36,654 nt of DNA, taken from a virus. Both the position numbers and the translations under genes were made by a program. The DNA is taken from positions 1 to 36,654 of IMG/VR virus record IMGVR_UViG_3300036835_000021. One strand, given 5' to 3'. This document shows positions 1 through 36,654 of this stretch, piece after piece. The notes under the pieces were generated by a model that was given only the letters and a program-made list of their open reading frames with translations, ran no database searches and had not been told where the DNA came from. The first letter of the stretch is position 1. Each line of letters starts with the position of its first letter.

Positions 1-238
1 TGGAGGCCACGACTGGAAGGATCGCGAGAACGACATGAGTGTTACCAGTCTCACTGACTACCGTCCGATGCCGCGCTATGACGGCAACGCATGGACAGTG
101 GCAAGGATCGAAGGGTCGGATGCGGAGGACAGCGCTGCGTGGACGACGCTGGCGACTCTGCCGCTCGAAGAACCCGACACTGATCCGGCTGCTCCTGCCG
201 TCCGCAACTTCACCATCGACTTCGAGGATCAGTCGGTG
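1..238. repeat. Left copy of 238-bp terminal direct repeat
   Basis: Positions 1-238 match 36417-36654 except at two sites: A103 versus G36519 and T190 versus C36606. Both differences fall in third codon positions of the connector gene and keep alanine. The first 38 bases are the 3' end of the large repeat protein whose full copy ends at 36454. The repeat shows the window is slightly more than one unit of a circular, concatemeric or circularly permuted molecule. Two silent differences argue for two variants in a population rather than one exact terminal redundancy. Confidence 0.95.
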
Positions 239-751
239 GCCTGGCTTCGTGTCGTGTGGGTTGACGACAACGGTGGGCAGGATGCCACGTCGCCGGTCTA
301 CGCCAAGCCGCTGTCAACTGTGTTCGCAACCGTCGATGACGTTGAGAACCGGCTCGGTGTCGATCTCAACGACCGGCAGACTGCGCAGGCCAACATCTGC
401 ATTGCGGGTGCCACCGTGAGCATCCTCAACGCTGTTGACAAGGATGCCTCGTGGGACGTGCCCGCCGAGATCAAGCCGACGCTCTCAATGCTCTGCGTGG
501 AGATCGCCTGCCGTGCGATGAGCAACCCGCAGGGCCTGGCTGCGTTCTCGGAGAACCTGGGGCAGCACAGCGTCACGCAGACCTTCTCGCGCGACATCCC
601 TGGCACCGGCATGGCGCTCACGGACGCCGAGGAACTGATGGTCCGACGTGTCGTCTATGGCTCCACCACAAGCTCATCGAAGGCACGCTCGGTGGCCGAC
701 GATGTGGCCGACTCGATGTACGCGGATGCGCTCCCTGTCTCCTACGAGTAG
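35..751 (+). CDS. Head-tail connector with N-terminal Fn3/Ig-like domain
   Basis: A 238-residue protein. Residues about 92-238 resemble the gp6/gp15-type head-tail connector (adaptor) that binds beneath the portal. They show an all-helical start (VDDVENRLG), a helical core around residues 120-160 and a C-terminal segment before a final LTDAEELMVRRVVYG. Residues about 10-90 look like a beta-sandwich, with an Fn3-like pattern WLRVVWVDDNGG then SPVYA, which is not part of the usual connector. The ATG overlaps the stop of the preceding 1128-residue gene in an ATGA junction (seen in the 36.45 kb copy), so the two are probably translationally coupled. The connector assignment comes from order and pattern; the Fn3 call is weaker. 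Confidence 0.7.
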   Translation: MSVTSLTDYRPMPRYDGNAWTVARIEGSDAEDSAAWTTLATLPLEEPDTDPAAPAVRNFTIDFEDQSVAWLRVVWVDDNGGQDATSPVYAKPLSTVFATVDDVENRLGVDLNDRQTAQANICIAGATVSILNAVDKDASWDVPAEIKPTLSMLCVEIACRAMSNPQGLAAFSENLGQHSVTQTFSRDIPGTGMALTDAEELMVRRVVYGSTTSSSKARSVADDVADSMYADALPVSYE

Positions 752-1393
752 ATGGACAAGCTTGTTGTCTTAGTGCCGGTCCTTGGACGCCCGCAGCGAG
801 TGAGGATGGTGCTCGATGGCTTCAGGCGAACCACTCCGGAGGCACGTGTGTGCTTCGTCACCGATCCGGATGACCGACCTGAGATCGACGCCATTGAAGC
901 GGCCGGTGGAGAGATCCTGTGCAGCCTCAAGGCGAACTACGCAGCCAAGATCAACACTGCTGTCGAGAAGACGGCCGAGCCACTGATCTTCCTGGGAGCC
1001 GACGATCTGATCCCGAGCGAGGGATGGCTTGAGGCCGCGCTGGCGTACATGCACGATGGCATCGGGGTTGTCGGCGTCAACGACCACATCCAACGTGGCC
1101 GCAGGCACGCAACCCACTTCCTGATCACCAGGGAGTACGCCGAGCTTCCTGTCATCACTGGCGAGCGTGGGCCGCTGTGCGAGATGTACGACCACTCGTG
1201 CGTCGATGACGAACTGATCGCCACAGCGAAGTACCGGAGCGCCTACGCCTACGCCGAGGACGCCGTGGTGATCCACCTGCACCCGGACAACGGGACTGCC
1301 GCTATTGACGACACGTACCGCAAGGGCCGGAGCAGGATTCGGGATGATCGCAGGCTCTGGAAGAGTAGGTCGATCTGGTATTTGGGAATGTGA
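752..1393 (+). CDS. GT-A fold glycosyltransferase-like protein 1
   Basis: A 213-residue protein starting directly after the connector stop. The N-terminus (LVVLVPVLGRP) is the first beta strand and nucleotide-binding loop of GT-A (family 2-like) glycosyltransferases. GADD at about 82-85 is the expected metal/nucleotide-binding acidic motif, followed by GW. The C-terminal third is basic. It would transfer a sugar from an activated nucleotide donor to an acceptor; neither is identifiable. It is the first of four such genes in a row inside the head-tail gene block. A role in glycosylating virion proteins is inferred from that position. Confidence 0.75.
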   Translation: MDKLVVLVPVLGRPQRVRMVLDGFRRTTPEARVCFVTDPDDRPEIDAIEAAGGEILCSLKANYAAKINTAVEKTAEPLIFLGADDLIPSEGWLEAALAYMHDGIGVVGVNDHIQRGRRHATHFLITREYAELPVITGERGPLCEMYDHSCVDDELIATAKYRSAYAYAEDAVVIHLHPDNGTAAIDDTYRKGRSRIRDDRRLWKSRSIWYLGM

Positions 1394-1415
1394 CTGTGCT
1401 TTTGGTACCGTCAGA

Positions 1416-1421
1416 TACACT
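1416..1421 (+). promoter_or_regulatory. Possible -10 box for a leaderless HNH-like gene
   Basis: TACACT lies 7 bases before ATG 1429, placing a predicted transcription start at or next to the start codon. There is no Shine-Dalgarno sequence. No good -35 box is visible at the right spacing, so this is tentative. Confidence 0.3.
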
Positions 1422-1428
1422 TACTCTC

Positions 1429-1908
1429 ATGCATCCGATGATGGGTAAGCGGTTCGGGTTCCTGACGGTGGTGTGGCCTGCGCCACGACCTGGCGGGCAC
1501 AGCCAGAACCGTAAATACATTTGTCGCTGTGAGTGCGGTGCTCGACGTGTCGTTAGAGGCGACTCATTGAAGAGTGGACGTACAGTGTCATGTACTAAGG
1601 GCGGTTGTCCGACGGTCATGACTCGCGCGACTGTCAAGCATGGGTACCACAATACGCCCACCTATCGGTCGTGGAACTCGATGATCAGTCGTTGCACGAA
1701 CCCCAATGCCACGAAGTATCACTTGTGGGGTGGACGTGGCATCACCGTCTGCGACAGGTGGCGCACGTTCGCAAACTTCTTGGCCGATATGGGCGAGCGA
1801 CCAGATGGCAAGAGCCTTGACCGTACAGACCCTGATGGCAACTACGAGCCAGGGAACTGCCGGTGGGCGACTCCGGTGGAACAGCGGCTCAATCGGACGC
1901 GCCGATGA
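1429..1908 (+). CDS. HNH/AP2-like phage protein, probable homing-type insertion
   Basis: A 159-residue protein. The reading frame is open from GTG 1390, but ATG 1429 fits the family better because it begins MHPMMGKRFGFLTV. A CxC (CRCEC) followed by SCTKGGC forms a possible zinc knuckle. The C-terminal half has the pattern YRSWNSMISRC, GGRGITVCDRW, FLADMG, LDRTDPDG, NCRW. This pattern is common in phage proteins usually annotated as HNH endonuclease or AP2-domain proteins. It sits between two glycosyltransferase genes and shares the core of the protein at 20340-20783. Its upstream third looks less GC-rich than its neighbours. It is probably a mobile cassette; nuclease activity is not proven because no complete canonical HNH triad is obvious. 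Confidence 0.7.
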   Translation: MHPMMGKRFGFLTVVWPAPRPGGHSQNRKYICRCECGARRVVRGDSLKSGRTVSCTKGGCPTVMTRATVKHGYHNTPTYRSWNSMISRCTNPNATKYHLWGGRGITVCDRWRTFANFLADMGERPDGKSLDRTDPDGNYEPGNCRWATPVEQRLNRTRR

Positions 1909-2507
1909 GCATCACCGTTGTCATCGCGAGCTTCGGGGATGACATCTGGCGCGAGTACGCCAAGCGCGCCATCGCCTCAGCCAAGAGCCAGGCTCCTGTC
2001 ATCCATGTTCACGGCGAAAGCCTGGCGGGAGCGCGCAACGATGCTCTGGAGCAGGTTGAGACGGAGTTCGTCGTGCATCTTGACGCCGATGACGTGCTGC
2101 TCCCCGGCTACGTCAATGCGATGCTCCGAGCCACAGCCGATGTGCGCGTGCCGATGGTGCGCAACATGCACAACAACTACCGCAGGCCCTACATGCTGAC
2201 GGTGCATGGCCATCAGCACCAGTGTGGGCCTGGCTGCCTACTCCAAGGCAACTACATAGTTGTCGGTGCTGCTGCTCGCACGGAGCTTGTGCGCTCAGTC
2301 GGCGGCTGGTGGGACGAGCCGATCTACGAGGACTGGTCGATGTGGCTGCGATGCCAGCAGGCCGGGGCATCGTTCGAATACGTCACTCGTGCTGTCTACG
2401 GCTTCCACAAGCGCCCTGACTCGCGCAACCACAGTGGACCGGCTTACGAGGAGCGCGATCTCTGGCATCAGCGCATTCTCGACAGCATCGTGGGAGTGCC
2501 GCTGTGA
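1905..2507 (+). CDS. GT-A fold glycosyltransferase-like protein 2
   Basis: A 200-residue family 2-like glycosyltransferase. ATG 1905 overlaps the stop of the HNH-like gene (ATGA) and gives the classic N-terminus MSITVVIASFGDD. AGARNDAL at about 41-48 is the loop after the second strand in family 2 enzymes. HLDADD at 58-63 is the DxD metal/nucleotide-binding motif. GGWWDEPIYEDWSMWLR around 140-157 provides the acidic catalytic-base motif (ED). Donor and acceptor are unknown. It belongs to the four-gene glycosyltransferase block; the HNH-like cassette separates it from the first member. Confidence 0.85.
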   Translation: MSITVVIASFGDDIWREYAKRAIASAKSQAPVIHVHGESLAGARNDALEQVETEFVVHLDADDVLLPGYVNAMLRATADVRVPMVRNMHNNYRRPYMLTVHGHQHQCGPGCLLQGNYIVVGAAARTELVRSVGGWWDEPIYEDWSMWLRCQQAGASFEYVTRAVYGFHKRPDSRNHSGPAYEERDLWHQRILDSIVGVPL

Positions 2508-3175
2508 CGCCTGAGGTGGCAATAGTGATACCGACGATGGGCCGTCCACGGCTGCTGTTCCCGCTCGCATGGAACATTGCCAAGACGACTCCGGCCGGGA
2601 TCTTCCGGATCTACTTCGTTGTCAACATGGATGACTCGGTGACGCAACAGGCTGTGATCGGGATCGAGGGTCCGGTGCAGATGGTGTTGACACACAAGAA
2701 GGGCTACCCGGCTGCCGTGAACGCTGGCGTGCGAGCGTCCGATGAGCGCCTGATCGCCATTGTCAACGACGACGTGAAGTTCCATGACGGCTGGTGGGAC
2801 GGTCTGCGCAAGGTGCTCCGGCCAATCGTCAGCGTCGTGGCCACGAACGATCTGTCGCCGCACACCGCCAATGGCGATGCCTGCACTCAACCTGTCATCA
2901 GGCGCGACTACATCGATCTGCACGGCGGTGCATGGGGCGAGCCGGGTGTCGCTATGTGTGAGCAGTACTTCCACAACTTTGCCGAGACGGAGCTATTCGA
3001 TCTCGCTGCGCATCGCGGGGTGGCGGTGTTTGCGCCGGAGTGCGTGATCGAGCACGTGCATCCCGACTGGGGCAAAGCCGATGTTGATGCCACCTACATG
3101 GCCGGATCGAAGCGTCCCGGTGGCTGGGAGCACGACCAGGCGCTCTACCTAGAACGGTCGGCGCAATGGAAGTAG
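2504..3175 (+). CDS. GT-A fold glycosyltransferase-like protein 3
   Basis: A 223-residue protein with a GTG start overlapping the previous stop (GTGA). MTPEVAIVIPTMGRP is a typical first strand and loop of family 2 glycosyltransferases. KKGYPAAVNAGVRAS at 65-79 matches the second conserved loop. AIVNDDV at 85-91 supplies the acidic nucleotide/metal motif, followed by GWWDGL. The last 40 residues include EHVHPDWGKADVD, resembling the C-terminal histidine-containing part of other phage enzymes of this kind. Sugar and target are not determinable. Translational coupling to both neighbours suggests the block is made together with head-tail proteins. Confidence 0.8.
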   Translation: MTPEVAIVIPTMGRPRLLFPLAWNIAKTTPAGIFRIYFVVNMDDSVTQQAVIGIEGPVQMVLTHKKGYPAAVNAGVRASDERLIAIVNDDVKFHDGWWDGLRKVLRPIVSVVATNDLSPHTANGDACTQPVIRRDYIDLHGGAWGEPGVAMCEQYFHNFAETELFDLAAHRGVAVFAPECVIEHVHPDWGKADVDATYMAGSKRPGGWEHDQALYLERSAQWK

Positions 3176-3834
3176 AGATCATCATCCCCTTCGCTGGCAG
3201 CAATCTTGACCGCGTTCGGGCGCTGAAATGGGTCACGCAGCGGTGCCAGTTCCCGCACACCATGGCGTTCGGAGAGATCCCCTTCAACAAGGCGCTGACT
3301 GTCATGCCTGCTGTCGAACGCTCAGAGGCCGAGATCGTCGTCATCCACGATGCAGATGTCTGGACGACCGGGCTGGAAGCGGCTGTCAAGGCTGTTGCAG
3401 ATGGTGCGTCGTGGGCGATTCCGCACTGGAAGGTGCTGCGGCTGACGAAAGCCAGCACGCACAGCATCACCATCGGCGGCGAGCCATCAGACGAGCTACT
3501 TGATCGCCCTGCTTATGTGGGCGTTGCCGGTGGTGGCATTGTTGTCAGTAGACGCGACACGCTGCTGGAGATCCCTCTCGATCCTCGATTCACCACGTGG
3601 GGCCAGGAGGACGAATCTTGGGCAATGGCGCTCTGGTGCCTCCTGGGAGAGCCGTGGAGAGGTGAATCGCCGCTAATCCACCTCTGGCACCCGCTGGAGC
3701 CTCGTCAGACGCGCCGGAAGGGCAGCCAGGGAGGCTGGGATCTGCGCAATCGCTACGCACGTGAACGCCACAATTTGGCTGGTATGACACACTTACTACG
3801 AGAAGCGCGTGATGCTCTCCTCCTATCTCGCTAA
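3166..3834 (+). CDS. GT-A fold glycosyltransferase-like protein 4 (galactosyltransferase type)
   Basis: A 222-residue protein whose ATG overlaps the upstream stop. It starts MEVEIIIPFAGSNLDR, has HDADV at 61-65 (DxD motif) and GQEDESWAMAL at 146-156. The last resembles the G-x-E-D-E motif of C-terminal galactosyltransferase/GalNAc-transferase domains, where the acidic residues act as catalytic base. A downstream LIHLWHPLEP resembles the metal-binding histidine strand of the same group. It differs from the other three in this region and probably adds a different sugar or linkage. It directly precedes the head closure gene, which it overlaps. Confidence 0.8.
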   Translation: MEVEIIIPFAGSNLDRVRALKWVTQRCQFPHTMAFGEIPFNKALTVMPAVERSEAEIVVIHDADVWTTGLEAAVKAVADGASWAIPHWKVLRLTKASTHSITIGGEPSDELLDRPAYVGVAGGGIVVSRRDTLLEIPLDPRFTTWGQEDESWAMALWCLLGEPWRGESPLIHLWHPLEPRQTRRKGSQGGWDLRNRYARERHNLAGMTHLLREARDALLLSR

Positions 3835-4168
3835 CCGGCTCCGGCGCGACGTGACGATTCAGCACAACACTGAGTCGGGGAATCTGGATGTCTACGGTAC
3901 TGACATCCCGGACGTGCAGGAGCTACGTGTCAAGGGTGAGTTGCAGCAGCACTCGCGCGATGAGGCAGAGGGCACGATCTCGCAGACGAACTGGCTGCTG
4001 ATCCTCCCGGCCAAGACGCCGATTGACACCAATGATGTCGTCGTGGTGGACGGCGACACCTACGAGGTGATGGGCGATCCGTGGCAGGCGTTCAACCCTC
4101 GTACCGGCGAGTACGAGCACGTCGAGGTGTCGCTACGCAGGACATCCGGCGAGGAGATCGCGGCATGA
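3812..4168 (+). CDS. Head closure (stopper) protein
   Basis: About 118 residues; ATG 3809 is an equally possible start one codon earlier. It is an all-beta small protein with the pattern of SPP1 gp16-like head-tail stoppers: short N-terminal segment, a sheet ending in VVVDGDTYEVMGDPWQ, then a final strand EHVEVSLRR. In siphophages this ring closes the portal channel after packaging and docks the tail. Order supports it: connector, then (after the inserted glycosyltransferases) stopper, tail terminator, gp10-like protein, major tail protein. The gene overlaps the end of glycosyltransferase 4 by about 20 bases. Confidence 0.7.
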   Translation: MLSSYLANRLRRDVTIQHNTESGNLDVYGTDIPDVQELRVKGELQQHSRDEAEGTISQTNWLLILPAKTPIDTNDVVVVDGDTYEVMGDPWQAFNPRTGEYEHVEVSLRRTSGEEIAA

Positions 4169-4593
4169 GCGTCCTGGCGGTCATCCCTGACGCTCCGGCG
4201 ATCCTGGCATCCCATCTGCGCAGTCATCCGGATGTCATGGCTCTTGATGCGCGTGTGGCAGGCAAGCTTCCAGCCAGCTTCACGAAGCCGTGGGTCAAGG
4301 TCACGCAGCTTGACGCCACTAATGTCACTGGAGGACAGCCGGAACACCTCATCAACTTTCTCCTCCAGTTCGACTGCTACGCCGGAGCACAGAAGGACAA
4401 CGCACAGGAAGAGGCATCTCTCCTGGGGCGTACAATCCGGGCGGTGCTCCACGACATGACAGAGCAGGCACTCGATGGAGTGGTCGTCACGCACGTGGCG
4501 TTCACATCCGATGCCCGCATTCCCGACGAGGCGTTTGAGCCAGCGCGTGAGCGTGTCGTGCTCGATGCCGAAGTCAGGATGCATGTCAAGTGA
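4165..4593 (+). CDS. Tail terminator protein
   Basis: A 142-residue protein beginning at ATG 4165, which overlaps the stopper stop codon (ATGA). An upstream in-frame extension exists but lies inside the stopper gene. The layout matches actinophage tail terminators: N-terminal helix (APAILASHLRSHPDVMAL), PWVKVTQLD strand, an FDCYAG strand, long helix with LGRTIRAVLHDM, and a C-terminal strand VVLDAEVRMHV. The protein would form the ring capping the tail tube and joining it to the head. Family assignment rests on pattern and gene order. Confidence 0.65.
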   Translation: MSVLAVIPDAPAILASHLRSHPDVMALDARVAGKLPASFTKPWVKVTQLDATNVTGGQPEHLINFLLQFDCYAGAQKDNAQEEASLLGRTIRAVLHDMTEQALDGVVVTHVAFTSDARIPDEAFEPARERVVLDAEVRMHVK

Positions 4594-4901
4594 GCAGGTT
4601 CGTACCAAACCGGCAGTTCGAGGCCGAGCTTCGCAAGGAGATCGAGTACCGCCAGGCGCTCGATCAAGCTGCGGAGAGCGTCAGCGATGCTGCCAGCACG
4701 TTCGCAGATCAAGCAGATGCTCCGTGGATGCGGCGGCAGAGTGACACCATCGTTGTCGTCAGTGATGACGAAGAAGTCGCAGTCGTGAACACGGACTACG
4801 CAGGACACCTGATGGAGTTCGGGTCGAGGAACAACCCGGCCTACGCTCCTCTTCGCAGGGCAGTGCGAGCCGCAGGCTTGCGCTTGGCAGGAACAGACTG
4901 A
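4590..4901 (+). CDS. HK97 gp10-like tail/neck protein
   Basis: A 103-residue protein with a GTG start overlapping the previous stop. It ends with the recognisable HK97-gp10 pattern, HLMEFGSRNNPAYAPLRRAVRAAG, split here as HLMEFGSRNN then PAYAPLRRAV. The N-terminal half is helical (AELRKEIEYRQALDQAAESV). Proteins of this family lie between head completion and major tail genes in siphophages and take part in neck or tail assembly. It is the last gene before an 88-base gap that precedes the major tail gene. Confidence 0.7.
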   Translation: MSRFVPNRQFEAELRKEIEYRQALDQAAESVSDAASTFADQADAPWMRRQSDTIVVVSDDEEVAVVNTDYAGHLMEFGSRNNPAYAPLRRAVRAAGLRLAGTD

Positions 4902-4989
4902 GGCGCTGCATAGCTCCTTACCAGCCGCATGGCTTAGCCAGACCCAAGCAAGACACACCGGCTAGACCAACTGTAAGGAGTAGTAACAG

Positions 4990-5559
4990 ATGGCTTGGAA
5001 CAATGCAGACGAACTCGTGGTGGCAGGCAACGGCGAGGTGTACGCCGCGCCTGTCGGCACTCCGCTTCCGGCCGACGCCGTGAGTGCGCTCAACGGCGGC
5101 TTCGTCGGACTGGGCTACGCGACCGAGGACGGAGCCACGCTGACCGTCACGCCAGAGGTCACCGACTTCATGGCCTGGCAGTCGCGCTCTCCGGTGCGCC
5201 GCGAGAAGACCAGCCAGGAGATCCAGATCGCCGTCGCCCTCATGCAGTGGAACGAGGAGACGGTGCCGCTGGCGTTCGGTGGCGGCGAGGTGTCCGGCTC
5301 GGCCGGTGCCTTCCGCTACGACCTTCCGAGCGACGAGGCCGCGCTGGACGAGCGTGCCCTGGTGCTCGATGCCATCGATGGCGACACCCACCTGCGCTGG
5401 GTGTTCCCGCGTGGCAACGTCACGGAGGCCGTCGAGGCTGCCTTCCAGCGCGCGAACCCGGCTTCCCTGCCGATCACGTTCAAGGCGCTGGCACCGGCCG
5501 CTGGCGAGTCCCCCGGCTACTTCCTCACCGACAGCGCTGCCTTCTCGGCCGGTTCGTGA
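4990..5559 (+). CDS. Major tail tube protein
   Basis: A 189-residue protein preceded by a clear ribosome site (AAGGAG at 4975-4980). It starts MAWNNADELVVAGNGEVYAA and continues PVGTPLPAD, a pattern seen in many actinobacteriophage major tail proteins. The middle has the beta-rich VTDFMAWQSRSPVRRE segment and the C-terminal part a strand LPITFKALAP. It would stack as hexamers around the tape measure to build the tube. The strong ribosome site and the upstream gap fit high expression. The tail assembly chaperone gene follows immediately (TGATG). Confidence 0.85.
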   Translation: MAWNNADELVVAGNGEVYAAPVGTPLPADAVSALNGGFVGLGYATEDGATLTVTPEVTDFMAWQSRSPVRREKTSQEIQIAVALMQWNEETVPLAFGGGEVSGSAGAFRYDLPSDEAALDERALVLDAIDGDTHLRWVFPRGNVTEAVEAAFQRANPASLPITFKALAPAAGESPGYFLTDSAAFSAGS

Positions 5560-5978
5560 TGGCAGGCCAGGCAAAGCGCCTGGCGGCAGTCGAGGAAGCT
5601 GACAAGGACAACGACAAGTCCGAAGGATCTGTCAAGACACCTGACAGCAATCTGGAGGCTGCCACCAGCGAAGTACTGGACAAGGACGATACGAGCGTCA
5701 AGCTCGTGTCGTGGCGTGATCTCGAACTGATCGTGCCACAAGAAGTGCCGCCAGTGTTGATGTTCGACTTCATCTCGATGGAGAACGAACAGGGCGCGTT
5801 CTCACTGATGCGGATGTTCCTGACGCTGCTCGACGGTGAGCAGTTCGTGCAGGTGCGCAACGTCATCGGACGGCTCAAGCCTGAGGAGCAGATCGAGGCG
5901 ATCACTGAGTTGTCCGACAAGATCATGTCAACATACGGAACAGATTCGGGGGAATCCGAAGCCTCAAGCGACTCCTGA
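5559..5978 (+). CDS. Tail assembly chaperone, short product (gpG-like)
   Basis: A 139-residue acidic protein. ATG 5559 overlaps the major tail stop codon. The N-terminus is highly charged, the core (LELIVPQEVPPVLMFDF and LMRMFLTLLDGEQFVQVR) is typical of siphophage G proteins, and the tail is Ser/Glu-rich. It acts with the frameshifted G-T product to bind the tape measure during tail assembly and is normally absent from finished virions. A GGGGGAA heptamer at 5948-5954 lets a fraction of ribosomes move to the -1 frame and add the T domain. Confidence 0.85.
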   Translation: MAGQAKRLAAVEEADKDNDKSEGSVKTPDSNLEAATSEVLDKDDTSVKLVSWRDLELIVPQEVPPVLMFDFISMENEQGAFSLMRMFLTLLDGEQFVQVRNVIGRLKPEEQIEAITELSDKIMSTYGTDSGESEASSDS

Positions 5979-6003
5979 CCGAGAGTTGGGATCTCCTTGA
6001 GGC
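5948..6003 (+). promoter_or_regulatory. -1 programmed frameshift signal with downstream stem-loop
   Basis: GGGGGAA (5948-5954) covers zero-frame codons GGG GAA near the end of the G gene. Six bases later GCCTCAAG (5961-5968) can pair perfectly with CTTGAGGC (5996-6003). A -1 shift here joins the G frame to the open frame that runs to 6334, giving a product of about 258 residues. The direction of shift is fixed by the frames: 5559 and 6068 differ by -1. Confidence 0.8.
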
Positions 6004-6334
6004 CGACTTCCAGCGCTTCTACAACCTCGATCTTCGTCGTGAGTACCACGACACATCATGCAGGCGCGTGTGGGTGCTCGTCTCCGGCCTACCGCCCGAA
6101 GCGGCCGTCTGGCGTCAGAGCGCCTTCACGCCTGCCGAGGAACTTATGGTGCAGTTCCTTGAACGCCACGACGAGTGGGCACGCGCGCACCTGCAAGCAC
6201 TGTTGCATCACAGGCGGGTTTCCGTTCCTCCGGAGATCCACATCATGCGTCCCGGCGATGAACCGGCTCCGACGCGCAAGGTCGAGACTGACCCTGCCGT
6301 CATTGCCAAGTTCTTCCGCGAGCACTTCGGGTGA
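5951..6334 (+). CDS. Tail assembly chaperone T domain (made by -1 frameshift)
   Basis: This is the second half of the G-T fusion, read in the -1 frame after the slippery site. The first frameshifted residues are GIRSLKRLLTESWDLLEADF, followed by QRFYNLDLRREYHD and VWVLVSGLPPEA, a pattern common in actinophage T domains. No sensible independent start exists near 5951. The ATG at 6068 would lose the conserved first 39 residues. The fusion partner recruits the tape measure protein, whose gene follows 13 bases downstream. Confidence 0.8.
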   Translation, partial: GIRSLKRLLTESWDLLEADFQRFYNLDLRREYHDTSCRRVWVLVSGLPPEAAVWRQSAFTPAEELMVQFLERHDEWARAHLQALLHHRRVSVPPEIHIMRPGDEPAPTRKVETDPAVIAKFFREHFG

Positions 6335-6347
6335 GGGGAGGTGAACG

Positions 6348-9300
6348 ATGGCCGTCAAGGCAGGTAGCGCGTATGTTGACATCGAAGGCGATTTCAGCGC
6401 GCTCAACAAGCAGGTTGCCACTCACTTCAAGAACCTTGACACCCAAGCGGGTGGAATGGGCAAGCGGATCGGCAGCAAGCTTGGCCATGGGATAGCGACC
6501 GGAGTCAGGGGAGCAACACGTGTCGGCGCGGTAGGCGTTGGCCTGCTGACGGCTGAGGTCATCCGTGCGACGAAGGGCTGGGCCGACCACGAGGCCATCG
6601 TGCGCCGGTCCAACGCGGTGGTCAAGTCCACTGGCGGTGCCGCGAATGTCAGTGCAAAGCATGTTGGCAGGCTGGCTGATGCGCTTGAGCGCCAGGTGGG
6701 CGTCGATGGTGATCTGATCCAGAGCGGGGCGAACCTGCTGCTGACGTTCACCAACATCCGCAACGGTGTTGGCAAGAACAACAAGATCTTCGATGAGGCC
6801 ACGAAGACGACGGTCAACATGTCGAAGGCGCTGGGCCAGGACACGAAGTCCTCAGCGATCCAGCTAGGCAAGGCGCTCAACGATCCCGTCAAGGGCATCA
6901 CCGCGCTCCAGCGTGTCGGCGTCAGCTTCAACGCGCAGCAGAAGGAGACGATCAAGGCGCTCGTCGGGACGGGTAACGCGCTGGACGATCTCAAGACTGT
7001 TGGCGTCGCACTGACCAGCGAGCAGAAGAACCAGATCAACGTGCTGGGCGATCTGGCTGATCCGTTCGCGGCCGTCAAGGATCTGAACCTCGAACTGACC
7101 GACGCGCAGAAGAAGCAGTTGAAGGCGATGCAGGATGGCTCCGGCGCGATGAAGGCGCAGAAGATCATCCTCAAGGAGCTTGGCAAGGAGTTCCCGAAGG
7201 TCAAGGCCACGCCGTTCGAACGCCTGGTCGCTGTCGGCCGTCAGGTGGAGGACACCATCGGCAAGGCGGTGCTGCCTGCCTTCAACAAGCTTGTCAGGCA
7301 GGTCACTCCGGGCCTGCAACGGATTGCCGACAAGTTCGACAAGATTCTTGGCGACAAGAACCTCACTGTCGGTGAGAAGCTGAGCAAGATGTTCGCGGCG
7401 GTCGATGTCGAAGTTGATCCGCTCATCGACAACATCGTTGAGAAGATCCGTGAGGCTCATCTCGATGAACGCCTGAAGAAGCTGGCCAAGGACGGTGCGC
7501 CTGAGCTTGCCGAAGGCTTCAAGGAGGTCGGCGGGACAGCCGCTGGAGCGCTGTGGGAGGGCTTCAAGGCAGCACCACTGTGGACAAAGGTGCTCGGTGC
7601 CGGGTTCGTTGCCAAGGCGCTGTTCGGAGGCGGCGGTCGTGGTGGCGGCATGGGTGGCATCGGTAGTCGGGGAGGCTCGTTCGGAGTTGCTGGTGGCCTG
7701 GCGGCGAGAGCCTTCAAGACGGCGTTCGAGGCCGGGGCGATCAAGCTGTCAACCGGCAGCGGCCTCACTGCCAAAGTGGCAACGTTCTTCACAGGTAGAG
7801 GAACGACGCCTGCCAACCCTCTCTTCGTTGCCGATGTCGCAGGTGGACTCGGTGGCGGGAAGGGTCCTGGCGGTGGTCCCATTCCTGTGCCTGGCGGCAA
7901 GGGCATTCTCGGCAAGCTCAAGGGTGCTGCCAAGTTCGGCGGGAAGCTTGCGGCGGCTGGCGCTGCGCTCGACTTCGGCATCAACCTTGTTGACTCTCAC
8001 GGCAACCCAATCGCCGCGACGATCAACACTGCTCACGATTTGACGTTCGGGATCACTCCGAAGGTCGAGGTCAAGACTGGTAAGGAGCGCCAGGACGAGC
8101 AGTTCCGGAAGGTTTCAGAGCAGATCGACAAGATGGTGTCAGAGGGCAACATCAGCGGCATGAAGCGGCTCGCTGATGAAACGGAAAAGCTTGCGCATCC
8201 GTGGGCTGAGTTTGGCGACCAGACCGTGGATCAGAAGTACGCCGATCTCAACGAGCAACTCAGGGAAACCGTCAAGCTCGCGGAACAAGGCATCCATATT
8301 GACTTTGATGACAAGGATGCCGTCAGAGCCGCGAAGCGAGTGGGCGACTCGATGGAGCGGATGAGGAGCGGGTCGTCGCGCAGCATCGGCAGCTTGAAGA
8401 CGAACGTCCGGATGCAGATGCGCGCGATCAAGCGCACACTGGGCGAGGACAGCGCGGCTGGCAAGGAAGCGATCAGCGCGAACTTCAGTGCTGCCATCGA
8501 GAACATCAAGACTTCGATGAGTGAAGGCACTATTAGTGTCAAGGACGGCACTGCTCTCATCCAGCAGTACATGGTCAACTCGCTGATGAACTTCGGCTTC
8601 TCCAAGAAGCAGGCGCTCAACATTGCGAAAGATCCGACACGCCGCACCTCGTTCATCGGAGGCCCGGAGGAAGGCACTCGTGGGCCTGGTCATGGTCAGC
8701 ACGGTGGCTACGTCTTCAACGGTGCTGCGTCTGGCGACTCAGTGCATGCCCTGCTGGAGAAGGACGAGTACGTGCTCAATCGCAAGGCTGTCAAGAAGGT
8801 TGGCAAGGCAGCGCTCGACCGACTGAACTTCGGCATCGCACCGCGCTTCCAGCGAGGCGGCAGCGTTAGTGGCGACACCGACGTTCTCCCCGGCATGCTC
8901 GACCGGCTGCGTCGATTGTCTGCTGCGGCAGGCGTCCCGATCTTCATCTCGTCCGGCCGACGCACCCTGCAAGAACAAGCTCTGCTCTACCGGGAGAAGG
9001 GCGCTTACAGTCCGACGAACCCTGGTGCTGCGGCTCCAAGCCCGAATGCGCCTCACGTTCGTGGCATTGCTGCTGACATCACGCCTGGCGTCGGGACGCT
9101 GGGCCGGTTGGCTGCTCGGTTCGGCCTCTACTTCCCGATGGCGAACGAGCCGTGGCATATCCAGCTAATGGATGCGGCGATTACTGCTGCTGGCCAGGCG
9201 GTGTCGGTGGTGGCCGAGAAGATCGCTGGTGTGCGAGTTGCTGGGCCTGACTCAGCACTTCGGACGATCTCTCAGCGCGCCATCGACATCACGCAGGGCG

Positions 9301-10976
9301 CAGCGCAAGGTGTCGTCAACAGCGTTGCCAACAATATGTCGGTTCAGCCTGAGTTCGGTGAGAACCCAGTCAGTGGCGGTGGTGTGACTGGCAATGGCTC
9401 GGGCCTGATGAGGTTGATCTCTAAGCAGCGTGGCTGGAACTTCCCGGACTGGTGGGCGCTCGACGCATCGGAGACGAGCCACGGCGCGAACCTCTCCAAC
9501 CCGACTTCGACCGCTCGCCTGCGTGGCCAGTTCCTGAGTGGCAACTACGGCAAGTACGGGCCTGGCTCAGATCCCTCGCAGAACCCGACGATGGCGCAGC
9601 AGATCTACTCGATGGCTCGCTACATCGCGGAGCGCTACGGCAACCCGACAAGAGCATGGGCATTCCACCAGGCGCACAACTGGTATCAGCGCGGTGGCAG
9701 CGTCAACGTCAAGAAGCTGACGAAGCTGATCCGCCGTGGGCCGGTGCCCTCAGGCCAAGCCATCAAGAAGGTTGTCTCCGCTATTGGCAAGACGAGCAAG
9801 AAGGGCAAGCTCGCTGGCGCTGGGAAGACGCTGCGTAGGCGACTGATCGACCGCATCAGGGGTCTTGGCCTCCCGGACTCGGTGAAGGATCTCGTGGCGA
9901 AGGAGGCCCTGGTCAATCGCTACGACGATCTCCAGTCGCACGCGGGCACGTTGACCGACTCCGGCGTGATCCAAGAAGCGCTCGAAGCGCAGCAGCAGAA
10001 GCTCGGGCGCGATCTCACCCCGGCTGAGCAGGACGCAACCATCTTGTCAATGCTCGGTCGCGTTCAGGGCAAGACGCAGATCGAGTGGCTGGCAGAGGAG
10101 TTGGGTGCGCTCGGTAGCTGGCGCAACGCGCTGATCCGTGTCCACATCACGCTCAGGGATCGGCTCCAGAAGTTCTCGGCGTCAATAGAGGCGGCAAAGA
10201 AGCGCCGAGACTCGCTGCACAAGGCGATCATCAACGCGAGGGACAAGAGGGCAAGTCTCCAGAAGCAACTCAAGGGTTCCAAGGGTGCGAAGCGCGACCG
10301 GCTGAACGGCCAGATCAAGGGTCTTGACAAGGACATCAAGGTCTGGACGCTGGAGTACACGACGCTCAGTGGGCCGAACGGAGTGATCCCACGGCTCAGC
10401 GACAAGCGCGAGGTCTTCAGGACTGCTCTCACCGACGCCGACACCGATCTGTCAGAAGTGCAGGGGTCCGTCGCGTCTGGTGACAAGTACCAGCAGTTCT
10501 CCAGCTTGCAGGGCCTGGCCATCGGGCGACTGCTCGGCAACATCTTCGAGGTGCAGAACGCGCTCCGCACGTCTGGCATCAGTAGCTACAGGATTCCGGC
10601 GAGCGACACGCAGACACCTGACACCGCCGACGATCCGAGCAAGGAGATCCTGCAACAGCTTCTCCGCGAGGCCAACCTGCGCACGGCTGTCTCGGAGGCT
10701 CAGTTCGCGGTCTTCAAGAACCTGCCCTTCGGTGGCTTCTTCGACAAGGGTGGCACGGTGCCAGGGCCGGTCGGAGCCGCACGCATGATCGTGGCCCACG
10801 GTGGCGAGGTCGTCGTGCCTGGTGACGCTGGCTACGTGCCTCACGTGTCCGTTCACTTCGCCAACGGAATGGAGTGGCTAGGCCGATTTGTTGACATCAG
10901 AGTTGATAACCAGACACGTGCGCAGGGTCGCCGCAGTGAGCGGCAGCTTCCTGGCCGTCCAGGGGTGCTTCGCTAA
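6348..10976 (+). CDS. Tape measure protein with M15 peptidase and transglycosylase domains
   Basis: A 1542-residue protein that sets tail length (about 230 nm at 1.5 angstrom per residue, inferred). Residues 1-190 are the usual N-terminal core. Residues 190-273 contain three tandem 28-residue units. A Gly-rich stretch lies at about 425-445. At about 845-940 there is a VanY/M15-type peptidase: SSGRR at 868-872, H903 and D910 in HVRGIAADI, E934 and H937 in EPWHIQ. At about 1027-1112 there is a lysozyme-like transglycosylase domain, with E1042 as likely acid and NPTSTARLRGQF after it. A coiled-coil-rich region lies at about 1270-1350. The last part includes GGFFDKGGTVPGP and HGGEVVVPGD, frequent at tape measure ends. 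The two domains would open peptidoglycan during DNA entry. Confidence 0.9.
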   Translation: MAVKAGSAYVDIEGDFSALNKQVATHFKNLDTQAGGMGKRIGSKLGHGIATGVRGATRVGAVGVGLLTAEVIRATKGWADHEAIVRRSNAVVKSTGGAANVSAKHVGRLADALERQVGVDGDLIQSGANLLLTFTNIRNGVGKNNKIFDEATKTTVNMSKALGQDTKSSAIQLGKALNDPVKGITALQRVGVSFNAQQKETIKALVGTGNALDDLKTVGVALTSEQKNQINVLGDLADPFAAVKDLNLELTDAQKKQLKAMQDGSGAMKAQKIILKELGKEFPKVKATPFERLVAVGRQVEDTIGKAVLPAFNKLVRQVTPGLQRIADKFDKILGDKNLTVGEKLSKMFAAVDVEVDPLIDNIVEKIREAHLDERLKKLAKDGAPELAEGFKEVGGTAAGALWEGFKAAPLWTKVLGAGFVAKALFGGGGRGGGMGGIGSRGGSFGVAGGLAARAFKTAFEAGAIKLSTGSGLTAKVATFFTGRGTTPANPLFVADVAGGLGGGKGPGGGPIPVPGGKGILGKLKGAAKFGGKLAAAGAALDFGINLVDSHGNPIAATINTAHDLTFGITPKVEVKTGKERQDEQFRKVSEQIDKMVSEGNISGMKRLADETEKLAHPWAEFGDQTVDQKYADLNEQLRETVKLAEQGIHIDFDDKDAVRAAKRVGDSMERMRSGSSRSIGSLKTNVRMQMRAIKRTLGEDSAAGKEAISANFSAAIENIKTSMSEGTISVKDGTALIQQYMVNSLMNFGFSKKQALNIAKDPTRRTSFIGGPEEGTRGPGHGQHGGYVFNGAASGDSVHALLEKDEYVLNRKAVKKVGKAALDRLNFGIAPRFQRGGSVSGDTDVLPGMLDRLRRLSAAAGVPIFISSGRRTLQEQALLYREKGAYSPTNPGAAAPSPNAPHVRGIAADITPGVGTLGRLAARFGLYFPMANEPWHIQLMDAAITAAGQAVSVVAEKIAGVRVAGPDSALRTISQRAIDITQGAAQGVVNSVANNMSVQPEFGENPVSGGGVTGNGSGLMRLISKQRGWNFPDWWALDASETSHGANLSNPTSTARLRGQFLSGNYGKYGPGSDPSQNPTMAQQIYSMARYIAERYGNPTRAWAFHQAHNWYQRGGSVNVKKLTKLIRRGPVPSGQAIKKVVSAIGKTSKKGKLAGAGKTLRRRLIDRIRGLGLPDSVKDLVAKEALVNRYDDLQSHAGTLTDSGVIQEALEAQQQKLGRDLTPAEQDATILSMLGRVQGKTQIEWLAEELGALGSWRNALIRVHITLRDRLQKFSASIEAAKKRRDSLHKAIINARDKRASLQKQLKGSKGAKRDRLNGQIKGLDKDIKVWTLEYTTLSGPNGVIPRLSDKREVFRTALTDADTDLSEVQGSVASGDKYQQFSSLQGLAIGRLLGNIFEVQNALRTSGISSYRIPASDTQTPDTADDPSKEILQQLLREANLRTAVSEAQFAVFKNLPFGGFFDKGGTVPGPVGAARMIVAHGGEVVVPGDAGYVPHVSVHFANGMEWLGRFVDIRVDNQTRAQGRRSERQLPGRPGVLR
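6915..7166 (+). repeat. Triple 28-residue repeat inside the tape measure gene
   Basis: Three adjacent 84-base units encode residues 190-217, 218-245 and 246-273, starting VGVSFNAQQKETIKAL, VGVALTSEQKNQINVL and LNLELTDAQKKQLKAM. The DNA copies are clearly diverged. Tape measure relatives I remember carry a single unit followed directly by AQKIILKELGKEF, so two units look inserted or duplicated. Confidence 0.75.
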
Positions 10977-13063
10977 TGCCTGAGCAACTGATCCTCGATC
11001 CGACCGAAGTCACTGTTGACAGAACTGAGTGGGACATCACTCAGTACGTGGCTGAAGTTGGGCCTGACTGGGGCGACTCGGTGGCCGATCAGGTGCTGGC
11101 CGACACGGAGTTCGGCTCGATCCCGGTGGACTTCCGGATTCCCAGCAGGACGGTGGCAATACCGTTGCTGCTGCTCGATTCGCGTAGTGGCGATGGGCTG
11201 ACGTTCGATCAGGTGCGTCAGCGCTTCCAGCAGAAGGCGGGTCTGTTCCAGCAGTACGGAGGCGTGATCGGCCGGACCAACACAGCGCTCGGGACCGTCT
11301 TCGCAGATGTCACCGGAGCCACGCTCAAGCTTGGTGGCAGCACGGCTCAGGCGCTGTGGGGCATCGACGCAGATGCAGTGTTGACGCTCACGTACCTGGC
11401 TGAGTGGTATGGCGAGGAAGAGATCGGCGCTGTCATCACTGCTACGGGCGAGGTCGTGACGCTCGTCGGGCCGATCAAGGGCCACTATCCCGGCCGAGCC
11501 AGGATCAAGGTCACCGAGAACTCGGGCAAGGAGCAGTGCGGAGCCATCTTCGCCTTCCGGTCCAAGTCCTACTCGGCGCAGCCGACAGCGCAGATGGTCT
11601 ACGAGGCTGAGGCCATGACGCCCATCGCTCCGGCGACAGCGACAACAGTGGCGTCGGTTGCGGTGATCGGCCGAACGAATCTGAAGTTCAATCTCACGAA
11701 CGACGTGTCGGCACCGTGGCAAGCCATCATGTCAACAGACTTGCTGTCTGGTGGGCCGCTCACGCACTCGGGCACCTATCGCGTGTGGGCAGAGGCACGA
11801 GTCACAGCACCGATTCAAGTCCGGCTCGCGTGGGATGTGGGCGACTTCACGATGCCGACCACGAACCTTCCGCAGTTCTGCTTCTTCGCACCGCTGGAGG
11901 CGTCCGGGAGCAACCCAGGTATGCGGCTGATCGATCTCGGCCAGGTGAACCTCACGAAGATGCCGGTCGGCGTTCACCGCTGGCGTGGAGAGATCCAAGC
12001 GCGTGGCGTCAAGCGCTACAACGCCGCAGGCAACACGAGCGACACGATTCAGCCTGACATCTATATCGACAAGATCTACGTCCTGCCGGTCGATGAGTGC
12101 TACGGCCTCGTTCGTGCTCCGGTGGACATCGCGCCGGATCTGTCAGCAGCGGTGATCGATGAGCCGCTGAGCTACACCGGCACCACTGGCGATCCGCTGG
12201 TCGGGAAGACCGTGCAGGACGGCCAGAGCGGGGTGTGGAGCGGCGCTGGCCACGCAACCGACTTCTCCATCGATGTCGGTGCGCTGAACGTCACGAGGGC
12301 CGCGATCACCGCTGGTGCTCGGTTCGACATCGCAGGGTCAAGAGTGTTCACGGCGGTCGATGCTCGGGTTGATGTCCTGATGAGTGTTCTGAACCCCGCC
12401 ACGCCTGCTGGCGAGGGTGGCCTGCACACGCGCTACGTCGATATTGGCAGCTATGCCAGCCTGGCGATTCGAGGCGCAGGCAGCGGTGCCAACGACCGTG
12501 GCTACGGAGCAGTGCTGTTCGTCACCGGCATGTCGCAGGACTGGTTCATGCCTCTGTCACTAGTAGCGAATCAGTGGTACACGCTGCGGATGATCATCGA
12601 CACCGCTGGTCGCTTCTTCGGATGGGTGTCCCAGCAGGGGCAGGGCTTCGGCGCACCGCTGTTCGCAGGCAACTCGTCATTGCTGGCGACAGGCGGCTCG
12701 CTGGCCAGCGGCAAGGTCGGCCTCTATGACGCATCGGGAGGCACGACGGCGATCACGAAGCGCTTTGACAACTTTGTTGTCGGAGTACCGACGATGGATG
12801 TGGTGCTCAACGCGAGCCGCGAGGCCGAACTGCGCTTCGATGGCCACTACCGGCAGTCGAGTGACGGCATTGGCTACGGGCCGGTGCCGCAGACGCTGGG
12901 AGATCTCGCACGTGTCCCGGCGAGCGGCATCGAAGGGCGCAACGTCGAGATGTTCGTCAAGACGAGCCGGGGCGACTTGTCACCAGGCATGGTGGATCTG
13001 AATCGCGCGGGATCGACCAAGGCTCAGTTGCTCTACCGACCGGCGTACCTCTTCCTTCCGTGA
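10976..13063 (+). CDS. Distal tail (Dit-like) protein with carbohydrate-binding modules
   Basis: A 695-residue protein overlapping the tape measure stop codon (TAATG). Residues 1-210 look like the N-terminal siphophage distal-tail domain (WDITQYVAEVGPDWG, IPSRTVAIPLLL). Residues 215-370 begin VYEAEAMTP, resembling jelly-roll carbohydrate-binding modules, and continue with a beta-rich domain. Residues about 400-600 resemble a concanavalin-like jelly roll ending in KRFDNFVVGVP. In this position the protein forms the hub ring at the tail tip. The extra modules suggest binding to host surface glycans. Function follows from gene order after the tape measure plus these patterns. Confidence 0.7.
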   Translation: MPEQLILDPTEVTVDRTEWDITQYVAEVGPDWGDSVADQVLADTEFGSIPVDFRIPSRTVAIPLLLLDSRSGDGLTFDQVRQRFQQKAGLFQQYGGVIGRTNTALGTVFADVTGATLKLGGSTAQALWGIDADAVLTLTYLAEWYGEEEIGAVITATGEVVTLVGPIKGHYPGRARIKVTENSGKEQCGAIFAFRSKSYSAQPTAQMVYEAEAMTPIAPATATTVASVAVIGRTNLKFNLTNDVSAPWQAIMSTDLLSGGPLTHSGTYRVWAEARVTAPIQVRLAWDVGDFTMPTTNLPQFCFFAPLEASGSNPGMRLIDLGQVNLTKMPVGVHRWRGEIQARGVKRYNAAGNTSDTIQPDIYIDKIYVLPVDECYGLVRAPVDIAPDLSAAVIDEPLSYTGTTGDPLVGKTVQDGQSGVWSGAGHATDFSIDVGALNVTRAAITAGARFDIAGSRVFTAVDARVDVLMSVLNPATPAGEGGLHTRYVDIGSYASLAIRGAGSGANDRGYGAVLFVTGMSQDWFMPLSLVANQWYTLRMIIDTAGRFFGWVSQQGQGFGAPLFAGNSSLLATGGSLASGKVGLYDASGGTTAITKRFDNFVVGVPTMDVVLNASREAELRFDGHYRQSSDGIGYGPVPQTLGDLARVPASGIEGRNVEMFVKTSRGDLSPGMVDLNRAGSTKAQLLYRPAYLFLP

Positions 13064-13074
13064 GGCGCTAGCCG

Positions 13075-15510
13075 GTGTCGGCATACAGCGATCTGATCCT
13101 CGGTACTGCGGGACTCATCTCGTACTGGCGGCTGGGCGAAGTCAACAATACTGACCCTGTTGTTGACAGCAAGGACGGGAACAACGGGACGGCCAACGGG
13201 AATGCACTGCGCCAGGCAGTCGGTCTGCTGACGGCCGACAACGATACTGCTGCTCATGGCGACGGTGTGACCGGTAGCTACCTCCGGATTCCTCGCACTG
13301 CCAACATGAATGTCGGGGCAAAGCTCTCGGTCGAGGCATGGGTCAAGATCGATGTCTACAAGAGCGCCAAGCTCGTCTCGCGCGATGGCCCTGGCTGGTA
13401 CTTCTCGATGAGCGGCAGCACGAGCTTGCGCTTCGGTGTGCGCGACACGAACTTCGTGGACACGTTGATCGACGCCGTTGGGTATCTGATCCCTGGCGTT
13501 CGCATCCACCTTGTCGGCACCTACGACGCAGCCGGGGCGATGAAGTTCTACGTCAATGGTGTTTCCGTTGGCGCACCGAGCCGCACGCCGAATGCGAACG
13601 TGCTCGACTCTGGCTCGGGGATCATCAGCATGTTCTCCGAGAGCAACTTCCACACTGCGGCGCAATGCACGATTGACGAGGTGTCGTTCTACAACACCGT
13701 GCTGAGTCCGGCACAGGTGCAGGCACACTTCGACACCGGCCGTGGTGCATTCGACTCCTGCACCGGCTCAATAGGCTTGTCAGGAACGTGCGATGACCGC
13801 TACGTGCTTCCTGGCTGGCTGTCACCGCGCATCCGCGAGCGTCCTCCGCTGCGGCACATGATCGACGCCATGACGCCTGGTGGTCTGCACTACCGCTGGG
13901 CTGGCGATGAGCACCGTGCCGAGAACGTCTTCAGTGGGCTGCGCTGGTCGTCCACGATGCCAGGTGGCCACGAGAACACGGATCTCGTGCTCACGCGCTT
14001 ACCGGATGTCGTCTACAACGACTTGGAGCGCTTCACGACGCTGAAGATCATCAGTGCTGGCGGCAACGTCGTTGGCGAGTTCCGGCTTGAGCGCACGCCG
14101 CAGACTTCGGGCGATCAGATGGCGATCTCTCCCAGCGCTGTCGGCTGGCAGGCGCATCTCGATGACAACAAGACTGTCAGCATCGTCTTCATCGACCGCG
14201 AGCTTGGCAACTGGGGCGAGCCTTCGCGCGCTCGATTCCTCATCCTCGATGCTGCGAACTACACGGTTGTCGGTGGCGGCACAGTCATGCCAGATCCGAC
14301 ATCAGGCGTGCCGACATTGGAGATAGGGTTCGATGATCCTGGTGGCTGGACGGCAGCCAACCGTCCGATAGTTGAGCCGCTATATGACGCTGGTGCTGGC
14401 AACTTCCTCGGCCGCTTGCGAGCGAATTGGAGTGTCACTGGCATCACGCTGACAGATGCAGTCTGGTCATTGGTTGCCCTTCTCGCTAGTACTGACTCAC
14501 TGGGCGTCAATGACCAGTCGCCGGACCAACTCGCCGGAGTGGCGGGAGTCAGTTCGGGCACGTTCGATGTGGCGGCAACAGCACCTCGGCGGTTCGCTTC
14601 CTTGGAACTCACTTACGCGAACGCAAGCGTTGCAACTGGTGTCAACGTTCATTACGGGTGCGTGATCACGAATCTGCGCGTCTTCGGTAACCATGGTTTG
14701 CCGATCCGTGGTTCGACGCCGCAGACGGAGGGCTTCTTCGCCTCGGATATTGTCAAGTATGCCGTCAGCAAGTTCGCACCGCTGCTGAAGATCACGCCTG
14801 ACTCATTCCAGGCGACGAACTTCATCATCCCTCAGTCGGCGTTCCGCGACGGCACGACGGTGAGCGAGATCGTCAAGCAGAGCACACGCTTCGGCCTCGA
14901 AGACTGGTGGGTCGGCAACGACAAGACCTTCTACTTGCATCCGCGCGGTCTGAACCCGCTGGCTCGGCGGTGGCGGCTGCGGATTGGTCCGGCCAAGCTG
15001 GAGCAGACCGGCAAGCAGGCTGACCGGCTGTGGGAGAGCATCGTTGTTCAATTCAACGATGTTGACGGCTCTACGAAGACCGTTGGCCCTCCTGGCTCTG
15101 GCTGCGACGTGGAGAGCGTCTACCTGCGGGACTCCGATCCGGACAACCCTGCCAACAGGCTCAACATCACTCGCCGCGACAAGCTCATCATGGGCACGAG
15201 CACGGCCGAAGGAGCCATCGAGGTCGGTCGGCGCTTCCTTGAGGAGCAGAAGGCGCTCGACCGCTCGGGCCGCGCCGTCATCGTCGGCCACGCCGAAGAC
15301 GATCACGGTGTCATCTGGCCTTACAGCGAGGTCAAGGCCGGAGATCTCGCCACATTCATCGATGCAGCCGACGTGAGCTACAGACGCATCGTGAAGGCCG
15401 ATCACGACGAGGCGACTAAGACGGCCACCATCGATCTCGACGCACCGCCTGAGGGCCTTGAGGCGGTTCTGGAACGCCTCGGTGTCGTGCTCGTCCCGCT
15501 GGGGCTGTGA
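13075..15510 (+). CDS. Tail tip protein with N-terminal LamG-like domain
   Basis: An 811-residue protein with a GTG start 12 bases after the upstream gene. Residues about 10-225 form a LamG/concanavalin-like domain: LISYWRLGE, LSVEAWVKID, IHLVGTYDAAGAMKFYVNG, IDEVSFYNTVLSPAQVQAHF. Residues 240-811 look like a tail hub protein (Tal/gp27-like) in actinophage style, with FIIPQSAFRDGTTVSEIV, EDWWVGNDKTFYLHP and a C-terminal DYRRIVKADHDE-like strand (seen as SYRRIVKADHDE). It probably forms the central tip and contributes receptor binding. The LamG call is firm; the hub assignment rests on position and pattern. Confidence 0.7.
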   Translation: MSAYSDLILGTAGLISYWRLGEVNNTDPVVDSKDGNNGTANGNALRQAVGLLTADNDTAAHGDGVTGSYLRIPRTANMNVGAKLSVEAWVKIDVYKSAKLVSRDGPGWYFSMSGSTSLRFGVRDTNFVDTLIDAVGYLIPGVRIHLVGTYDAAGAMKFYVNGVSVGAPSRTPNANVLDSGSGIISMFSESNFHTAAQCTIDEVSFYNTVLSPAQVQAHFDTGRGAFDSCTGSIGLSGTCDDRYVLPGWLSPRIRERPPLRHMIDAMTPGGLHYRWAGDEHRAENVFSGLRWSSTMPGGHENTDLVLTRLPDVVYNDLERFTTLKIISAGGNVVGEFRLERTPQTSGDQMAISPSAVGWQAHLDDNKTVSIVFIDRELGNWGEPSRARFLILDAANYTVVGGGTVMPDPTSGVPTLEIGFDDPGGWTAANRPIVEPLYDAGAGNFLGRLRANWSVTGITLTDAVWSLVALLASTDSLGVNDQSPDQLAGVAGVSSGTFDVAATAPRRFASLELTYANASVATGVNVHYGCVITNLRVFGNHGLPIRGSTPQTEGFFASDIVKYAVSKFAPLLKITPDSFQATNFIIPQSAFRDGTTVSEIVKQSTRFGLEDWWVGNDKTFYLHPRGLNPLARRWRLRIGPAKLEQTGKQADRLWESIVVQFNDVDGSTKTVGPPGSGCDVESVYLRDSDPDNPANRLNITRRDKLIMGTSTAEGAIEVGRRFLEEQKALDRSGRAVIVGHAEDDHGVIWPYSEVKAGDLATFIDAADVSYRRIVKADHDEATKTATIDLDAPPEGLEAVLERLGVVLVPLGL

Positions 15511-15520
15511 GGTCTTGTGA

Positions 15521-15802
15521 GTGTCGCCGCTATTGGCAGTCCTCGATCTCCCGGCACTGATCTCACTGGCCATCGGTGTCTTCGGGGTCGGTGGCCTGAT
15601 CTTCACTGCACTGCGCTACCGCCGCGACGACACGACCGCCATCGTCAATCAGCAGAACGTCATCTTGAGCGACATGAAGACGCTCAACGATGAACTGCGC
15701 AAGACGGCCGACGATCTACGTGGTCAGCGCGATGCCTTGCAGATTCAGGTTGAGCAGTTGACAGCACAGGTGTCGGAGTTTGAAGGGAAGCTCGATGGCT
15801 GA
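15521..15802 (+). CDS. Single-pass membrane coiled-coil protein, holin-like candidate
   Basis: A 93-residue protein with a GTG start. One hydrophobic helix at about 9-31 (LPALISLAIGVFGVGGLIFTA) is followed by a basic RYRR and then a long amphipathic coiled coil (about 43-90, LNDELRKTADDLRGQRDAL). The basic residues after the helix predict the coiled coil on the cytoplasmic side. It lies after the tail genes, where actinophages usually keep lysis genes, and overlaps the collagen-like gene. It could be a holin, an antiholin or a scaffold for its partner. No sequence motif proves a lysis role. Confidence 0.55.
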   Translation: MSPLLAVLDLPALISLAIGVFGVGGLIFTALRYRRDDTTAIVNQQNVILSDMKTLNDELRKTADDLRGQRDALQIQVEQLTAQVSEFEGKLDG

Positions 15803-16520
15803 TCTTGACGCCATGGCCACCGAGATCTCAGAGCAGACCAGGCGCGCGCTGTGGTACTCGCGCTCTCGCTTCCTCGGCACCTGGCTGGCGTTGGCGCTCC
15901 TGGCTGTGATGACGGCCATCGCCCTGTGGCTAGCTATCAACACTGCTGCTGATCAGGATCGAGTGACGACGAAGCTCGCGTCAAAAGCAGGCAACTCGGC
16001 GGGAAGGGCCAATGACAAGAGCAATAACATTTATCTGTTTCTCCGTGGCCAGAGAGGGCTACCGGGCGTGCCGGGTGCTGACGGCAAGGACGGATCTCCC
16101 GGCCAGCCTGGTAGCAATCCTGCGCTCTTGCCTCCCGGACCCAAGGGAGACACCGGGGCGACGGGATCGGCCGGTCCAACGGGTGCCAGTGGTCCTGTGG
16201 GAGCCACCGGAGCAGTGGGTCCGGTCGGCGCTTCTGGACAGAACGGTGCCATCGGCGCTACTGGCAACACTGGTGCCAAAGGAGATCAAGGCGAGCAAGG
16301 CCCGCAAGGCGACAGGGGAGACGCCGGAGAGTCAGGAGCGCAAGGCGTCCCAGGACCACAGGGAGAGCCAGGCCCGCAAGGACCACAGGGCGTGCAGGGA
16401 GTACAGGGTCCGGCTGGTCCCGTCTGCCCTGATGGCTCGGCGCTTCAGGCGTTCGATGTGCATGCACGTAACCCGGAAAGAACGTTGACAATCGTCGGAT
16501 GCGTGGTGACGCCGCCGTAG
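15795..16520 (+). CDS. Membrane-anchored collagen-like protein
   Basis: A 241-residue protein; ATG 15795 overlaps the previous gene by 8 bases. Residues 1-26 are polar, 27-50 form a transmembrane helix ([20 protein letters not shown]), 51-84 a linker. Residues about 85-213 are nearly uninterrupted Gly-X-Y triplets, at first proline-rich then GATG/GPTG-type and GPQG-type. A short globular end with two cysteines follows (VCPDGS and VGCVV). Collagen triplets form trimeric rods. In phages they usually occur in fibres, but here an N-terminal anchor and the last place in the late operon suggest a cell-envelope or lysis-associated protein. It is the last rightward gene before paired hairpins. Confidence 0.75.
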
Positions 16521-16523
16521 ACG

Positions 16524-16557
16524 CTTAGGGCCATGGTCGCCACCACCGTGCCCTAAG
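16524..16557 (+). terminator. Hairpin ending the late operon
   Basis: CTTAGGGC (16524-16531) pairs with GCCCTAAG (16550-16557), with a further GGT/ACC pair inside. It lies four bases after the collagen-like stop. There is no U-run, which is common for terminators in actinobacteria. Confidence 0.6.
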
Positions 16558-16572
16558 ACTCCGTAGTAGCGC

Positions 16573-16599
16573 CGCCGTCCTAATTCGCCAGGGACGGCG
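16573..16599 (-). terminator. Second hairpin between convergent genes
   Basis: CGCCGTCC (16573-16580) pairs perfectly with GGACGGCG (16592-16599) around an 11-base loop. It lies just beyond the end of the leftward gene at 16617 and probably terminates that side, or both sides together with the preceding hairpin. Confidence 0.55.
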
Positions 16600-16616
16600 T
16601 GCGCTCCGGGGTGTCG

Positions 16617-16850
16617 CTACTGCTGACTGATCGGTATGCGCAGCACGACGTAACGCCACTTCTCCACTGCTTCAACAAGCTCTGGTGCTGTGAACGGAAC
16701 CGTGATCGGTGGCTGCTCTCGTTCGCAACGATGAATCAGATCCTCCAGCAGTGGCAGCCAATCCTCAGGTGGGCTATCACTGACAGCTTGGTGGCCGATC
16801 TCGCCCCAAATCAGCGCATCGGTCGTGGGCGTTCTTTTGTTGTTGTTCAT
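16617..16850 (-). CDS. Small acidic protein of unknown function
   Basis: A 77-residue protein read leftward from ATG at 16850 with a very good ribosome site (GGAAGGAG five bases upstream). It contains a helical middle (DWLPLLEDLIHRCEREQ) and a second helix (APELVEAVEKWRYVV). No family was recognised. It is the last leftward gene before the terminator region and has its own ribosome site after a 109-base gap, so it may be made at higher level than the two upstream genes. Confidence 0.7.
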   Translation of the reverse strand: MNNNKRTPTTDALIWGEIGHQAVSDSPPEDWLPLLEDLIHRCEREQPPITVPFTAPELVEAVEKWRYVVLRIPISQQ

Positions 16851-16959
16851 GTTGTCTCCTTCCGTGGATTCAAGGCTAATGGCGACTCAGACGGGTGGCC
16901 ATTGGTAGGCGCATGGTTGATGGTCTGAGCCGCCAACAACCTTGACTCTGCTCTCTGTG

Positions 16960-17514
16960 TTACGCAGCGTCCTCGAACAGTTCCTCGATGATGCCGGAGA
17001 AGATGTCCCGCACGGCGTCCTCGTCCAGTTCGCGCACGATGTCAGCCTGGGCGTGCAGGACGGCGCGGCCGAGATTTGAGAAGGCATCTGCGTAGGTCAT
17101 CAGCGGCGCTGCCTGCTCGCGGTACTCGTTGGCCTTCGTCAACGCATCGTCAGCAGTCATGTCGCCCAACTGCATCCAGCCACCGTTGACGTGGACTCCT
17201 GCTGCGAACAACGCACCGGAGTCGTTGAGTGCAGCCGTGATCTCCACGACCTTGCTGCGCGTCGTCCTGCCCTTGCCACCGTTGCGCTGACGCCGTTGCT
17301 CGGCGCGACGTAGGGCACCGACACGCTGGCGCACGATTGTCGGAAGCACTGCTGCCACGATCCCCTTGTACTCCTTGGCCGGGATCTTCGGCAGGATGAT
17401 GTCGGCAAGCTCGCGAGGGTCGCGTGTCTTGTTGGCCTTGTAGGCGCGGTCGATCAGCCTGGTCAAGCTGAACTCGCGAGCCTGTCGCTCTGCTCTGACT
17501 GCTTTGAGGCTCAT
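16960..17514 (-). CDS. Conserved-type phage protein, unknown function
   Basis: A 184-residue protein. The start at 17514 overlaps the stop of the upstream gene (ATGA), although the frame stays open further upstream. The N-terminal half is basic and helical (LTRLIDRAYKANKTRDPRELADIILPKI then EYKGIVAAVLPTIVRQRVGALRRAEQRR). The middle has a basic linker (RNGGKGRTTRSK). The C-terminal half is acidic and helical. The composition suggests a nucleic-acid-associated or regulatory protein, but no fold was recognised. It is probably co-translated with the IS110-related gene. Confidence 0.65.
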   Translation of the reverse strand: MSLKAVRAERQAREFSLTRLIDRAYKANKTRDPRELADIILPKIPAKEYKGIVAAVLPTIVRQRVGALRRAEQRRQRNGGKGRTTRSKVVEITAALNDSGALFAAGVHVNGGWMQLGDMTADDALTKANEYREQAAPLMTYADAFSNLGRAVLHAQADIVRELDEDAVRDIFSGIIEELFEDAA

Positions 17515-18434
17515 GCAGCCTCTCCTTCCTGTTGTAGTGAGTATTGGTAAAGGCTTCGGAGGATCTGCTTGCCCATCACGCGCAGGCCATGGCTGTCGGC
17601 GTGGCCGGGAGTCACGTCTTTGCCAATCCAGTTGAGACGAGCGTCGTTGTAGACGGCTCGAAGGGGGTTGAGAGCGGCGCACTCGCAGTCGCGTGGCGGT
17701 GGCTGCCAGCCGTCGCCGGAATCGCGCTTGCACGGTCCACACTTGCCGCCTGGCGTCTTGAGTACTTGCTTGGCGATCAGCCGCAGCCGCATTTTGGCGC
17801 GAGGGCTGTAGGGCAACTGCGGTCGCTCCTCGTCGTCCATCAGGACGTAGGCGACGTTCTCCTTGCTGCGGCGGTTGCGCTTGGCATCGCCATGACCGCA
17901 GTATTGACGCAGTTCAGCAAGGCTCCGACGCACCCACTCGTCGGCGTCGTAGTCATACCTCCACAGCGGATCTCCGATCTCTGACAGCAGTCTTGCTGTC
18001 TGCTGAGGACCGATGCCGGGGTGTAGCTCGGTCCAGCCGCTGAGGGGATGACGGCTGAATGTCGCCTTGAGCGACTTGATCGCAGCGTCTTCCAACGCTT
18101 GGATCTGCGCGAGGTTGGCTTCGAGCAGTAGTCGCTCAAGATTCTTGTCGTGCTTCTTCGTCTCGACCAGTGCGTGGAGGCGGTTGCTTGTCGCTATGCG
18201 TGTCTTCTCGATGCCGTAGAGAAAGTCGCACTGATGGCGAAGGAGGGCGTTGAGTGTGTCAACGTTGGTGCCAGGTAGCATCGCGGTGGTGATGCCAGCA
18301 GGAGCAGCAACGACGGGAGTAGTTCGGGGTTCGTGGCCGCAATGGTCGTTGCCATTCCTGCTGGCATCTATCGCTCTTTCTGCTCTCCGTTGCTCTACGA
18401 ACGCTCGCAGCGGCTGGGTTCTTACGTGTGTCAT
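17511..18434 (-). CDS. IS110 C-terminal-domain-related protein
   Basis: A 307-residue protein; the start is uncertain (ATG 18434 or internal ATG 18278). Residues about 65-140 are helical (LLRHQCDFLYGIEKTRIATSNRL, split here as LLRHQCDFLYG and KTRIATSNRL). Residues about 145-180 have the helix-hairpin-helix pattern LHPGIGPQQTARLLSEIGDP, and YSPRAKMRLRLIAKQVLK follows. This matches the Transposase_20 region of IS110 transposases and a recurring actinobacterial phage/ICE family ending in NPLRAVYNDAR, GHADSHGLRVMGKQILRSL. The N-terminal DEDD nuclease domain of true IS110 enzymes is missing, so transposition is unlikely. A cysteine cluster (CGPCKR, CECAA) may bind zinc. It might bind DNA junctions; this is inference. 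Confidence 0.65.
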   Translation of the reverse strand: MTHVRTQPLRAFVEQRRAERAIDASRNGNDHCGHEPRTTPVVAAPAGITTAMLPGTNVDTLNALLRHQCDFLYGIEKTRIATSNRLHALVETKKHDKNLERLLLEANLAQIQALEDAAIKSLKATFSRHPLSGWTELHPGIGPQQTARLLSEIGDPLWRYDYDADEWVRRSLAELRQYCGHGDAKRNRRSKENVAYVLMDDEERPQLPYSPRAKMRLRLIAKQVLKTPGGKCGPCKRDSGDGWQPPPRDCECAALNPLRAVYNDARLNWIGKDVTPGHADSHGLRVMGKQILRSLYQYSLQQEGEAA

Positions 18435-18523
18435 GTATAGTGAGTTGTTGTGCGAAGGAGGTCGGCTGCGGCGTGGGAGAGCCAGGTATCCGAGGCCGCT
18501 TTGGCCGCAGCCGAACCAGGCAT
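18431..18523 (-). CDS. Possible small coupled ORF upstream of the IS110-related gene
   Basis: A 30-codon ORF (MPGSAAAKAASDTWLSHAAA then DLLRTTTHYT) whose stop overlaps ATG 18434 in an ATGA junction. No ribosome site precedes ATG 18523; a TTG at 18547 could extend it. The coupled junction is the main support. It may instead be chance, since a competing 38-codon forward ORF (GTG 18472, preceded by GAAGGAGG) covers the same DNA. Confidence 0.3.
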   Translation of the reverse strand: MPGSAAAKAASDTWLSHAAADLLRTTTHYT

Positions 18524-18560
18524 GGTCGCAGCGTTACGGTGAAGCTGCAACGCAGCATTA

Positions 18561-18568
18561 GTGACAAC
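18561..18568 (+). promoter_or_regulatory. GTGACAAC word, copy 1
   Basis: GTGACAAC recurs at 23733-23740 and 24178-24185, each time outside coding sequence near a transcription boundary. It may be part of a phage operator. It was found by eye and not tested statistically. Confidence 0.35.
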
Positions 18569-18628
18569 TCAGGGCTGATCTCACCATAAATCCCCTGCAA
18601 ATCGGCGGTGGGATCAAACATCCGTCCA

Positions 18629-18643
18629 GGGTGACATTCACCC
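18629..18643. promoter_or_regulatory. Perfect 6-3-6 palindrome, operator candidate
   Basis: GGGTGA-CAT-TCACCC. It lies in the non-coding region between the leftward IS110-related gene and the integrase promoter, ten bases from a second palindrome, and could be a regulator binding site. Confidence 0.4.
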
Positions 18644-18651
18644 GAGCGGCG

Positions 18652-18663
18652 TGACAAGTGTCA
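18652..18663. promoter_or_regulatory. TGACA-AG-TGTCA palindrome, operator candidate
   Basis: A perfect 5-2-5 inverted repeat. On the minus strand it also provides an exact TTGACA, although no convincing -10 box follows. Its right half reads GTGTCAAG, similar to the core of stoperators in cluster A mycobacteriophages (recalled from the literature). Confidence 0.4.
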
Positions 18664-18675
18664 AGTGAGGTCGAG

Positions 18676-18697
18676 TGGTACTCGCAGCCGGTACTCT
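18676..18697 (+). promoter_or_regulatory. First GGTACTC direct-repeat pair (putative integrase arm sites)
   Basis: GGTACTC occurs at 18677-18683 and 18690-18696, 13 bases apart. The second copy extends to CGGTACTCT, identical to both copies of the pair near 18870. Paired short direct repeats on both sides of a core are how arm-type sites of tyrosine integrases are arranged. I could not identify the crossover core, expected between 18697 and 18866. Confidence 0.5.
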
Positions 18698-18757
18698 CGC
18701 GAGGGCGATGTAGCCCTATGCAGGACTTTCACCAGTAGTGACAGCGAAACTGGAAGA

Positions 18758-18786
18758 TTGACGGGCGTGCTCGGAGCAGGTAGGCT
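18758..18786 (+). promoter_or_regulatory. Sigma-70-type promoter for integrase
   Basis: TTGACG (18758-18763), a 17-base spacer and TAGGCT (18781-18786). Both boxes and the spacing match housekeeping promoters of actinobacteria. The predicted start is near 18793, about 93 bases before the integrase start. Confidence 0.65.
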
Positions 18787-18859
18787 GGATGGCCGCAGAT
18801 GGTGATCTAGAGCCAAATCAGCAATGTGTCGTGCATCCTGGCGCTAGGATCATCCAGAC

Positions 18860-18889
18860 ATGAAACGGTACTCTAGGCGGTACTCTTGA
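18860..18889 (+). CDS. Nine-residue leader ORF overlapping the integrase start
   Basis: ATG 18860 opens MKRYSRRYS and stops at TGA 18887-18889, which overlaps the TTG start of integrase (TTGA). An AGGA lies ten bases upstream. The peptide's RYS-RRYS is encoded by the 12-base direct repeat. The integrase has a weak start and no own ribosome site, so translation could depend on reading this leader. Confidence 0.4.
   Translation: MKRYSRRYS
18866..18886 (+). promoter_or_regulatory. Second GGTACTC direct-repeat pair (putative integrase arm sites)
   Basis: CGGTACTCT occurs at 18866-18874 and again at 18878-18886, a 12-base period, ending on the first base of the integrase start codon. Binding of integrase here would let it regulate its own synthesis. 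Confidence 0.5.
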
Positions 18890-20034
18890 CACGTCTTCCT
18901 ACAGGCTCGCTCGTCGTCGCTGTCGCCAAGGACGGTTCCCCGCATTGGGAGGCCAAATGGCGTCATCAATCGCGTCAGATCAAACGCAGGCTTGGACCGG
19001 CACATCTTGTTCCCGCTGGCGACGGCTGGCGCAAAGCCCCTGGCAGGCCCGTTGACGGCGTTCTCGACCGTACCGACGCTCTGATCGCCCTGCGCTCCCT
19101 GATCGCCACTCACGCTGCTCAGGAGGCCGAGAACGCGCTGCCAGAACGGCCCACGTTCAGCCAGGCAGCGGAAGCCTGGTACGAGCGCGCTCAGAGGCGT
19201 GGACGCAAGCCAGCAACGCTGTTGGCGTACCGCTGGGTGATCAACGCCCACATCCTCGGCCAGCGCACGTTCGAGAGCACCGCGATCCGCAAGCCCTGCC
19301 CGTTCGCAGACAAGGGCGTTGACAAGCTCAGCAAGGACGATCTGCGCGGCTGGTTCGACTCGATCCCGCACTCGCCTCAGAAGATCAATGTCTTCAAGAT
19401 CGTCAAGAGTGTTCTGGCCTACGCCATGAGCGAGGGCTGGACGACGGAGAACGTCGCCAGGCATGTTGACTGCCGCACGACGCACGAGAGCGACGGCTAC
19501 GACTTCTACGACGCCGATGAGGTCGAGCGTCTGATCGGAGCCGCCAGAGACGACTACGACGCTGCCCTGTTCGCCATAGCGGCCTACACAGGGATGCGCA
19601 AGGGCGAGATCTTCGCGCTGCGCTGGCAGGACATCGACTTCGAGCACAGGCGGATCACCGTGCGCCGTAACTACAGTGGCCGAGAGATCGTCACGCCCAA
19701 GAACGGGAAGTCAAGAGTGGTGCCGCTTATCGCGCTGCTGGCAGAGCAGCTTGAGGCGTATCGGGATTCCGCAATGTCCGGAGATTCGGCCACGGTGTTT
19801 GCGGGTTCCTCGGATGCCGCGATGGACCGCTATCGAGCCGCGCTCAAGCGAGCCAAGTTGCGGCGGCTGCCCTTCCACTCGCTGCGCCACAGCTTCGGCA
19901 GCCACGCCGTGAATGTCGCCACTCTTGTCCAAGTCAGAGACTGGCTCGGGCACAGCGATCTGCGGATGACGGCGAGATACCTCCATGCCAAGAGCCTTGA
20001 GTCCGATGCGGATCTCCTGGCATCGGCCTGGTGA
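18886..20034 (+). CDS. int: Tyrosine recombinase (phage integrase)
   Basis: A 382-residue protein with a TTG start. Residues 7-75 are a beta-rich arm-type DNA-binding domain (GSLVVAVAKDGSPHWEAKWR). Residues 90-195 are the SAM-like core-binding domain. Residues 205-382 are the catalytic domain with R238 (TGMRKGEI), K272 (TPKNGKS), H331-x-x-R334 (HSLRH), H356 (WLGHSD) and nucleophile Y365 (RYLH). It catalyses site-specific recombination between attP and a host attB, so the phage is temperate. No downstream gene is co-directional; a hairpin follows within three bases. The Xis-like protein at 20783-21214 is the probable directionality partner. Confidence 0.95.
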   Translation: MTRLPTGSLVVAVAKDGSPHWEAKWRHQSRQIKRRLGPAHLVPAGDGWRKAPGRPVDGVLDRTDALIALRSLIATHAAQEAENALPERPTFSQAAEAWYERAQRRGRKPATLLAYRWVINAHILGQRTFESTAIRKPCPFADKGVDKLSKDDLRGWFDSIPHSPQKINVFKIVKSVLAYAMSEGWTTENVARHVDCRTTHESDGYDFYDADEVERLIGAARDDYDAALFAIAAYTGMRKGEIFALRWQDIDFEHRRITVRRNYSGREIVTPKNGKSRVVPLIALLAEQLEAYRDSAMSGDSATVFAGSSDAAMDRYRAALKRAKLRRLPFHSLRHSFGSHAVNVATLVQVRDWLGHSDLRMTARYLHAKSLESDADLLASAW

Positions 20035-20036
20035 TG

Positions 20037-20070
20037 CAGGTTGGGTCCGGACACCCTTTTCCTCAACCTG
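20037..20070. terminator. Hairpin between convergent integrase and leftward operon
   Basis: CAGGTTG (20037-20043) pairs with CAACCTG (20064-20070), with GGGT/ACCC able to pair inside and a TTTT in the loop side. It separates the integrase stop (20034) from the leftward stop at 20081 and probably acts in both directions. Confidence 0.55.
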
Positions 20071-20080
20071 TCACCACTAA

Positions 20081-20332
20081 CTACTCACTGTCTGTGGAGA
20101 ACGTGACCGTCTGCTGCGATCCCTTCGGCAGCGCCTCCACAGCGGCCATGTTCGTGATCAGCAGACGGATCACGCCCTGTGGCGTTGCCTCGGCCCACGC
20201 CTTGTTCGCTCCTCCGGCGTAGTCCGGCGTCATCTCGATCTCGTAGGCCCACGGCTGCTTGCCAGCCTCGACCTCCTCGTTGGTCAACCCCTGCGGAGTG
20301 ACGCGAGTGACCCTGAACTTCGCTGTAACCAT
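20081..20332 (-). CDS. Small beta-rich phage protein, unknown function
   Basis: An 83-residue protein from ATG 20332, preceded by an excellent ribosome site (GGAAGGAGGTGAG). The pattern (FRVTRVTPQG, YEIEMTPDY, NKAWAEATPQGVIRLLITN, TVTFS) matches a family of small phage proteins I have seen repeatedly but whose role I cannot name. It is the last gene of the leftward operon. The strong ribosome site, lying inside the upstream gene's end, suggests high expression. Confidence 0.7.
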   Translation of the reverse strand: MVTAKFRVTRVTPQGLTNEEVEAGKQPWAYEIEMTPDYAGGANKAWAEATPQGVIRLLITNMAAVEALPKGSQQTVTFSTDSE

Positions 20333-20339
20333 TGTTGTC

Positions 20340-20783
20340 TCACCTCCTTCCTGTTGCTCGTAGGTGACGCTTGTAAATACCGCCGACAGTGCCGATGGGG
20401 ATGCCGTTCTCGCGAGCCATCTGGTTGAGGCTCATCCCGGCATCAACGGCCGTGCAGATCACCTCGCACACGGCATAGGGCACAGCGTCATGGCGCGAGC
20501 GCTTGTTGGCCGTCTGAACGTCGTGGGTCGTCCAGCGGCAGTTCTCCGGCGTGTAGTCGCCGTTGTTGTCAATGCGGTCTAGCTCGTGCTTCGGCGTGGG
20601 CCGTGGACCCATGTCCTCAAGGAAGTTGTGGAAGCCATTCCGTCCACGCCACCGCTCACAGACCCGGATGCCGCGCTCGTAGTAGCGCTCTCTGTCACCA
20701 GGCTTGGCATATGGCTCGCAGCGATTCTTCATCGACTTGTAGAGCCAATACACCTTCCGGCGCTCGGGGTCTTTGTGCGGCAT
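20340..20783 (-). CDS. HNH/AP2-like protein with C-terminal helix-turn-helix
   Basis: A 147-residue protein whose start overlaps the stop of the Xis-like gene (TGATG). The core [38 protein letters not shown] matches the cassette protein at 1429-1908. The N-terminal zinc knuckle of that protein is absent. About 45 extra C-terminal residues ([20 protein letters not shown]) look like a DNA-binding helix-turn-helix. It may be a homing-type nuclease or a DNA-binding regulator derived from one; activity is unproven. Confidence 0.7.
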
Positions 20784-21214
20784 CAGCGCACTCGACGCCG
20801 GGGCTTCTCGAATCGCGGACGTGCGTTGCGCTTGTCGCGCAGCAGCGTCAGCACGTCCTTGCGCAGAAAGCGTGTCTCGCCCTGCATTGTCATCGGCGGC
20901 AGTTCGCCATCGCTGGCGAGCTTCATCACCGTGTCGGCATCCACGCGATAGAGGATGGCCACCTCCTCCGGTGTCAATACAGGGTACGTCAGGATCTCTT
21001 TGATCGACGGACCCGACCCGTTGCTACTGGTGTCTGGAGCGCGCGTACTGCGCGGTTGGTCGTCTTCCGGAGGAGGCGGCTCTGGCGCGGGAGCCTCAAG
21101 TTCTTCTGTCTCTATTGGTGTCACTTCTTCTTCGGCAGCCTCTTCGGGTAGGTCACCTCTGACCCTGATTTTCACCCTTGCCTGCCGTCGTCGTGTCGTC
21201 ATGGCTGTGATCAT
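20783..21214 (-). CDS. Excisionase-like helix-turn-helix protein
   Basis: A 143-residue protein; ATG 21214 or ATG 21202 could start it. After a basic start ([15 protein letters not shown]) comes an acidic, proline-rich linker (about 23-65). Residues about 78-128 form a MerR/excisionase-type winged [23 protein letters not shown] then [17 protein letters not shown]. Such domains in phages bend DNA at attachment sites to direct excision or act as repressors. Its position 0.75 kb beyond the integrase, on the opposite strand, fits Xis. The long acidic linker is unusual for a simple Xis. Confidence 0.65.
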
Positions 21215-21231
21215 ACTCAGGTAGGTGAGTG

Positions 21232-21597
21232 TCAGTGACCGTTAGTCGGCGCGGCGTGGTCGAGATGTGCGGTCGTTGCGTCAATCAACGCCCGCTGATA
21301 GCGCATCCAGCGCAGCGTGAGCCGTCGCAAGGTGGCGCGCTGCTGAGGGTCTTCAAGCTTGTCGGTCAGCGTCTCTCCGGGCATCTGCTCGACTGCCTGG
21401 TTCAGTTCGGCCAGGGCATGCGTCTCTGCGGCCTCAAGCTCCATCAGCGTGCGTAGATCGCCGGTCAGATCGGGATCGGTCAGCCGCCACGTGAGCCACG
21501 CCGACATGCGGAACAGGTTCGCTGAGGATCTGTCCTCGGAGTCATACGGCTGGATTACGGGATCGCTACTGTTGGCATCTCTGTCAGGGATCGACAT
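21232..21597 (-). CDS. Helical protein of unknown function
   Basis: A 121-residue protein from ATG 21597, which lies 14 bases inside the upstream gene's end; an upstream in-frame ATG at 21621 is less likely. The sequence is almost wholly helical (LFRMSAWLTWRLTDPDL, LMELEAAETHALAELNQAVE, RRLTLRWMRYQRALIDATTA). No family was recognised. A helical bundle or oligomer-forming small protein is plausible. It is part of the tightly overlapped leftward operon. Confidence 0.6.
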   Translation of the reverse strand: MSIPDRDANSSDPVIQPYDSEDRSSANLFRMSAWLTWRLTDPDLTGDLRTLMELEAAETHALAELNQAVEQMPGETLTDKLEDPQQRATLRRLTLRWMRYQRALIDATTAHLDHAAPTNGH

Positions 21598-21886
21598 TGG
21601 GGTGAACCACCACCTCGTCAATGGAAATTATGTTGTCGCCTCCCTGGTCCCAGCGCTCGATGAACTCCCTGCCGGTTGTGGTCTGCCATGGGTCGTCGTC
21701 AAGCCGCCAAGTGACATGACACTCATCCGGCCTGCTGCGGATCGCCGCGACCATCGCTTCCGCTGGCCCGATGTGAGGAATCACGTCATATCTGGTGCGG
21801 CATTGCGTGCAGAGGACCGCCACCGGGATGAAGTTGCGCTCGATGATCGCCCAGTCGTGGCCGTTGAAGCACTGCGGGTCAGTCAT
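21584..21886 (-). CDS. Small protein with CxxC, unknown function
   Basis: A 100-residue protein from ATG 21886, overlapping the upstream gene's stop by eight bases. An upstream open extension is low-complexity and in the wrong frame of a real gene. It begins MTDPQCFNGHDWAIIERN and carries AVLCTQCRTRYDV, so C6, H10 and the CxxC pair could make a zinc site, as in a small zinc ribbon. The C-terminal half is beta-rich (CHVTWRLDDDPWQTTTG). No family name can be given. Confidence 0.65.
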   Translation of the reverse strand: MTDPQCFNGHDWAIIERNFIPVAVLCTQCRTRYDVIPHIGPAEAMVAAIRSRPDECHVTWRLDDDPWQTTTGREFIERWDQGGDNIISIDEVVVHPNVDP

Positions 21887-22142
21887 GGCGCGTTCTCCGG
21901 CGCTCGTCGTGATGGTCGATTTCAAACTCCCCGACGCTGGTGTTGACAACCCAGTTGCCGGTGACAAGCTCGAACAGATACGCGCCGGTCGCATCGATCT
22001 GCTCGTCGTCCACGTAGATGCGCGTCTCGCAGCGCTCAAGCTGGTACGGCTCGGACTCCATGAACAGCGGCTCGTCGCGCTCGAAGCGGAGCACGTGGCC
22101 GTCAATGCTCTTGACTTCGCGCACGTAGGTTTCAACCGCCAT
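21879..22142 (-). CDS. Small beta-rich protein of unknown function
   Basis: An 87-residue protein from ATG 22142, inside the end of the 55-residue zinc-finger gene. It is predicted to be mostly strands (YVREVKSIDGHVLRFERDE, RCETRIYVDDEQIDATGAY, LFELVTGNWVVNTSVGEFEI). It is acidic, with a histidine/arginine-rich end. No family recognised. The overlaps on both sides indicate coupled translation within the leftward operon. Confidence 0.6.
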   Translation of the reverse strand: MAVETYVREVKSIDGHVLRFERDEPLFMESEPYQLERCETRIYVDDEQIDATGAYLFELVTGNWVVNTSVGEFEIDHHDERRRTRHD

Positions 22143-22299
22143 CGTCGCCCTCGTACTGGTAGTCCGGCTCGACGTTCTCAATCGGGTAGCGGCGCTCAAG
22201 CGCCCACCATTCGGCGCACTCGGCACACGTCGGATGGAACTCAAAGCCGGAACGGATTGCCACCGTCGCCTCAGACTGTCTGCACTGGCGGCAGATCAT
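22132..22299 (-). CDS. 55-residue double-CxxC zinc-finger-like protein
   Basis: ATG 22299 overlaps the upstream stop (ATGA), and the stop at 22132 lies ten bases inside the next gene. The protein begins MICRQCRQSEATVAIRSGFE, continues FHPTCAECAEWW and ends in an acidic tail. CRQC and CAEC spaced 19 residues apart form a plausible four-cysteine zinc ribbon. It is too short for most gene callers, but both junctions fit the operon exactly, which is strong support. The role is unknown. Confidence 0.7.
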   Translation of the reverse strand: MICRQCRQSEATVAIRSGFEFHPTCAECAEWWALERRYPIENVEPDYQYEGDDGG

Positions 22300-22550
22300 T
22301 CGAGCAACCCCGCTGACGCAAGCTCGGTGTAGCTCAGAAGGCGGTTGTGGAACTGTGCCGGAGGAACGTACTCAGGCGGGATCTTCACGAACTGGCACTC
22401 GCCACCGGGGTTCAGACCGCGCGCATGGGACTCCATGATCACCTCCGGCAGCGTCATCCCCTCCATGATCAGCACGCCGATGAACTGCTGGCCCTCTGGA
22501 CGCCGGGGATCGGAGAACGACAGCCACCAAAAGAAGGTGGGACCAGTCAT
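22296..22550 (-). CDS. Small protein of unknown function
   Basis: An 84-residue protein from ATG 22550, overlapping the upstream stop (ATGA). It starts MTGPTFFWWLSFSDPRRPEG, followed by a strand-like segment QQFIGVLIMEG and a helix LPEVIMESHARG, then GGECQFVKIPPEY. No family recognised. The longer open frame upstream is arginine-rich and lies over the neighbouring gene, so this start is preferred. Confidence 0.6.
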   Translation of the reverse strand: MTGPTFFWWLSFSDPRRPEGQQFIGVLIMEGMTLPEVIMESHARGLNPGGECQFVKIPPEYVPPAQFHNRLLSYTELASAGLLE

Positions 22551-22861
22551 GACACCTTCTCTGTGGCCAGCATGTCGCGCAGGAATGCCCAGCCTTTGTC
22601 GTCCACGCTTAGCGTCGGGTTCTGTACGTCGTCGCCGCCGTAGTCCTCGAAGATCTTGCGCACGAGCGCCAGGTAGCAGCCGTAGGAGCACACATCCCAG
22701 TCCTGCCACGACTCGGCGCTCTCGTAGCCCCAGTCGTTGTGGTAGCTGCGGAAGTACGCCCAGCCATCGGGATCGTCGCCGGAGATGACCTTGTGGCAGT
22801 GGTCGCACTCAGTGCGGACGACAATCTCCTTGACAACTCGCTGCGGAGCCTTGTGCTTCAT
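22547..22861 (-). CDS. Zinc-finger-like protein, unknown function
   Basis: A 104-residue protein whose start overlaps the upstream stop by one base (TGATG). RTECDHCHKVISGDD provides a CxxC(H) knuckle and DWDVCSYGCYLALVRKIF a second C-x3-C pair, so a four-cysteine zinc site is likely. The aromatic-rich centre (GWAYFRSYHNDWGYESAESW) is distinctive. The final helix resembles a small DNA- or protein-binding domain. It is one of several cysteine-paired proteins in this operon. The role is unknown. Confidence 0.7.
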   Translation of the reverse strand: MKHKAPQRVVKEIVVRTECDHCHKVISGDDPDGWAYFRSYHNDWGYESAESWQDWDVCSYGCYLALVRKIFEDYGGDDVQNPTLSVDDKGWAFLRDMLATEKVS

Positions 22862-23277
22862 CAGCGATCCCTACGACGCCGACGAGAACGCGCATGCTCG
22901 GCGCGGGGATGAGGACCACCGCAGATCGGGCATTCGAAGCGCACTTTGACGCTCCCACGCGGCCGACGAGCGCGCCTTCGGGGAGGAGACTTCGGCTGAC
23001 TTCCGACGTTCTCCCGGAACCGCCTGTACCAGCCGTCAACACCCTTGTTAGGCATGACAGCCTGAGGCGCGACGATGCCGTACTCCCGCATCGCCAGGTT
23101 CCGGCGCTCGCGGTGGGACTTGTCGCCCTCGATGCCGTCGCCGGAACAAGCCGTCCCACGAGGAGCACAACAGGCCGGACAATCCACAGCATCGATCTGC
23201 TGCTGTCGAGTCAAGGCTCCCACCAGCGTGCCCTTGTATCTCGTCGTGTAGATCCCATCCTTCTCGATGTCAAGCAT
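22861..23277 (-). CDS. Basic zinc-binding-like protein, first gene of leftward operon
   Basis: A 138-residue protein from ATG 23277. A purine-rich stretch (GGAAGGTGGTGAGGG) lies upstream. The N-terminus MLDIEKDGIYTTRYKGTLVG is followed by VDCPACCAPRGTACSGDG, a cysteine cluster like the DCPxC-zinc finger often seen in actinobacterial phage proteins, and HRERRN. After a very basic linker (SPPRRRARRPRG) comes FECPICGGPHPRAEHARSRR, a second cysteine/histidine cluster. Composition fits DNA or RNA binding. As first gene of the operon it could be an early regulator; this is inference. Confidence 0.65.
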   Translation of the reverse strand: MLDIEKDGIYTTRYKGTLVGALTRQQQIDAVDCPACCAPRGTACSGDGIEGDKSHRERRNLAMREYGIVAPQAVMPNKGVDGWYRRFRENVGSQPKSPPRRRARRPRGSVKVRFECPICGGPHPRAEHARSRRRRRDR

Positions 23278-23569
23278 GTTTCCCTCACCACCTTCCTACT
23301 CACTGGCTAGTTCCAAGCCCTCCTGATAGTTCCAATCGTTGTCTTCTGTGTTTACGCAGCACCTCACCTTGCCGGGATGCAAGGGGCTGCGATTTCGGGG
23401 TTGCGGACTTGGGATCGCCTGGCCCCCAACAGTGCTGTCATTTCCGCACGACCACCTGCCAGGCCAAGCCGCTGATGGGACTCGATGCTCAGCTACATCG
23501 TCCAGCACCTGCCTGCTGTGGCATGCTCTAGGACGCTCGTCGCGTATGTGGCGCGGGATCGCGCGAAGG

Positions 23570-23660
23570 CTGGTACAGTTACCCACTGTTCAGTTCTCAC
23601 AGCCTGAACGTACCAGATGGCCCGCTTACGGTGAAGCTCGCGCTCCCCACGGCGGGCCAT
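23570..23660 (+). repeat. Two abutting hairpin-forming inverted repeats
   Basis: First structure: CTGGTAC (23570-23576) plus GTTCAG (23588-23593) pair with the contiguous CTGAACGTACCAG (23604-23616), leaving an 11-base bulge. Second: ATGGCCCGC (23617-23625) pairs with GCGGGCCAT (23652-23660), with GTG/CAC and AGC/GCT pairs inside. The second shares TTACGGTGAAGCT with 18533-18545. This may be a structured RNA, a terminator pair or coincidence. Confidence 0.4.
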
Positions 23661-23729
23661 TTGGCGTTCTAGAGCCGTTCGTGGGTGCTCGACGGCGAGA
23701 TCCACACGTCGAACATTCGTTCGTCAATT

Positions 23730-23745
23730 ATGGTGACAACACCAT
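23730..23745. promoter_or_regulatory. ATGGTG-ACAA-CACCAT palindrome, operator candidate
   Basis: A perfect 6-4-6 inverted repeat containing GTGACAAC copy 2 (23733-23740). It ends 28 bases before the -35 box of the rightward promoter, a suitable place for a regulator. Confidence 0.45.
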
Positions 23746-23773
23746 GCAAGACGCTCACGAGCCGGTAACTGTG

Positions 23774-23801
23774 TTGCACATTCGGCGGTGACGGGTATCA
23801 T
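23774..23801 (+). promoter_or_regulatory. Leaderless promoter at the start of the rightward operon
   Basis: TTGCAC (23774-23779), a 16-base spacer and TATCAT (23796-23801). A start seven bases after the -10 box falls exactly on ATG 23808, and no ribosome site precedes that ATG. Leaderless messages are frequent in actinobacteria. Confidence 0.6.
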
Positions 23802-23807
23802 CAAGCC

Positions 23808-24062
23808 ATGGCCGCTATGGTTGACATCGAGGCTCGGCTCGCTGAGGCGCTGCGTGTTGTGCTTGGGTTCGCCGTTGCTGACACGCCGGAGTGGGCACCG
23901 CAGGGTGCGCTCGACGCACGTCAGCGGGCCTACGTGGAGGCGCATTTCGCCCTTGCGCTCTACGATGAGCAGGAGCCAGCCGTCGTCACAGCGTTGTCGC
24001 CGCCTGTTGTCGTCCGGGATGCCGCTGGCTCCTGTGACGGCGCGCTGGCCCTAGCTTCCTGA
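23808..24062 (+). CDS. First gene of rightward operon, unknown function
   Basis: An 84-residue protein read from a leaderless ATG; M4 (23817) is an alternative. Helical N-terminal half (MVDIEARLAEALRVVLGFAV, ARQRAYVEAHFALALYDEQ), then a less ordered Val/Ala-rich end. No family recognised. It is separated from the next gene by 133 bases that contain a palindrome and GTGACAAC copy 3. Confidence 0.6.
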   Translation: MAAMVDIEARLAEALRVVLGFAVADTPEWAPQGALDARQRAYVEAHFALALYDEQEPAVVTALSPPVVVRDAAGSCDGALALAS

Positions 24063-24093
24063 CTCTCCAGAAAGCCCCGTATTGCTGGCGGTT

Positions 24094-24106
24094 TCACTGT
24101 CAGTGA
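24094..24106. promoter_or_regulatory. TCACTG-T-CAGTGA palindrome
   Basis: A perfect 6-1-6 inverted repeat in the 133-base gap between the first two genes of the rightward operon. It is an operator candidate; no further evidence. Confidence 0.3.
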
Positions 24107-24177
24107 TATCGTCACCCCTGCTGCCGGGTCGCACTAGGTAGCCATGACAAGCGCCCGCGACCTGGCAGTGAATATTG

Positions 24178-24185
24178 GTGACAAC
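24178..24185 (+). promoter_or_regulatory. GTGACAAC word, copy 3
   Basis: It lies 10 bases before ATG 24196 and just before the ribosome site AGGAG. A bound regulator here would block transcription elongation or initiation. See copies 1 and 2. Confidence 0.3.
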
Positions 24186-24195
24186 TAGGAGAGCC

Positions 24196-24633
24196 ATGGG
24201 TCTTGCTGCTGATGATCTGGTCCGCTCGATAGGCCGGATCAAGACGATCCAGAACGACCGCAGACGCTTCATCGAGTTCCCGATGGCGAGGGTGATCGAC
24301 GTGAGCGATGCCGGGATCACTGTCAATCCCGTTGGCAAGAACGCGATCCTGCTGTGCCGCCCGGACGATCTCGAAGTGGTTGAGCCTGGCACCACCACGA
24401 CGAGGCCCGATCCTGAGCCGGAGTTCGAACCTGGCTCGATCACGCCTCCGCTTGGCGAGGTGGAGGTGGAAGCTGGCACGGAGGTCACCGGCAGCATTGC
24501 TGTCAGTGGCACCGTGACCGAGGACGAATCCCCGAAGCCCAAGCCACGAGCCAAGCGGGCCAGGACCATCAAGGAGAAGGCGGCTGCCGAGGAGAAGCCC
24601 AAGCAGCAGCCGAGGCAACGCCGCCGTCGCTAG
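24196..24633 (+). CDS. Protein with basic C-terminal tail, unknown function
   Basis: A 145-residue protein. ATG 24196 is chosen because AGGAG lies five bases upstream. Residues 1-60 form a small beta domain (SIGRIKTIQNDRRRFIEF, ARVIDVSDAGITVNP, AILLCRPDDLEVVEPG). The centre is Pro/Glu/Thr-rich and the last 35 residues are strongly basic (PKPKPRAKRARTIKEKAA, QQPRQRRRR). A nucleic-acid-binding tail is likely. Its stop overlaps the HNH gene start. Confidence 0.65.
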   Translation: MGLAADDLVRSIGRIKTIQNDRRRFIEFPMARVIDVSDAGITVNPVGKNAILLCRPDDLEVVEPGTTTTRPDPEPEFEPGSITPPLGEVEVEAGTEVTGSIAVSGTVTEDESPKPKPRAKRARTIKEKAAAEEKPKQQPRQRRRR

Positions 24634-24635
24634 TG

Positions 24636-24974
24636 ATGCCAGTCCAGATCGGCCGCAAGCTCTGCTCAGATCCGACGTGCGGGAAGTACCAGCCGTGCCC
24701 GGTGCATGGCAAGAAGCCGTTCGAGACTTCGCAGCGCCGGGAGAGCACGGCATCAGGGTGGCAGCAGCAGAGAGACGCTGAGTACGTCCTCTACCGCGAC
24801 GACACGATCTGTCACGTCTGTAGACGCCCTGGTGCGACCGTCGTAGACCACGTGATCCCGCTGGCCGAGGGTGGCCCCGACACGCTGGAGAACAAAGCGC
24901 CGATCCACGCCGAGCCATGTCACCGCATCAAGAGTGCTGACGAAGCAGCACGAGGCCGAGCAAGGAGGCAGTGA
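24636..24974 (+). CDS. HNH endonuclease (terminase-associated type)
   Basis: About 112 residues; GTG 24633 is one codon earlier. N-terminal cysteines (CSDPTC, CPVHG) form a zinc knuckle. The HNH core has C-x-x-C (CHVC), VVDHVIPLAEGG (the H of the motif), NKAPIHAEPCHRIKS (N and final H with K). The pattern matches the small HNH proteins commonly encoded beside phage terminases. In several phages these are needed together with terminase for genome cleavage during packaging. Here it lies about 0.9 kb before terminase small subunit. Confidence 0.9.
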   Translation: MPVQIGRKLCSDPTCGKYQPCPVHGKKPFETSQRRESTASGWQQQRDAEYVLYRDDTICHVCRRPGATVVDHVIPLAEGGPDTLENKAPIHAEPCHRIKSADEAARGRARRQ

Positions 24975-25138
24975 TGGAATCTGAGGTACTGGTGTCGATC
25001 TCGATGCGCTTCCCTGCCATCGAAGGTCACGTACTCGCGGAGCATGTCAGCGATGTTGTGAAGGCAGCCATCGCAGCCGGGGGAGTCGGCACGAGCGTCA
25101 GCGTTCAGCCGTTCGATCCAGACGAGGAGGACGACTGA
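24974..25138 (+). CDS. 54-residue protein of unknown function
   Basis: ATG 24974 overlaps the HNH stop (TGATG) and the stop overlaps the next start (TGATG). GGAGG lies six bases before the ATG. The sequence starts MESEVLVSISMRFPAIEGHV, has a helix EHVSDVVKAAIAAGG and an acidic end (PFDPDEEDD). It looks like a beta-alpha-beta mini-domain. No family was recognised, but the ribosome site and both junctions support a real gene. Confidence 0.7.
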   Translation: MESEVLVSISMRFPAIEGHVLAEHVSDVVKAAIAAGGVGTSVSVQPFDPDEEDD

Positions 25139-25431
25139 TGCAGCGCGAGTCAATCATGTTTGCACTCGAAGGAGTGGACGGTCAGCGCCCACGGTTCGTC
25201 GCCCGCAATGAACTGATCCAGATCTTCGCTGGCATGGCGCAGTCCGATCTCGTCACCGTCCATGGCGATCTGCTCACCCGGCTCGCCAACCCCATCGACT
25301 ACGAGCACTTCATCAAGGCTCCTGTCAAGGATCTGCTCGAACTGCTGGAGCTTCACACGCGGGCCGTCAATGCACTGCAAGCACTGATGGCAACACGGCA
25401 CCCCGATGAACTGGTGGAGGCATTCGCATGA
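25138..25431 (+). CDS. Helical protein of unknown function
   Basis: A 97-residue protein starting on the last base of the preceding stop codon. Helices are predicted throughout (RNELIQIFAGMAQSDLVTVH, GDLLTRLANPIDYEHF, VKDLLELLELHTRAVNALQA). No family recognised. Coupled on both sides (ATGA with the next gene) and expressed with the packaging genes. Confidence 0.65.
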   Translation: MQRESIMFALEGVDGQRPRFVARNELIQIFAGMAQSDLVTVHGDLLTRLANPIDYEHFIKAPVKDLLELLELHTRAVNALQALMATRHPDELVEAFA

Positions 25432-25766
25432 ACTGGAGCATCACTACTACTGACCCGAGCGCGATCTACGACGAGGACTACACGCTCGACTACTCCGATG
25501 CCGATGACAACACTGCTCGGCCGAACGAGGAACTGGTTCAGCAAGCCAGGGACGCCGCAGCGAATCTCGGCCTCACACTCGGTGAGCCGGTACTGATCAC
25601 GATCTCAGGCCACGAGAACACCGCGCCGGGAGATGGCTTCCGCTCCGGGTATGTCTCGATCACCGTCTCAAAGACCGATCCCGACAACCCTCCCCACGTG
25701 CCGGAGTTCCAAGAGGCCGAGGAGGCAGAGACAGAAGAGGCCCCTGAGCAGGAAGAAGCCGTCTGA
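25428..25766 (+). CDS. Acidic protein of unknown function
   Basis: A 112-residue, very acidic protein. The N-terminal part is Asp/Tyr-rich (AIYDEDYTLDYSDADD). A helix (NEELVQQARDAAANLG) and a beta segment (PVLITISGHEN, GYVSITVSK) follow. The last 25 residues are Glu-rich. It could be a DNA mimic or a chaperone-like protein, but that is speculation from composition only. It is followed by a 118-base gap before the terminase genes. Confidence 0.6.
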   Translation: MNWSITTTDPSAIYDEDYTLDYSDADDNTARPNEELVQQARDAAANLGLTLGEPVLITISGHENTAPGDGFRSGYVSITVSKTDPDNPPHVPEFQEAEEAETEEAPEQEEAV

Positions 25767-25789
25767 TGTCAACACTGCTTCATAGAGGT

Positions 25790-25805
25790 AGGGGGGTGAC
25801 CCCCT
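25790..25805 (+). promoter_or_regulatory. GC hairpin upstream of terminase
   Basis: AGGGGG-GTGA-CCCCCT, six pairs closed by a GNRA-type tetraloop. The gap also has CACAGCG/CGCTGTG and two copies of GTCAACACT (25769 and 25871). It could be a weak terminator or part of a packaging-recognition region. Confidence 0.35.
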
Positions 25806-25894
25806 TCCCCAACACAGCGGGACCGATGAGGGCTGCTGCTCGCTGTGCGAATGACTTGCCCTGATATTGGCGTCAACACTAGTGAATGAGAGAA

Positions 25895-26353
25895 ATGGCT
25901 GCACCTGTACCAAAAGATCCCGCAGAACGCCGCAATACCACGAAGCCGAGCCGTGGCGAGTGGATCGACATCGATGTCGCCTCTATTGACGAGCCGATTC
26001 TCCCCAAGAACCCCCCAGCACCGCGCCCGTTCGTGGTTTGGGGCACGATGGCGATTGTCAAGTGGCGTCAGTGGCGACTTGACCCGGTGACGACGTACTG
26101 GACGAAGGGCGACATCGCCTTTGCTGTCGCCACTCTTGAGCTTTACAACCTTCCTGGCTCGGACTGGACCCGCAACGCCTCCGAGATCCGGCTGCGCGAG
26201 GATCGCCTGGCTCTCACCCCACGCGGCAAGCGCGATCTGCGCTTCCGCATCACCTTCGGCGCTGGGAAAGAGGCCACCAAGGATCGTCCTGTGGGTGATA
26301 CCAATGTCATCAATATGGACGAGCGCCGGAAGCGGCTTGAGCACGGCGCATGA
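25895..26353 (+). CDS. terS: Terminase small subunit
   Basis: About 152 residues; ATG 25886 is three codons earlier and also possible. The protein has a basic N-terminus, a central region WGTMAIVKWRQWRLDPVTTY and W-T-K-G-D-I-A-F-A-V helix, then LREDRLALTPRGKRDLRF and a C-terminal acidic/basic tail. LTPRGKRDLR is typical of small terminase subunits in actinophages. It would recognise the packaging site and regulate the large subunit. Its position right before the large subunit, overlapping it by four bases, is the main support. Confidence 0.7.
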   Translation: MAAPVPKDPAERRNTTKPSRGEWIDIDVASIDEPILPKNPPAPRPFVVWGTMAIVKWRQWRLDPVTTYWTKGDIAFAVATLELYNLPGSDWTRNASEIRLREDRLALTPRGKRDLRFRITFGAGKEATKDRPVGDTNVINMDERRKRLEHGA

Positions 26354-28026
26354 ATCCTTTGCTCGTCAAGTATCCAGTCACCTTCCCGACGCTGGGCTGG
26401 GAGGTGATCGCGTGGATCGAGCGCTACCTATGTCACGGTCCTGGCGACATTCAATCAAGTGCCATCTATCTTGACATAGAGGAATGTGCTTTCATCTGCT
26501 GGGCGTACCGGCTCCAGCCGCAGTTCCTGCCCGATGGTGAGATCAACCCTGAGCGTGGGCGGCGATTGGTTCACAGGGCTGTCTACTCGCGCTCGAAGGG
26601 GATGCGCAAGAGCGAACTGGGAGGGATGATCGCCTGCGCCGAAGCGCTCGGGCCGGTGCGCTGTGACGGGTTTGATGCAGCCGGTAACCCTGTTGGCGTT
26701 CCGGTCACGTACCCGTTTGTCAGGATTATTGCCACTGAAGAGGAACAGAGCAGCAACATCTACGACAACGTTACTTACATGTTGGCGCACGGCGAAGTGG
26801 CCAACCACTACATGATCGACTACGGGCGCTCGATCCAGACCAGCACGAGGGTCTATCTGAAGGGTCCGGGTGGCGGCGAGATCGTGCCCAGCACCAGTGG
26901 TGACGCCTCAAAGGACGGCGGCAAGGAATCACATGTCGCCAGTGATGAGGAACACCTGATGGCCTCCAAGAAGCTCAAGAACATGCACCGCACGGTGGCG
27001 CGCAACACCGGCAAGCGCAAGGAGGCCGATCCGTGGATGGCCGGGTACTCGACCGCCTGGCAACCCGGCGAGAACTCCGTGATCGAGGGCGTGGCTGAGA
27101 AGTACCTCGACATGGACTACGAGGAAGCTGTCAACAGGCACGGCGTCCTGTTCGACCACAAGCAGGGCGAGCCGCCCAAGATCTTCGGCCGTGACGACTC
27201 GCTCAAGAAAGCCCTCACTACTGCTTACGCTCCGTACAAGGACTCGTGGACCGACTTCAACAAGATTGTCAAGCTGATTCGCGACGCCGAAGACCCGGAG
27301 GCTGACGGGTTCCGCTTCTACTTGAACATCCCGAGAGCCGGGGCGTCAACATGGCTGTATCCGAACGAGATCGAGGCGGTGCTAGGAGATGTCATCCCTG
27401 TTGATGGCGAGGCGATCACGCTCGGATTCGATGGGTCGGATGTTGACGACCACACAGTTCTCTTTGGTTGCCGGGAGGACGGAGATCTATTCACACTAGG
27501 CTGCTGGACGCCGACGCCTGAAGCTTTCGGGTGGCGCACAGAAGTAAACGCTGTTGTCGAATGGGCGTTCGAGAACTTTCGCGTGGTGCGCGCGTACTGC
27601 GATCCTCCCTACTGGCAATCCGAGATGGCCACTTGGGCGAAGGAACATGGGTCGCCGCCCGTGACGCCGTGGTGGTGCAACGTCGATAGCAAGATGGCTG
27701 TCGCAACTGGTGCGCTTCGCACTGCGATCCGGCGTGAGAACCCGGCCGAGCGGATCACCATCGACCCAGTGCCGATCAAGACCGATGAGCAGCGCCGAGA
27801 TAACAAGACGCTCGTTAGGTGGCACTTCGAGAATGCCCGCACACGCAAGGTAAAGGTCAAGTTCGAAGACAAGACTGAAGAGGCGTATGTGGTGCGCAAG
27901 GAGCGGGCCGGATCGGACAAGAAGATCGACTCAGTTCCGTCAGCAGTGTTGGCGCGCAGAGCACGCGACGATGCTCTGAAAGAGGACGAGTTCAGCGAGC
28001 CGACATACGCGCGTGCCTCATGGTGA
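26350..28026 (+). CDS. terL: Terminase large subunit
   Basis: A 558-residue packaging motor. A Walker A-like loop, SRSKGMRKSE, lies at 80-89, and a Walker B motif (VASDEEH, acidic residues 199-201) follows. RIIATEEEQSSNIYDNV at 125-141 is typical of actinophage terminases. The RNase H-like nuclease domain begins at LGFDGSD (D361), with D418 in YCDPPYW as second acidic residue and a C-terminal part around 500-540. ATG 26350 overlaps the small subunit (ATGA). ATP hydrolysis drives DNA into the prohead and the nuclease cuts the concatemer. Family-level packaging mode (cos or pac) cannot be read from sequence alone. Confidence 0.95.
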   Translation: MNPLLVKYPVTFPTLGWEVIAWIERYLCHGPGDIQSSAIYLDIEECAFICWAYRLQPQFLPDGEINPERGRRLVHRAVYSRSKGMRKSELGGMIACAEALGPVRCDGFDAAGNPVGVPVTYPFVRIIATEEEQSSNIYDNVTYMLAHGEVANHYMIDYGRSIQTSTRVYLKGPGGGEIVPSTSGDASKDGGKESHVASDEEHLMASKKLKNMHRTVARNTGKRKEADPWMAGYSTAWQPGENSVIEGVAEKYLDMDYEEAVNRHGVLFDHKQGEPPKIFGRDDSLKKALTTAYAPYKDSWTDFNKIVKLIRDAEDPEADGFRFYLNIPRAGASTWLYPNEIEAVLGDVIPVDGEAITLGFDGSDVDDHTVLFGCREDGDLFTLGCWTPTPEAFGWRTEVNAVVEWAFENFRVVRAYCDPPYWQSEMATWAKEHGSPPVTPWWCNVDSKMAVATGALRTAIRRENPAERITIDPVPIKTDEQRRDNKTLVRWHFENARTRKVKVKFEDKTEEAYVVRKERAGSDKKIDSVPSAVLARRARDDALKEDEFSEPTYARASW

Positions 28027-28083
28027 TTGACATTTCAGTTACAGTTACACCTTCTGTGAATCCTCTAGGAACAGGCATCTGAG

Positions 28084-29487
28084 ATGGCAACAGAGGCGGA
28101 ACTCCGCTCCCAACTGGCCAGCCTCGGAGGCGTGCTGGCTGTGCGCGCGAGCGACGAGCGCAAGCTGGACAAGTACTACGAGGGCGACTGCCCGCTCCCG
28201 GACGCCATCGTCAAGGCGCGTGTCACAAAGGCGTACCGGATGCTGATGGGCATGGCTGAGGCTCCGTGGGGCAACCTCGTCGTCAACTCCGTGCAGAACC
28301 GCCTCGAAGTCACCGGAATCGCCTCTGGTGACAAGAACACTGACGACCAACTGTGGGGCGTCTGGCAGGACAACGGCATGGACGCCGAATCCAAGCTCGC
28401 CCACAATGCATCACTAGTGTCAGGACGGTCGTTCGCACTGGTCTGGCCCGATGCGGACACCGACCAGCCGGAAATCACTCTTGACAACGCCTCGCAGATG
28501 ATCATCAGGTATCGCGAGGGGTCACGCCGCAGGCGGGAAGCGGCGATGCGGTTTTGGGTGAGCGACGATGACAAGCGTCCTTACTCAAATCTGTACCTGC
28601 CCGATGGCATCTACAAGTTCGTCGGGCCGAAGCACTCGACCGGCGTCTCGGGCGTGCAGTGGGAGCGTCGTGACGTGGATGGCGAGGACTGGCCGGTCGA
28701 GAATCCGTTCGGCATCGTCACTGCTGTCGAGTTGCCGGTCAATCGCAGACTCAAGCCCGGTTCCTACGGCTACGCTCGCGGCGAGTACGAGCACTGCGTC
28801 AGCCTGATCGACCGCATCAACCTGCTCACGTTCTTGGGGCTGATCGTCGCGTTCTGGCAGGGCTTCCCAGTGCGTGGCCTGATTGGCGACAAGATCGTCA
28901 AGGATGATGACGGGAACACGATCCCGCCGTTCGAACTCGCTGCCGACCAGATCGTGCAGCTTGAGAACCCGAACGCCAAGTTCGCTGACTTCCAAGCGGC
29001 CGAGCGCGGCAACCTGAGCGTCTACGCCGAGCTTGACCAACTGGCGACGATCACCGGAACGCCGCGCCACTACTTCCCGCTCCAGCAGGGAATGAGCAAC
29101 TTGTCAGCAGACGCGATCCGAGCCTCAGAAGGATCGCTCGTTGCCAAGATTCCTGACCATAAGGCGTCTCTCGGTGAAGGCTGGGAGGAAGTGCTGCGTG
29201 TGTCAGGACTGATGTTGGACGAGCCGGTGGAACTGAGCCAGCGCGCCGAGCTTCAGTGGAGCGACCACGAGACGCGCAGCCTGGCCGAGCGTGCTGATGC
29301 CGCCGTGAAGCTCAAGGACATCCTGCCGCAGACGGCGATCATCGAATACGTCCTCAACGCTACGTCGTCGCAGATGGCCCGCTGGCGTACCGAGCAGGCA
29401 GGCGACGTGATGTCAAACCTGCTGGCAGCAGCCGCACGGCCGATACCTGCCCCTGTCACCACCAATGGCGCAGGAGCCGGGGCCTGA
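28084..29487 (+). CDS. Portal protein
   Basis: A 467-residue protein of the SPP1/actinophage portal type. It has the N-terminal helical segment (LDKYYEGDCPLPD, TKAYRMLMGMAEAPWGNLVVN), the wing domain with a beta pattern (SFALVWPDAD) and the stem region (CVSLIDRINLLTFLGLIVAFW). The crown region includes GTPRHYFPLQQGMSNLSADAI, a strong portal signature. The C-terminus is Ala/Pro-rich. It forms the dodecameric ring at one head vertex through which DNA is packaged. It lies between terminase and the MuF-like gene and shares one base with the next start (TGATG). Confidence 0.9.
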   Translation: MATEAELRSQLASLGGVLAVRASDERKLDKYYEGDCPLPDAIVKARVTKAYRMLMGMAEAPWGNLVVNSVQNRLEVTGIASGDKNTDDQLWGVWQDNGMDAESKLAHNASLVSGRSFALVWPDADTDQPEITLDNASQMIIRYREGSRRRREAAMRFWVSDDDKRPYSNLYLPDGIYKFVGPKHSTGVSGVQWERRDVDGEDWPVENPFGIVTAVELPVNRRLKPGSYGYARGEYEHCVSLIDRINLLTFLGLIVAFWQGFPVRGLIGDKIVKDDDGNTIPPFELAADQIVQLENPNAKFADFQAAERGNLSVYAELDQLATITGTPRHYFPLQQGMSNLSADAIRASEGSLVAKIPDHKASLGEGWEEVLRVSGLMLDEPVELSQRAELQWSDHETRSLAERADAAVKLKDILPQTAIIEYVLNATSSQMARWRTEQAGDVMSNLLAAAARPIPAPVTTNGAGAGA

Positions 29488-30281
29488 TGGCAGCTATCGG
29501 TCAACTGGCGCAGGCTGGAGCTACTGGCGCAGCAGCGTCGTTGATCGTCAACCGCGTGTGGGCAGACACCGGCAGGCGACCGGCGTCGAATCTGATCGAA
29601 GCACACCTCCTGACGCAAGAGCGTATTCGGTGGTTCGTTCGGGGCGCTGTCGTCTCTATTTACAGGGACATGGGCGCGTACAACGAGAGCAATGTTGACT
29701 ACTTCGTGGATGCGATCACCCCGATTGTGTACGCGGGGCAGAGGAAGTCAATGGAGGCGACAGAGGCGTTCGTCACGCGACGTGTCAAGAAGGCTGTCGT
29801 TCGGGAGGTTCTGAACGTAGCCTCTGACCGCTTCTACGCACAGGCGCGCAACGGCTCGAAGCTGATCGAGGTCTACCGGCGTCCGTTCGTCACCGTCTGG
29901 TCGGCACTTGAGCGCGGTGAGCCGTATGAGGCGGCTGTCAATGCTGGCGAGGCTCGCGCAGGCTCGACGGCTGAGATGGACGTGCAACTGGCCCACCGTG
30001 CCACCTACGCTGAGATCCAAGAGGGATCGCCGCAGATCAAGGGCTACAGGCGTGTCGCCAATGCTGGCGCCTGCGACTTCTGCGCGCTCGTTGACGGAGC
30101 ATTCGTCAAGAGTGCAGATGCGATGCCGCTCCACAACCGCTGTGGTTGCGGCCTCGATCCGATGCTGCGAGAGATCGAAGTCAGCAGCATCCCTGACGGC
30201 GTGGCCGTCCACGAGCACGGTGAGCTAGGCCCGGTGCTGGCCGATCCCGCGCACGACTTCACCACCGAATCCGAGATCTAA
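29487..30281 (+). CDS. MuF-like head morphogenesis protein
   Basis: A 264-residue protein. A long helical N-terminal part binds the portal in relatives. Residues about 190-225 have the MuF cysteine/histidine pattern, CDFC (196-199) and PLHNRCGCG (H216, C219, C221), which probably coordinates zinc. In SPP1 gp7 and relatives the protein sits in the capsid near the portal and can be ejected with DNA. No extra toxin domain is fused at the C-terminus here. It follows the portal directly, the usual place. Confidence 0.85.
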   Translation: MAAIGQLAQAGATGAAASLIVNRVWADTGRRPASNLIEAHLLTQERIRWFVRGAVVSIYRDMGAYNESNVDYFVDAITPIVYAGQRKSMEATEAFVTRRVKKAVVREVLNVASDRFYAQARNGSKLIEVYRRPFVTVWSALERGEPYEAAVNAGEARAGSTAEMDVQLAHRATYAEIQEGSPQIKGYRRVANAGACDFCALVDGAFVKSADAMPLHNRCGCGLDPMLREIEVSSIPDGVAVHEHGELGPVLADPAHDFTTESEI

Positions 30282-30292
30282 AGGAGGAACGC

Positions 30293-30523
30293 ATGACGCC
30301 CACGCAAGAACGTGACATGAGTGCTCACATCCCGGAGGGTTCCGGAGATGACGCCGAGCGCGACATGGCAGGCAAGACCGAACTGGGCGAGGGCATCCAT
30401 CCCACGTCGGCGTCGTTCGGGAAGGTCGTCTCAGACGACGCGACCGATGCGGCTGGCCTGACGCCGGAGAAGATGGCTCAGCGCGCCGAGGACCGCACCA
30501 CCAGCGGCAAGAAGAAGAAGTAG
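30293..30523 (+). CDS. Small hydrophilic protein before scaffold
   Basis: A 76-residue protein with a strong ribosome site (AAAGGAGG at 30281-30288). It is acidic in the first half and basic at the end (DRTTSGKKKK), without hydrophobic core. It is probably disordered. No family recognised; small hydrophilic proteins of this sort often accompany scaffold genes in actinophages. Confidence 0.65.
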   Translation: MTPTQERDMSAHIPEGSGDDAERDMAGKTELGEGIHPTSASFGKVVSDDATDAAGLTPEKMAQRAEDRTTSGKKKK

Positions 30524-30573
30524 TAGCGACACACGACAGCTAGCGCCGCATGGCGCAAGGAGAGATAAGCCGA

Positions 30574-31464
30574 ATGGCTGACAACATCGTTGAACTGATT
30601 CTCGGACTCGCGGAAGCTGAGGAGCCGGACTGGGATGCTCGTCTCGCCCGCATCCCCGGCTGGCATCCGCGCAACGAGAGCGGTTCGGGTTCAGGAGGTG
30701 GCTCGGGCAGTGGCTCCGGTGGGGGATCGGGGTCAGGCTCGGGCAGCGGCGACGGAGGTGGCTCGGGGTCAGGATCAGGATCGGGGTCGGGCGGCAATGA
30801 CGACAACGATGATGACGATGACGACGATGACGACACCTCCGGTGGCTCGGGCGGTGGCGGCAAGATCGACTGGAAGAAGATGGCCCGTCGTCACGAGCGC
30901 GAAGCCAAGAAGGAGCGCAAGGCTCGGGAAGCTGCCGAGGCCAAGATCGCGGAGCGCCAGACGGCCGACCAGAGCGATCACGAGAAGGCCGTCAACGACG
31001 CTCGCGCAGAAGGTGAGCGCGCAGCCAAGGAGGCAGCCGACAAGGACCGCCGCTCAGACCGGCTGGAGAACGCCACGATCAAGATCGCTGGCAAGGGCAT
31101 CAAGGTCACCGTCAAGGAAGATGACAAGGATGTTGAGAAGACGCTCAGGTTCACTGACCCTGACGACGCCTTCGTGAACATCGAGCGGATGATCCGTAAC
31201 GGTGATCTCGATGAGGACGACTTGTTCAACGACAACGGTCGTGTCAACAACGATGCGCTGATCGAGGCGCTGGAGGAACTGCTCGAAGCCAAGCCGCATC
31301 TCGTCGCTGGCACCAGCAATGGCGGCGGCAGTGGCTCAGGCTCGGGTGCCGGTGGCCGCAAGGTCAAGGGCAGCGCCGATGGCGGGAAGGGTTCGGGAGG
31401 AGGCAAGTCGGTGGCCGACATGTCAACTGACGAGCACTTCGAGAGAATCCGTCAGCACAGGTGA
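30574..31464 (+). CDS. Scaffolding protein with Gly-Ser/Asp low-complexity linker
   Basis: A 296-residue protein. ATG 30574 has AAGGAG upstream; ATG 30550 has none. Residues 1-33 form an N-terminal helix and W-rich end, then 35-74 are almost only Gly and Ser, and 76-87 nearly only Asp/Asn. Residues about 100-175 are a charged coiled coil (ARRHEREAKKERKAREAAEA), typical of scaffolds. A folded segment, IKIAGKGIKVTVKEDDKD, is followed by a helical DPDDAFVNIERMIRNGDLDE. A second Gly-Ser stretch precedes a C-terminal helix (MSTDEHFERIRQHR), probably the capsid-binding element. It directs prohead assembly and leaves before maturation. Confidence 0.8.
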   Translation: MADNIVELILGLAEAEEPDWDARLARIPGWHPRNESGSGSGGGSGSGSGGGSGSGSGSGDGGGSGSGSGSGSGGNDDNDDDDDDDDDTSGGSGGGGKIDWKKMARRHEREAKKERKAREAAEAKIAERQTADQSDHEKAVNDARAEGERAAKEAADKDRRSDRLENATIKIAGKGIKVTVKEDDKDVEKTLRFTDPDDAFVNIERMIRNGDLDEDDLFNDNGRVNNDALIEALEELLEAKPHLVAGTSNGGGSGSGSGAGGRKVKGSADGGKGSGGGKSVADMSTDEHFERIRQHR

Positions 31465-31502
31465 CACAGCAGTAAGTAGCAATATGCAGTAAGCTTTCAC
31501 CC

Positions 31503-31532
31503 GGTGCGTCATCTGTCAGCGGGTGACGCACC
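31503..31532 (+). terminator. Hairpin between scaffold and major capsid genes
   Basis: GGTGCGTCA (31503-31511) pairs perfectly with TGACGCACC (31524-31532) around a 12-base loop. It lies in the 142-base gap before the capsid gene and may be a processing, attenuation or mRNA-stabilising structure rather than a full stop. Confidence 0.5.
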
Positions 31533-31606
31533 ACATAGGGCAAGCCGCAGGGCTTCGCCGCCTCCGCTGCACAGCGACCAATGTCAATACAGGAGAAAGG
31601 TTCGCT

Positions 31607-32512
31607 GTGCCCAACGATCTCATCACCCCAAGCCTGATCGCAAGGGTCGGGCTGGCAACGCTCTACAACACGGCGGTCTTCGCCGGACTGGCGTGGCGCG
31701 ACTTCGATCCCGACTTCGCTGGCAAGCAGGGCGACACGATCACCATCCGTCGCCCCGCCGTCTTCGAGGCCAAGGACTTCAACCGCGCGACCGGCATCGA
31801 GCTTCAGGACATCGATGAGGACGGCGTTCCGCTGACCCTCGATCACCTGGCCGACGTGTCGTTCCCCGTCACGAGCGAGGAACTGACGCTCAGCATCGAT
31901 GACTTCTCGGCAAGGCTGTTGACGCCTGCCATGGAGGCCATCGTGCAGAAGGTCGATGCGGCGCTGGCCGAGGCGGCTGTCGATGCCGCGCTTGGCGCTG
32001 GCGGCGGCGGGACCGCGACGATGGACGCCAAGGCGTCTGACGTGATGATCGAGGCCCGCGAGATCCTGACCACGAACAAGCTCCCGGCCACGCAGCGCTA
32101 CGGCGTGCTGTCTCCGGCAGGGACCAGCGTGGCGCTCAGCGACCCGCTGTTCGTGGAGGCCGACAAGTCCGGCTCGACCGACGCACTGCGCGAGGCCAGC
32201 CTGGGACGTGTCTTCGGCATTGACACCTACGAGTCGCAGGTGTTCGGTTCCGGTCCCGGCAACGCTGGCGAGGCCGATGGCGTGGCCTTCCACCGCACCG
32301 CCGTCACGCTCGCGAGCCGTGCGCTCCAGGCTCCGATGGGCGTCAGCGCCGACTCGGTGGCCGTCGAGTCCTACAGGGGCCTGACGCTGCGCGTGGTCTA
32401 CGACTACGACGTGAAGTACAAGCAGGACATCGTGTCGGTGGACTTCCTCTACGGCACCGCCGCGACCCGTCCCGAAGGCGCTGTCGTTCTCGACATGGGC
32501 CAGGGTTCCTGA
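31607..32512 (+). CDS. Major capsid protein
   Basis: A 301-residue protein. GTG 31607 is chosen because AGGAGAAAGG lies just upstream and the protein then begins MPNDLITPSLIARVGLATLY, the usual start of this actinophage capsid family. An open extension upstream to 31523 crosses the hairpin. The sequence continues GKQGDTITIRRPAVFEAKDF, DHLADVSFPVTSEELTLSID and RLLTPAMEAIVQKVDAAL, and later a beta region RGLTLRVVYDYDVKYKQDIV. It has the HK97/P22-type coat pattern. It forms the icosahedral shell. The DNA upstream holds a strong ribosome site, in line with high expression. Confidence 0.9.
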   Translation: MPNDLITPSLIARVGLATLYNTAVFAGLAWRDFDPDFAGKQGDTITIRRPAVFEAKDFNRATGIELQDIDEDGVPLTLDHLADVSFPVTSEELTLSIDDFSARLLTPAMEAIVQKVDAALAEAAVDAALGAGGGGTATMDAKASDVMIEAREILTTNKLPATQRYGVLSPAGTSVALSDPLFVEADKSGSTDALREASLGRVFGIDTYESQVFGSGPGNAGEADGVAFHRTAVTLASRALQAPMGVSADSVAVESYRGLTLRVVYDYDVKYKQDIVSVDFLYGTAATRPEGAVVLDMGQGS

Positions 32513-32543
32513 GGCCGGACAACTGGCCTAGAAAGGAGCCAAC

Positions 32544-32957
32544 ATGGCTGACTTCATCGCCTTCAATGAAGGCAAGTCGGAGATGGCCAGCAATGGTCTT
32601 CCGGCGACGTGCTACTTCCTGCTGAGCACCAAGGGTGTTGACGCAGGGACGGCACACACGGCTGCGGAGACGCTGGCCGCTGCTGATCTCGGTGAGATCG
32701 CCGGGACCGCCTACGCCCGCAAGAACCAGGCTGAGCCAGCACCGGCCAACGGTGTGGTCAGCTTCGCGCAGATGTCGTGGGACACAGGCGCTGCGACGAA
32801 CTGGCCTGCGGGGGTGAGGAGCATTGTGCTCGTCACTGGGCCTGCGGCATCGGGCAAGGCGATCTGCGCGTGGAACCTCCAGGCAGGTGGCGCTCCGCGC
32901 GACATGAGTGCTGCCAACACGACGGAGAACGTGACCCCGACGCTCAACGTCGGCTAG
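32544..32957 (+). CDS. Probable head decoration or minor structural protein
   Basis: A 137-residue protein with ribosome site AGAAAGGAG. It begins MADFIAFNEGKSEMASNGLP and has a beta-rich core: ATCYFLLSTKGVD, SFAQMSWDTGAATNWPAGVR, SIVLVTGPAASGKAICAWNL. GPAASGKA resembles a P-loop only by chance, as no NTPase context is seen. Proteins with the same opening occur beside actinophage capsid genes. A decoration or minor capsid role is inferred from position between the major capsid and the long repeat protein. Confidence 0.6.
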   Translation: MADFIAFNEGKSEMASNGLPATCYFLLSTKGVDAGTAHTAAETLAAADLGEIAGTAYARKNQAEPAPANGVVSFAQMSWDTGAATNWPAGVRSIVLVTGPAASGKAICAWNLQAGGAPRDMSAANTTENVTPTLNVG

Positions 32958-33005
32958 GAGGTCGAATCCGGCAACCACGAGAGAAGCACCAACACTGAGG
33001 ACAAG

Positions 33006-33068
33006 ATGACGATGCCGGTCCACTCTCCCGAGCGAGGCGTGGGCCGGTTCGTCGTTCTGGTGGCCTGA
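33006..33068 (+). CDS. Possible 20-residue coupled ORF
   Basis: ATG 33006 opens MTMPVHSPERGVGRFVVLVA and its stop overlaps the next start (TGATG). The ribosome site is weak (GAGGACAAG). Coupling to the big repeat gene is the only support; it may be a leader peptide. Confidence 0.35.
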   Translation: MTMPVHSPERGVGRFVVLVA

Positions 33069-36000
33069 TGGGCTTCGTTCAGTCACTGATCGATGGCACC
33101 GCCAATGCATTTGGCACGACTCTTGTCTTGGCCGGTAGCAAGGTCGTCAGTGCTGGCAACACGATCTTCGTCGCGGCCGGAATTCAGTCCACCACAGCGA
33201 CTGGGTACTCAGCGACTGACAACTTGGGCAACGCCTACAGTCTTGTCAAGACGACGATCAACGCGAACGGGTTCGGCTCGCACCTGTTCCGAGCGGATGT
33301 CACTAACCCTGGCATGCTGACGACGATCACGATCACGCATCCTGGCTGTACGCGGCGAGCAGGGCTGGCGGTCGAGTTCTCCGGCGTCTCCACGCTCCGG
33401 TCGGTGAACGCCGGGTCGTTGCAGGGATCGACAACCGACATCAGTGCTTATCCTGGGTCGGCCAACACGACCCTTGCGAACTACGTCGCCAACGATCTGT
33501 GGATCGGCTCGTATGCCTTCCTTGGAGCCATCTCCGGCTTCGCTGCGAAGGTGGGGGCTGATTCGGTCGCTGCTGTCGAACCGACGCCTGAGCTTCAGGT
33601 GCCCACAAACAATGTTGGCATCGGATTCCTGTACTACACCTCAGACACCGCGCTGACATCGCGGCGTTTGCTCGCGACCATCGGAGCGACGAGCCGCGAC
33701 TACGCAGCGGTTGGCGCGGCCTACCAGATGGTCGCAACCGGCCCGAAGTACAACGACGCGCCTGCGGGCACGCTCACGCTGTCTGGCACGTGTGTTGACG
33801 ACTGGAAGACCGGAGCAGGCTTCAGCGATGCTCCTGTTGGCGCGCTTGCTTTTGGTGGCACGAGCATCGATGCGCGCACAGCCGGTGATGCTCCGTCAGG
33901 CTCGCTGATCCTCTCCGGCACCGCGACGGATGACTACGCGGTCGGAGTCACGCGCTACAACGACGCGCCGGTTGGAACGCTGGCGCTCAGTGGCAAGCTC
34001 ATCGCCTCTGTGGCGTTCATCAAGTCGCTGTTCGCCGGTAGTGCAAAGAATCTTGATACGAAGATCATCCTCTCTGGCAATGCTCCCGTCAGGGCAGGCC
34101 AGACGATCTTCGTGGCCATGGGAACGTCGGAGGTGGGCGATGCCACGACGGTCACCGACAATCTCGGGAACCAGTACTCCTTGCTCAAGGGAGGATGGTC
34201 CTCGTTCGTGCGGGCGAATCTGTTCCGTGCAGATGTCGTTAGTGATGGTGTCCTGACGAGCATCACCATTGACCAGCCGCCGAACGCCAACGTCTACGGC
34301 GCGATTGCTGTGCTGTTCGCTGGCGTTGGACCTGTTCGTGCTCTCGGGAACGCAGACACTGGCTCCGACACGACGTTCAACGGGTATCCCGGTGGCTCTA
34401 GTGGAATCACGGCCGACTATCTGCCTGGCGATCTGTGGATCGCTGCGTTTGCGCAGCAGAGCACCGGTACGTTCGGAGGCAGCGGCGGTGTGTCAACAGA
34501 GCCGACGCCGGAGCAGAAGACGAGCGGTGGTGCAACCAATACGAACATCTCGGTTGGCTTGCTCTATCGCATCTCGGAGAAGCCCATCAATGCGGCGATG
34601 CTCGGTGGCTACTCGTCTGCATTTCAGGGGGCGTCAATCGGTGCTGCGATTGCTCCGCTTCTCCCGCCAGGGCCTTCCAACAACGATGTTGTCAGTGGGC
34701 AGATCACGCTCACCGGCAGCGTCATCGAGAGCAATGTCCACGTCACCGTCTACAACGATGCTCCTGCTGGAACGCTCGCGCTCGGTGGCTCGGTAGCGCG
34801 GCAGAGCACGTCCACGGACGCTACGAGCGGCGCTCTCGTTCTCTCCGGCACCGCAGCCGGGAAGCACGAGCACTTCGATGCTCCGGGCGGTGTTCTCGCG
34901 CTCAGTGGCTCAGCGACGGACTCGTGGCTCATCCATACGGGCTACGACGATGCACCGACTGGCGCTATCAGCATTCTTGGCAGCGCGACTGAGTTGCGCC
35001 GTGGCAACGACAGACCGGCTGGCGTTCTCGCCATGGGCGGCACCGTGGCCGAGGCGATCACCTGGCGGAACACGCCGTCAGGGACGATCCGCGCCCACGG
35101 TTGGGCGGCAGAGACGCTTTCGCCCGACACAGCACGGCCGGTCGGCATCCCTGGCGCTGTCGCGCAATCTGCAACCTCTGTTGTCAACCCGACGATTCTG
35201 CGACCTGATCCGGGCACCGACTACGCGGTTGGCGATGTGCTCCTGTGCTTCGCCACTGCTGGCTTCGAATCAGTGTTGACTTCGTTCGATGGCACCGGAT
35301 GGGTGCGGCTCGCGGATCTCTCGCACCCTGACTCGGAGTTCTACCTCTACGGGAAGGTCGCTGAGTCGAGTGAGGAGCAGCGCCCGACGCTGACCTTCAA
35401 CACGACGGCGGGCAGTGGTGGTACGCCGGTAATGGCGAGGATCGCAGCGTTCAGGGGTCTTGACAGTCGTCTGGCGACGGTTGCCGAGGCTGTCGGTGCC
35501 TATGGACAGCGCGATGGCATCGTCTCGGGTGGCGCATCAACGTCGGACGGCGGTGCGGCCTTCAACACGATCACTGACAACGATCTTGTTGTCTCGATGA
35601 CCGTTCGCCACATCGGCGTGATCACGAACATGCGGCCTCCGGCTGGCTTCGGCGTCGTGACGTGGGACATGATCGCTTCGGGCCAGCGGATGTCTGCTGG
35701 CTGGGCGTACCAGGCGAAGCATCCGCCTGGCGCGGTTGGCGCTCAGCAGTTCGTGGTCAATACTGCTGATCCGACTGCTTATCGTTCATACGGGCTGATG
35801 GTTGCGCTCAAGGCGCTCCCAGCCTCGTCGCAAGACTCGCTGCCGATTGGCACGCTCAAGCTGGCCGGCAGCAGTGTTGACAAGAAGGTCTACGTCGATA
35901 GGCCGGAAGGAACGCTGGCTGGACTGACCGGCTCCGCGACCGACAGGCTGACGCATCACCCGACGATCTCCGGCAGGCTCGCGTTCACCGGCTCGACTGA

Positions 36001-36454
36001 GGAAAGCTGGAGCCACGTCGGTGAGGTCACTGGCTCGATTCCGCTGTCAGGCATCACGACCGACAGCAACCGGTTCAGCGATGCAGCTTCAGGCGCGATC
36101 TCCATCAGCGGCACAGTCGTGGATCGGTACGTCGCTGGTGATGACAAGCCGGTCGGGAGGATCGCCCTCACTGGTGCAGCCAGTCTGTCAGCAAGCTTCA
36201 CAGACGAGAACGTCGGGCTGCTCATTCTCGATGGCTCGGTGTCCGACGCCTACCACTCCGGTGACGCGACTGATTACAACGACCGCATGAGTGGCCGGAT
36301 CAGGCTGTGGGGTCGCTCGATCCGCCTCCACGAGCCTGGCTACTTCTCGGTGAGCGGTCGTGTCGCTGTCAGCAGCACCGGACGGCCACTCATCCCCACA
36401 AGCAGCGGTAGAGCGCTGGAGGCCACGACTGGAAGGATCGCGAGAACGACATGA
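33068..36454 (+). CDS. Three-domain Ser/Thr-rich repeat protein, putative virion surface fibre
   Basis: A 1128-residue protein. Domains at about 1-225 and 316-535 are homologous beta-sandwich modules sharing AGxTIFVA, TDNLGNxYSL, LFRADV and LWI; a third, more diverged one lies at about 690-920. They are separated and followed by blocks of about 4, 7 and 9 short repeats (20-28 residues) with consensus DAPxGxLxLSGTATD. Composition is rich in Gly, Ser, Thr and Ala, with few charges. There is no signal peptide. It is coded between the capsid and connector genes, so a head decoration, head fibre or adhesin is likely; a tail fibre is an alternative. Four glycosyltransferases follow, so the Ser/Thr repeats may be their substrate. 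The stop overlaps the connector start. Confidence 0.7.
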   Translation: MGFVQSLIDGTANAFGTTLVLAGSKVVSAGNTIFVAAGIQSTTATGYSATDNLGNAYSLVKTTINANGFGSHLFRADVTNPGMLTTITITHPGCTRRAGLAVEFSGVSTLRSVNAGSLQGSTTDISAYPGSANTTLANYVANDLWIGSYAFLGAISGFAAKVGADSVAAVEPTPELQVPTNNVGIGFLYYTSDTALTSRRLLATIGATSRDYAAVGAAYQMVATGPKYNDAPAGTLTLSGTCVDDWKTGAGFSDAPVGALAFGGTSIDARTAGDAPSGSLILSGTATDDYAVGVTRYNDAPVGTLALSGKLIASVAFIKSLFAGSAKNLDTKIILSGNAPVRAGQTIFVAMGTSEVGDATTVTDNLGNQYSLLKGGWSSFVRANLFRADVVSDGVLTSITIDQPPNANVYGAIAVLFAGVGPVRALGNADTGSDTTFNGYPGGSSGITADYLPGDLWIAAFAQQSTGTFGGSGGVSTEPTPEQKTSGGATNTNISVGLLYRISEKPINAAMLGGYSSAFQGASIGAAIAPLLPPGPSNNDVVSGQITLTGSVIESNVHVTVYNDAPAGTLALGGSVARQSTSTDATSGALVLSGTAAGKHEHFDAPGGVLALSGSATDSWLIHTGYDDAPTGAISILGSATELRRGNDRPAGVLAMGGTVAEAITWRNTPSGTIRAHGWAAETLSPDTARPVGIPGAVAQSATSVVNPTILRPDPGTDYAVGDVLLCFATAGFESVLTSFDGTGWVRLADLSHPDSEFYLYGKVAESSEEQRPTLTFNTTAGSGGTPVMARIAAFRGLDSRLATVAEAVGAYGQRDGIVSGGASTSDGGAAFNTITDNDLVVSMTVRHIGVITNMRPPAGFGVVTWDMIASGQRMSAGWAYQAKHPPGAVGAQQFVVNTADPTAYRSYGLMVALKALPASSQDSLPIGTLKLAGSSVDKKVYVDRPEGTLAGLTGSATDRLTHHPTISGRLAFTGSTEESWSHVGEVTGSIPLSGITTDSNRFSDAASGAISISGTVVDRYVAGDDKPVGRIALTGAASLSASFTDENVGLLILDGSVSDAYHSGDATDYNDRMSGRIRLWGRSIRLHEPGYFSVSGRVAVSSTGRPLIPTSSGRALEATTGRIARTT
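33749..34018 (+). repeat. Repeat block 1 of the surface protein (about 4 units)
   Basis: Units begin YNDAPAGTLTLSGT, SDAPVGALAFGGT, GDAPSGSLILSGT and YNDAPVGTLALSGK. Unit length is 20-27 residues. Together with the other blocks the pattern is a glycine-turn-strand unit. Confidence 0.7.
34679..35130 (+). repeat. Repeat block 2 of the surface protein (about 7 units)
   Basis: Units include DVVSGQITLTGS, YNDAPAGTLALGGS, TDATSGALVLSGT, FDAPGGVLALSGS, YDDAPTGAISILGS, NDRPAGVLAMGGT and RNTPSGTIRAHGW. Units diverge more toward the end. Confidence 0.7.
35831..36391 (+). repeat. Repeat block 3 of the surface protein (about 9 units)
   Basis: Units include QDSLPIGTLKLAGS, DRPEGTLAGLTGS, TISGRLAFTGS, GEVTGSIPLSG, SDAASGAISISGT, DDKPVGRIALTG, NVGLLILDGS, DRMSGRIRLWG and YFSVSGRVAVS. 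This block runs almost to the C-terminus. Confidence 0.7.
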
Positions 36455-36654
36455 GTGTTACCAGTCTCACTGACTACCGTCCGATGCCGCGCTATGACGG
36501 CAACGCATGGACAGTGGCGAGGATCGAAGGGTCGGATGCGGAGGACAGCGCTGCGTGGACGACGCTGGCGACTCTGCCGCTCGAAGAACCCGACACTGAT
36601 CCGGCCGCTCCTGCCGTCCGCAACTTCACCATCGACTTCGAGGATCAGTCGGTG
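36417..36654. repeat. Right copy of 238-bp terminal direct repeat
   Basis: It corresponds to 1-238 with two silent base differences (G36519, C36606). It contains the end of the repeat protein and the start of the connector gene, showing how the window ends join. Confidence 0.95.
36451..36654 (+). CDS. Partial second copy of the connector gene (5' part)
   Basis: First 68 codons of the same gene as 35-751, cut by the window end. The protein is identical to the first copy over this length, because both nucleotide differences are silent. The ATG overlaps the stop of the repeat protein (ATGA). Confidence 0.9.
   Translation, partial: MSVTSLTDYRPMPRYDGNAWTVARIEGSDAEDSAAWTTLATLPLEEPDTDPAAPAVRNFTIDFEDQSV

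Follow-up and report, generated by a model that had tools for sequence, protein, structure and literature searches.

The window analysed here, the whole 36,654-nucleotide stretch of viral DNA (IMG/VR record IMGVR_UViG_3300036835_000021), encodes four glycosyltransferases (GTs) within its head-tail gene cluster and raises the question of which molecule receives their sugars. The two ends of the window overlap by 238 bp (36417..36654, unstranded, against positions 1-238) with two mismatches, both synonymous. The window is therefore circular, a closed record of 36,416 bp, and the head genes thus lie directly upstream of the GT block. This block (GT1 to GT4: 752-1393, 1905-2507, 2504-3175 and 3166-3834, all on the + strand) is bordered upstream by the head-tail adaptor Ad1 (35..751, +; phrog_137, E=1e-15) and downstream by the head closure protein Hc1 (3809..4168, +; phrog_501, E=8.9e-9), in agreement with the first-pass annotation, which had placed it between connector and head closure. 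The same annotation described four consecutive, coupled GT genes. The four GTs and the coupling stand, with overlaps of 4 to 10 nt between the block genes, but GT1 and GT2 are split by an ORF (1390..1908, +) for a homing-type HNH endonuclease, which is no glycosyltransferase (phrog_374, E=2.5e-56). This ORF matches the HNH family profile, has a GC3 of 0.64, below that of most neighbours, and differs in insertion point from its counterpart in a relative, L008, where the HNH gene sits after GT4 and not between GT1 and GT2.

GT1 to GT3 match GT2-family Pfam models and phage "glycosyltransferase" PHROG families. GT1, at cassette position 1, carries a GADD motif (PF13641, E=1.2e-4; phrog_14945, E=1.6e-12); GT2, at position 2, carries LDADD (PF13632, E=5e-11) and has a start, 1905, consistent with its orthologues; GT3 carries NDD (PF00535, E=1.7e-4; phrog_14945, E=2.8e-12). 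By alignment GT1 and GT3, which share 29% identity and a PHROG family, are paralogues; the enzymes are therefore not four unrelated kinds, which qualifies the initial description of four different enzymes. GT4, at the last position, combines DAD with WGQED; the Pfam search gave no match for it and the PHROG match is weak (phrog_1721, E=0.0021), and its assignment comes from an AlphaFold model and from homology to gp109 of mycobacteriophage Che8. Structure prediction had been proposed as a check. The model of GT1 (pLDDT 88.7) has SpsA as its best PDB match (E=4e-9), while that of GT4 (pLDDT 88.9) matches best beta-1,4-galactosyltransferase (E=2e-7) and the ppGalNAc-T GalNAc-T2. As modelled, GT1 and GT4 have a GT-A Rossmann-like fold, of the beta4GalT/ppGalNAcT kind in GT4; GT2 and GT3 are GT-A-type as judged from profile and alignment. 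The Asp columns of GADD, DADD, NDD and DAD are invariant among orthologues (for GT1, 66% identity in L008, 48% in L009 and 49% in L010) and WGQED is conserved too, so that the DxD-like motifs noticed in the window hold beyond it.

The block is a variant of an ordered cassette, GT1-GT2-(GTx-GTy or GT3)-GT4, conserved in dozens of uncultivated phages within the interval from capsid to tail, either between Ad1 and Hc1 or between the major capsid protein (MCP) and Ad1. Because the same order and place recur in dozens of contigs, the block is more than a chance arrangement, which answers the gene-order search that had also been suggested. In the window GT3 occupies the slot held by GTx-GTy in most relatives. 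Some cassettes also hold nucleotide-sugar epimerases, methyltransferases, a sulphotransferase or a deacetylase, and in Streptomyces prophages GT4 and a head-tail connector domain (phrog_2322, E=9.7e-7) form a single fused protein. GT1-only loci of the L046 type display the order capsid, GT, unassigned ORF, GT1, epimerase, adaptor; a reading of these loci as lacking structural context was rejected, since capsid and adaptor genes are present around GT1. When GT1, GT2 or the tail tube served as a single-protein query, scans of viral contigs gave no matches and alignments were required, the 16-sequence alignment of the tail tube being too diverse as a scan query.

Which protein, then, would be the acceptor? 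The natural substrate had been taken to be the neighbouring Ser/Thr-rich repeat protein or the capsid. The repeat protein (1128 aa; 33068..36454, +) has no family in Pfam or PHROG searches. It is indeed a physical neighbour of the block once the circle is closed, with the capsid on one side and Ad1 on the other, and its Ser+Thr content is 20%, vs about 12% in the other large proteins of the phage; it might thus be a head-fibre or decoration-like target, capsid and tail tube not being the main ones. However, 20 cassette loci show capsid, Ad1 and GT1 together, and in 11 of them Ad1 directly follows the capsid (gap <100 bp) and there is no repeat protein between the two; the domain content of the repeat protein also varies freely among close relatives. 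Since many cassette phages are without it at that place, the proposal is unsupported, and it would leave unexplained the association of GTs with a terminal serine described below. We therefore consider it highly improbable that the repeat protein is the main target; it may be an additional substrate.

The capsid fared better. In the window the MCP, a P22-like coat protein (31523..32512, +; PF11651, E=7.9e-40; phrog_283), ends in ...LDMGQGS, and the tail-tube protein, or TTP (4990..5559, +; PF25681, E=1.1e-35), ends in ...AAFSAGS. With capsid ORFs assigned by HMM, and with GT-free status judged on a flank of ~6 kb, so that GTs encoded farther away would escape notice, a terminal Ser is present in 27/30 MCPs with GTs vs 0/44 without (p=3.5e-17), and in 34/35 TTPs with GTs vs 4/50 without (p=3.9e-18). 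Only the last residue shows this enrichment; positions -2 to -12 have nothing comparable. Terminal Ser is invariant in the 16-sequence tail-tube alignment, whereas the portal, used as a control protein, has it in 0/37 cases. A capsid-baited scan, not selected by GT content, gave a terminal Ser in 6/6 GT-bearing contigs and in none of the GT-free ones; among out-of-sample cultured phages, 9/10 ends are Ser with GTs (Che8, Brujita, Dylan, Neville, Courthouse) and 0/10 without. Exceptions exist besides the four GT-free tail tubes counted above: with GTs, the capsids of L064, L069 and L090 end in Ala and that of Courthouse in Asp, and the L046-type group bears the tag on the capsid only. L136 and L151 were rejected as exceptions, having a methyltransferase-like gene only and no cassette GT, and Tweety was rejected as a GT-loss control because it still encodes other GTs. 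The capsid as substrate is thus supported by a C-terminal serine that tracks the cassette, and the tail tube has to be added.

Could this serine be an ancestral or structural trait of the capsid and tail families concerned, one that simply accompanies the cassette while the GTs act elsewhere on the virion? The cassette phages are partly related, and on their own the tree-corrected sign tests stay above 0.05, with five starred pairs each giving p=0.0625, the lowest value possible. But tag and cassette change together in all five independent starred pairs of the MCP tree, and one TTP tree gives 4-5 of 5. The tag moreover occurs in several capsid families (phrog_283, phrog_267, phrog_10 and phrog_2263), and close relatives that carry no GTs do not have it; within one clade, an end in ...LIKGADAAGS (L169, with GT4) stands against one in ...LIKGADAA (no GT). 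Such passive co-inheritance seems unlikely to us.

Virion glycosylation in mycobacteriophages was reportedly described by Freeman et al. in 2023, for Che8, Corndog and Myrna. In Che8, glycans are reported on capsid and tail tube, with a C-terminal location in mycobacteriophages (PMC12619734, PMC11256854, PMC12363180). The window resembles Che8 in having several phage-encoded GTs and -GS ends on both proteins (...KTGS and ...SDGS in Che8, ...GQGS and ...SAGS in the window). Che8 gp109 is a relative of GT4 (86.9 bits with the GT4 HMM) and gp108 a distant relative of GT2 (30.5 bits), which matches its N-terminal half. The Che8 GTs lie, however, at the far end of the genome and not in the head-tail interval. 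The third of them, gp110 (GT25-like, phrog_854), called essential for capsid glycosylation (PMC12363180), has no clear counterpart in the window: it does not match the GT1/GT3 profile and matches GTx weakly (13.8 bits), and the window is without a full GTx gene. The window's cassette has GT1/GT3, which are absent from Che8, and its distribution covers uncultivated phages and, partly, prophages of Streptomyces. In mycobacteriophages of cluster J (Courthouse) and cluster O (Dylan), GT and methyltransferase genes likewise adjoin capsid and connector genes, and these head-region cassettes hold phrog_1721 members, as does Che8, but with other GT families, another order and different capsid proteins. 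Actinoplanes phage phiAsp2 also has coupled GT, GT-methyltransferase and GT genes (Pas33-35; the Pas34 N-terminus matches GT1, 28%), placed after the tail genes and not between adaptor and head closure. In this GT phage outside the cassette, the annotated capsid ends in ...GCCP, without the tag, and the annotated major tail protein ends in Ser. The system of the window would be an extended variant of the known mycobacteriophage virion glycosylation, its glycan being predicted.

DNA glycosylation is a classical role of phage GTs, and in large Streptomyces phages some GT relatives are placed among replication genes; the enzymes might thus produce glucosylated or hypermodified bases for restriction evasion. 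Yet dozens of contigs have the GTs in their head-tail operon, and within the block no partner gene of the base-hydroxylating or thymidylate-synthase-like kind was noticed. GT4 also has a relative in Che8, whose virions are glycosylated, and DNA modification would leave the serine tag unexplained. We give this role very little credence. As little can be granted to an action on the host surface glycan, by lysogenic conversion or superinfection exclusion. An ORF at 18886-20034 does read, from its sequence alone, as an integrase-like tyrosine recombinase, but the GTs are embedded in a late structural operon, none of GT1 to GT4 has a membrane segment (max KD19 1.23) and no Gtr-type flippase was noticed in the block, so that the pairing of a membrane-bound GT with a flippase is not found there.

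Synteny, enzyme fold, homology to the Che8 enzymes and the tag on capsid and tail tube together give good support to the multi-sugar glycosylation of a virion protein proposed at first, with a glycan that is itself predicted. We consider it quite likely, from the sequences compared, that capsid and tail tube receive an O-linked glycan from the cassette, attached to the serine at their C termini. The four GT-A enzymes, soluble and metal-dependent, would be made together with the head and tail proteins from the late operon and would draw activated sugars from the host cytoplasm. One enzyme would prime the serine and the remaining ones lengthen the chain, so that a short O-linked glycan probably forms on the ends of MCP and tail tube. 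The result would be a sugar coat on head and tail tube, made of two abundant virion proteins, which lineages could change through swaps of GT3, GTx, GTy, epimerases, methyltransferases and the like. In this scheme we infer the serine as attachment residue, the priming enzyme, the number and identity of the sugars and the biological benefit; the terminal serine could instead help recognition next to the true attachment site, or serve another role.

With somewhat less assurance, we favour the broader view that a final serine, usually preceded by Gly or Ala, acts as a portable tag for glycosylation on two unrelated proteins, capsid and tail tube. In several capsid families, and far beyond mycobacteriophages, it would come and go together with a GT cassette of modular make-up. 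Virion glycosylation would then be common, and the last residue together with the cassette would predict it. So far, a few mycobacteriophages are the documented cases of glycosylated particles; should the rule of tag plus cassette hold, glycosylation extends to many uncultivated and Streptomyces-type phages. The rule gives a one-residue prediction of the sugar position for each protein, and the pair of gene and tag may identify sugar-coated phages from sequence alone. Small soluble GTs may moreover act on a minimal C-terminal acceptor, which could be relevant to glycoprotein engineering.

The four glycosyltransferase genes (GT1 to GT4) announced in the first-pass annotation are present as claimed, but the block is not made of glycosyltransferases only: the gene at 1390–1908 encodes an HNH endonuclease (phrog_374, E=2.5e-56). 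Genes overlap by 4 to 10 nt within the block and by 26 nt into the head closure gene (Hc1). GT1 and GT3 are paralogues. In structure comparisons of predicted models GT1 resembles SpsA, while GT4, nearly invisible to Pfam and PHROGs, has a confidently predicted fold with likeness to beta-1,4-galactosyltransferase and polypeptide GalNAc-transferases. No membrane segment was found in any of the four enzymes.

Compared with itself, the window repeats its first 238 bases (1–238) in its last 238 (36417–36654), with two synonymous differences. It is therefore circular, about 36,416 bp long, and the sampled population is polymorphic. After rotation the genes read TerS, TerL, portal, MuF-like protein, scaffold, P22-like capsid, small conserved protein, 1128-aa repeat protein, head-tail adaptor (Ad1), GT1, HNH, GT2, GT3, GT4, Hc1, tail terminator, neck, tail tube and tape measure. 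Extended Gly/Ser and poly-Asp runs are present in a scaffold-like protein (30550–31464). Towards the end of the tail genes lies 15780–16520, whose product has a hydrophobic segment at its N-terminus and, after it, an extended collagen-like Gly-X-Y stretch. Judged by eye, the ORF at 18886–20034 reads as a tyrosine integrase.

A scan by capsid alignment gave contigs sharing this neighbourhood. Their orders are Ad1-GT1-GT2-GT3-GT4-HNH-Hc1 (L008), Ad1-GT1-GT2-GTx-GTy-GT4-Hc1 (L009, GTx and GTy standing where the window has GT3) and Ad1-GT1-GT2-GTx up to the contig end (L010). In L008, Ad1 (10018–11187, 389 aa) has a collagen-like and tail-fibre-like C-terminal extension directly before GT1, in contrast to the Ad1 of the window. 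A GT1/GT3-alignment scan, with the best 80 of 134 matches taken as loci, yielded 76 non-redundant GT1 loci among the matches listed. GT2 directly follows GT1 in 55 of these, and 31 contain, in order, the series 1-2-x-y-4, where another GT1-type gene may take the place of x. Recognisable structural genes lie upstream in at least 46, downstream in at least 36 and on both sides in at least 33; these are minimum figures, since some contigs are cut off and structural genes have diverged.

The cassettes also contain NAD-dependent epimerases/dehydratases, a PIG-L deacetylase, a Stf0 sulphotransferase and methyltransferases, as expected for the building and decorating of a glycan. In uncultivated phages these include the Stf0 sulphotransferase of L033 (5904–6449), the PIG-L deacetylase of L188 (10708–11412) and a polysaccharide-biosynthesis dehydratase in L036 (9461–10474). 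Downstream of the capsid gene, two Streptomyces contigs (L015 and L016) encode, in turn, a GT-B enzyme, a protein of no recognised family, an FkbM methyltransferase and a GT4. This GT4 carries, fused in frame at its C-terminus, a domain with matches to the head-tail connector families phrog_2322 and phrog_12035 (L015 13135–14100; L016 from 13128). Stretches resembling this domain are separate small ORFs in the related GT-free phages L012 and L014.

The repeat protein, proposed in the first-pass annotation as a natural substrate, is no longer favoured: 11 of 20 cassette loci lack it in the capsid–Ad1 interval, and close relatives carry it with domains exchanged (window 33068–36454; L006 7603–9987). 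The cassette is not tracking this protein, which may be an extra substrate. A tail-region gene of the window (13075–15510) shares a stretch with the L006 repeat protein (40% over 247 aa).

C termini were examined because secondary sources place mycobacteriophage glycans at those of capsid and tail-tube subunits (PMC12619734; also PMC11256854, PMC11600133, PMC12363180). Capsids were collected by capsid similarity, many GT-free phages being included. GT-free status was judged from roughly 6 kb of flanking sequence. On that basis, 27/30 non-redundant capsids from GT-bearing phages end in Ser, against 0/44 from GT-free ones (p=3.5e-17); for tail tubes, likewise non-redundant, the figures are 34/35 and 4/50 (p=3.9e-18). 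No comparable effect appears at any other of the last twelve positions in this comparison. The capsid-baited scan alone gave Ser-ended capsids in 6/6 GT-bearing contigs (L113, L114, L133, L147, L169, L188) and in no GT-free one. In an alignment of tail tubes from 16 cassette phages, the final Ser is one of only 12 invariant columns. Among close relatives the tag looks as if added onto the end: ...LIKGADAAGS in L169, with GT4, versus ...LIKGADAA without GT. As for other structural proteins, Ser is never the last residue of the portal (0/37) and is found there in 11/43 Ad1, 8/24 Hc1 and 10/33 tail terminator sequences. Tree-based independent pairs agree in 5/5 cases for the capsid and 4–5 of 5 for the tail tube (one family), the maximum the data permit. 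L046-type contigs, with GT1 only, have a capsid of a different family (phrog_10) that also has a terminal Ser (...GGAS); their tail tube lacks one. Both proteins are tagged in L163 (9720–10637; capsid ...GADAAGS, tail tube ...AVSSS); no cassette GT was found on its 16-kb contig, and GTs may sit elsewhere in the genome.

Cultured phages retrieved after the association was found served as an out-of-sample set. Ser occupies 9/10 ends in the GT carriers Che8, Brujita, Dylan, Neville and Courthouse, and 0/10 in five phages without GT annotation in the retrieved region. The Che8 ends are ...KTGS and ...SDGS; its gp109 matches the GT4 model (86.9 bits) and gp108 the GT2 model (30.5 bits).

On the most economical model, the cassette enzymes would O-glycosylate the C-terminal tails of capsid and tail tube. 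Soluble GTs would modify these flexible tails while particles are produced, one priming and the remainder extending. GT4-type enzymes (phrog_1721), present in nearly all tagged phages examined, are natural candidates for the primer. Two points count against settling on them: Che8 gp110 is termed essential in PMC12363180, and the tag persists in Tweety, where GT4 is reduced to a remnant.

Phage virion glycosylation is already known. Our literature search found no paper joining C-terminal serine, phage, glycan and capsid, though the primary Che8 virion-glycosylation paper may mention the serine; to that extent, what is new is that an ordered cassette in the head-tail region is widespread and that it is closely tied to a Ser at the last position of two proteins. 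Antibody shielding by glycans is reported for mycobacteriophages; in soil the benefit might lie in resistance to proteases, in adsorption or in evading defences.
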